A stretch of 41,449 nucleotides of DNA, taken from NCBI GenBank assembly GCA_020847755.1, contig JADLBK010000046.1, positions 1 to 41,449 of the forward strand. The letters are read 5' to 3'. Shown piece after piece: positions 1 through 41,449 of this stretch; within the stretch, counting starts at the first letter, position 1, and every line of letters starts with the position of its first letter. The translations under genes were made by a program, and so were the position numbers. Source of the DNA: Flavobacteriales bacterium. Its GTDB lineage: Bacteria > Bacteroidota > Bacteroidia > Flavobacteriales_F > PHOS-HE28. The notes under the pieces were generated by a model that did no database searches, was not told where the DNA came from, and saw only the letters and a list, made by a program, of their open reading frames with translations.

Positions 1-768
1 CGCGTTCATCGTTTCCCTGCTGGTGACGAAGATGTTCGCCGGGTAGACGGTGGTGCGGTCCACCGCCTCGATGGTGCGGCCGCCCTGCACGTCGAAGCGT
101 TCCAGCCGCTCGATCTCGTCGCCCCAGAAGTGGATGCGCAACCCTTCGTCGGCGTAAGCCAGGAAGACCTCCACCACGTCGCCCCGGACCCGGAAGTTCC
201 CGCGCGTGGGCTCGGCGTCCTTGCGGCTGTACAGCGCTTCCACCAGCTGCAGCAGCAGCTTGTTGCGGCTCACCTTCTGCCCGGTGCGCACCTCCACCAT
301 GCTCCGGTGGAACTCCGCCGGGTTGCCGATGCCGTAGATGCAGCTGACGCTCGCCACGACGATCACGTTGCGCCTCCCGCTCAGCAGCGCGCTGGAGGCG
401 CTCAACCGCAGCTTCTCGATCTCCTGGTTGATGCTGAGGTCCTTCTCGATGTACGTGTTGGTCGTCGGCAGGTAGGCCTCCGGCTGGTAGTAGTCGTAGT
501 AGCTCACGAAGTACTCCACCCGGTCGTGCGGGAAGAAGTGCTTGAACTCGCCATAGAGCTGCGCCGCGAGGGTCTTGTTGTGGCTCAGGATCAGCGCCGG
601 CCGGTCCAGCTCCGCGATCACGTTGGCCACCGTGAAGGTCTTGCCCGATCCGGTGACCCCGAGCAGGGTCTGGAACGGCACGCCCTCCCGCGCTCCGGCG
701 ACGAGCTGGCGGATGGCCTCGGGCTGATCGCCCGTGGGGATGAACTCGGAAACGAGCTGGAAGGGCAC
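1..768 (-). CDS. uvrB: UvrABC excinuclease subunit B, N-terminal part (cut by window edge)
   Basis: UvrB is the DNA-damage verification helicase of nucleotide excision repair; it is loaded by UvrA and recruits UvrC. About 256 N-terminal codons are present. The product begins MPFQLVSEFIPTGDQPEAI, followed by the Walker A motif GVTGSGKT, the HNKTLAAQLY segment, and the beta-hairpin region YFVSYYDYYQPEAY, which inserts between DNA strands. The chosen start is a GTG, because an in-frame TGA lies one codon upstream. A TAnnTTTG promoter element lies 17 bp upstream. The gene continues beyond base 1, so the C-terminal helicase and UvrC-binding regions are not visible. Identification is secure. Confidence 0.96.
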   Translation of the reverse strand, partial: MPFQLVSEFIPTGDQPEAIRQLVAGAREGVPFQTLLGVTGSGKTFTVANVIAELDRPALILSHNKTLAAQLYGEFKHFFPHDRVEYFVSYYDYYQPEAYLPTTNTYIEKDLSINQEIEKLRLSASSALLSGRRNVIVVASVSCIYGIGNPAEFHRSMVEVRTGQKVSRNKLLLQLVEALYSRKDAEPTRGNFRVRGDVVEVFLAYADEGLRIHFWGDEIERLERFDVQGGRTIEAVDRTTVYPANIFVTSRETMNA

Positions 769-785
769 GCGTCAGGGGAGTGTCA

Positions 786-793
786 CAAAGGTA
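786..793 (-). promoter_or_regulatory. Bacteroidota -7 promoter element for uvrB
   Basis: On the minus strand this reads TACCTTTG, an exact match to the Bacteroidota -7 consensus TAnnTTTG, 17 bp upstream of the GTG start. I see no clear -33 TTG element at the expected distance. Confidence 0.45.
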
Positions 794-860
794 GGTCCGA
801 CCCGTGCGGCGCACCCTCGTCGGGCCACGGACATCGTTCACTTCCCGTCACTACCTTGCC

Positions 861-1391
861 ATGATGCGACCCGTTCCCTGGAGCCAGCGCGAGCTGTCGT
901 TCGGCCGCGGTCTGGATGAGCTTCCCGTGCTGATGGAGCGTGCGCGGGGCACGCCGCACCGCCTGCGTGCACTTCTCCAGCACCGCAGTCCCGAAGCGCT
1001 GAGCCTTCGCCTGAGCGGCACGTGGAGCGTGATGGAGCATCTCGGGCACCTGATCGTCCTGCAGGACCGCTTCGAGGAGCGGGTGACCGATTTCGAGCTG
1101 CGCCGGACGCGCCTTTGCGTGATCGACCTGTCCGACCAGGAGCGGATGCTGGCCGGTCAGCGGGTGCGCAGCCTCGGCGATGTGCTCGAGGAGCTGCACC
1201 TCAAGCGCAAGGCCTTCCTCCGCCGTGTGGAGCGCCTCTCGCGGGCCTCCCTGCTGCATGTGGCCTCGCACCCCTGCAAGGACCGACCGATGCGGCCCAT
1301 GGACATGCTGCTGTGGATCGCCGAGCACGACGATCATCACCTGGCGACGATGCGCGGCCTTCTGTCGGGACCGGAGGAGGAACGAACCTGA
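861..1391 (+). CDS. DinB-like four-helix protein
   Basis: The 176-aa product resembles the DinB/YfiT four-helix-bundle family, whose members often bind a divalent metal through three histidines and include thiol-dependent transferases. Candidate metal ligands are the His residues in SVMEHLGHL in the first half and in the C-terminal EHDDHHLATM, which fits the usual family position. Helical, Leu/Arg-rich segments lie between them. Two adjacent ATG codons (861, 864) could start it. It is divergent from uvrB with about 90 bp between them. The substrate cannot be told from sequence. Confidence 0.75.
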   Translation: MMRPVPWSQRELSFGRGLDELPVLMERARGTPHRLRALLQHRSPEALSLRLSGTWSVMEHLGHLIVLQDRFEERVTDFELRRTRLCVIDLSDQERMLAGQRVRSLGDVLEELHLKRKAFLRRVERLSRASLLHVASHPCKDRPMRPMDMLLWIAEHDDHHLATMRGLLSGPEEERT

Positions 1392-1431
1392 GAGGAGCCC
1401 CATCCGTTGCTCCTGCACCTACCTTCACACC

Positions 1432-1593
1432 ATGTTCTGGAAGCGCATCGCCTACTACCTCAACCCGGCCACCCTGTTCGGGCGCAGCGAGGGCAACCTG
1501 AACCTGCGCTTCATGCACGGCATCAACCGCATCAGCATCCTGCTCTTCCTGGGCTGCCTGCTGGTGATGGTGCTGCGGGCGTGTACGCGGTGA
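1432..1593 (+). CDS. DUF6728-like small membrane protein
   Basis: This 53-aa protein starts MFWKRIAYYLNPATLFG, continues with a polar stretch, and ends with one hydrophobic helix (ISILLFLGCLLVMVL) and a short basic tail. The pattern of an amphipathic WKRI.YYLNP start and a single C-terminal membrane span matches a small Bacteroidota family I know as DUF6728, of unknown function. It follows the DinB-like gene by 40 bp in the same direction and may be co-transcribed. Its stop abuts the stop of the convergent ABC permease gene. Confidence 0.7.
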   Translation: MFWKRIAYYLNPATLFGRSEGNLNLRFMHGINRISILLFLGCLLVMVLRACTR

Positions 1594-3183
1594 TCAACGC
1601 TGCGTCCGTCGTTCCGCCAGGCGGTCCACCACCAGCACGGGCACCAGCCCGCACAGCACGATCAGCAGCGCCGGCGGTGCGGCGGCCTCGAGCGCTTCGA
1701 TGCGCGCCTGCTCGAACACCCGGGTGCTCAGCGTGTCGAAGTCGAAGGGACGCAGGATCAACGTCAGCGGCAGCTCCTTGATGACGTCGATGGCCACCAG
1801 CACCAGCGCCGCCCACAGCACGGGGCGCAGGGGGGGCAGGTTGATCCGCAGGAAGGTCCGCAGGGGCGAGGCGCCCAGCAGGCGTGCGGCCTCATCCTGC
1901 GCGGTGGACTGACGCGCCAGGCCGCCCTGCACGGGCTGCAGGGCCACCGCCAGGAAGCGCACGGCGAAGGCGTAGGCCAGCACCCCGATGCTGCCGATCA
2001 AGGTGAAGGGCAGGCCCAAGGCACGGTCGATCACGCCGGCGGCGGTCATCACGCCCACGGCGATCACCGCACCGGGGATGGCATAGCCCAGACCGGAAGC
2101 CTGCACCAGCGCGCGCACCCAGGGTCCGCGGCCGTGGCGCCAGGCGAAGAGCAGCAAGAGGGCGAGCAGCAGTGTGGCCACTGCCGCGCCGGTGGCCACG
2201 CCCACGGTGTGTCCCAGCGCCATCAGGTCCGTCGCGGCCTCCCAGCGGGGAAGCACGGACCACGCATCGACCAGCAACTTGGCCGCCGGAAGCACGAAGC
2301 CCAGCCCGAGCACCAGCCCGCAGGCGGCCGCGGCCACCCATCCGCGGGTGCCACGCAGCGGCGTGCGCCGGAGCGCGGGACCGTCCGTGGCCTGCCGCCG
2401 GTGGCGGCGGCTGCGGCGCTCGAGCATCAGCAACAGGGCCACCAGCCCCACCAGCAGGCCGCCGATCCGCAGCGCGCTGCCCAGGTCGTACAACCCGCCC
2501 CAGCTCTGGAAGATGGCCGTGGTGAGCGTCCGGATGCCGTAGTACTTCACCGCACCGTAGTCGTTCAGCGTCTCCATGGCCACGAGCAATGCGCCGCCGG
2601 CGATGGCCGGTCGCGCCAACGGCACCGCCACCGCGCCGAACCGACGCATGCCGTGCGCACCCAGCAGGCGTGCGGCGTCCAGGGCATCGCGCAGCCCGCC
2701 GGTGAACACCGCCCGCGCCGGCAGGTAGATATACGGATACAGCACCAGGCCGAGCACCGCGCACAGTCCGGGCAGATCGACGATGTCCGGGCGCCATCCG
2801 GTGGCGCCATGCACCCGGAGGCTGATGCTGCCGGTGGGCCCCAGCAGGGCCGCATAGGTGATCGCGCTGATGTAGGTGGGCACGGCCAGTGGCAGCACCA
2901 GGGCCCAACGGAACAGCCGACGACCCGGGAAGTCGAAGGCCGCCACCAGCCAGGCGCATCCGGTCCCGAGCGCCGTGGCCAGGCCCACCGTGCCGACCAG
3001 CAGCAGCAGGGTCTCGGCCGTGTGCGCGGGCAGGACCGTCCGCCACACGTGGTCCCATTCCTTCGCTTCAGCATGCCAGGGCGCGGTGAGCACGACCAGC
3101 ACCGGCGCCAGCACCGGCAGGGCCAGCAGCACGGCGGCACCGGGACCGATGAAGCGTGGGCCGAGGCGATGCCGCGTGGCCAT
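1594..3183 (-). CDS. Iron(III)-type ABC transporter permease, two fused domains
   Basis: The 529-aa inner-membrane protein has about twelve predicted spans arranged as two homologous halves, the FbpB/AfuB/ThiP-type architecture. It starts with hydrophobic helices after MATRHRLGPRF. Each half carries a permease EAA-like loop: DAARLLGAHGMRRFGAVAVPLARPA in the first half, and DEAARLLGASPLRTFLRINLP followed by an IKELPLTLILRPF segment in the second. The upstream gene for a periplasmic Fe(3+)-type binding protein ends 3 bp before this start, so the two form an operon. No ATPase gene follows. Substrate iron is inferred from family and neighbour; other metals or small molecules are possible. Confidence 0.88.
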   Translation of the reverse strand: MATRHRLGPRFIGPGAAVLLALPVLAPVLVVLTAPWHAEAKEWDHVWRTVLPAHTAETLLLLVGTVGLATALGTGCAWLVAAFDFPGRRLFRWALVLPLAVPTYISAITYAALLGPTGSISLRVHGATGWRPDIVDLPGLCAVLGLVLYPYIYLPARAVFTGGLRDALDAARLLGAHGMRRFGAVAVPLARPAIAGGALLVAMETLNDYGAVKYYGIRTLTTAIFQSWGGLYDLGSALRIGGLLVGLVALLLMLERRSRRHRRQATDGPALRRTPLRGTRGWVAAAACGLVLGLGFVLPAAKLLVDAWSVLPRWEAATDLMALGHTVGVATGAAVATLLLALLLLFAWRHGRGPWVRALVQASGLGYAIPGAVIAVGVMTAAGVIDRALGLPFTLIGSIGVLAYAFAVRFLAVALQPVQGGLARQSTAQDEAARLLGASPLRTFLRINLPPLRPVLWAALVLVAIDVIKELPLTLILRPFDFDTLSTRVFEQARIEALEAAAPPALLIVLCGLVPVLVVDRLAERRTQR

Positions 3184-3186
3184 GGC

Positions 3187-4239
3187 TCAGCGCCAGCCGG
3201 CGGCCTGCAACTGCTTCACGGCCGTGGCGTTGTTCAGGCCGAGCTGCGCGAGGTCGAGCGTATCGGGGTTCAGCGCACCGAAGGACGCCAGCACGGGATC
3301 CACCGCCACACCGGGGCGCACGGGATACTCCTTGTTGCCCTCGGCGAAGGCGCGCTGGGCCTCGGCGCCCAGCAGGTACTCCAGCAGGGCGATGGCCTCG
3401 GCCTCATGCCGCGCATGCTTCACCACCCCGGCACCGCTCACGTTCACGTGGGTGCCCGCGCCGCCCATCGTCGGCAGGGCCACGGCCAGCACCTCGCGGG
3501 CCTTGGCGCGTTCAGGCTCGGTGCCGCTCATGAGCTTGCCGATGTAGTAGCTGTTGGCGAGGGCCACGTCACCGATCCCTTCGGCCACCGCCAGCAGCTG
3601 GTCCGTGTCGCTGCCCTTCGGATCGCGGGCGAAGTTGGCCGCCACACCACGGGCCCAGGCCAGGGCGCTGTCCGGACCGTAGTGCGCCACGAAGGCCGCC
3701 ATCAGGCTTTGGTTGTAGAGGTTCTCGGCCGAGCGTGCCAGCAGGCGGCCCTTCCATTGCGGGGCCGTCAGTGCCTGGTAGGTGGGGAGCTCCTCGGGGC
3801 GCACCTTGGTCTTGTTATAGGCCAGCACGCGTGCCCGCATCGTCAGCCCGTACCAATGCCCTTCGGGATCGCGCAGCGTCGCCGGCACCACGCTGTCCAG
3901 CAGCGCGCTGTGCACCGGACGCAGCAGACCGCGCAGGCGGGCCTGCCCCAGCCGCCCCGCGTCGCTGGTGATCAGCAGGTCGCACGGACTGCGCTCGCCC
4001 TCCCGCTCCAGCCGCGCCAGCACCTCATTGTCGTCCGCCAGCACCAGGTTCACGGTGATGCCGGTGGCCTGGGTGAACGCGTCGAACAGGGCCTTGTCCG
4101 TGTCGTAGTGCCGGTGGCTGTAGACGTTCACTTCGCGGTCGGCCTTCTTCCCGGTGGATCCGCCCCCGGTGCACGCGACGAACAAGAGGAAGAGGAGGAC
4201 CGGCCAGCGGTCCAGCAGGTGGGTGCGGTGCTTCGACAT
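3187..4239 (-). CDS. Fe(3+)-type ABC transporter substrate-binding lipoprotein
   Basis: The 350-aa product resembles FbpA/FutA ferric-ion-binding proteins. A signal sequence ends in a lipobox-like LFVAC with the lipidated Cys at residue 23, followed by a Gly-rich linker. The mature protein opens with VNVYSHRHYDTDKALFDAFTQ, the characteristic start of this family, and later has YNKTKV and a TDQLLAVAEGIGDVALANSYYIGKL segment, where FutA-like proteins place paired tyrosine ligands. The start at 4239 was chosen because it gives the complete signal peptide; an upstream extension would be arbitrary. The permease gene follows after 3 bp. Confidence 0.88.
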   Translation of the reverse strand: MSKHRTHLLDRWPVLLFLLFVACTGGGSTGKKADREVNVYSHRHYDTDKALFDAFTQATGITVNLVLADDNEVLARLEREGERSPCDLLITSDAGRLGQARLRGLLRPVHSALLDSVVPATLRDPEGHWYGLTMRARVLAYNKTKVRPEELPTYQALTAPQWKGRLLARSAENLYNQSLMAAFVAHYGPDSALAWARGVAANFARDPKGSDTDQLLAVAEGIGDVALANSYYIGKLMSGTEPERAKAREVLAVALPTMGGAGTHVNVSGAGVVKHARHEAEAIALLEYLLGAEAQRAFAEGNKEYPVRPGVAVDPVLASFGALNPDTLDLAQLGLNNATAVKQLQAAGWR

Positions 4240-4256
4240 CGATGGGGAATGGGCGC

Positions 4257-4264
4257 CAAAACTA
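4257..4264 (-). promoter_or_regulatory. Bacteroidota -7 promoter element for the Fe(3+) transporter operon
   Basis: On the minus strand it reads TAGTTTTG, an exact match to TAnnTTTG, 17 bp upstream of the ATG of the binding lipoprotein. Confidence 0.45.
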
Positions 4265-4295
4265 GCCCTGCCACACCCGGCGACCCATACCACGA

Positions 4296-5201
4296 TCAGG
4301 GGAGGAGGCGGAGGACCTGCTCCACACCGTCCGCCGTATCCGTGGCCTCCACCAGGACCCATCCCGGATCGCGCCGCAGCCAGGTGAGCTGGCGTTTGGC
4401 GTAGTTGCGCGTGTGCTGCTTGATCCGGTCGACCGCACGGGCCAGGGTGAGCGTTCCGTCGAGGTGTTGGAACAGTTCCTTGTAGCCGACGGTGTTCAGC
4501 GCGTTGAGGTGGCGGTGGGGGAGCAGGGACCGTGCCTCGTCGAGCAGGCCGGCGGCCATCATGGCGTCCACGCGGGCATCGATGCGGGCATACAGCACCG
4601 GGCGCGTCGGGTGGAGCGCCACGCGCACGATGTCCATGTCGGTGCGGTGCTGCGGAGCGTGGCGCTGTTCGCTGAACGGTCTGCCGGTGAGCAGGCACAC
4701 CTCCAGGGCGCGCAGCACGCGCTGCGGGTTCCGTGCATCGATGCGTTCCGCGGTCGCGGGATCGAGCCGGGCCAGGTCATCCACCAACGACCGCAAGCCT
4801 TCGCGCTGCACCCGTTCGCGCAGTCGGCTCCGCAGCGCCTCGTCGGCCTCGGGCAGCGGATCGAAGCCCTTGATCACCGCATCGAGATAGAGCCCGCTGC
4901 CACCCACAAGGACCGCGCGGCCCTGTTCGGTCAGGAGGCGTTGAAGCACGGGCTCCGCGGCGCGGGCGAAGCGCCCGGCGCTCCAGGTCTCCTCCAGGTC
5001 CAGGTGCCCGAGGAAGTGATGCGGCACGCCCAGCAGCTCATCGGCCGTCGGCCGCGCCGTTCCGATGCGCATCGCGCCGTAGAACTGCCGCGCGTCCGCG
5101 CTGATCACCTCGGTGCCGAGGCGCGCGGCGAGCGCTGCGGCCAGCGCCGTCTTGCCCGAGGCCGTGGGGCCACCCACCACGACGAGCGTTCCGCGGACCA
5201 T
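4296..5201 (-). CDS. miaA: tRNA dimethylallyltransferase
   Basis: MiaA transfers a dimethylallyl group to N6 of A37 in tRNAs that read UNN codons. The 301-aa protein has the P-loop GGPTASGKTALA at residues 10-21, the ISADARQFYGAMRIGTARPT segment (the usual Ser of the SADSRQ motif is Ala here), the GGSGLYLDAVIKGFDPLP substrate-channel motif, and the C-terminal VGYKELF...KQHTRNYAKRQLTWLRR tRNA-binding region. Length is normal for the family. Its ATG overlaps the stop of the upstream pRiA4b ORF-3-like gene by one base (TGATG), suggesting translational coupling. Confidence 0.97.
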   Translation of the reverse strand: MVRGTLVVVGGPTASGKTALAAALAARLGTEVISADARQFYGAMRIGTARPTADELLGVPHHFLGHLDLEETWSAGRFARAAEPVLQRLLTEQGRAVLVGGSGLYLDAVIKGFDPLPEADEALRSRLRERVQREGLRSLVDDLARLDPATAERIDARNPQRVLRALEVCLLTGRPFSEQRHAPQHRTDMDIVRVALHPTRPVLYARIDARVDAMMAAGLLDEARSLLPHRHLNALNTVGYKELFQHLDGTLTLARAVDRIKQHTRNYAKRQLTWLRRDPGWVLVEATDTADGVEQVLRLLP

Positions 5202-5791
5202 CAGTGGTATTCGTCGGGCAGCGGCTCGTGCCCGCTCAGCCCATCGTCGTCGCCCCCCGGGCCCAGGTCGTCATCGTCCTTGAAGCCCATGTCCTCGTCC
5301 GGGTCGTACACCTCGGCGGTGTCCTCCGCGTAGCTGTCGTCCTCCTCGGGGGGCAGCAGCGCCGCGTCCATGCGGCTGTTCTCCGCCGGCGGCGTGCCGA
5401 AGCTCAGCACCATGCGGGGGTACTGCACGTCCTTCTCCGGGGCGTGGGCGCCGATCAGCTCCACCATGAAGACCCACATGTGCAGGAAGTCATAGACGTA
5501 GAGGAAGCGCTGGCGGGTGCTGCGGATGTGGTCGCTGATGAACACCTGGTCCATCAGCGCCGGCGGCGGTGTTCCCTCCTCGGCGAAGCCCAGGTCGGCC
5601 AGCGGGATCTCCGCGCCCTTGTTCCATTCCTCGTCGCTCACGTAGAAGCAGGCCATCTCGCTCCCGGTGAAGCCGAAGGCCTGCTTGATGGCCTCGTGGA
5701 GCTGCCGGAAGTCCTGCTCGCTCCCGATCTCGATGTCGCGGAAGGCCTCGCTGGCATCGTCGAGCAGCACGCGGAAACGGTAGATGCGCAT
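5201..5791 (-). CDS. Plasmid pRiA4b ORF-3-like protein
   Basis: The 196-aa protein starts MRIYRFRVLLDDASEAFRDIEI, followed by FRQLHEAIKQAFGF and later YVYDFLHMWVFMVELI. This is the layout of the pRiA4b ORF-3 (IS1096 TnpR-like) fold found widely in chromosomes, biochemical role unknown. The C-terminal quarter is strongly acidic and low in complexity (EEDDSYAEDTAEVYDPDED, then a run of Asp), as in Bacteroidota homologues. It is translationally coupled to miaA downstream. Despite the family name there is no transposase, terminal repeat or plasmid gene nearby, so I treat it as an ordinary chromosomal gene. Confidence 0.8.
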   Translation of the reverse strand: MRIYRFRVLLDDASEAFRDIEIGSEQDFRQLHEAIKQAFGFTGSEMACFYVSDEEWNKGAEIPLADLGFAEEGTPPPALMDQVFISDHIRSTRQRFLYVYDFLHMWVFMVELIGAHAPEKDVQYPRMVLSFGTPPAENSRMDAALLPPEEDDSYAEDTAEVYDPDEDMGFKDDDDLGPGGDDDGLSGHEPLPDEYH

Positions 5792-5889
5792 GGCGCGGGA
5801 ATGAAGGCACGAAGCTACCGCATTGCGCGAACCGTCCGGCGCCCCGAGGTGTTCCGCCGTAAGTTGCCGTTCCATTCCACCTTGGTCCC

Positions 5890-7530
5890 ATGCTCCGTCA
5901 GATCCTTGTGTTCGCCCTGCTGGTGCCGACGCTCCTGCTCGCCCAGCCTTTCGCCATCGGCTCCCGCACCCTCACGTTCACCGACCCCACGCGCGGTGGG
6001 CGCCAGATCCCGTGCGATGTCTACTATCCGGCCACGGCCGCAGGGGCCAACACCCCTGTGGCCGCGGGCCGCTTCCCGGTGCTGGCCTTCGGTCATGGCT
6101 TCGTGATGACCGTGGGTGCCTACGCCAACTACCGCGATGCCTTTGTGCCGGAGGGTTTCATCCTGGTGCTGCCCACGACCGAGGGCGGTTTCCTGCCCAG
6201 CCATGGCAACTTCGGGCTCGATCTGGCCTTCGTCATCGGTGCGATGCAGCAGCTCGATGCCGATGCCGGCTCGCCGTTCTTCGGCCGGGTGTTCCCGACC
6301 GCGGCACTGCTGGGGCACAGCATGGGCGGCGGCGCCTCCTTTCTGGGCGCGGCCGCATCGCAGCTGGTGACCACCGTGGTCAACTTCGCTCCCGCGGAGA
6401 CCAACCCTTCGGCCATCGCCGCGGCCGGCACGGTCAGCGTGCCCACACTGGTCTTCGCCGGCAGCGAGGACTGCGTCACGCCGCCCGCGTCGAACCAGCT
6501 CCCGATGTACAGCGCAAGCGCCTCGGCCTGCAAGGCCTACGTCAGCATCACCGGTGGGGGCCACTGCTATTTCGCCAACAGCAACTTCAACTGCAGCTTC
6601 GGCGAGACCACCTGTGGCGGGCCCGGTAGCCTCACACGCGCGCAGCAGCAGGATGCCGCCCAGGACCTGGCGCTCCTCTGGCTCAAGCGCTACCTGATGG
6701 ACGACCCTGCTGCGGGTGATGCCTTCGCCGACTCGCTGGCGGCCTCGCCGCGGATCTCGGCGCAGAGCGTGTTCAGCGACTGCCCGCCGGTGCTGGTGCG
6801 GGCCCAGGTGCGCGCGTTGCTCGACGGACCATACGACGAGGCGGTCGACCTGATGGAGGATGCGCTCCGGGCGCAGGGCCTGATCCCCGCGGTTGAACCG
6901 AACTCTGTCGCAGGTTTCGTGCATGTGGGGCCCGGGGCAGGGCAGGCCCTCGACCCGGCGTTGCTGGCGGTGACCGGACCGGATGCGGTGGTGGACTGGG
7001 TCTTCCTGGAGCTGCGCGATGCAGCGACGGGAAGCACCGTGCTGGCCACTGCCAACGGCCTTGCACAACGGGATGGCGACATCGTGGCGCCGGACGGTGG
7101 AACCCCGTCGTTCGCCGCCCCGCCGGGCACCTACCGGATCGCCGTGCGCCACCGCAACCACCTGGGCGCTTGCTTGGCCTCCGGCATCGCCCTCACCCGC
7201 GAGCCCGTGGCGGTGGACCTGTCCGACCCGGCGCTGCCTGCGTTCGGCACGGATGCCCGCCGGCTGCGCGACGGGCGGGCGCTGCTGTGGTGCGGCAATG
7301 CCGTGCGCGATGCCGAGCTCCGCTATGCCGGTGCCCAGAACGATCGCGATGCGATGCTGCTCCGCGTCGGTGGGGCGGTGCCCACCGCTACGGTCACGGG
7401 GTATTGGCCGGAGGACGCCACCTTGGACGGACGGGTGCGGTATGCCGGCTCGGGCAACGATCGCGACCGGTTGCTCATCGCCATCGGCGGCGCGGTGCCC
7501 ACGGCGGTGCGCACCGAACAGCTCCCCTAG
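5890..7530 (+). CDS. Secreted alpha/beta hydrolase with C-terminal tandem repeats
   Basis: The 546-aa protein has a Sec signal peptide (MLRQILVFALLVPTLLLAQP). Residues 35-260 form an alpha/beta-hydrolase domain of the chlorophyllase/dienelactone-hydrolase type, with nucleophile elbow GHSMGGG (Ser144), a probable acid Asp194 in GSEDCV and His225 in GGGHCYF. The middle holds a beta-rich VFLELRDAAT...LQRDGD-like module ending in IAVRHRNHLG, common in secreted Bacteroidota proteins. The C-terminus has two copies of a unit RYAG..NDRD....(V/I)GGAVPTA, starting at residues 478 and 517. The latter resemble dockerin/Ca-binding repeats and may be a surface-sorting or binding region. The substrate is unknown, probably an ester. 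Its stop overlaps that of the convergent nucleotidyltransferase by 4 bp. Confidence 0.82.
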   Translation: MLRQILVFALLVPTLLLAQPFAIGSRTLTFTDPTRGGRQIPCDVYYPATAAGANTPVAAGRFPVLAFGHGFVMTVGAYANYRDAFVPEGFILVLPTTEGGFLPSHGNFGLDLAFVIGAMQQLDADAGSPFFGRVFPTAALLGHSMGGGASFLGAAASQLVTTVVNFAPAETNPSAIAAAGTVSVPTLVFAGSEDCVTPPASNQLPMYSASASACKAYVSITGGGHCYFANSNFNCSFGETTCGGPGSLTRAQQQDAAQDLALLWLKRYLMDDPAAGDAFADSLAASPRISAQSVFSDCPPVLVRAQVRALLDGPYDEAVDLMEDALRAQGLIPAVEPNSVAGFVHVGPGAGQALDPALLAVTGPDAVVDWVFLELRDAATGSTVLATANGLAQRDGDIVAPDGGTPSFAAPPGTYRIAVRHRNHLGACLASGIALTREPVAVDLSDPALPAFGTDARRLRDGRALLWCGNAVRDAELRYAGAQNDRDAMLLRVGGAVPTATVTGYWPEDATLDGRVRYAGSGNDRDRLLIAIGGAVPTAVRTEQLP

Positions 7531-8990
7531 GTCCCAGGTGTTGCTGAGGTGGTCGGGCTGAGCCCCAGGCGACGCCCTTCCTCCAGCATCAGCTGCCAGG
7601 CCTGGTCCCGGTCATTGGCGATCACCCCGTCGAGGATCGCATCCTTGATCACCGTCTTGATGTCGCCGATGAGCTTGCACGGCGGGATCCCGAACGCCTG
7701 CATGATGTCCTCTCCGGTGACCGGTGGCTGGAAGTTGCGCACGCGGTCCTTCTCCTCCACATCGGCCAGCTTGGCCATCAGGAGCTCGTAGTTGCGCAGG
7801 TAGCGCTCCTTCTTGCGCTCGTTCTTGCTGGTGATGTCGGCGCGGCACAGGATCATCAGTGCGTCGATGTCGTCGCCGGCGTCGAACAGCAGGCGGCGCA
7901 CCGCGCTGTCGGTCACTTCCTCCTTGGTGAGGGCGATGGGCCGCAGGTGCAGGGCCACGAGCTTCTGCACGAAGCGCATCTTGTCGTCCAGCGGCAGTTT
8001 CAGCCGGCGGAAGATGCGGGGCACCAGGCGCGCGCCCTTGTCCTCGTGACCGTGGAAGGTCCAGCCCTGGCCGGGTACGAAGCGCTTGGTGAGGGGCTTG
8101 GCGATGTCGTGCAGCACCGCGCCCCAGCGCAACCACAGGTCGTCGCTCACGGCGCACACATTGTCCAGCACCTGCAGCGTGTGGTGGAAGTTGTCCTTGT
8201 GGCCGATGCCGTACTTCTCCTCGGCGCCACTGAGGGCCACGAACTCGGGAAAGAACCGGTGCAGCAGTCCGCTGTCGCGCATCAGGTTGAACCCGATGCT
8301 GGGCCGGCGGCAGCCGAGGATCTTGTTGAGCTCGGTGTGGATGCGCTCCGCACTGATGATCTCCAACCGGTGTGCGTTGCGCCCGATGGCCGCGAAAGTG
8401 TCCGGATCGATGATGAAGCCGAGCTGGTTGGCGAAGCGCACCGCCCGGAGCATGCGCAGCGGGTCGTCGCTGAAGGTGATGTCGGGGTCCAGCGGGGTGC
8501 GGATCAGCCCTTGGTCCAGGTGCAGCAGTCCGCCGAAGGGGTCCACGAGCGCACCCAGACTTCCGGCGTTCAACGAGATCGCCAGGGCGTTGATGGTGAA
8601 GTCGCGCCGCTCCTGGTCGTCCTGGATGGTGCCCGGCTCCACGTCGGGCTTGCGGCTGTTGCGGCTGTAGCTCTCGCGTCGGGCGCCGACGAACTCCACC
8701 TGGAGGTCGCCGTGCATGAACATGGCCGTACCGAAGTTGCGGAACACATGGACCTCCCCCGCGCCAAGTCGTCGGGCCACGGCCTCCGCGAACGCGATGC
8801 CATCGCCTTCCACCACGAAGTCGATGTCCTTGCAGGGTCGGCCGATGAGCTGGTCGCGCACGTAGCCGCCGATGGCGAAGGCCGGGATGCCCTGCGCGGC
8901 GGCCTCCGCTGCCACCGCCGCGAACAGGGGCTCGTCCACCGCACCGTCCAGGCGGGCGGGGTCCACGGTGAAGGGATGGGCGTGGGCCAT
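7527..8990 (-). CDS. CCA-adding-type tRNA nucleotidyltransferase with HD domain
   Basis: The 487-aa protein belongs to the class II nucleotidyltransferase/poly(A) polymerase family that builds or repairs the tRNA 3' CCA end. It has the catalytic head AIGGYVRDQLIGRPCKDIDFVV, whose DxD carboxylates bind metal, then the RRDFTINALAI motif and the PLRMLRAVRFANQLGF nucleotide-recognition region. A C-terminal HD phosphohydrolase domain carries LRWGAVLHDIAKP and HGHEDKG. CCA addition versus poly(A) activity cannot be separated from sequence alone; in Bacteroidota one such enzyme usually makes CCA. The start at 8990 fits the domain start. A much longer upstream extension in the same frame runs through the next gene and is not coding. 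Confidence 0.9.
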   Translation of the reverse strand: MAHAHPFTVDPARLDGAVDEPLFAAVAAEAAAQGIPAFAIGGYVRDQLIGRPCKDIDFVVEGDGIAFAEAVARRLGAGEVHVFRNFGTAMFMHGDLQVEFVGARRESYSRNSRKPDVEPGTIQDDQERRDFTINALAISLNAGSLGALVDPFGGLLHLDQGLIRTPLDPDITFSDDPLRMLRAVRFANQLGFIIDPDTFAAIGRNAHRLEIISAERIHTELNKILGCRRPSIGFNLMRDSGLLHRFFPEFVALSGAEEKYGIGHKDNFHHTLQVLDNVCAVSDDLWLRWGAVLHDIAKPLTKRFVPGQGWTFHGHEDKGARLVPRIFRRLKLPLDDKMRFVQKLVALHLRPIALTKEEVTDSAVRRLLFDAGDDIDALMILCRADITSKNERKKERYLRNYELLMAKLADVEEKDRVRNFQPPVTGEDIMQAFGIPPCKLIGDIKTVIKDAILDGVIANDRDQAWQLMLEEGRRLGLSPTTSATPGT

Positions 8991-9004
8991 GGCGCGAAGG
9001 CCGG

Positions 9005-9012
9005 CAAAAGTA
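9005..9012 (-). promoter_or_regulatory. Bacteroidota -7 promoter element for the CCA-type nucleotidyltransferase
   Basis: On the minus strand it reads TACTTTTG, an exact TAnnTTTG match, 14 bp upstream of the ATG at 8990. Confidence 0.45.
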
Positions 9013-9025
9013 GGCCCGCAGGCGT

Positions 9026-10237
9026 TCAGGGCCCTGCGCGTGTGCCCCGGTGCGCCAGCAGCACCCCGATGCCCGCCGGCAGCAGCAGACTGAAGCCCAG
9101 CAGCGTGGCGTGGTAGCCCGGCAGCATGCCGAACCCCGCCCAGAACAGGGTGCCCTGCAGAAAGAGCAGGGCCTCGGTGAGCACGAGCCCGGAAGTGAAC
9201 AACGAGAGCCCGATCCGCACCGGCACGGCCGTGGAAATGAACCAGCCGCGCAGCAGTGCCATGGCGAACAGCATCAGGGTGATGGCCCCGAGCATGTTGA
9301 GGTGGATGAAGCCGATGACGTAGTTGCGGATGGTGAAGGCCATGACGGCCACCGGAGGGAAGGCCACGGCGGCCTGCATCAGCACCTTGATGCCCATGCC
9401 GATCAGCGCATAGGTGACGCAGCGCCAGGCCCACAGCGGGGCCCGGTCCACCAGCAACGCCTGGGCGCGGAGTATGGCCTGGCCCGTGCGCCAGCCGGCC
9501 CACAGCTGCAGCAGCACGGCCACCGAGTTGACGCCGATGATGCTCCAATGCCGCTCGCTCCAAGCGATGGCCAGTGCGAAGCTCAGCACGGTGGACAGCA
9601 CCCACAGGCGTACCGTGAAGGCGTCCAACGGAGTGGGGGAGCCCTGTTGTTCGGCCCACCGCGACCACAAGGCCAGGGCGGCGAACCAGGCCCAGCCGTT
9701 GAACTGGAAGTGGAGGAAGAACTGGATGCTCCAGTAGTAGACCTCCGTGCCGAATTGACCGGCGGCCAGCAGGGGGGCGATGGCCCAGATCCCGGCGGTG
9801 GACAGCACGTATCCGCCCAAGGCCAGCCGCGCCAGTCGTCGGCTTCCTTCCGCGGACCAGCCGTGGGTGGCCTTCCACGCCTCGCGTACCAACAGGTAGC
9901 TGGTGAGCATATGCAGCGTGGAGGCCGTGATGGGGACGGGTCCATAGCCCTGTACGGGGAAGCTGAACAACATGCCCAGCACGGCGGACTGGACGCACCA
10001 GAGCATCACGCGCCGCCGCTTCATGGTCCGTGCCTCGGGCGCATCGTCCAGCAGGAAGATCATCAGGCCCAGGAAGACCCAGCCCAGCAGTGCCACGTGC
10101 GAGTGCGCATGCAGCAGCGGCTTGAACCGCACGAAGGGGATCTCCACCAGGTAGATGGCGCGCAGCACGCAGCCGATCAGCGCCGCAACGAGCAGGTCGA
10201 CCAGGGCGATGCGATACCAGCGTCGAGCGGGGGGCAT
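9026..10237 (-). CDS. Heme-copper-oxidase-I-like multi-span membrane protein
   Basis: The product (403 aa from the ATG at 10237; an alternative ATG at 10291 adds 18 residues) has eleven or twelve hydrophobic spans. Three spans carry conspicuous histidines: LLHAHSHVALLGW (His43/45/47), FFLHFQFNGWAWF (His176) and GFIHLNMLGAITL near residue 330. Another span has STLHMLTSYLL (His109). The spacing and the HSHxxLLGW pattern recall diverged subunit I proteins of the heme-copper oxidase/NO reductase superfamily, but the canonical paired-His active site is absent, so catalysis is uncertain. It is divergent from the nos operon across a 109-bp control region, so co-regulation with N2O reduction is likely. 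Function unknown; NO/N2O sensing or electron transfer are guesses. Confidence 0.7.
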   Translation of the reverse strand: MPPARRWYRIALVDLLVAALIGCVLRAIYLVEIPFVRFKPLLHAHSHVALLGWVFLGLMIFLLDDAPEARTMKRRRVMLWCVQSAVLGMLFSFPVQGYGPVPITASTLHMLTSYLLVREAWKATHGWSAEGSRRLARLALGGYVLSTAGIWAIAPLLAAGQFGTEVYYWSIQFFLHFQFNGWAWFAALALWSRWAEQQGSPTPLDAFTVRLWVLSTVLSFALAIAWSERHWSIIGVNSVAVLLQLWAGWRTGQAILRAQALLVDRAPLWAWRCVTYALIGMGIKVLMQAAVAFPPVAVMAFTIRNYVIGFIHLNMLGAITLMLFAMALLRGWFISTAVPVRIGLSLFTSGLVLTEALLFLQGTLFWAGFGMLPGYHATLLGFSLLLPAGIGVLLAHRGTRAGP

Positions 10238-10296
10238 GGATGGGGCGCGAAAGGAGCGATGGAGGTCAGCGTTCCGGGTGACGAATATCATATAGC

Positions 10297-10310
10297 GGGT
10301 AGATTTGTCC
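10297..10310. promoter_or_regulatory. Palindrome variant (NO/redox regulon site) upstream of the nos operon
   Basis: The sequence GGGTAGATTTGTCC matches GGACAAATTTGTCC, the perfect palindrome upstream of nadA, at 11 of 14 positions; the right half is intact. It overlaps a TAnnTTTG promoter element and directly abuts an FNR-like box. Confidence 0.5.
10300..10307 (+). promoter_or_regulatory. Bacteroidota -7 promoter element of the nos operon
   Basis: TAGATTTG is an exact match to TAnnTTTG, 39 bp upstream of the cytochrome c start. It lies inside the palindrome variant, so a bound regulator would interfere with polymerase. No -33 element is evident, in keeping with activator dependence. Confidence 0.45.
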
Positions 10311-10311
10311 G

Positions 10312-10325
10312 TTGAAATTTGTCAA
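10312..10325. promoter_or_regulatory. FNR/CRP-family-like box upstream of the nos operon
   Basis: TTGAAATTTGTCAA has the TTGA-N6-TCAA dyad of FNR/DNR-type sites, extended to GTTGA...TCAAC at 10311-10326. It lies in the 109-bp region between the nos operon and the divergent membrane-protein gene. Binding by a Crp/Fnr-family regulator is inferred. Confidence 0.5.
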
Positions 10326-10346
10326 CCCGCAATGAACACTTGAACC

Positions 10347-10808
10347 ATGAGCACGAGCACGAAGTCGATCGCCATCGCCGTGATGGCCCTGAGCATGATG
10401 GCCGCCTGCGGAGGCGGCGGTACGGATGCCGCCAGCGCAGGACCGCCGGGCGCACCCACGCTGGAGAAGGAGACCGGAGGCTCCAAGGCCAAGTTGCTGA
10501 CGGAAGCCGATGTGACCCTGGGTGACATCGACAACGGCATGGCGGAGAAGGGCAAGACGACCTACGATGTCAAGTGCCAGGCCTGCCACAGCATGGGCGA
10601 GAACCGGGTGGTGGGACCAGGCTGGAAGGGCATCACCACCCGGCGCAAACCGGAATGGATCATGAACATGATCCTGAACGTCGACGTGATGCTTGCCGAG
10701 GATGCCGAGGCGCAGAAGCAGTTGGAGCAGTGCCTGGTGCGCATGCCCAACCAGAACCTGAGCATGGAGGAAGCCCGGCAGGTCCTCGAGTTCATGCGCA
10801 CCCTTTGA
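10347..10808 (+). CDS. Lipoprotein monoheme cytochrome c of the nos operon
   Basis: The 153-aa protein has a signal sequence ending in MMAACGGGG (lipidated Cys21), a Gly/Ala/Pro linker, then a class I cytochrome c domain. The heme site is CQACH (Cys77, Cys80, His81), and a downstream Met in RMPNQNLS is the likely sixth ligand. It is the first gene of the nos operon, 26 bp before nosZ. In clade II nos clusters a small cytochrome c at this position is thought to pass electrons to the CuA centre of NosZ; that role is inferred from position. It sits on the outer face of the inner membrane or in the periplasm. Confidence 0.88.
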   Translation: MSTSTKSIAIAVMALSMMAACGGGGTDAASAGPPGAPTLEKETGGSKAKLLTEADVTLGDIDNGMAEKGKTTYDVKCQACHSMGENRVVGPGWKGITTRRKPEWIMNMILNVDVMLAEDAEAQKQLEQCLVRMPNQNLSMEEARQVLEFMRTL

Positions 10809-10834
10809 TCGATCACCCACCACAACCCGTCCCC

Positions 10835-12829
10835 ATGAAACGTCCCTTGTTGTTCACCACAGGAACGATGGCCCTCGCCGGGCTCGCCTTCGTTCTGGTC
10901 AATTCCCTGCCCGGCTGCCGCCCGTCGACCACGCAGACCGTGGTCACCGGCGATGCGGCCTCCAGGGTCTACGTGAAGCCCGGTACCCACGATGAGTTCT
11001 ACAACATGGTCAGCGGTGGCTTCAGCGGCCAGCTCGCCGTGTACGGCCTTCCCAGCGGTCGCCTTTTGCGTGAAGTGCCCGTGTTCTCCGTGGATCCGGA
11101 GACCGGGTATGGGTACAGCGAGGAGACCAAGGGCATGCTGATGACCAGCCACGGGTTCATCCCCTGGGATGACAGCCACCACCCCGAGCTCTCCCAGACG
11201 AACGGCATACCCGATGGCAAGTGGTGCTTCATCAACGGGAACAACACCCCGCGCATCGCGTTGATCGACATGGGCACGTTCAGGACCCACAGCATCATCG
11301 AGATCCCCAACAGCGCGGGCAACCACAGTTCGCCGTTCACCACGGGCAACAGCGAATACGTGGTGGCCGGGACCCGGTTCAGCGTGCCCATGGGGGACGA
11401 TGCCCAGCGCGATGTGCCCATCAGTTCCTACAAGGAGACGTTCAAGGGCACCGTCAGCTTCATCCATCCTGAGCCCGAGACCGGCAAGATGAGCATCGCC
11501 TTCCAGATCGTGACCCCCGCGGTGGACTTCGACCTGAGCCACGCGGGCAAGGGACCGAGCGAGGGCTGGTTCTTCTTCAGCTGCTACAACACCGAACAGG
11601 CCTACAGCCTGCTGGAGGTGAACGCCAGCCAGCGCGACAAGGACTTCATCATGGCCGTGAACTGGAAGATGGCCGAACAGCTGGCCAAGGAGGGCAAGGG
11701 CAAGCGTGTGCCCGGCAGGCACTACAGCAACTGGTGGAACGACAAGACGCACAGCAGTGAGACCACGGTGGTCGAGGACGTGCTCCAGCTGGACCCCAAG
11801 GAGCACCCGGGTCTGCTCTACTTCATGCCCTGCCCGAAGAGCCCGCATGGCTGTGACGTGGACCCCACCGGCAAGTACATCGTAGGCAGCGGCAAGCTGG
11901 CCGCGCTGATCCCGGTGTTCAGCTTCGAGAAGATGCAGAAGGCCATCGCCGCGAACGAGCTGGAGGGCGACTTCGCCGGCATCCCGGTGCTGAAGTATGA
12001 GAGCGTGCTGCATGGCGAGGTGAAGAAGCCCGGTCTGGGGCCCCTGCACACCGAGTTCGATGCCAACGGCAATGCCTACACCAGCTTCTTCGTCAGCAGC
12101 GAGATCGTGAAGTGGAACGTGGAGAAGTTGGAGGTGCTGGACCGTGTGCCCACCTACTACAGCATCGGTCATCTCTGCGTGCCCGGCGGCGACAGCAAGC
12201 AGCCGTGGGGCAAGTACGTGATCGCCTACAACAAGATCACCAAGGACCGCTACCTGCCCACGGGCCCCGAGCTCACGCAGAGCGCGCAGTTGTACAGCAT
12301 CGACGGCGACAAGATGGAGCTGCTCCTCGACTTCCCCACCACGGGCGAGCCGCACTACGCGCAGGCCATCCCGGCCGACCTGGTGAAGCCGCGCGAGGTG
12401 AAGTTCTTCAAGATCGAGGAGAACCAGCACCCTTATGTCGCCAAAGGCGAGAAGGAGGCCCGGGTGGAGCGCAAGGGCAACGAGGTGCACGTGTGGATGA
12501 CCAGCATCCGCTCGCACTTCGCGCCGGACAACATCGAGGGTGTGAAGCTTGGCGATGAGGTCTACTTCCACGTGACGAACCTGGAGCAGGATTGGGACGT
12601 GCCGCACGGCTTCGCCATCAAGGGTGCCGCCAATGCCGAGCTGCTGATCATGCCCGGGGAGACCCAGACCCTCAAGTGGGTGCCGACACGCGTGGGCGTA
12701 TGGCCGATGTACTGCACGGACTTCTGCTCGGCGCTCCACCAGGAGATGCAGGGCTACGTGCGCGTGTCGCCGGCCAACAGCAATGTGCCCTTGAAGGGCG
12801 AGACGGTCTCGGTGGACGCCGGGGTCTGA
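10835..12829 (+). CDS. nosZ: Nitrous oxide reductase, clade II (Sec-type)
   Basis: NosZ reduces N2O to N2 in the periplasm using the CuZ and CuA copper centres. The 664-aa product has a hydrophobic Sec signal (no twin-Arg) ending near LPGC (Cys28, a weak lipobox), which marks the atypical clade II. The N-terminal beta-propeller contains CuZ-type histidines, for example SHGFIPWDDSHHPELS and SAGNHSSPF, and HTEFDANGNAYTS. The C-terminal cupredoxin domain has the CuA motif CTDFCSALHQEM (Cys627, Cys631, His635, Met638). All expected ligands I can place are present, so the enzyme looks functional. It is followed by NosB-like, nosL, nosD, nosF and nosY genes that serve copper loading and assembly. 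Confidence 0.98.
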   Translation: MKRPLLFTTGTMALAGLAFVLVNSLPGCRPSTTQTVVTGDAASRVYVKPGTHDEFYNMVSGGFSGQLAVYGLPSGRLLREVPVFSVDPETGYGYSEETKGMLMTSHGFIPWDDSHHPELSQTNGIPDGKWCFINGNNTPRIALIDMGTFRTHSIIEIPNSAGNHSSPFTTGNSEYVVAGTRFSVPMGDDAQRDVPISSYKETFKGTVSFIHPEPETGKMSIAFQIVTPAVDFDLSHAGKGPSEGWFFFSCYNTEQAYSLLEVNASQRDKDFIMAVNWKMAEQLAKEGKGKRVPGRHYSNWWNDKTHSSETTVVEDVLQLDPKEHPGLLYFMPCPKSPHGCDVDPTGKYIVGSGKLAALIPVFSFEKMQKAIAANELEGDFAGIPVLKYESVLHGEVKKPGLGPLHTEFDANGNAYTSFFVSSEIVKWNVEKLEVLDRVPTYYSIGHLCVPGGDSKQPWGKYVIAYNKITKDRYLPTGPELTQSAQLYSIDGDKMELLLDFPTTGEPHYAQAIPADLVKPREVKFFKIEENQHPYVAKGEKEARVERKGNEVHVWMTSIRSHFAPDNIEGVKLGDEVYFHVTNLEQDWDVPHGFAIKGAANAELLIMPGETQTLKWVPTRVGVWPMYCTDFCSALHQEMQGYVRVSPANSNVPLKGETVSVDAGV

Positions 12830-12840
12830 TCCGGAACGCC

Positions 12841-13503
12841 ATGACGAGCGCCACCCTTCCACCGCCGAACGACGCGGCCTCCGGGAGGGTGGCGCCGTCA
12901 TTATCGCCACGCCCCATGCGCCTGCATCCCCTGTCCCGCGTGCTGCTGGCACTGGCCGCCCTCGCCCTTGCCCTCAACCTGGTGATGCCCATCTGGCGCA
13001 TCGACCTGATGGCACCGCAGTACCCGGAGGGCCTGTTCCTGCAGATCTTCCATGACCGCTTCACCGGGGACATTGACAAGATCAACGGGCTGAACCACTA
13101 CATCGGCATGGCGCACATCAAGGATGAGATGTTCCCCGAGTTCGGCATCATGCGCTATGCCTTCTATCTGCTCATCGCCTGGGGGCTGTTCACCGCCGCG
13201 ATGGGCCGCCGCGGGGTGCTGCTCAGCTGGCTCTTCGCCATCGCCGCCTTCATCATCTGGGCCGTGTGGGACATGTACGTCTGGGGCTACAAATACGGTC
13301 ACGACCTGGACCCGCGTGCGGCGATCAAGGTGGAGGGCATGGCCTACCAGCCTCCGCTCATCGGCCACAAGCAACTGCTCAACTTCGACGCCTGGAGCAC
13401 GCCCGATGTGGGGGGCTGGGCTCTCTTCAGCTGCAGCGCCGTGGCAGCGATCATCTTTGCCGTTGAATGGCGGCGGGCCCATCGCGCGGCACGCAGCGTT
13501 TGA
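12841..13503 (+). CDS. NosB-like membrane protein
   Basis: The 220-aa inner-membrane protein has about four hydrophobic spans (LLALAALALALNLVMPIW; YAFYLLIAWGLFTAAM; LLSWLFAIAAFIIWAVW; WALFSCSAVAAIIFAV). Its position directly after clade II nosZ matches the uncharacterised membrane gene called nosB in other clade II clusters; homology to NosB itself is assumed from position and topology. Conserved-looking His and Asp residues occur in HDRFTGDIDKINGLNHYIGMAHI, a loop or periplasmic segment that could bind metal. The start at 12841 is 11 bp after nosZ; an internal ATG at 12916 would remove a Pro-rich N-terminal tail and is an alternative. Confidence 0.7.
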   Translation: MTSATLPPPNDAASGRVAPSLSPRPMRLHPLSRVLLALAALALALNLVMPIWRIDLMAPQYPEGLFLQIFHDRFTGDIDKINGLNHYIGMAHIKDEMFPEFGIMRYAFYLLIAWGLFTAAMGRRGVLLSWLFAIAAFIIWAVWDMYVWGYKYGHDLDPRAAIKVEGMAYQPPLIGHKQLLNFDAWSTPDVGGWALFSCSAVAAIIFAVEWRRAHRAARSV

Positions 13504-13507
13504 ACCC

Positions 13508-13939
13508 ATGCGATCGACAGCGTCACTCGTTCTGCTCCTGCTCGCCGGCTGCGCTCCGGAGAGCCCCACGATCGACCTGGGTCGGGTGGAGTGCGCCCAC
13601 TGCCGCATGAACGTGGTGGACGCGCGCTTCGCCGCAGCGCTGATCACCAAGGCCGGTCGCCAGTACAGCTTTGATGGACCGGAGTGCATGCTGCCGCATG
13701 TGGCCGAAGGGACGATCGCCGAAGCCCAGGTGAAGGCCTGGTACGTGAGCGACTTCGTGCGCCCCGGCCGGTTGATCGAGGCCACCACCGCCCAATACGC
13801 GCTGGGCGACTCCTATCGCAGTCCCATGCGCGGTGATGTGGCCGCCTTCGCCACCGCGGCCGAACGTGATTCGGCCATCGCATCCTCGGGCGGCGAGCCG
13901 TTGACCTGGGACGCGGTCCGGCAACGCCTGGCCGAGTGA
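13508..13939 (+). CDS. nosL: NosL-like copper chaperone lipoprotein
   Basis: The 143-aa lipoprotein has a lipobox LLAGC (Cys15). The mature protein carries the NosL-type Cu(I)-binding motif CAHCRM (Cys29, Cys32, Met34), then the ISQ-like core QYSFDGPECMLPH and a later YVSDFVRPGRLIEATTAQY segment typical of NosL. NosL delivers copper to apo-NosZ, acting with the NosDFY transporter. It starts 4 bp after the NosB-like gene and its stop overlaps the next gene's GTG/ATG region, which indicates a tight operon. Length is slightly short but normal for Bacteroidota. Confidence 0.93.
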   Translation: MRSTASLVLLLLAGCAPESPTIDLGRVECAHCRMNVVDARFAAALITKAGRQYSFDGPECMLPHVAEGTIAEAQVKAWYVSDFVRPGRLIEATTAQYALGDSYRSPMRGDVAAFATAAERDSAIASSGGEPLTWDAVRQRLAE

Positions 13940-13944
13940 AGTCC

Positions 13945-15174
13945 ATGATCCAACGCACCGCACTTCTTCTGCTCCTAGTACTGTTGTCCTGGCCGGCCTT
14001 GGCGCGTGTGCATCTGCTCCATGGGGGCCAGGGCAGCCTGGCCGCCGTCATCGCCCGTACCGCCCCCGGCGACACCATCGTCGTGGATGGTGTGGTGCGT
14101 GAAGGTCCGGTCACCATCGATCGACCGCTATGCCTGCTCGGCCTGCCGGGAGCGGAGATCGATGGGGGAGGGGTGGGTGATGTGCTGGTGATCACGGCGC
14201 CGGACGTCACGGTCCAGGGCTTCACCTTCCGGGGTGCGCGGTTCAGCAACCTGTATGACAATGCCGCTGTCAAAGTGAACGGCGCGGAACGGCCCGTGAT
14301 CAGGGCCAACCGCTTCATCGGCTGCTTCTTCGCCATCTACCTCAGCGGCGTGCGGGGCGCCGTGGTGGAGGGCAACTCGGTCGAGGGTCTGCCGGAGGAC
14401 AAGGACCGCATGGGCAACGGCATCCACCTGTGGAAGTGCGGCCAGGCCACCATCCGGCGCAATCTCGTCCGCGATCACCGCGACGGCATCTACTTCGAAT
14501 TCGTCACCGACTCGCGCATCGAGGACAACCTCACGCATGGCAATGTGCGCTACGGACTGCACTTCATGTTCAGCCACCGCGACATCTATGAGCGGAACGT
14601 GTTCGTGGACAACGGGGCAGGCGTGGCGGTGATGTTCAGCCACCACATCGGCATGTACAGGAACCGGTTCCTGCACAACCGCGGGGCAAGCGCCTACGGG
14701 CTGCTCCTGAAGGAGATCAACGATGGCGAGATCACGGGCAACACGTTCACGGACAACACCACGGGCCTGATGGTGGACGGCTGCAACCGCATCAAGGCGG
14801 AAGGCAACACCTTCCGCACCAACGGATGGGCGTTGCGTCTCTTCGCCAACGCCACGGCGTGCACCTTCTCCGGCAACAGCTTCCAGGGCAACACCTTTGA
14901 TGTGAGCACCAACGGCGACCTGAAGCTGAACACCATTGAAGCCAACTACTGGGACCGGCACATCGGCTATGATCTGGACCGCGACGGACATGGCGACGTG
15001 CCCCATCGTCCGGTCGGTTTCTTCGCTCTGCTGGTGGAGCGGGTGCCCTATGCGATCGTGTTCTCGCGCAGCCTGTTCGTGGCGCTGCTGGACCGCGCCG
15101 AGCGAGTGCTGCCCACGCTCTCCCCTGCCGACCTGAAGGATGATCATCCCCTGATGCGCCCGCCCCATGGATAG
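13945..15174 (+). CDS. nosD: NosD periplasmic copper-assembly protein
   Basis: This roughly 409-aa protein has a signal peptide (MIQRTALLLLLVLLSWPALA) and a long right-handed beta-helix built from carbohydrate-binding/sugar-hydrolase-type repeats, seen as recurring units such as NRFIGCFFAIYLSG, NLVRDHRDGIYFEF and NTFTDNTTGLMVDG. NosD binds the NosFY ABC complex and takes part in CuZ maturation. A GTG at 13936 in the same frame would overlap the nosL stop (GTGA) and add three residues; I chose the ATG at 13945 because it gives the cleaner signal peptide. The 3' end overlaps nosF by 8 bp. Confidence 0.95.
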   Translation: MIQRTALLLLLVLLSWPALARVHLLHGGQGSLAAVIARTAPGDTIVVDGVVREGPVTIDRPLCLLGLPGAEIDGGGVGDVLVITAPDVTVQGFTFRGARFSNLYDNAAVKVNGAERPVIRANRFIGCFFAIYLSGVRGAVVEGNSVEGLPEDKDRMGNGIHLWKCGQATIRRNLVRDHRDGIYFEFVTDSRIEDNLTHGNVRYGLHFMFSHRDIYERNVFVDNGAGVAVMFSHHIGMYRNRFLHNRGASAYGLLLKEINDGEITGNTFTDNTTGLMVDGCNRIKAEGNTFRTNGWALRLFANATACTFSGNSFQGNTFDVSTNGDLKLNTIEANYWDRHIGYDLDRDGHGDVPHRPVGFFALLVERVPYAIVFSRSLFVALLDRAERVLPTLSPADLKDDHPLMRPPHG

Positions 15175-15883
15175 CATCATCTTCAGCGGTGTGGGCAAGC
15201 GCTACCGGTCGCTGTGGGCGCTGCGTGACGTGGACGCCACGTTCCGCCGGGGCGAGGTGGTGATGGTCATCGGCCCCAACGGTTCGGGCAAGACCACGCT
15301 CATCAAGTGCCTGCTCGGCCTGGTGCGCCCCACCACCGGCAGCATCCAGGTGGAGGGCCAGGTCATCGGACCGGACCCCGGTTATCGGCGATCCATCGGC
15401 TCTATGCCCCAGCTCTCGCAGTTCCCGCCATCGCTCACCATCGGCCAGCTCCTCGAGATGATGCGCGATGTACGCGGTTTAACCCCGGCGTCCGCGGATG
15501 ACGGGCTGGTGGAGGAACTTGGCCTCGCACACCAACTGGACAAACGCCTGGGCGCACTTTCCGGCGGCACCAGGCAGAAGGTGAGCGCCGTGCTGGCCTT
15601 CCGCTCGCGGCCGCGCATCCTGGTGATGGACGAGCCCACCGCCGGGCTCGATCCGGTGAGCGCGCGCACCGTGCTGGACCGCGCGGCCGCGCTGCGTTCC
15701 GAAGGCGGGACGGTCCTCATCACCTCGCACCTCCTGGAGGAGGTCGAGGCCCTGGCGGACCGCATCGCCTACCTGCAGGAGGGGACCCTGCGATTCCTGC
15801 TTCCCCTGAACGATGTGCTGCAGCGCAGCGGGACCGACCGGCTCGCGCTGGCCCTGCCCAAGCTGTTGGCCGATCCCGTATGA
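15167..15883 (+). CDS. nosF: NosF ABC transporter ATPase
   Basis: The 238-aa cytoplasmic ATPase has Walker A GPNGSGKTTL, Q-loop PQLSQFPPSLT, the signature LSGGTRQKV and Walker B RILVMDEPTAGLDP, followed by an H-loop in LITSHLLEE. With NosY in the membrane and NosD in the periplasm it forms the NosDFY complex that energises CuZ assembly. It overlaps nosD by 8 bp and nosY by 4 bp (ATGA). All catalytic motifs are intact. Confidence 0.96.
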   Translation: MDSIIFSGVGKRYRSLWALRDVDATFRRGEVVMVIGPNGSGKTTLIKCLLGLVRPTTGSIQVEGQVIGPDPGYRRSIGSMPQLSQFPPSLTIGQLLEMMRDVRGLTPASADDGLVEELGLAHQLDKRLGALSGGTRQKVSAVLAFRSRPRILVMDEPTAGLDPVSARTVLDRAAALRSEGGTVLITSHLLEEVEALADRIAYLQEGTLRFLLPLNDVLQRSGTDRLALALPKLLADPV

Positions 15884-16653
15884 TCATGGGCAAGGTGCTC
15901 TACTACACCCTGGTGGACCTGGCGCGCAACCGTTCCGTGGTCGCCTTCGCCGCACTGGTCCTCGCGGTGTCCGAAGGTCTATTCCTGGTGGAAGCCGACC
16001 CGGTGAAGGCCCTCCTCAGCCTCGTTCAGGTGATGCTGGCGCTGGTGCCGCTGGTCTCGCTCATTCTTACGGTGGTGTATACCTACGACACGCACGAGTT
16101 CACGCAACTCCTCGCCGTGCAGCCCATCGGGCGTCGGGCCATCCTTGGTGGGCGCATGGGGGCCATGGCGCTGGCGCTCCTGGTGGCCCTGCTCTTCGGC
16201 CTCGGCCTTCCGCTTACCGTCCACGCGCCGGGAACCACGTCGCTGGTGCTGCTCGTCGCCGTGGTGCTGCTGGCCTGGGTGCACACCGCCCTGGGCACCC
16301 TGATCGCCCTTTTACACCGCGACAAGGCGCGGGGCGTTGGCATCGCCCTGGCCACCTGGGCCGGCTTCGTCCTGGTCTACGATGCCCTGCTGATGGCCTT
16401 GCTCTTCGCGTTCAGCGACCGGCCGATCGAGCCGCTGGTGTTGCCGATCGCGGCCCTCAACCCGATCGACCTGGCCCGCATCGCCATCATGATCCGGGTG
16501 GACCTCGCCGCCATGATGGGCTACAGTGGTGCGGTGTACCAGCACATGCTCGGCTCGGCTCCCGGCATCGCCGTGGCGCTCACCCTCATGTTCGCCTGGA
16601 TCGCATGGCCCACACTGGTGGCCTTCAGGGTCTTCCGGCGCAAGGACCTTTGA
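15880..16653 (+). CDS. nosY: NosY ABC transporter permease
   Basis: The 257-aa inner-membrane protein has about six hydrophobic spans, beginning SVVAFAALVLAVSEGLFLV and ending with IAVALTLMFAWIAWPTLVAF, and the family's signature THEFTQLLAVQPIGRRAILGGR. It pairs with NosF. The start overlaps the nosF stop by 4 bp. Homology, length and context all agree with NosY. Confidence 0.95.
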   Translation: MIMGKVLYYTLVDLARNRSVVAFAALVLAVSEGLFLVEADPVKALLSLVQVMLALVPLVSLILTVVYTYDTHEFTQLLAVQPIGRRAILGGRMGAMALALLVALLFGLGLPLTVHAPGTTSLVLLVAVVLLAWVHTALGTLIALLHRDKARGVGIALATWAGFVLVYDALLMALLFAFSDRPIEPLVLPIAALNPIDLARIAIMIRVDLAAMMGYSGAVYQHMLGSAPGIAVALTLMFAWIAWPTLVAFRVFRRKDL

Positions 16654-16655
16654 CG

Positions 16656-17114
16656 ATGGTCGCCTTCGGTGTGCTGGTCCTCCATTTCCTGGGCGCATCG
16701 GTCTGGGTGGGCGGCCATCTCGTATTGCTGCTGACCGTGCTGCCGCGGGCCGTGCGAGAACGGGATCCCGAGGTGCTGCTCCGCTTCGAGCGACCCTACG
16801 AACGCATCGGCATCCCGGCGCTCATCGTCCAGCTCATCACCGGCCTTTGGCTGGCGCACCGCCTGGTGCCGGGTGTCCTGCCGGCCTTCGCGCTCGCCGA
16901 TCCCCTCCAGCGCCTCGTGGCGCTGAAGCTGCTGCTCCTCCTCGGTACGGCGGTCACGGGTGCCCATGCCCGGCTGCGCATCCTGCCCCGGATCACCCCG
17001 GAACGGCTGCCCCGGATCGCCTGGCACGTGGGCCTTGTCACAGCGATGGCGATCGCCCTCTTGGTCTCCGGGACGATCCTGGGGCGTGTGGAGATCCTGC
17101 TGGCCGCACCCTGA
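16656..17114 (+). CDS. CopD-like membrane protein at the end of the nos operon
   Basis: The 152-aa protein has four hydrophobic spans. The first contains HFLGASVWVGGHLVLLL, with His residues placed as in CopD/YfiP-type copper-export or copper-resistance membrane proteins; further His and Arg residues lie at helix ends (AHRLVPG, GAHARLRILPR). It starts 2 bp after nosY, so it belongs to the same operon. A copper-import or copper-handling role for NosZ maturation is plausible from context but unproven. Family assignment is from pattern only. Confidence 0.75.
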   Translation: MVAFGVLVLHFLGASVWVGGHLVLLLTVLPRAVRERDPEVLLRFERPYERIGIPALIVQLITGLWLAHRLVPGVLPAFALADPLQRLVALKLLLLLGTAVTGAHARLRILPRITPERLPRIAWHVGLVTAMAIALLVSGTILGRVEILLAAP

Positions 17115-17115
17115 C

Positions 17116-17128
17116 AAGGATCATCCTT
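17116..17128. promoter_or_regulatory. Inverted repeat after the nos operon
   Basis: AAGGATCATCCTT has 6-bp arms around a single central base and lies 2 bp after the CopD-like stop. The one-base spacer is too short for an RNA hairpin loop, so a protein-binding site is more likely than a terminator. Confidence 0.3.
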
Positions 17129-17166
17129 CAGCTTGGATAAGCGTCAGTTGAGTTCCTCATTGAACA

Positions 17167-17180
17167 GGACAAGTTTGTCC
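17167..17180. promoter_or_regulatory. Palindromic regulon site upstream of the fasciclin gene
   Basis: GGACAAGTTTGTCC matches the perfect site upstream of nadA at 13 of 14 positions. It sits 18 bp before the ATG and overlaps a CAAGTTTG element. A TTG at 17148 lies 26 bp upstream of the TTTG, the normal -33/-7 spacing of Bacteroidota promoters, so bound protein would cover the core promoter, suggesting repression. Confidence 0.6.
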
Positions 17181-17198
17181 GACACTAAACACCGGACC

Positions 17199-17759
17199 AT
17201 GAGCCTTTCCATCCCTTCCAAGAACGCGCTGGCACTCGTCACCACCGTGCTGCTGGCCGCTTGCGGCGCACCCGATCCCGGCACCGCACCATCCGCTGGT
17301 GCGACCACACCGCCGGATGGCGGTCAGTCCACCGTGGTCGATGAACAATCGCAGAAGAACATCGTGGCCGTCGCCGTCGGTTCCAAGGACCACACGACGC
17401 TGGTGACCGCAGTGAAGGCGGCCGAATATGTGGACGTATTGAGCAACGCCGGACCGTTCACCGTGTTCGCCCCGGTGAACGACGCGTTCGCCGCGCTGCC
17501 CGCAGGCACCGTAGAGGGCTTGCTGAAGCCGGAGAAGAAGGACGACCTGCGGGACATCCTGGAGTACCATGTCTTCGTTGGTGTCCTCAAGCCCGAGCAG
17601 CTGAAGGATGGCCTGCGCCTGAACATGGTGAACGGCAAGGACGCCAAACTGAAGGTGCAGGATGGGAGAGTGTCGATCAACGATGCGACCGTGGTGGCCA
17701 GTGTACCCACCAGCAACGGCATCATCCACGTCATCGACAAGGTGTTGCTGCCGGGTTGA
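17199..17759 (+). CDS. Fasciclin-domain lipoprotein
   Basis: The 186-aa protein has a signal sequence with lipobox VLLAACG and a Pro/Gly/Thr linker. One FAS1 (fasciclin) domain follows, with the two classic motifs GPFTVFAPVNDAFAALP and NGIIHVIDKVLLP and a central ILEYHVFVG segment. FAS1 domains mediate adhesion or protein-protein contact at the cell surface or in the periplasm. It stands between the nos operon and nrdJ in the same direction, with its own palindromic operator upstream. Small fasciclin lipoproteins are often found in Bacteroidota denitrification clusters, but I know of no established role for them there. Confidence 0.92.
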   Translation: MSLSIPSKNALALVTTVLLAACGAPDPGTAPSAGATTPPDGGQSTVVDEQSQKNIVAVAVGSKDHTTLVTAVKAAEYVDVLSNAGPFTVFAPVNDAFAALPAGTVEGLLKPEKKDDLRDILEYHVFVGVLKPEQLKDGLRLNMVNGKDAKLKVQDGRVSINDATVVASVPTSNGIIHVIDKVLLPG

Positions 17760-17809
17760 ACAAGCATCAGCATCACCTGCCACAGGTGTGTTGGTGAAAG
17801 TCGGCATGG

Positions 17810-17826
17810 GCGCCCCGCAAGGGCGC
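17810..17826 (+). other. Short GC-rich hairpin downstream of the fasciclin gene
   Basis: GCGCCC and GGGCGC arms flank a 5-base loop, in the 205-bp gap before nrdJ. A second small dyad (CACCTG-CCA-CAGGTG) lies at about 17773-17787. Neither is followed by a T-tract, so neither is a convincing intrinsic terminator. The rest of the gap shows no B12-riboswitch features I can recognise. Confidence 0.3.
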
Positions 17827-17964
17827 TCATGTCGTTCCATGCGGACCACCAAGGCCGTACCTTGGATCGTTCACAACCGTGTTGATGATCGCACCTTCCG
17901 TCCTGATGGGCATCAGTTGGACCGGCGGCCTGGGCCGTCAGTTTTGGCGCCTTCTTCACACGTC

Positions 17965-20553
17965 ATGAACGACAACATCACCGTCCGCGCACCCCGCACC
18001 GTGCCCACCTTCCCTCCACATCACCCCGTCGCACCCGAGGAGGCCTTGGCGAACGCGCGAGCGGCGTTCCTCGGTGATGAGCTGGCGGCCACCACGTGGG
18101 TGAACAAGTACGCCCTCCGCGATGCGGCCGGCCACCTGGTGGAGGCTTCGCCGGCCGACATGCATCGGCGCATGGCCCGTGAGTTCGCGCGCATCGAGGC
18201 GCGGTACGCGCCCGTGCCGGCGGCGAAGCGTGCCTTGCTCTCCGCCTACGGACAAGCACGGGAACAGCTGACCGAGGACCGCATCTTCACTCTCTTCGAC
18301 GGCTTTCGCGACGTGGTGCCGCAGGGCAGCGTGATGGCCTCACTGGGCGACCCGTACCGCCTCGCGTCGTTGAGCAATTGCGTGGTGATCCCCTCGCCGG
18401 TGGACAGCTACGGCGGCATCTTCCACACCGACCAGCAGCTCGCCCAGCTCTTCAAGCGGCGATGCGGTGTGGGCTTCGATCTCAGCACGCTGCGCCCCGC
18501 CGGTGCACCCGTGAGCAATGCCGCGCGCACCAGCACCGGTGCCGTCAGTTTCATGGAACGCTTCAGCAATACGACACGCGAAGTGGCCCAGAAGGGGAGG
18601 AGAGGCGCCCTCATGCTCACCATGGACATCGCGCATCCGGACATCGAGCACTTCATCACCATCAAACAGGACCTCAGCAAGGTCACCGGCGCGAATGTGA
18701 GCGTGCGCGTGAGCGACGAGTTCCTCAAGGCCGTGGAGGCCGATGCCGAATTCACCCTGCGCTGGCCCATCGATCCCAAGAAGCCGGTCGTCACCAAGGT
18801 GGTGAAGGCCCGCGACCTGTGGAACACCCTGGTCACCTGCGCGCATGCCACCGCTGAGCCGGGCGTGATCTTCTGGGACCGCCAGCACCTCTACAGCACC
18901 AGCAGCGTCTATCCGGGCTTCCGCAACGAGAGCACCAACCCGTGCAGCGAGATCGCCATGCAGGGAGGGGACAGCTGCCGCCTCATTGCCATCAATCTCT
19001 ACAGTTTCATCAACGAACCCTTCACGGCGAAGGCCTGGTTCGACCACGAGCGCTTCGCGGCGGTGACCTACGAGGCCCAGCGCCTCATGGACGACCTGGT
19101 GGACCTGGAGCTCGAGGCCGTGGACCGTATCCTGGCCAAGGTGAACGCCGACCCTGAGCCGGACGAGCTGAAGCGCACCGAGCGCGAGACCTGGGAGCTG
19201 CTGCGCGACACCGGCAGGAAGGGCCGCCGGACCGGCCTGGGCTTCACCGGCCTGGCCGATGCCCTCGCCGCGCTCAACCTGAAGTACGACAGCGACGCCG
19301 CCATCGAGGCCGCCGAGGACATCCTGCGCACCAAGTGCCGCGCGGAGTTCGACAGCAGCATCGACATGGCCATCGAGCGTGGGGCCTTCGAGGGTTTTAC
19401 ACCCGCCGTGGAGCGCACCAGTGAGTTCACCGCCATGCTGGAGAAGGAGCTGCCCGAGGTGCACGACCGCATGATGCGTCACGGCCGCCGCAACATCAGC
19501 CTCAGCACCGTGGCGCCCACCGGTACGCTCAGCCTGCTCACGCGCACCAGCAGCGGCATCGAGCCCGTGTACATGCTTGGCTACACGCGTCGACGCAAGG
19601 TGGTGCCCGGCGACCCCGATGCGAAGGTCACCTTCACCGACGATCTCGGCGATCAGTGGGAGGAGTTCACCGTACACCACCCACGTGTGCTGGATTGGAT
19701 GCTGGTGACCGGTAAGAGCGATCCCGCTGAAAGCCCGTACCACAGTGCCACCGCCAACGACATCGACTGGCACAAGCGCATCCGCATGCAGGCGGTGGTG
19801 CAGAAGTACACCACACACAGCATCAGCAGCACCATCAACCTGCCCAGCACCGCCACGGTGGACGAGGTGGGAGGCATCTACCTGGAAGCCTGGCGCCACG
19901 GTCTGAAGGGCATCACGGTGTACCGGGATGGCAGCCGCAGCGGCGTGCTGGTCTCCACCGACGACAGGACGAAGGCCGCACAGAAGGCTCCATTGGCAGC
20001 GGCCCATGGCTTGCACCGCCCCGAACGCCTGGAGGCCGATGTCCTGCGCTTCAACAATGAGACGGAACCCTGGATCGCCGTGGTGGGCCTGATGGACGGA
20101 CGCCCCTACGAGATCTTCACCGGAAAGGCCAATGGTGGATTCGAACTGCCCCGGTGGGTGGGCCGCGGCTGGGTGGTGAAGCGCCGCGATGAGAAGCTCG
20201 GAAAGAACCGCTATGACCTCGAGTACGCGGACGACGAGGGCTATACGGTCACCGTGCAAGGTCTCAGCCGCACCTTCAACAAGGAGTTCTGGAACTACGC
20301 CATCCTCATCAGTGGCATGCTGCGCCAGGGCATGCCCTTGCCCCAGGTGGTGGACGTGGTGGCCAACCTGCATCTCTACGATGCCACCCTCAACACGTGG
20401 AAGAACGGCGTGGTGCGCGCCCTCTCGCGCTACATCCCCGACGGCACGCAGGCCCAAGGGCGGAGGTGCCTCGAATGCGGCGATGCGGAAGGACTTTATT
20501 ACGAGGAGGGCTGCCTGAAGTGCCGGAGTTGCGGCGGGACGAAGTGCGGTTAG
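17965..20553 (+). CDS. nrdJ: Adenosylcobalamin-dependent (class II) ribonucleotide reductase
   Basis: This 862-aa enzyme reduces ribonucleotides to deoxyribonucleotides with adenosylcobalamin as radical generator, independent of oxygen. It has SNCVVIPSPVDSYGGIF with the first redox cysteine (Cys139), FKRRCGVGFDLSTLRP, the active-site loop ESTNPCSEIAMQ with the radical cysteine (Cys327), and the NISLSTVAPTGTLSLL phosphate-binding segment. The C-terminus has a cysteine-rich tail (CLECG...CLKCRSCGGTKC) that probably relays electrons or binds zinc. There is no class I partner (nrdB) next to it. In a denitrifier this enzyme would keep DNA synthesis going at low O2. The ATG at 17965 fits the domain start. 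Confidence 0.94.
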   Translation: MNDNITVRAPRTVPTFPPHHPVAPEEALANARAAFLGDELAATTWVNKYALRDAAGHLVEASPADMHRRMAREFARIEARYAPVPAAKRALLSAYGQAREQLTEDRIFTLFDGFRDVVPQGSVMASLGDPYRLASLSNCVVIPSPVDSYGGIFHTDQQLAQLFKRRCGVGFDLSTLRPAGAPVSNAARTSTGAVSFMERFSNTTREVAQKGRRGALMLTMDIAHPDIEHFITIKQDLSKVTGANVSVRVSDEFLKAVEADAEFTLRWPIDPKKPVVTKVVKARDLWNTLVTCAHATAEPGVIFWDRQHLYSTSSVYPGFRNESTNPCSEIAMQGGDSCRLIAINLYSFINEPFTAKAWFDHERFAAVTYEAQRLMDDLVDLELEAVDRILAKVNADPEPDELKRTERETWELLRDTGRKGRRTGLGFTGLADALAALNLKYDSDAAIEAAEDILRTKCRAEFDSSIDMAIERGAFEGFTPAVERTSEFTAMLEKELPEVHDRMMRHGRRNISLSTVAPTGTLSLLTRTSSGIEPVYMLGYTRRRKVVPGDPDAKVTFTDDLGDQWEEFTVHHPRVLDWMLVTGKSDPAESPYHSATANDIDWHKRIRMQAVVQKYTTHSISSTINLPSTATVDEVGGIYLEAWRHGLKGITVYRDGSRSGVLVSTDDRTKAAQKAPLAAAHGLHRPERLEADVLRFNNETEPWIAVVGLMDGRPYEIFTGKANGGFELPRWVGRGWVVKRRDEKLGKNRYDLEYADDEGYTVTVQGLSRTFNKEFWNYAILISGMLRQGMPLPQVVDVVANLHLYDATLNTWKNGVVRALSRYIPDGTQAQGRRCLECGDAEGLYYEEGCLKCRSCGGTKCG

Positions 20554-20598
20554 GACCGGGGCGGGCTGTCGATCGTCATGTTCCGAACCCCTGTATAA

Positions 20599-20612
20599 GG
20601 ACAAATTTGTCC
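20599..20612. promoter_or_regulatory. Perfect palindromic regulon site upstream of nadA
   Basis: GGACAAATTTGTCC is a perfect 14-bp palindrome ending only 4 bp before the nadA ATG, so it would overlap the transcription and translation start. It is the best match of the four or more sites in this window. No ribosome-binding site is visible between it and the start. Confidence 0.65.
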
Positions 20613-20616
20613 GCTA

Positions 20617-21606
20617 ATGGACGGCTTGAACCCCAGCGTCCGCCCCGTGGGCCCGGGTGCCAGCGGTGCCGGAGGAGCGAACCCTGCCCTGGTCGCGGAG
20701 ATCCGGGAGTTGAAACGTGCGAAACGTGCCGTGATCCTCGCACACTATTACCAGACGGGTGACATACAGATGCTCGCCGATCATGTCGGTGACAGCCTTG
20801 CGCTCGCACGCGCCGCCGAGCGCACCGACGCACCGGTGATCCTGTTCTGTGGAGTGCACTTCATGGCCGAAACAGCCAAGATCCTGGATCCGGGACGGAA
20901 GGTGTTGCTGCCCGACCGGGCAGCGGGCTGCTCCCTGGCCGATTCCGCCCCGGCCGCGAAGTTCCGCGCTTTCATCGATGCGCATCCCGACCATTTCGTG
21001 GTGAGCTACATCAATTGCAGTGCGGAGGTGAAGGCGATGAGCGACATCATCTGCACCAGCAGCAACGCGGTTCGCGTGGTGAACAGCATTCCGACGGACC
21101 GCCCCATCATCTTCGCTCCCGACCGGCACCTTGGAGCCTATGTGCAGCGCATCACGGGCAGGGAGATGCTCCTCTGGGACGGCACCTGCGAGGTGCACGT
21201 GAACATCAGCATGGACAAACTGAAGCTGCTGATGGGCAGGCATCCCCACGCGAAGCTGGTGGCCCATCCTGAATGTCCGGAGCATATCCTTCTCGAAGAC
21301 GACCATGTGGGCAGCACCAGTTCACTGCTCGGCTTCGTGAAGCACGATCCGGGCAAGGAGTTCATCGTGGCGACCGAGGCCGGCATCTTGTACAACATGA
21401 GGGCCGAGGTGCCGGGCAAGACACTGATACCCGCACCCGCCTTCGCCGACAACGAATGCGCCTGTAGTGAATGTCCGTACATGAAATTGAACACCTTGGA
21501 GAAGGTGCGCGATGCGTTGCTCTTCGAAGAGCCGGCGATCACCCTCGATGAGGAGGTCCGTGTACGGGCCCATCGCGCCCTCCGCCGAATGCTCGAACTG
21601 GGATGA
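20617..21606 (+). CDS. nadA: Quinolinate synthase
   Basis: NadA condenses iminoaspartate with dihydroxyacetone phosphate to quinolinate, using a [4Fe-4S] cluster that is damaged by O2 and NO. The 329-aa protein has ILAHYYQTGDIQMLADHVGDSLALA, VILFCGVHFMAETAKIL, VVSYINCSAEVKA, WDGTCEVH and the C-terminal CACSECPYMKLN; the cluster cysteines are among these (FCGVHFM, the TCEVH segment and the ECPYM segment). The stop overlaps the nadB start by 4 bp (ATGA). About 20 poorly conserved residues precede the core, so the true start might be slightly downstream. Confidence 0.97.
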   Translation: MDGLNPSVRPVGPGASGAGGANPALVAEIRELKRAKRAVILAHYYQTGDIQMLADHVGDSLALARAAERTDAPVILFCGVHFMAETAKILDPGRKVLLPDRAAGCSLADSAPAAKFRAFIDAHPDHFVVSYINCSAEVKAMSDIICTSSNAVRVVNSIPTDRPIIFAPDRHLGAYVQRITGREMLLWDGTCEVHVNISMDKLKLLMGRHPHAKLVAHPECPEHILLEDDHVGSTSSLLGFVKHDPGKEFIVATEAGILYNMRAEVPGKTLIPAPAFADNECACSECPYMKLNTLEKVRDALLFEEPAITLDEEVRVRAHRALRRMLELG

Positions 21607-23189
21607 GCTTGACGCTCGAGGTGCTCGTGGTCGGTGGCGGGATCGCCGGAATGAACTATGCCGTTCAACTCGCGGACAAGGCCGGGGGGCGCAAGCTGCG
21701 GATCCGGATCCTATCGAAAGCGACCGTGCACGAGAGCAGTTCCTTCCATGCTCAGGGTGGTGTCGCGGCCGCGATGTGCGCGGAGGATCCGTTCGAGGAC
21801 CATGTGCGCGACACCCTCGCCGTGGGCGAAGGCCGAAACGATGCCGATGTGGTGCGTCTCGTGGTGAAGGAGGGCCCCGCCGTGATCCGTGGGTTGATCG
21901 GGCTCGGTGCTCACTTCGACAGGGACCGCGGCGGTGCGCTCCACCTGGCGCGTGAGGGTGGTCATCGTGCCGCGCGAGTGGTGCACCATCGCGACCGCAC
22001 GGGCGAGGAGATCGTTCGCGTGCTGCAACAACGCGTCCGTGATATCCCGGTGATCGGGACGGTGATGGATCAACGGGTGATCGAGCTGCTTACCGAGGGT
22101 GAGGGAGCGTACCGGCGCTGCATCGGCGTTCGAGCGGTGGACCTCCGTACCGGCGACGTCGTGGAGCACTTCGCCCACGTGGTGATCCTGGCCACCGGCG
22201 GTGCAGGACGACTGTTCGAGCACACCACGAATCCGGCCGGTGCGACCGGTGATGGCGTCGCGATGGGCATCAGGGCCGGAGCGTTGACGCGTGATATGGC
22301 CTTCGTCCAGTTCCACCCCACGGCCTTGTTCACCGGCGTACCGGGCACGGTCGGCCTGGTCAGTGAAGCGGTCCGTGGTGCGGGCGCACGCCTGATCGGC
22401 ATCACGGGCCGGCCTGTGATGGCCGGCGTTCATCCCATGGGCGATCTGGCCCCGCGGCATATCGTCGCACGCGCCATACACCGGGAGATGGTGCGTACCG
22501 GAGCCCGTTATGTCCATCTGGACGCCGGACCCATCGGCATCGAACGGTTCCGCGCTGAGTTCCCGGGCATCGCAGCGCTTTGCCGTGACACGGGTCTGCT
22601 ACCGGGCCGGGACCTGTTGCCGGTGATGCCGGCAGCCCACTATCTCTGTGGTGGCCTCCGCACCGATAGCCACGGAAGGACTTCCATCCCGGGTCTGTAC
22701 GCCTTGGGCGAATGCGCCTGCAGCGGCCTGCACGGTGCGGACCGCCTGGCATCGAACTCGCTGCTCGAAGCACTGGTGATCCCCAGGCGTGCGGCGGAAA
22801 CCACTTGGGAGACCCGTGCTCCAGCGGCCGCGCCTGCATCACAGGTGATCGCCCGCGACCGCCTGGCCAAACGGCCGGTGGAGATCGTGGGCCGGGCGAC
22901 GGCCGCGCTGACGCACGCCATGACGATGCACGTTGGCATCGTGCGCAAGACCGAGGGGCTGGAGAGCGCCCTGCGCGTGATCAACTGCATCGAGCGGCAA
23001 GTGCTGCCCATCTGGCACCGCCGACGCTGGTCGCCCGCGCTCATGGACCTGCGGGACCTGCTGGTGGTGGCGCGCAGCGTGACGGAAGCCGCGCTTCACG
23101 AGCCCGTGAGCGTGGGTACGCATTTCCTGGAGGAACCTGAGCCCTATGACCGGCCGATGGCGCATATCCCCGGGGGATCCATCAACTAA
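21603..23189 (+). CDS. nadB: L-aspartate oxidase
   Basis: NadB oxidises L-aspartate to iminoaspartate with FAD, passing electrons to O2 or fumarate, and feeds NadA. The 528-aa protein has the N-terminal dinucleotide motif VVGGGIAGMNYA, the SSFHAQGGVAAAM flavin segment, ARVVHHRDRTGEEI, GGAGRLFEHTTNPAGATGDGVAMG and MAFVQFHPTALF, and the C-terminal succinate-dehydrogenase-like helical domain. The usual active-site Arg and His residues are present. It is translationally coupled to nadA. Its stop overlaps that of the convergent nod-like gene by 4 bp. Fumarate use would let NAD synthesis continue without oxygen. Confidence 0.97.
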   Translation: MSLTLEVLVVGGGIAGMNYAVQLADKAGGRKLRIRILSKATVHESSSFHAQGGVAAAMCAEDPFEDHVRDTLAVGEGRNDADVVRLVVKEGPAVIRGLIGLGAHFDRDRGGALHLAREGGHRAARVVHHRDRTGEEIVRVLQQRVRDIPVIGTVMDQRVIELLTEGEGAYRRCIGVRAVDLRTGDVVEHFAHVVILATGGAGRLFEHTTNPAGATGDGVAMGIRAGALTRDMAFVQFHPTALFTGVPGTVGLVSEAVRGAGARLIGITGRPVMAGVHPMGDLAPRHIVARAIHREMVRTGARYVHLDAGPIGIERFRAEFPGIAALCRDTGLLPGRDLLPVMPAAHYLCGGLRTDSHGRTSIPGLYALGECACSGLHGADRLASNSLLEALVIPRRAAETTWETRAPAAAPASQVIARDRLAKRPVEIVGRATAALTHAMTMHVGIVRKTEGLESALRVINCIERQVLPIWHRRRWSPALMDLRDLLVVARSVTEAALHEPVSVGTHFLEEPEPYDRPMAHIPGGSIN

Positions 23190-25519
23190 GGTGTGCGGCC
23201 CGGGATCGGGAGCACTGTGCGGGGCGGTGGGGCGGCCAATGGCGGTCTCACCCTGGCCGACATTCGGACCACCATCCAGGCAATGGGAAGCACACCTCCG
23301 ATGATGAAGAGGGTGGCCCCGATCCCTCGCAGCCAGGTCAGGCCTTCGAACACGGGCCCTGTGATGAACTCCTCGGACCGGGCGAACCACAGGCCCCGGT
23401 CCAGCACGGCGGTCAATTGGACAAGGCCTGCGGGTAGCAGGTCGAGCAGCACCATGAGCATCAGGCCCACGTTCAGTGATCGGAAGGCCCGGCGTACCAG
23501 ACGAGCGTCCCACGCCTCCGGCTCCACCAACAGCTTGCAGCAGAACAACAGACCCGCCAGGGACAAGTTGCCGTACACCCCGAACAGCGCGGCATGGCCG
23601 TGGTTCACGGTGAGGTATGTGCCATGTTCGAAGTAGTTCACGATCGGGAGGTTGATGATCAGTCCGAAAACCCCGGCCCCGAGGAAGTTCCAGAAGTTGA
23701 CGGCCACCAGGAAGAGGAACACCTCGGGTTGCCCGAACTTCCAGGGTGCACCGCGCTCGGTGGCCTTGGACCTTCGCATGCGATCGAACCGCCAGGCCTC
23801 CACGGTGAGCAGGATCAGCGGCACCACCTGCAGGGTCGAGAACACGCTGCCCAGGGCCATGGTGCCCACCGGTTTCGCATTCCAGTAGAAGTTGTGGGAG
23901 ATGCCCAACAGCCCTGAACCGAGAAAGAGCAGGGTGGCCAGGTAGATCACCCGTTCTGCGGCCTTCGCCCCCACGAGCCCCATCCGCACCATCATATACC
24001 CCACCACGATCGTGGTGAACACTTCGAAGAAGGCCTCCACCCACATGTGGATCACGGCCCAGCGCCAGAGATCCGCGATGACGAAGTTGGTGCGCGGCGT
24101 GGCAACGAATCCTGACAGGAGCAGCACGCTGATGCATACCGTGGAATAGACCAGCCAGTTCGGCAATGCCCACGGTCTGCCTTTGCGGAACGCAGGTCTG
24201 CATCCCTGATAGAGGATCACCGCCCAAAGGATGAGGATCGCGAGCAAAAGGGCCTGGAACACCCGGCCGAACTCCATGAACTCCCATCCCTGGTGACCGA
24301 ACAGCGACCACTGAGCACCCAGCAGCCCGATGGGTCCGGCGTAAGTGCCGAACAGGGTGCCCGCCACGAGCAGAACGATCATGGCGAAGAGCGTGTTGGT
24401 CATGCGGAGCGATCGCTGGGACTCCTGGCCACTGATCATGGGGATCAGGAAGATGGAGACCCCGATCCAGCAGCAGCTGATCCAGAACAGGGCGAGCGAG
24501 AGGTGCCAGCTTCGGGCCACCACCAGGGGGAGCAGCGCCGAGATGTCGATACCCAGCAGCCCCAGGTGATCGGTGAAGGCGCTGATGGTGATGACCCCGC
24601 TGAGGACCTGGACCACAAGAACGAGCGCTGCGGCAACGAAGAATTTGAAGGTGGCCCGCTGAAGGGGCGTGGGCCGGAAGAGGCTGACCTGCCCGGCGCT
24701 CATGCCTTCACCCGAGCCTGCGGTGAACTGTTCATCCTTGAGCCCGTCGAACTGGCCGTACATGTACAGAACCACCCCCAGACCGAGGATGAAGCCCAGG
24801 ATACCGATGACGCTCCACCACATCACCGGACTCGTGGGCAGATTGCCGGCCTCATCATCATAAGGCCAGTTGTGCGTATAGCTGAAGCTCTCGCCGGGGC
24901 GCTGTGCTCCGCACACCCACCCACCCCAGAAGAAGAAGTCGCTCAGGTCGCGCACCTCATCCTCATCGCTGATGAAGCCAGGGGGAGGGAAGGAGCCCTC
25001 TTCCGCGGCACCACCGAACCGTTCCGCCGTGTGTTCCCGAAGTCTGATGACCGCGGTCCTCTGGGCCTCGTTGAGCCTCACAGTGCCACGCTCGGGGTCA
25101 AAGGCGGAGGCCTTCAACTCGCGTTTGACGCGTTCGGCGATCGCGAGCACCAGGGTGGTGTCGTCGATCGTTCGGCCTCTGGACCCCGGATCGGAACGGT
25201 AGTGCTCCCTCATGTACGACGCCGTAAGGTGCAGGGCTTCCGCGGTGAAGTCCGGGCCTCGGCCGGCTCCATCGCCGAACATGCTGCCATACTCCATCAA
25301 GGCGTACTTCAGGAACACCTCCTGGCCGTCCAGGATGTCTTCTCCTCTGATGATCACACGACCATCCGGACCTTCCATATCCACGATCGGGGGCGCATCC
25401 GAATAGGCCTGTTGAGCGATCCAGCCGACACCCGTGATGCTCACCAGGAAGATGAGCAGCAACGGCTTCCACCAGTTCCGCGGGTCCATCAACCAACGTA
25501 GGGCAGCCCGGTCGCTCAT
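23186..25519 (-). CDS. nod: Putative NO dismutase (Nod), diverged quinol-NO-reductase family
   Basis: The 777-aa protein has the qNor layout: a first span, a periplasmic cytochrome-c-like domain, then about 13 spans homologous to NorB. FeB-ligand candidates His491 and Glu495 (HMWVEAFFEVF) and His542 are present, but the second His of the usual HH pair is Asn543 (GISHNFYWNAKP). The Glu 21 residues on (E581 in Geobacillus numbering) is Gln564 (SVFSTLQVVP). The quinone-site AHYxVEGxxF motif is replaced by ISAFTDHLGLL, and the PGD-type Asp near the C-terminus by IGAT. Loss of the quinone site plus H-to-N is the pattern reported for putative NO dismutases (2 NO to N2 plus O2) in Methylomirabilis, strain HdN1 and Muricauda. 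Activity is inferred; a defective or altered qNor is the alternative. An ATG at 25558 adds 13 residues. Confidence 0.8.
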   Translation of the reverse strand: MSDRAALRWLMDPRNWWKPLLLIFLVSITGVGWIAQQAYSDAPPIVDMEGPDGRVIIRGEDILDGQEVFLKYALMEYGSMFGDGAGRGPDFTAEALHLTASYMREHYRSDPGSRGRTIDDTTLVLAIAERVKRELKASAFDPERGTVRLNEAQRTAVIRLREHTAERFGGAAEEGSFPPPGFISDEDEVRDLSDFFFWGGWVCGAQRPGESFSYTHNWPYDDEAGNLPTSPVMWWSVIGILGFILGLGVVLYMYGQFDGLKDEQFTAGSGEGMSAGQVSLFRPTPLQRATFKFFVAAALVLVVQVLSGVITISAFTDHLGLLGIDISALLPLVVARSWHLSLALFWISCCWIGVSIFLIPMISGQESQRSLRMTNTLFAMIVLLVAGTLFGTYAGPIGLLGAQWSLFGHQGWEFMEFGRVFQALLLAILILWAVILYQGCRPAFRKGRPWALPNWLVYSTVCISVLLLSGFVATPRTNFVIADLWRWAVIHMWVEAFFEVFTTIVVGYMMVRMGLVGAKAAERVIYLATLLFLGSGLLGISHNFYWNAKPVGTMALGSVFSTLQVVPLILLTVEAWRFDRMRRSKATERGAPWKFGQPEVFLFLVAVNFWNFLGAGVFGLIINLPIVNYFEHGTYLTVNHGHAALFGVYGNLSLAGLLFCCKLLVEPEAWDARLVRRAFRSLNVGLMLMVLLDLLPAGLVQLTAVLDRGLWFARSEEFITGPVFEGLTWLRGIGATLFIIGGVLPIAWMVVRMSARVRPPLAAPPPRTVLPIPGRTP

Positions 25520-25559
25520 CGTTTGTGCGCTCGGACGACCACAGGGCCGGGGGAACATT

Positions 25560-25572
25560 CGCCAGCCTGGCG
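25560..25572. promoter_or_regulatory. Inverted repeat upstream of the nod-like gene (proximal)
   Basis: CGCCAG-C-CTGGCG is a perfect 6-bp-arm dyad about 40 bp upstream of the ATG at 25519. The single central base argues for a protein-binding site. It would lie within or just before the coding region if the longer start at 25558 were used. Confidence 0.35.
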
Positions 25573-25602
25573 CTCCGTGCGGTCGTGCAAGGTGTTCCAG
25601 GT

Positions 25603-25616
25603 GTGCCAGGTGGCAC
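25603..25616. promoter_or_regulatory. Inverted repeat upstream of the nod-like gene (distal)
   Basis: GTGCCA-GG-TGGCAC is a perfect dyad 83 bp upstream of the ATG at 25519. It is preceded by a second CCAGGTG, giving CCAGGTG-tg-CCAGGTG. It differs from the GGACAAATTTGTCC site, so nod may have its own regulator. Confidence 0.4.
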
Positions 25617-25873
25617 TTTGATGAGGGTCAGGTTCGGGCCTTGGATCGGGCCGCTTGGGCGCCGTTCGTTGTGAGCCCCCCCCTCCGTCATGCGGAGCTG
25701 TTGGTCATTCGGGCGCGGAATATCCATCCGACAGTGGTCGCTCATGCGAGGCACCGTCCATCTTGACCTGGCTCCGAGGCCCGTGCATGATGTCCATCAG
25801 TCGGAGGGGCATCGCCGGCCGGGACCTTTGCAGCGCTGTGAATGCTGTCCATCGTGACAGCGTTACGAAGAAG

Positions 25874-29108
<3,235 letters not shown>

Positions 29109-29243
29109 CTGTGGCCGCTCACTCGCAGTTCTCCATCTCTAGGAAGAAGAAGCCCTGGCGGTAGTTCGCGGATATGGGCTTCATCATCGACCGGTTCTCC
29201 ATGATGGATGTGTCTTGAGGTGGTGCCGACCGGGTCGTTGTAC

Positions 29244-29657
29244 CTACGCCCTCAAGGCTTCCACATCGCAGCGCGAGTTGTCCACCTTCTCAAGGGTGAT
29301 GGTCTGATCGCCCTGTGGCAGCTTCCACACGATGGTGGCACCCTGGCGGTAGCCGATCAGCGCCGAGCCGAGCACGGAGAGGACCGAGAGCTTGTTCTGC
29401 TTGAGGTCGGCATCGGCGTGCATCACCAGTTGAAGGCCGTTCTTGCGGCCGGCGGGCATGCCCACGTCCACGATGCTGCACACGCGCACCACATCAAGGG
29501 GCATGTCCTCCTCCTTGCGCACGTCGGCGGTATCCAGTTCCTTGTAGAGACGGTCCAGGCTGTTGCGGACCTGGATGTCGGGTGCGGTATGTCCGATGAT
29601 CCAGGAGCGCATCAGGTCGCGCTCCTTCTCGGAAACGATCAGGCGGGGGTTCTCCAT
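29244..29657 (-). CDS. GreA/GreB-Rnk-type protein
   Basis: The 137-aa cytoplasmic protein ends in the FKBP-like fold shared by the C-terminal domain of Gre transcript-cleavage factors and Rnk (VLSVLGSALIGYRQGATIVWKLPQG). The short helical N-terminus (LIVSEKERDLMRSWI) is Rnk-like rather than the long acidic coiled coil of GreA, so RNA cleavage is not expected. It may bind RNA polymerase or modulate nucleotide-sugar or PPi-linked processes; the exact role is unknown. It lies 2 bp downstream of pntB and is probably co-transcribed with the pnt genes. Confidence 0.8.
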   Translation of the reverse strand: MENPRLIVSEKERDLMRSWIIGHTAPDIQVRNSLDRLYKELDTADVRKEEDMPLDVVRVCSIVDVGMPAGRKNGLQLVMHADADLKQNKLSVLSVLGSALIGYRQGATIVWKLPQGDQTITLEKVDNSRCDVEALRA

Positions 29658-29659
29658 GG

Positions 29660-31042
29660 TCAGATGCGTTTGAGTTCGTCGATGATGGCGCGCAGGCTGG
29701 AGCGTGCGTCGCCGAAGAGCAGGCGGCAGTTGGCGCGATCGAAAAGCAGGTTCATCTCCCCGGAGTAACCCGTGGCCATGCCGCGCTTGAGCACGATGAC
29801 CTGCTTGGCGGCGTAGGCCCGGATGATGGGCATGCCGTAAATGGAGGAGTCGGGATCGGTTTCCGCAGCGGGGTTCACCACGTCGTTGGCGCCGATCACC
29901 AGCACCGCATCGTAGCGGTCCATCACGTCGTTCACATCCTCCATCGCGATGATCTTGTCGTAGTCCACGTTGGCCTCGGCCAGCAGCACGTTCATGTGCC
30001 CGGGCATGCGGCCCGCCACGGGATGGATGATGTAATGCACGGTGGTGCCCATGCGTTCCAGCATCACCTGCATCTCCTGGCACACGCCCTGGGCCTGGCT
30101 CACGGCCATGCCATAGCCGGGCACGATGGCCACCTGCTTGCTGAAGGCGAGCAGGGAAGCGGTCTCCGGCGCGCTGATCGGACGGATGTCCTGCTCGCGG
30201 TCACTGGTGCCGGTGTCGCGCTTGATGACGCCGGCCAGTACGCTGCGCAGGGTGCGGTTCATGGCCTTGCTCATGGCCACCGTGAGGAGGGAGCCCGTGG
30301 CGCCCACCAGCACACCGCCGATGAGCATCACCGTGTCGTGGAAGAACATGCCGGCCAGCAGGGCCACCAGGCCGTGCAGGGCCACCAGGAAGCAGATGAG
30401 CACGGGCATGTCGGCACCACCGATCGGCAGGGTGAAGAGGGCGCCGTAGATGAGCGAGAGCACCGCGATGGTCACCAGCAGGGTGGTGAAGGGCATGATC
30501 GGCGTGGGCGCCAGCATGTACACGGCGAACAGCGCCACCATGGACCAGAGCACGACCCGCGCGGCCAGGATGTGCAACGGCCTGGCTTTGGGCAGCTTCC
30601 TGCCTTCCAGCTTGGCGTGCGCCACCAGGCTTCCGGTGAAGGCCACCCCGCCGAACACGGCGCTCAGCAGCAGCAGGCCGCCGGTCGTGCGCAGGTCATC
30701 ACCAACGGGGTGTGCGATCCCTTCGATCAGTGCGATGACCACGGCGGCCAGGCCACCGAAGCCGTTGAGCATGGCCACCAGCTGCGGCATGCCCGTCATG
30801 GGCACGCGCATGGCCATCACCCGGCCGATGAGGCCGCCCGCCGCCAGCAGGCACACCACCAGCACGATGTTGAAGGTGCCGGCACCCATGGCGGGGTCGT
30901 AGGACTTGATGGTGACACCGATCAGGGCGACCACCACGCTCAGGGCGGCCACGGCGTTGCCCAGCACGGCGCGTGCCGGGTCGCCCATGAACTTCAGGCC
31001 GAGGATGAGACCGATGGTGGCGATGAGGAAGAGGAATTCCAT
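29660..31042 (-). CDS. pntB: NAD(P) transhydrogenase subunit beta
   Basis: PntB carries part of the membrane domain and the NADP(H)-binding domain III of the proton-pumping transhydrogenase, which reduces NADP+ with NADH. The 460-aa protein has about eight or nine spans from the N-terminus, then VAIVPGYGMAVSQAQG (the GYGMAV NADP-binding loop), HPVAGRMPGHMNVLLAEANV and VIGANDVVNPAA. It follows pntA2 by 67 bp in the same direction. All signature motifs are intact. Confidence 0.97.
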   Translation of the reverse strand: MEFLFLIATIGLILGLKFMGDPARAVLGNAVAALSVVVALIGVTIKSYDPAMGAGTFNIVLVVCLLAAGGLIGRVMAMRVPMTGMPQLVAMLNGFGGLAAVVIALIEGIAHPVGDDLRTTGGLLLLSAVFGGVAFTGSLVAHAKLEGRKLPKARPLHILAARVVLWSMVALFAVYMLAPTPIMPFTTLLVTIAVLSLIYGALFTLPIGGADMPVLICFLVALHGLVALLAGMFFHDTVMLIGGVLVGATGSLLTVAMSKAMNRTLRSVLAGVIKRDTGTSDREQDIRPISAPETASLLAFSKQVAIVPGYGMAVSQAQGVCQEMQVMLERMGTTVHYIIHPVAGRMPGHMNVLLAEANVDYDKIIAMEDVNDVMDRYDAVLVIGANDVVNPAAETDPDSSIYGMPIIRAYAAKQVIVLKRGMATGYSGEMNLLFDRANCRLLFGDARSSLRAIIDELKRI

Positions 31043-31109
31043 GGAGGACGGGATGGGTGGAACAGGCCGGTCAGCACCGGCGCATCGATGAATGGGAATG
31101 CGGGTTGGG

Positions 31110-31433
31110 TCAGGAATTCTTCGGCGCCTTCTTCTTGTTCACTTGGAACATGGAGAGCATGCGGTGCGTGACGAAGAAGCCACCGGAGATGTTCATGGCC
31201 CCGAGCAGCACGGCGATCGAGGCGAAGAGGAGCACCCAGATGCGGTCGGGCGGTGTGCTCATCAACTGGATGAGCCCGCCGAAGAGGATGATGCCGCTGA
31301 TGGCGTTGGAGCCGGACATGAGCGGCGTGTGCAGGACAGCGGGCACGTTCTTGATCACCTCGAAGCCGAGCAGCAGGCTCATGGCCAGGATGAAGAGACC
31401 GTCGATCCCCGTGATGTGGTAGGTGAAGTCCAT
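31110..31433 (-). CDS. pntA2: NAD(P) transhydrogenase subunit alpha part 2 (membrane)
   Basis: The 107-aa protein has three or four hydrophobic spans (LFILAMSLLLGFEVI, ISGIILFGGLIQL, IWVLLFASIAVLLGAMNISGG) and ends in FFVTHRMLSMFQ, the standard C-terminus of this subunit. It corresponds to the membrane portion fused to the NAD domain in E. coli PntA; here it is separate, the split form common in Bacteroidota. It is 15 bp downstream of pntA1. Confidence 0.95.
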   Translation of the reverse strand: MDFTYHITGIDGLFILAMSLLLGFEVIKNVPAVLHTPLMSGSNAISGIILFGGLIQLMSTPPDRIWVLLFASIAVLLGAMNISGGFFVTHRMLSMFQVNKKKAPKNS

Positions 31434-31448
31434 GTGGATGTGGATGGG

Positions 31449-32552
31449 TCAGTTGCCGAGGTAGCGTGCGTTCACCACTTCGCCGTTCTCCACCACGCGG
31501 GTGGCCTTGAGGATCTCATCGGCCGGGTTCTCCGCGTTCTTCAGCAGGTGTTCGATGAAGGTGGTGTAGTTGTTGGAGAGCAGGAAGGAGGTGGAGTGGG
31601 CACAGCCGCACTCGATGGCGGTGGGGCCCAGGATGGTCACCTCCTCGTACATCACGGTGGAGTCGGGTTCAGTGAGGGCGCAGTTGCCACCGGTGGCCGC
31701 AGCGAGGTCCACCACCACGGCGCCGGGCTTCATGCCGCGCACCATGTCCTCGGTGATCAGCAGGGGGGCCTTGCGTCCGGGGATCTTGGCGGTGGTGATG
31801 ATCACATCGGCCTGCGCGGCCTCGGCATGGATCATCTGCCGGATGCGTTCCAGGTGCTCGGGGGTCTGCTCCACGGCATAGCCGCCCGCCTTGCGGTCCT
31901 CCACGGCGCCCTCCACCTCGATGAAGGTGGCGCCGAGGCTCTCCACCTCGGTGCGCGAGGCCGAGCGCACATCAGAGGCGCGCCCGATGGCACCCAGGCG
32001 ACGCGCGGTGGCGATGGCCTGCAGACCTGCCACACCGGCACCCATGATGAGGAAGCGCGCGGGACGCAGTGTGCCACCCGCGCTGGTGATCATCGGCACG
32101 GTGGCCAACGAGCGCTCGGCGGCGAGCAGCACGGCCTGGTAGCCGCTGATGGAGGCCACCGACGAGAGCACATCCATGGCCTGTGCCAGGGTGGTGCGCG
32201 GGATCAGGTCGAGGCTGTGGAGCGTGATGCCGGGCCTCCGGTAGTGCTCCACCACCTCGCGTTCGTTCAGCACGTTGAGGAAACCGATGAAGGTCTTCGG
32301 CCCGCCGATATCCTCGCCTCGGTAATGGCTGTCGTGCCCCAGCACCAGGTCGCAACCGCGCAGGATCTCGTCGCGGTGCTCCATCAGCGTGGCGCCCGCC
32401 TGCGCATAGGCATCGTCGGAGTAGCCCGCCGCGCGGCCCGCGCCCCGCTGCACGCTCACGCGCAGTTGCTTGCTCAGGCGTTGCACGCCCGCAGGGGCCA
32501 TCGCCACCAACCGGCGCCGTTCGCCTTCTTTCAATACGCCCAGATGTTGCAT
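31449..32552 (-). CDS. pntA1: NAD(P) transhydrogenase subunit alpha part 1 (NAD-binding)
   Basis: The 367-aa soluble domain I binds NAD(H). It has GVQRLSKQLRVSVQRGAG near the N-terminus, then the Rossmann motif FLIMGAGVAGLQAIATARRLGA and the ADVIITTAKIPGRKAPLLI loop and VVVDLAAATGGNCALTEPD, all typical of the alanine dehydrogenase/PNT family. It is the first gene of pntA1-pntA2-pntB. A repeat-containing intergenic region lies upstream. Confidence 0.96.
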   Translation of the reverse strand: MQHLGVLKEGERRRLVAMAPAGVQRLSKQLRVSVQRGAGRAAGYSDDAYAQAGATLMEHRDEILRGCDLVLGHDSHYRGEDIGGPKTFIGFLNVLNEREVVEHYRRPGITLHSLDLIPRTTLAQAMDVLSSVASISGYQAVLLAAERSLATVPMITSAGGTLRPARFLIMGAGVAGLQAIATARRLGAIGRASDVRSASRTEVESLGATFIEVEGAVEDRKAGGYAVEQTPEHLERIRQMIHAEAAQADVIITTAKIPGRKAPLLITEDMVRGMKPGAVVVDLAAATGGNCALTEPDSTVMYEEVTILGPTAIECGCAHSTSFLLSNNYTTFIEHLLKNAENPADEILKATRVVENGEVVNARYLGN

Positions 32553-32696
32553 GGCTGCGTTATGGGTTCTTGTTCACGACAACGACACATGGAACACAGA
32601 GGCAATGCGTCGAGTGCGTCGCATGCCCTCCATGCCCCGTGTCACCTGCGGTGATGGCTCTTCTCCGCGTTCTCTGTGCCTCCGTGGGGAATGTCC
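32553..32696. repeat. Intergenic repeat-like sequence with imperfect inverted arms
   Basis: Between pntA1 and the glutamate dehydrogenase gene, ACACAGAGGCA at about 32595 is mirrored by TCTCTGTGCCTCCGTG at about 32671-32686. The word CTCTGTGCCTC(C/T)GTG recurs in intergenic DNA of many environmental bacteria, in my experience. A small CACCTGCGGTG dyad lies between the arms. Only one copy is present in this window, so a repeat family is suspected, not shown. Confidence 0.35.
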
Positions 32697-33986
32697 CTAT
32701 GGGAAGATGCCACGTTCTTTATAGGCCTTCTCCAAGCGCCGCAGGGCTACGATGTACGCGCTCGTCCGCCAATCCGTCTTGAATTCGTTGGCCGTGTCCA
32801 CGGTGAGGTGGAAGGCCGTGTCGATCTTGTCCTGGATCATGGCCAGCACATCATCGATCTTCCACATCTCGCTGCGTTTGTTCTGCAACCACTCGTAGTA
32901 GCTGCCGATCACTCCACCGCTGTTGCAGAGGATGTCGGGGATGATGTCCACGCCTTTGCTCCGCAGGATCGCTTCGCCTTCGGTGTCCGTCGGACCGTTC
33001 GCGCCTTCGGCCACCACCATCGCAGTGATGTCGCCGGCGTTGGCCGCGGTGATCTGATTGCCGAGGGCGGCGGGCACCACGATGTCGCACGCGATGGCAA
33101 AAAAGCGTTCCGGCTCGATGGTCCCGGCTCCCTTGTATCCGGCAATGTTGCGGCCGTTGACCGTGCTGTGCGCATTCAATGCATCGGGATCGATCCCGGA
33201 CGGCTCGTAGTACGTGGCGCTGGCGTCCTGCACCCCCACGAGGATGGCCCCTTCGCGCTGCATGAAATACGCCGTCCAGTAGCCCACGTTACCGAAGCCC
33301 TGCACGATGTAGGTCATTCCCTTCAGGCTCTTGTTCGTGCGCCGGGCCCAGGCCTTCAAGGTGGCCACCACGCCGAAGCCCGTCGCGCGGTCGCGCCCTT
33401 CGAGACCACCAGCGCCCAAGGGCTTGCCGGTGACCACATGCAGGTTGCTGAAGCGCGTGGCGGGCGACTTCGTGCTGCTGTACGTGTCGGCGATCCACGC
33501 CATGATCTGCGGGTTGGTGTTCACGTCCGGCGCCGGGATGTCCAGGTCGGGACCGATGTTCTCGCCCAGCGCGTAGGTGAAACGACGGGTGATGCGCTCC
33601 AGCTCGCCCTGCGAGTACAGCTTCGGGTTGATCGCCACACCGCCCTTGGCACCACCGTACGGCAGGCCGGCCAGCGCGGTCTTCCACGTCATCCAGATCG
33701 CCAGGGCCCGCGCGCTGTCGATGTCCACCGTGGCGTGGTAGCGCAGCCCGCCCTTGTATGGCCCGAGCGCGTTGTTGTGCTGCACCCGGTAGCCGGTGAA
33801 CACCTCGATGCTGCCATCGTCCAGCTTCACGGGGAAGTGGACGACGATCTCACTGTTGGTCTTCCCGAGGATCTTGCGGATCCCGGGATCGAGGCCCATG
33901 GTGTCGGCCGCGCGTTCGAACTGGGCCATCACCACCTCGTACATACCTTGCTTCTGCGCCGCTACGGGCGTTGCTGTCGTGGACAT
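32697..33986 (-). CDS. gdhA: Glutamate dehydrogenase (Glu/Leu/Phe/Val family)
   Basis: This 429-aa cytoplasmic enzyme interconverts glutamate and 2-oxoglutarate plus ammonia. It has FTGYRVQHNNALGPYKGGLR, the catalytic lysine motif GLPYGGAKGGVAINP, IPAPDVNT, TGFGVVATLKAW, the Rossmann motif VQGFGNVG and the late VAEGANGPTDTEG. NAD versus NADP preference is not clear. It starts 9 bp after the Cys-rich small gene, with which it forms an operon under a probable sigma-54 promoter, so nitrogen or low-oxygen control is likely. Confidence 0.95.
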   Translation of the reverse strand: MSTTATPVAAQKQGMYEVVMAQFERAADTMGLDPGIRKILGKTNSEIVVHFPVKLDDGSIEVFTGYRVQHNNALGPYKGGLRYHATVDIDSARALAIWMTWKTALAGLPYGGAKGGVAINPKLYSQGELERITRRFTYALGENIGPDLDIPAPDVNTNPQIMAWIADTYSSTKSPATRFSNLHVVTGKPLGAGGLEGRDRATGFGVVATLKAWARRTNKSLKGMTYIVQGFGNVGYWTAYFMQREGAILVGVQDASATYYEPSGIDPDALNAHSTVNGRNIAGYKGAGTIEPERFFAIACDIVVPAALGNQITAANAGDITAMVVAEGANGPTDTEGEAILRSKGVDIIPDILCNSGGVIGSYYEWLQNKRSEMWKIDDVLAMIQDKIDTAFHLTVDTANEFKTDWRTSAYIVALRRLEKAYKERGIFP

Positions 33987-33995
33987 CGGTTCGGG

Positions 33996-34262
33996 TTATT
34001 CGTAATGCTCGCAATGGAGCACGATGCGATCGGGAGAGCGGAGCGCGCAGGTGGTCCCATGGTCGCAGGTGACGCACAGGCCCGTGGGCACGAAGTCATT
34101 CACCACCGGCGCCACGGACGGGACCGCGCTCTGCGCGGGTGCGATCACCAGGTGCTCGTCGCAATGTTGCACCGGCCCGGCCGCCGTGCGTTCGAAAACA
34201 CAACGCCCCCTGTGGACGCAATTCGTGCAAAGGGAGGGTCCGGTGATACGGATCGGCATCAT
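33996..34262 (-). CDS. Small Cys-rich protein with duplicated metal-binding motif
   Basis: I do not know a function for this 88-aa protein. It is two copies of one module: LCTNCVHRGRCVFERTAAGP followed by VQHCDEH, then LCVTCDHGTTCALRSPDR followed by IVLHCEHYE. Each has C-x2-C-x4/5-C, about a dozen residues and HC(D/E)(E/H), enough to bind one zinc or Fe-S unit. Single-copy versions of this pattern are common in anaerobes and Bacteroidota. No signal peptide. Two adjacent ATGs (34262, 34259) could start it. It is the first gene of the gdh operon. Confidence 0.75.
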   Translation of the reverse strand: MMPIRITGPSLCTNCVHRGRCVFERTAAGPVQHCDEHLVIAPAQSAVPSVAPVVNDFVPTGLCVTCDHGTTCALRSPDRIVLHCEHYE

Positions 34263-34288
34263 CGCTTGCTTCGTGTGCCCGGCCCAAG

Positions 34289-34303
34289 GCCAAGTGCGTG
34301 CCA
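34289..34303 (-). promoter_or_regulatory. Probable sigma-54 (-24/-12) promoter for the Cys-rich protein and gdh
   Basis: On the minus strand it reads TGGCACGCACTTGGC. TGGCACG is an exact -24 element, and GG-N10-GC spacing places the final GC at -12 (one mismatch to TTGC). The expected start lies about 15 bp upstream of the ATG at 34262. An NtrC-type sigma-54 activator is encoded 230 bp upstream. Confidence 0.6.
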
Positions 34304-34420
34304 GGGCAGGGGAGGCAGCGCACCGCTATTGCAGCTAACCCACAATGGGCAAGGGATACAACGCGGTAGGACGGATGGCCAGGCTCAGGCGAACGGGCTG
34401 GCAACCGGTCGCTTTCTGGA

Positions 34421-34454
34421 GAGAAATGGGCCGGGTGGGGAGAAATGGGCCGGG
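34421..34454. repeat. Tandem 15-bp direct repeat upstream of the sigma-54 promoter
   Basis: GAGAAATGGGCCGGG occurs at 34421-34435 and again at 34440-34454, a 19-bp period. It lies about 120-165 bp upstream of the sigma-54 promoter and downstream of the NtrC-type gene, the position of an activator (enhancer) site. The remaining intergenic bases 34304-34420 and 34455-34530 show nothing I recognise. Confidence 0.45.
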
Positions 34455-34530
34455 GGCGATCCGGGAATGGAATGTCTGCAGGACCGGGCATGGGCAGGCC
34501 GGTCCCTGCCTGATCCTCTGATCAGCGCAT

Positions 34531-35858
<1,328 letters not shown>

Positions 35859-35862
<4 letters not shown>

Positions 35863-36980
35863 GCGGCGGCGGGGAAAGTGAGATGGAAGGTGGTGCCCTC
35901 GCCGAGCGTGGATCCCACCGTGATGGAGCCGTTGTGGCCCTGCACGATGCCGTGTACCAAGGAGAGGCCGAGGCCCGTGCCTTCGCCGGCGGGCTTGGTG
36001 GTGAAGAAGGGTTGGAAGATGCGCGGCAGCACGTCGGGCGCGATCCCGCTGCCGTTGTCGGTCACGTCGATGCATACCCTGCCAGCGTCGCCGTGCGTGG
36101 TGATCCGCAACGCGCCTGCTGCGGGCATGGCGGTGAGGGCGTTGAGCACGAGGTTGATGATCACCTGCTCGAACTGCACGGGATCGAGGCGCACGGGGGG
36201 CAGCGCCTCAGCGAAGCGGGTCTCCACCTGCACCTGCCGCTCCTCGCACTGGCGCCGCACCAGCCGCAGCGCGCCGGTGATCAGCTCGTTCACGTCCAGC
36301 ACGCGGAACTGGCTGGGCATCTCGCAGCTGAAGTACATGAGCTTCTTCACCACCTCGCGACCGATGATCGCCGAATCGATGATGCGCTGCAGGTCCTCGC
36401 GACGGGCGGGGTCGGTCTCGTTGGTCTTGAGCAGTTCGGCGTAGCCCAGCACATTGCCCAGCGGGGTGTTCAGCTCGTGCGCGATACCGGCGGTAAGCTC
36501 GCTGAGCAGCATCAGCCGGTCGTTGTGGCGCAGGTGGGCCTCCATCTTCATGCGCTGCTCGCGGTGCTCCTGACGTTCGATCAGCTGGGCCATCTCCGTG
36601 GCGAGTGTCTCCAGCAATTGCTCCTCTTCGGGCAGGAAGACCGGCGTGCCGGGCAGTGCGTCCTCGTCCGGATAGCCGGCCAGCAGCTGGCCGCGCTGCT
36701 GCCCGTTGATGGTGATCGGTGCCGTGATGCGGCGCAGCTCGCCGGGCGGATCGCCGATGTGTTCATCATCCAGGATCACCGCCGCGCGCGCCCGTTCGGG
36801 CCATTGCCAGCCTTGGGGGATCGTGGCCAGGGCGGCTTCCACCAGCGTGCGCCGGTCCGCATGCGGCTCCTGCGCCACGCGGGCCATGGCGTACAGGCAC
36901 TGCAGCTCCTTGATGCGCTCGCGCAACTGGACCGCCGCTCCCTCGTTCAGCCCGGTGGCATCGTGCGCGACATCGCCCAT
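35859..36980 (-). CDS. Soluble sensor histidine kinase with GAF-like input
   Basis: The 373-aa kinase has no membrane span. An N-terminal region (about residues 20-120) looks GAF-like, containing LVEAALATIPQGW and PITINGQQRGQLLAGYP. A coiled linker leads to the HisKA dimerisation domain with phospho-His168 (GIAHELNTPLGNVLGYAEL), then N-box NLVLNALTAM, G1 DNGSGIAPDVL, FFTTKPAGEGTGLGL. It phosphorylates the NtrC-type regulator whose gene overlaps its stop. The signal is unknown; placement next to hemerythrin and Ric genes suggests a redox or NO-linked signal sensed in the cytoplasm. Confidence 0.92.
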
Positions 36981-36984
36981 GGCG

Positions 36985-36992
36985 CAAAGGTA
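36985..36992 (-). promoter_or_regulatory. Bacteroidota -7 promoter element for the histidine kinase
   Basis: On the minus strand it reads TACCTTTG, exact TAnnTTTG, only 4 bp upstream of the ATG at 36980. The transcript would begin at or near the start codon, so translation could be leaderless. Confidence 0.45.
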
Positions 36993-37037
36993 GACCGCGC
37001 CCCCGCGTACCACCGGCCCGGGATCACCCTTCGGAGG

Positions 37038-37472
37038 TCAGGCGTACACGGCGGTGCGACCGCCATGCACCTGGTCGATGCGATCGAGCTCTTCGGCCGT
37101 GGCCCGCTCCTGCACCTGCGGGAACAGTACGCGCTCCTCGAAGCGGATGTGCGCCTCCAGTGCGTCCTCGATCCGGCTGAGCGTGCGCGTCGGATCATCC
37201 GTTGTCAGGAAGAGACGTGCGATGCGGCGGTGTTCGGCGATGGCGCGACGCACCAGCGGATCCCCTGCACCGAGCACGGGGAATACGGCTTCCTCTTCCA
37301 CGGCGAAGTGCGGAAGCAGCTCGCGCTCGAAGACCGTGCGGCACTCGGCCAGCATCTGGTCATGATCGCGGCGTCCCACCAGGTCGCGGCGGATCCGCCA
37401 GCACAACAGCAGGCCGTGGTGGTGCTCGCGGCTCAGGGGCCGCAACTGCGGGTGGCGTTCAAGCGGTGGCAT
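37038..37472 (-). CDS. Hemerythrin-like di-iron protein
   Basis: The 144-aa protein matches the HHE cation-binding/hemerythrin family. It has REHHHGLLLCWRIRRD, HFAVEEEAVFPVL, AEHRRIARLF and AHIRFEERVLFPQ, four helices supplying the His and Glu ligands of a di-iron site. Such proteins bind O2 or NO, or take part in Fe-S repair. It overlaps the end of ric by 14 bp and precedes the kinase by 57 bp, so it is probably in the same operon as ric. Confidence 0.88.
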   Translation of the reverse strand: MPPLERHPQLRPLSREHHHGLLLCWRIRRDLVGRRDHDQMLAECRTVFERELLPHFAVEEEAVFPVLGAGDPLVRRAIAEHRRIARLFLTTDDPTRTLSRIEDALEAHIRFEERVLFPQVQERATAEELDRIDQVHGGRTAVYA

Positions 37473-38199
37473 GGCGCAACTCCGCCTCCAGGGCCAAGGC
37501 CTTCGGGAAGAGGATGTTGTTCTCCAGGTGGATGTGGCGGTGGAGGTCCTCCTCGAACTCGCGCAGCATGGCGTAGGCGGTGCCGTAGGTGGTGCAGCCG
37601 TCGGGCGGGTTGGTGTAGTTGCCGCTCAGTTCGGCGATGCGGCGGAAGCGCTCACCCTCGGCGTCGTGCTCGTGCTCCATCATGGCGTTGGGGTTTTCCA
37701 CGGTGCCGAAATGCGGGGTGGGGGCGGGCAGGTCGTGCAGCCTGGCCTTCTCCAGCTGGTTGATGAAGGGGAAGAGGACCAGCTCCTCCTTCTTCATGTG
37801 GGCGGCCATGGCCTGCACGCAGGCCTGGAACTCCTCCCGGATGGTGAAGAGCTCCGGGTGGCGGTCGCCATGCACGGTGCAGAGCTTGTTGAGGAACTGC
37901 ATCAGGGTGATGGAGCGGGCCTCCACATAGCGGTGATGCACGCGTTCGATGTGCTCGATCAGGCGGCTCAGGGGCCACTGCTTCACATCATCGCCCGTGC
38001 CGCCATCGCGTTCGATGGCTTGGCGGATCTCAATCTCCAAGGTGCCCGGATCAATGCCCTTGGCCCGGCAGACCTCGGCAATTGAACGGCCGCCCTTGCA
38101 GCAGAAGTCGATGCCGTGGGCGTTGAAGACGGCGGCGGTGCGGTAGTCATCGGCCACGATGGAGCCGACGGTGCGCTCGGGGGAGAAGGGGATGGACAT
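37459..38199 (-). CDS. ric: Iron-sulfur cluster repair di-iron protein (Ric/ScdA/YtfE)
   Basis: Ric repairs Fe-S clusters damaged by NO or oxidants using a di-iron site. The 246-aa protein has the N-terminal ScdA domain with HGIDFCCKGGRS (Cys33, Cys34), then a hemerythrin-like four-helix domain with HIERVHHRYVEA, HMKKEELVLFPF, MEHEHDAEG and LHRHIHLENNILFP, which supply His and Glu ligands. Length is standard. A variant of the shared palindrome lies 36 bp upstream, in the promoter. It is the first gene of ric-hemerythrin, and perhaps of the kinase and regulator too. Confidence 0.95.
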   Translation of the reverse strand: MSIPFSPERTVGSIVADDYRTAAVFNAHGIDFCCKGGRSIAEVCRAKGIDPGTLEIEIRQAIERDGGTGDDVKQWPLSRLIEHIERVHHRYVEARSITLMQFLNKLCTVHGDRHPELFTIREEFQACVQAMAAHMKKEELVLFPFINQLEKARLHDLPAPTPHFGTVENPNAMMEHEHDAEGERFRRIAELSGNYTNPPDGCTTYGTAYAMLREFEEDLHRHIHLENNILFPKALALEAELRHATA

Positions 38200-38235
38200 G
38201 GTGTACTGGTGCTCTCAGGTGCGATGCAAATAAAA

Positions 38236-38249
38236 GGACAAAAAGGTCC
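38236..38249. promoter_or_regulatory. Palindrome variant (NO/redox regulon site) upstream of ric
   Basis: GGACAAAAAGGTCC keeps the GGAC/GTCC arms of the regulon palindrome with a different centre (11 of 14 matches to GGACAAATTTGTCC). It is 36 bp upstream of the ric ATG. On the minus strand a TTTATTTG (7/8 to TAnnTTTG) follows it, so a bound repressor would cover the promoter spacer. Confidence 0.5.
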
Positions 38250-38257
38250 AAAAATGA

Positions 38258-38271
38258 ATGACGAACGTCAT
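38258..38271. promoter_or_regulatory. Inverted repeat at the stop of the small membrane-protein gene
   Basis: ATGACG-AA-CGTCAT is a perfect 14-bp dyad that includes the TGA stop of the upstream gene, 9 bp from the ric palindrome. It could be a second operator for ric; the two-base spacer is too short for a stable RNA loop. Confidence 0.35.
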
Positions 38272-38714
38272 CCTTGCCCGGTGGTGACACGGCTCAGCCG
38301 GGTGCCGAGAATGATCAACGCCGCCACCTTCACCACCTCGCCGGTCACGTACAGGAGATGCAGATGCGATGGGCTTGGTGGGTGGCCATGGATGGCCAGC
38401 AGCGCGCGTTCGTCGAGGGCCGGCAGCAGCCACAGGCTTTGAACGATGAGGATGAGCACGGGCAGCACCATGAGCCCGCGGGGAGGCCAGGCCACCCTGC
38501 GCCACAGCAGGTCGGCGAGCAAGGCCACGGCCAGCGCCCATTCCACACGGTTCAAGGCCTGGAACACGAGCCGTCCGATGCCAAGACCGATCGGCAGGGT
38601 GACACCGTGCGCACGGAACTTCAGCCACGCCTCCATGAAGCTGATGGCGCACACGAAGCCCACCCAGACGAAGGCGCAGATGAGCGCGATGGGGTGGTGC
38701 AGCCGGTAGCTCAC
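38268..38714 (-). CDS. Small four-span membrane protein of unknown function
   Basis: The 148-aa inner-membrane protein has four spans (ALICAFVWVGFVCAISFME, VEWALAVALLADLLW, GLMVLPVLILIVQSLWLL, GEVVKVAALIILGT). Histidines sit at the start (MSYRLHHPIAL) and in the last loop (HGHPPSPSHLHLLY), as might ligate heme or a metal. It overlaps the truncated-hemoglobin stop by 4 bp and is thus in the cbb3/hemoglobin operon. I cannot assign a family with confidence; DUF4149-like topology was considered. Confidence 0.65.
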   Translation of the reverse strand: MSYRLHHPIALICAFVWVGFVCAISFMEAWLKFRAHGVTLPIGLGIGRLVFQALNRVEWALAVALLADLLWRRVAWPPRGLMVLPVLILIVQSLWLLPALDERALLAIHGHPPSPSHLHLLYVTGEVVKVAALIILGTRLSRVTTGQG

Positions 38715-39112
38715 TGGATGAAGTCCTGCGAGCGTGTCCGGTAGCGCTCAATGCGCTCTTGGAACATGTCGGCCATGCGCAGCGCATTGCGCTTGGCGAG
38801 GTCGGCCACGGGCCCTTCGAACAGGTCGTCCACCGTGGCCAGGAAGAGCGTGAGCCAGCGTTGGAAGTGCGCGGCACCGATGGGCATGTGCAGATGGGGC
38901 CGCAACGGGGTGCCCGTGTACGACCCCTCGTTGATCAGCACGGTGCCCCAGAAGCGATGCATCTTCTCCAGGTGCTCGGGCCAGCGATCGCCGATGATGC
39001 CGTTGAAGATGCCGCCCAGCAGCTCGTCGTTGCGGACCCTGCCGTAGAAGGAGTCCACCAGGAGCACGATGTGGTCGTGGTGCTGGATGTCCGTGCGCGG
39101 TGCGGACCTCAT
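38711..39112 (-). CDS. Group III truncated hemoglobin
   Basis: The 133-aa protein matches group III (trHbP) globins: DIQHHDHIVLLVDSFYGRVRNDELLGGIFN at the N-terminus, then HRFWGTVLIN and HMPIGAAHFQRWLTLFLATVDD with the proximal-heme His, ending FQERIERYRT. Group III globins are linked to NO handling or O2 delivery to terminal oxidases at low O2. The gene sits between a cbb3 oxidase cluster and ric, which fits both roles. ATG 39112 gives the family start and overlaps the upstream stop by 4 bp. Confidence 0.9.
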   Translation of the reverse strand: MRSAPRTDIQHHDHIVLLVDSFYGRVRNDELLGGIFNGIIGDRWPEHLEKMHRFWGTVLINEGSYTGTPLRPHLHMPIGAAHFQRWLTLFLATVDDLFEGPVADLAKRNALRMADMFQERIERYRTRSQDFIQ

Positions 39113-39522
39113 GCTGCGGGCGGCACGTGCCAGTATTGGATGAAGTAGAACAGGGCGAAGCCGAGGAAGGTGATGAGCAGGGCCCATACCCAGGCGGGTA
39201 TGCCCTTGGGCGTTTCCGAACCGGTGACCAGGAAGCGGTCGGCGCGCTCGCTGCCATAGGCGTTGATGGTGATGGGCATGCGGCCGTCCACCACGTCGCC
39301 ATCATCGAGGCCCACCACGGCGATGTCCGGACCGTTGCGCACCTCGAAGGGCACCGTGCGCACGCCCTCCACACCGCTGGTGGAGCGCGCCACAACACGC
39401 AGGGTGTGCGGCCCATCGGGCAGGCGGGTGGTGTCCAGCACGAACTTCACCGGCGGCTCGAACTCGGCAAAGGGCTCGCGGTCGTCATCGATGTAGAGGC
39501 GGACCAGGCGTTCAGGTTCCAT
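39109..39522 (-). CDS. Ig-like domain protein with C-terminal membrane anchor
   Basis: The 137-aa protein has an extracytoplasmic-looking beta-sandwich (VKFVLDTTRLPDGPHTLRVVARS..., then VVDGRMPITINAYG) and a single C-terminal span (IPAWVWALLITFLGFALFYFIQYW). There is no N-terminal signal, so it may insert by its C-terminal anchor. It overlaps the neighbouring genes on both sides in the cbb3 cluster and is probably an accessory subunit of the oxidase or of its assembly. The family is not identified. Confidence 0.65.
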   Translation of the reverse strand: MEPERLVRLYIDDDREPFAEFEPPVKFVLDTTRLPDGPHTLRVVARSTSGVEGVRTVPFEVRNGPDIAVVGLDDGDVVDGRMPITINAYGSERADRFLVTGSETPKGIPAWVWALLITFLGFALFYFIQYWHVPPAA

Positions 39523-39787
39523 GGGGAATGGATGGGTCGTGGAGGATGATGTGCTTGATGTGGCCGGCGTGCCTTTCCCCCGGCCTCAGCAGCATGCGCA
39601 GGGCAAGGACCAGGGTGATGCCGACGATGATCCCCGCGCTCCACACGATGACGAGGTCCCATTGGCCCTGCGGTCCCGTACCGTGCGTGATGCCGCGCAG
39701 TGGAGCAGGCTGGTTCTTCTGGCACACATCGCAGGCCCATGCGGCCGCACTGACCGCGCTGAACAGAAGGGTGATCAGCGTGCGCAT
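39512..39787 (-). CDS. Small secreted/membrane protein with CxxC motif
   Basis: The 91-aa protein has a signal peptide ending near AAAWA, then ACDVCQKNQP, a CxxC that could bind copper, heme or a disulfide, followed by a single span (WDLVIVWSAGIIVGITLVLAL) and a His-rich tail (HAGHIKHIILH). It shares one base with the upstream cytochrome stop and overlaps the next gene by 11 bp, so it belongs to the oxidase operon. A copper-delivery or assembly role is a guess. Confidence 0.65.
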   Translation of the reverse strand: MRTLITLLFSAVSAAAWACDVCQKNQPAPLRGITHGTGPQGQWDLVIVWSAGIIVGITLVLALRMLLRPGERHAGHIKHIILHDPSIPHGT

Positions 39788-40800
39788 CAGGGCATCAGGG
39801 CAGTGGCCGGCGCCACCGTGGATCGCACGGCGCGGACGGCATCGGGGGTGGTGGCGGGGGCCTCGTTGCCGAAGGCGCCGCGCAGGTAGTTGGCGATGGC
39901 CGCGATCTCCGCATCGGACAGTTGCTCGGCCTGTGCGGGCATCACGCCATACTCGGCCCGCGCATCATAGCCGCCCAGGATGATCGAGAGCATCAGGGTG
40001 GGATCGGGGTCGTTCACCACCGGGCTGCCGGCCAGTGGAGGGAAGGCACCGGCCAGACCCTTGGCTTCCGCACCGTGGCAGGCCGAGCAGGTCTGCACGA
40101 AGAGGTCGGCGCCGTTGGGCAGGTCGCCGGCGGTCTGCGGCATGTCCGCCTCGCTGCGCGCCCCGGGCGATGGCAGGAACACCGGATCGCCGGCGCCGGG
40201 CAGGGGCGCCTGCTTCAGGGTGAGCAGGTAGGCCACCAGGTCCTGTGCCCGCTGGGAGGCCACCAGTACCTTGCTGCTGTCGCGCAGTCGTTCCTTCGGC
40301 ACGGGCACCACCACGGCATCCTCAGCTGGTGTGGCGGTCTCCTCGAAGAGCCATGGGTAGCGCGGCATGATGGAGCCCTTCACCACCATGCGCGGATCGT
40401 AAAGGTGCAGCAGGTGCCACTGTGCCCCCGGCTGCCGCTGTCCGGTGTTGGTGAGGTCCGGACCAGTGCGCTCGCTGCCCAGCAGGGAGGGCGATTGCCG
40501 CCACACGTCCAGGCGCTGCTTGCTGTAGTGGTAGTCGCTGGGGATGCTTGGCCGCTCGCCCCACATGCGATCCATCTCGATGTTGCGCACCTGCTGTGTA
40601 TGGCAGGCGGCGCAGCCCTCGGCCACATAGACCTCCAGCCCGCGCCGTTCGCTCGCGGTCATCGGCGGCATTTCAGGTAACGGTGCGTTGTTGCGTGCCA
40701 TTTCGTTGGCGGGGATCACGGCCACGCCCATGCTCAGCAGCACGAACACCACGAGCGCGACATTGACCAGGTTCTGATGGTCCTTGTGGAAGTTGAGCAT
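39787..40800 (-). CDS. cbb3-type oxidase diheme cytochrome c (CcoO- and CcoP-like fusion)
   Basis: The 337-aa protein has an N-terminal membrane anchor (LVNVALVVFVLLSMGVAVIP), a CcoO-like cytochrome with EGCAACHTQQVR, and a second cytochrome c domain with QTCSACHGAEAKGL. So it combines the CcoO monoheme and a CcoP-like heme in one chain. Met ligands are likely in VKGSIMPRYPW and YGVMPAQ. It lies 4 bp after the ccoN stop. It delivers electrons to the CcoN heme b and heme-copper centre. This fusion differs from the classic separate CcoO and CcoP subunits. Confidence 0.88.
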   Translation of the reverse strand: MLNFHKDHQNLVNVALVVFVLLSMGVAVIPANEMARNNAPLPEMPPMTASERRGLEVYVAEGCAACHTQQVRNIEMDRMWGERPSIPSDYHYSKQRLDVWRQSPSLLGSERTGPDLTNTGQRQPGAQWHLLHLYDPRMVVKGSIMPRYPWLFEETATPAEDAVVVPVPKERLRDSSKVLVASQRAQDLVAYLLTLKQAPLPGAGDPVFLPSPGARSEADMPQTAGDLPNGADLFVQTCSACHGAEAKGLAGAFPPLAGSPVVNDPDPTLMLSIILGGYDARAEYGVMPAQAEQLSDAEIAAIANYLRGAFGNEAPATTPDAVRAVRSTVAPATALMP

Positions 40801-40804
40801 GGCG

Positions 40805-41449
40805 TCAGGCGATGGTGGGGGCTGCTGCGGTTGCTGTGTTCACCGCAGGACGGCGTACCATGGTGATGAAGTTCCAGGCGAAGAGGAGGTGGGAGACGAA
40901 CATCAGCGAGCCACCGATGGCCCGCCAGATCCAGTAGGGCCGTGAGCCGATCACCCCATCGATAAAGGGCCGTCCCTCCAGCCATTGCAGCCCTTTGAAG
41001 GTGCCGCCGGCCATCATGCTGATCATGTAGGCGAGGAGGCCGATGAAGGCCAGCCAGAAGTGTGCGCCCACCAGCAGTTGTGCCGGTTCCCTCCCCGTGA
41101 GCCGTGGCAGGATGGCGTACAGGCAGGCCCACAGCGCGAAGGTGATGATGCCATACATGGTCATATGCGAGTGCGCCACGTTGAAGTCCGTGAAGTGCCA
41201 GAGGTGGTTGGTGAAGCGGAAGGCCTGGAAGCTGCCCTGCGTGCTGCCCACGAAGTAGAAGACCACGGCCACCAGGAAGAAGGGCAGCACGTAGCTGCGG
41301 CCGATGGCCGACCAGCTGCCGCGCATGGTCATCAGGAAGTTGGTGGTGCCCGCCACCACGGGGATGAACATGCCCGCGCTGAACACGATGGCCACCGTCT
41401 GCAGCCACCAGGGCAGGGGCGCGAAGACGAAGTGGTGCGTGCCGATCAG
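40805..41449 (-). CDS. ccoN: cbb3-type cytochrome c oxidase subunit I, C-terminal part (cut by window edge)
   Basis: About 214 C-terminal residues remain. The paired CuB histidines and the following loop read GTHHFVFAPLPWWLQT, then HLWHFTDFNVAHSHMTMYG carries the heme ligands, and PRLTGREPAQLLVGAHFWLAF and PYWIWRAIGGSLMFVSHLLFAWN follow. The match to CcoN is close. CcoN reduces O2 to water with high affinity. The start lies beyond 41449. The diheme cytochrome gene follows after 4 bp. Confidence 0.95.
   Translation of the reverse strand: MIGTHHFVFAPLPWWLQTVAIVFSAGMFIPVVAGTTNFLMTMRGSWSAIGRSYVLPFFLVAVVFYFVGSTQGSFQAFRFTNHLWHFTDFNVAHSHMTMYGIITFALWACLYAILPRLTGREPAQLLVGAHFWLAFIGLLAYMISMMAGGTFKGLQWLEGRPFIDGVIGSRPYWIWRAIGGSLMFVSHLLFAWNFITMVRRPAVNTATAAAPTIA

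What the first reader, a model, noticed from the sequence alone, without database searches (positions are those of the whole stretch)
23186..25519. Quinol-NO-reductase homologue with NO-dismutase residue signature
The HH pair that binds FeB is His542-Asn543 (GISHNFYWNAKP), the Glu 21 residues later is Gln564, the AHYxVEG quinone motif is absent, and the C-terminal quinone Asp is replaced. His491, Glu495 and the Asn/Gln positions keep the exact spacing of Geobacillus qNor (508, 512, 560, 581). These changes match what is reported for putative NO dismutases. The gene may therefore produce O2 from NO in a Bacteroidota member that also has NosZ and a cbb3 oxidase.
Basis: partly seen in the sequence, partly recalled or inferred. 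Interest (0 to 1): 0.93.

Follow-up and report, generated by a model that had tools for sequence, protein, structure and literature searches.

The report
Bacteroidota NO dismutase-family gene (nod)
This bacterial genome carries an intact gene of the putative nitric oxide dismutase family, enzymes predicted to split nitric oxide into nitrogen and oxygen gas; it belongs to a branch already known in this phylum, and searches of its genome, which is 83% complete, detected no nitric-oxide-making nitrite reductase.

Summary
The gene (23186-25519, minus; ORF open to 25558) encodes a qNOR-fold protein in which one FeB histidine is Asn (N556 = Geobacillus 560), the active-site Glu is Gln (Q577 = 581) and the quinol residues are replaced. 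Of 295 aligned family rows (window included), 295 have Asn560 and 294 Gln581; 21 of 21 qNORs have His/Glu. In a tree without the signature columns it lies in a Bacteroidota clade with Muricauda, apart from qNORs (split 100, clade 98 SH-aLRT). The family assignment stands but is not new: Muricauda is in the founding 2012 paper. O2 formation is unproven for any purified enzyme of the family. New here: nod sits at one site (nadB | orf681) in 5 of 45 genomes of the genus (35 searched directly), and that site is empty in the 12 congeners examined; no NirK over cut-off and no NirS in the five carriers; of 55 distinct nod genomes, 9 have a clear Nir hit and 49 have NosZ; nine residues besides Asn556, among them Lys562, are fixed in 295 of 295 rows and at most 1 of 21 qNORs. 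Nir scarcity argues against self-contained oxygenic denitrification; frequent NosZ (no baseline measured) also fits an N2O-producing rival.

The parts
23186..25519 (-). nod-family gene, 777 aa from Met14; the ORF is open upstream to an ATG at 25558 (790 aa, the numbering used here)
   Evidence: Pfam COX1 156.7 bits and NorB_cytochrome_c-like 142.5 bits; the four congener copies start at the same Met
23891..23896 (-). His555-Asn556: FeB ligand pair; Asn replaces qNOR His560
   Evidence: Asn in 295 of 295 rows, His in 21 of 21 qNORs
23828..23830 (-). Gln577, replaces qNOR Glu581
   Evidence: Gln in 294 of 295 rows, His in one; Glu in 21 of 21 qNORs
24035..24049 (-). His504 and Glu508 (qNOR His508 and Glu512), kept
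24557..24583 (-). Degraded quinol site: Ser326, Asp330, Leu334 for qNOR His328, Glu332, Phe336
23315..23317 (-). Ala748, replaces the quinol-binding Asp746 of qNOR
   Evidence: Asp in 21 of 21 qNORs
23873..23875 (-). Lys562, fixed in the NOD-type rows and absent from the qNOR rows
   Evidence: Lys in 295 of 295 NOD-type rows, in 0 of 21 qNORs
21603..23189 (+). nadB, left flank of the nod site (its stop overlaps the end of nod by 4 bases)
   Evidence: Pfam FAD_binding_2; adjacent to orf681 in 12 fetched congeners without nod
25874..27700 (+). orf681, unknown family, right flank of the nod site (start codon uncertain; the ORF opens at 25655)
   Evidence: no Pfam or NCBIfam match; synteny
10347..16653 (+). 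nos cluster: cytochrome c, clade II NosZ (10574-12829), NosL, NosD, ABC ATPase, ABC-2 membrane protein
37459..41449 (-). Putative consumer of O2 and NO-stress genes: ScdA/YtfE-type repair protein, marginal globin, CcoO/CcoP-like protein, CcoN-like C-terminal part

Best explanation
The gene encodes a membrane protein of the putative NO dismutase branch of the quinol NO reductase family, and it likely turns two NO into N2 and O2 without outside electrons. Shown: the qNOR-like sequence and predicted fold, five of the six haem/FeB histidines (H352, H504, H555, H653, H655), Asn and Gln in place of the sixth histidine and of the active-site glutamate, replaced quinol-binding residues, no CXXCH motif, purifying selection. 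Inferred: haem b, haem b3 and a non-haem metal are bound; two NO meet at the b3/metal site; without a quinol site and with Gln for Glu the usual two electrons and protons are not supplied, so N-O bonds are rearranged to N2 and O2; the O2 would be used by the nearby cbb3-type oxidase or other oxygen-using enzymes. Because no NirK over the cut-off and no NirS was found in the carriers, the NO would come mostly from neighbouring cells or side reactions, so the role is likely scavenging of NO with O2 as a gain rather than a complete oxygenic denitrification.
Against: No activity was measured here, and the family's chemistry is unproven in print (PMC13386854). NosZ occurs in 50 of 56 nod-bearing genome handles (49 of 55 distinct), which a direct N2 producer does not need and which would also fit an N2O-producing enzyme; no baseline for NosZ in Bacteroidota was measured. 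No NirK over the cut-off and no NirS in the five carriers. Relatives in clade A keep His at quinol position 328 in 31 of 120 rows, so loss of quinol binding is less clear-cut across the clade than the Asp746 change. The active-site stretch itself is the less certain part of the model (pLDDT blocks 61 and 68 for residues 551-570). The sequences from Methylomirabilis and strain HdN1 were not obtained, so the tree does not contain them.
Confidence: 0.6

Rival explanations
1. It is an altered NO reductase: it still makes N2O from NO, taking electrons by a route other than the classical quinol site, and NosZ of the same cell removes the N2O. The role is NO detoxification.
For: NosZ in 50 of 56 nod genome handles and in 43 of 45 genomes of the genus; ScdA/YtfE-type repair protein and a marginal globin in the same window; no NirK over cut-off and no NirS in carriers, so likely outside NO; regulators of NO response near other nod genes were taken to suggest detoxification (PMC13386854 section 21); His328 kept in 31 of 120 clade-A rows.
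Against: Glu581 is Gln in 294 of 295 rows and FeB His560 is Asn in 295 of 295; Asp746 is absent in the 240 clade A and B rows counted; no CXXCH in this protein; two separate clades keep the same substitutions. NosZ is near-universal in the genus whether or not nod is present, so it says little there.
Confidence: 0.27
2. It binds NO but does neither reaction at a useful rate: an NO sensor, buffer or an enzyme of another substrate.
For: The chemistry of the family is unmeasured on purified enzyme (PMC13386854); the gene is dispensable, found in 4 of 34 congeners.
Against: Residues expected to hold both haems and most of the metal site are fixed across 295 rows and dN/dS is about 0.2, as for an enzyme.
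Confidence: 0.12
3. It is an ordinary qNOR misread by the reader, or a decayed gene.
For: Same fold and length as qNOR.
Against: Signature, tree and selection.
Confidence: 0.01

Closest known systems
Putative NO dismutase of Muricauda (Bacteroidota), Nod family of Ettwig et al. 2012
   Same: Same clade (Muricauda sp. M10 and CP2A, L030 and L032, about 56% identity), same His-Asn, Gln and Ala for Asp746
   Different: Another lineage; quinol-site letters differ (window Ser/Asp/Leu, Muricauda Asn/Asp/Phe). M. ruestringensis itself was not in the tree, two other Muricauda were
Bacteroidota NOD clade reported from Sediminibacterium, Algoriphagus and lake MAGs (PMC10264387, PMC13386854)
   Same: Phylum, residue signature; Algoriphagus rows L044, L050 lie in clade A
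   Different: Their trees were not re-run here; the nadB | orf681 site was examined only in this genus
Methylomirabilis oxyfera DAMO_2434/2437 and strain HdN1 Nod
   Same: The published residue definition is met
   Different: Sequences not obtained, so identity and position were not measured; their hosts oxidise methane or alkanes (PMC3413370, passages)
Quinol NO reductase (Geobacillus 3ayf)
   Same: Fold, cytochrome c-like domain without haem c, most ligands; 33% identity
   Different: His560, Glu581, His328, Glu332, Phe336, Asp746 are replaced in the window protein

Membership tests
Putative NO dismutase (Nod) | qNOR fold with N-terminal cytochrome c-like domain without haem c | tested here: met
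Putative NO dismutase (Nod) | One FeB histidine (560) replaced by asparagine | tested here: met
   N556, codon 23891-23893 AAC
Putative NO dismutase (Nod) | Glutamate 581 replaced by glutamine | tested here: met
   Q577
Putative NO dismutase (Nod) | Other histidines of the haem/FeB set kept | tested here: met
   H352, H504, H555, H653, H655
Putative NO dismutase (Nod) | Quinol-site residues His328, Glu332, Phe336, Asp746 replaced | tested here: met
   S326, D330, L334, A748
Putative NO dismutase (Nod) | Clusters with other Nods apart from qNORs | tested here: met
   Split 100, clade A 98 SH-aLRT, with two Muricauda rows; quick tree without bootstrap
Putative NO dismutase (Nod) | Clusters with the sequences of Methylomirabilis and HdN1 | not tested
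   Those sequences were not among the listed results
Putative NO dismutase (Nod) | Makes N2 and O2 from NO | not testable with these tools
   Needs enzyme assay
Quinol-dependent NO reductase (qNOR) | FeB His-His pair 559/560 and Glu581 | tested here: not met
   His-Asn and Gln; 21 of 21 qNORs have His-His and Glu
Quinol-dependent NO reductase (qNOR) | Quinol-binding His328 and Asp746 | tested here: not met
   Ser and Ala
Oxygenic denitrifier (organism that makes NO itself and dismutates it) | NO-forming nitrite reductase NirK or NirS in the genome | tested here: not met
   Own genome (83% complete): two TIGR02376 matches far below the cut-off (31 bits against 296), no Cytochrom_D1 match; likewise nothing over cut-off in G019, G024, G026 (97-99% complete) and G027 (82%)

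The most novel reading that the evidence does not exclude
Bacteroidota NODs serve non-denitrifying N2O reducers as oxygen scavenging from other cells' denitrification: cells without any nitrite reductase take NO leaked by neighbours, make O2 from it for their own oxidase and oxygenases, and swap the nod gene in and out of one fixed chromosomal site as local NO supply changes.
Probability: 0.3. Interest if true: 0.75.

Novelty: new member of a known kind. Interest (0 to 1): 0.42.

Why it matters
If the family really dismutates NO, O2 is made in the dark in many anoxic habitats and N2O is bypassed. The open question is biochemical proof and physiological role. This genus offers a useful comparison: close relatives with and without nod at one site, and carriers in which no NirK over cut-off, NirS, cNOR or qNOR was detected. 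One complication: the four congener carriers also hold a second, unusual COX1-family protein that is weakly NorB-like; it is not on the window contig.

Tried and rejected
Ordinary qNOR: rejected by residues and tree. Pseudogene: rejected by open frame and dN/dS. Anti-correlation of nod and nirK in the genus: 0 of 5 carriers against 8 of 40 others, Fisher p 0.57, so not claimed. FNR/CRP-like or Bacteroidetes -33/-7 sites in 260 bases upstream of nod in the window and four carriers: none found by simple patterns. Relics of nod in the 12 empty sites: none beyond short chance matches (best E 0.36). NCBIfam has no model that matches the protein. Methylomirabilis and HdN1 sequences: not among the listed results. 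A viral-contig hit (L082) encodes a clade-B-like protein without residues about 433-606; set aside. Distances between Lys562 and the metal site could not be measured because model coordinates were not in the Python box.

Rows dropped before counts: P0002 (the window itself) from the relatives; L001, L107, L118, L123, L124 and fragments under 600 aa from the locus rows; 101 of 349 aligned rows went into the tree. The 87 locus rows contain duplicates of protein rows and of each other. Handles G222 and G492 are taken as one genome (identical NosZ coordinates), so 56 handles are 55 genomes. The NirK count used E up to 1e-40, so weaker matches are not in it.
Full report
What is there. Pfam finds COX1 and the NorB cytochrome c-like domain; no NCBIfam model matches. 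The best solved structure by sequence is Geobacillus qNOR 3ayf (513.7 bits).

How special is the signature. The first protein search gave 1488 proteins at E up to 1e-20, of which the best 120 were listed; one of these is the window. A second clade was reached through a tandem neighbour in one of the loci, the second protein of L022 (1023 proteins, 120 listed), and a third search with an alignment of that clade added 55 more (1446 proteins, 120 listed). All rows below come from these capped lists. Among 295 rows (window, 119 of clade A, 120 and 55 of clade B) Asn560 is present in 295, Gln581 in 294 (the exception, P0115, has His) and His559 in 295. In 120 clade-A and 120 clade-B rows no Asp746 is left. 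In 21 qNORs (two solved ones, six from plasmid records, 13 from genomes found) 21 have His560, Glu581, His328 and Asp746. His328 is kept in 31 of 120 clade-A rows, which weakens the quinol argument for that part of the clade.

Tree. With eleven signature columns removed, 101 rows (of 349 aligned) were placed by IQ-TREE, quick search, SH-aLRT only. NOD-type rows and qNORs separate with 100; clade A has 98, clade B 100. The window pairs with P0003 (95) inside a set of 14 rows (100) that holds the four congener sequences; Muricauda, Algoriphagus, Hydrotalea, Flavihumibacter and several Saprospiraceae MAGs are in clade A. Several long qNOR branches carry warnings; they lie on the outgroup side. 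Methylomirabilis and HdN1 sequences are missing from the tree. Two proteins at 69-70% identity to a clade-B member are named nitric oxide dismutase by JGI, and the Thr328/Arg332 letters that PMC10286720 (passages) reports for NC10 and aquifer nod clusters are common in clade B (Thr in 49, Arg in 69 of 120).

Positions that separate the two groups. Sixteen alignment positions are at least 98% fixed in 295 NOD-type rows and carry the same letter in at most 10% of 21 qNOR rows. Besides Asn556, nine are fixed in 295 of 295: Asp96, Phe328, Trp468, Phe557, Lys562 and Asn664 (0 of 21 qNORs) and Met505, Thr575 and Asn641 (1 of 21 each). Lys562 and Phe557 lie in the segment after the His-Asn pair. Their role is not known; I did not see them discussed in the passages and sections that I read, which is not a statement about all literature.

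Where the gene sits. The genome (G000, 3.67 Mb, 264 contigs, 83% complete) has one copy. In an even sample of 395 genomes of the phylum, four besides this one have a copy at 54-56% identity, while 30 have a 32-40% match; ten of these 30 were examined and have the qNOR residues. Among 34 congeners searched with the protein, 4 have a full-length copy (G019, G024, G026, G027); the 10 further congeners were screened only indirectly, by a cNorB query that did find the five known copies, and showed none. In the five carriers nod lies between nadB and orf681 (in G027 with a tryptophanase-like gene in between), on the opposite strand. Seventeen congeners without nod have both flank genes; I fetched 12 and in these 12 the two genes are neighbours with 80-1461 bases between them and no trace of nod; in the other five they are on different contigs (four) or about 14 kb apart (one). 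The nod sequences of the genus lie in one clade while trees of the flank genes need 2 to 4 changes of nod state: one arrival at the site followed by losses, or exchange through the flanks. dN/dS among the five copies is 0.13-0.29.

Company. In 45 genomes of the genus NosZ is found in 43, NirK over the cut-off in 8, none of them a nod carrier (four of the five carriers have matches of at most 31 bits against a cut-off of 296), and NirS in none except one weak 28.5-bit match in G007. A cNorB query found in the carriers only nod itself and, in G019, a 24% match; elsewhere its best was a partial 33% match in G031. The difference in NirK between carriers and others is not significant (0 of 5 against 8 of 40, p 0.57). 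For 56 nod-bearing genome handles (the first 50 of 80 named loci plus six sampled genomes; 55 distinct) NirK was found in 7 at E up to 1e-40 (5 over the cut-off), NirS at E below 1e-100 in 2, with four further genomes that have short 25-43-bit Cytochrom_D1 matches which pass Pfam's low cut-off, NosZ in 50 handles, 49 genomes. The NirK and strong NirS hits are in different genomes, so 9 of 55 have a clear Nir hit and 46 have none (four of these 46 with the short matches); completeness of the 50 locus genomes is not given. In oxygen-deficient zones others noted that few nir-bearing MAGs also carry nod (PMC10359470, passages). The paper searches were made; I did not see the Nir-free, NosZ-bearing setting of Bacteroidota nod described in what I read, but most subscription papers are not held, among them two that I would most like to have read (the Murali 2024 and Ruff 2024 papers in the reference list of PMC13386854).

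Mechanism. Committed reading: NO dismutation, probability 0.6, with steps beyond sequence and fold inferred. NosZ in most of the nod genomes looked at and a detoxification setting keep an N2O-making rival at 0.27. The Nir result changes the role rather than the chemistry: NO would be taken from outside.

Verdict. What may be worth a specialist's time is the natural with/without comparison at one site and the scarcity of nitrite reductases among carriers.

Noticed in passing
L185:2882-4270, L187:3376-4716 and 15 of 80 nod loci (e.g. L061, L062, L066, L070, L073, L074, L079): A second, unusual COX1-family protein of about 450 aa (weakly NorB-like, 4xyd 43.7 bits) lies near nod or nadA; its first FeB His position is aligned with Tyr or Asn and one of the two C-terminal haem His positions with Met, while the His-His pair is kept. 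It is absent from the window contig; the rest of the genome was not searched with it. Only 43 of the 80 loci have full flanks.
   Followed up: partly
L022:6001-10981: Flavobacteriales MAG Tobar13m-G11 has a tandem of one clade-A and one clade-B nod-type gene (56% and 41% identity to the window).
   Followed up: partly
L082:4001-5521: A viral-collection contig holds a clade-B-like nod gene in one open frame that lacks about 175 residues including the active site.
   Followed up: partly
window 37459-39187 (-): ScdA/YtfE-type iron-sulphur repair protein and a marginal globin next to the cbb3-like genes at the contig end.
   Followed up: partly
L187:7256-7902 and L198:2688-4148: The empty nod site of G033 and of G456 holds a small minus-strand lipoprotein-like ORF; the two share a stretch around F(D/E)RCTMDGE(A/G)HE.
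   Followed up: no
window 25655-27700 (+): orf681: conserved protein of 600-680 aa without Pfam or NCBIfam match, found in 22 of 45 genomes of the genus.
   Followed up: no
L111 (G431): A Bacteroidota qNOR with full His/Glu/Asp signature but 39-40% identity to the window, higher than the other qNORs.
   Followed up: no
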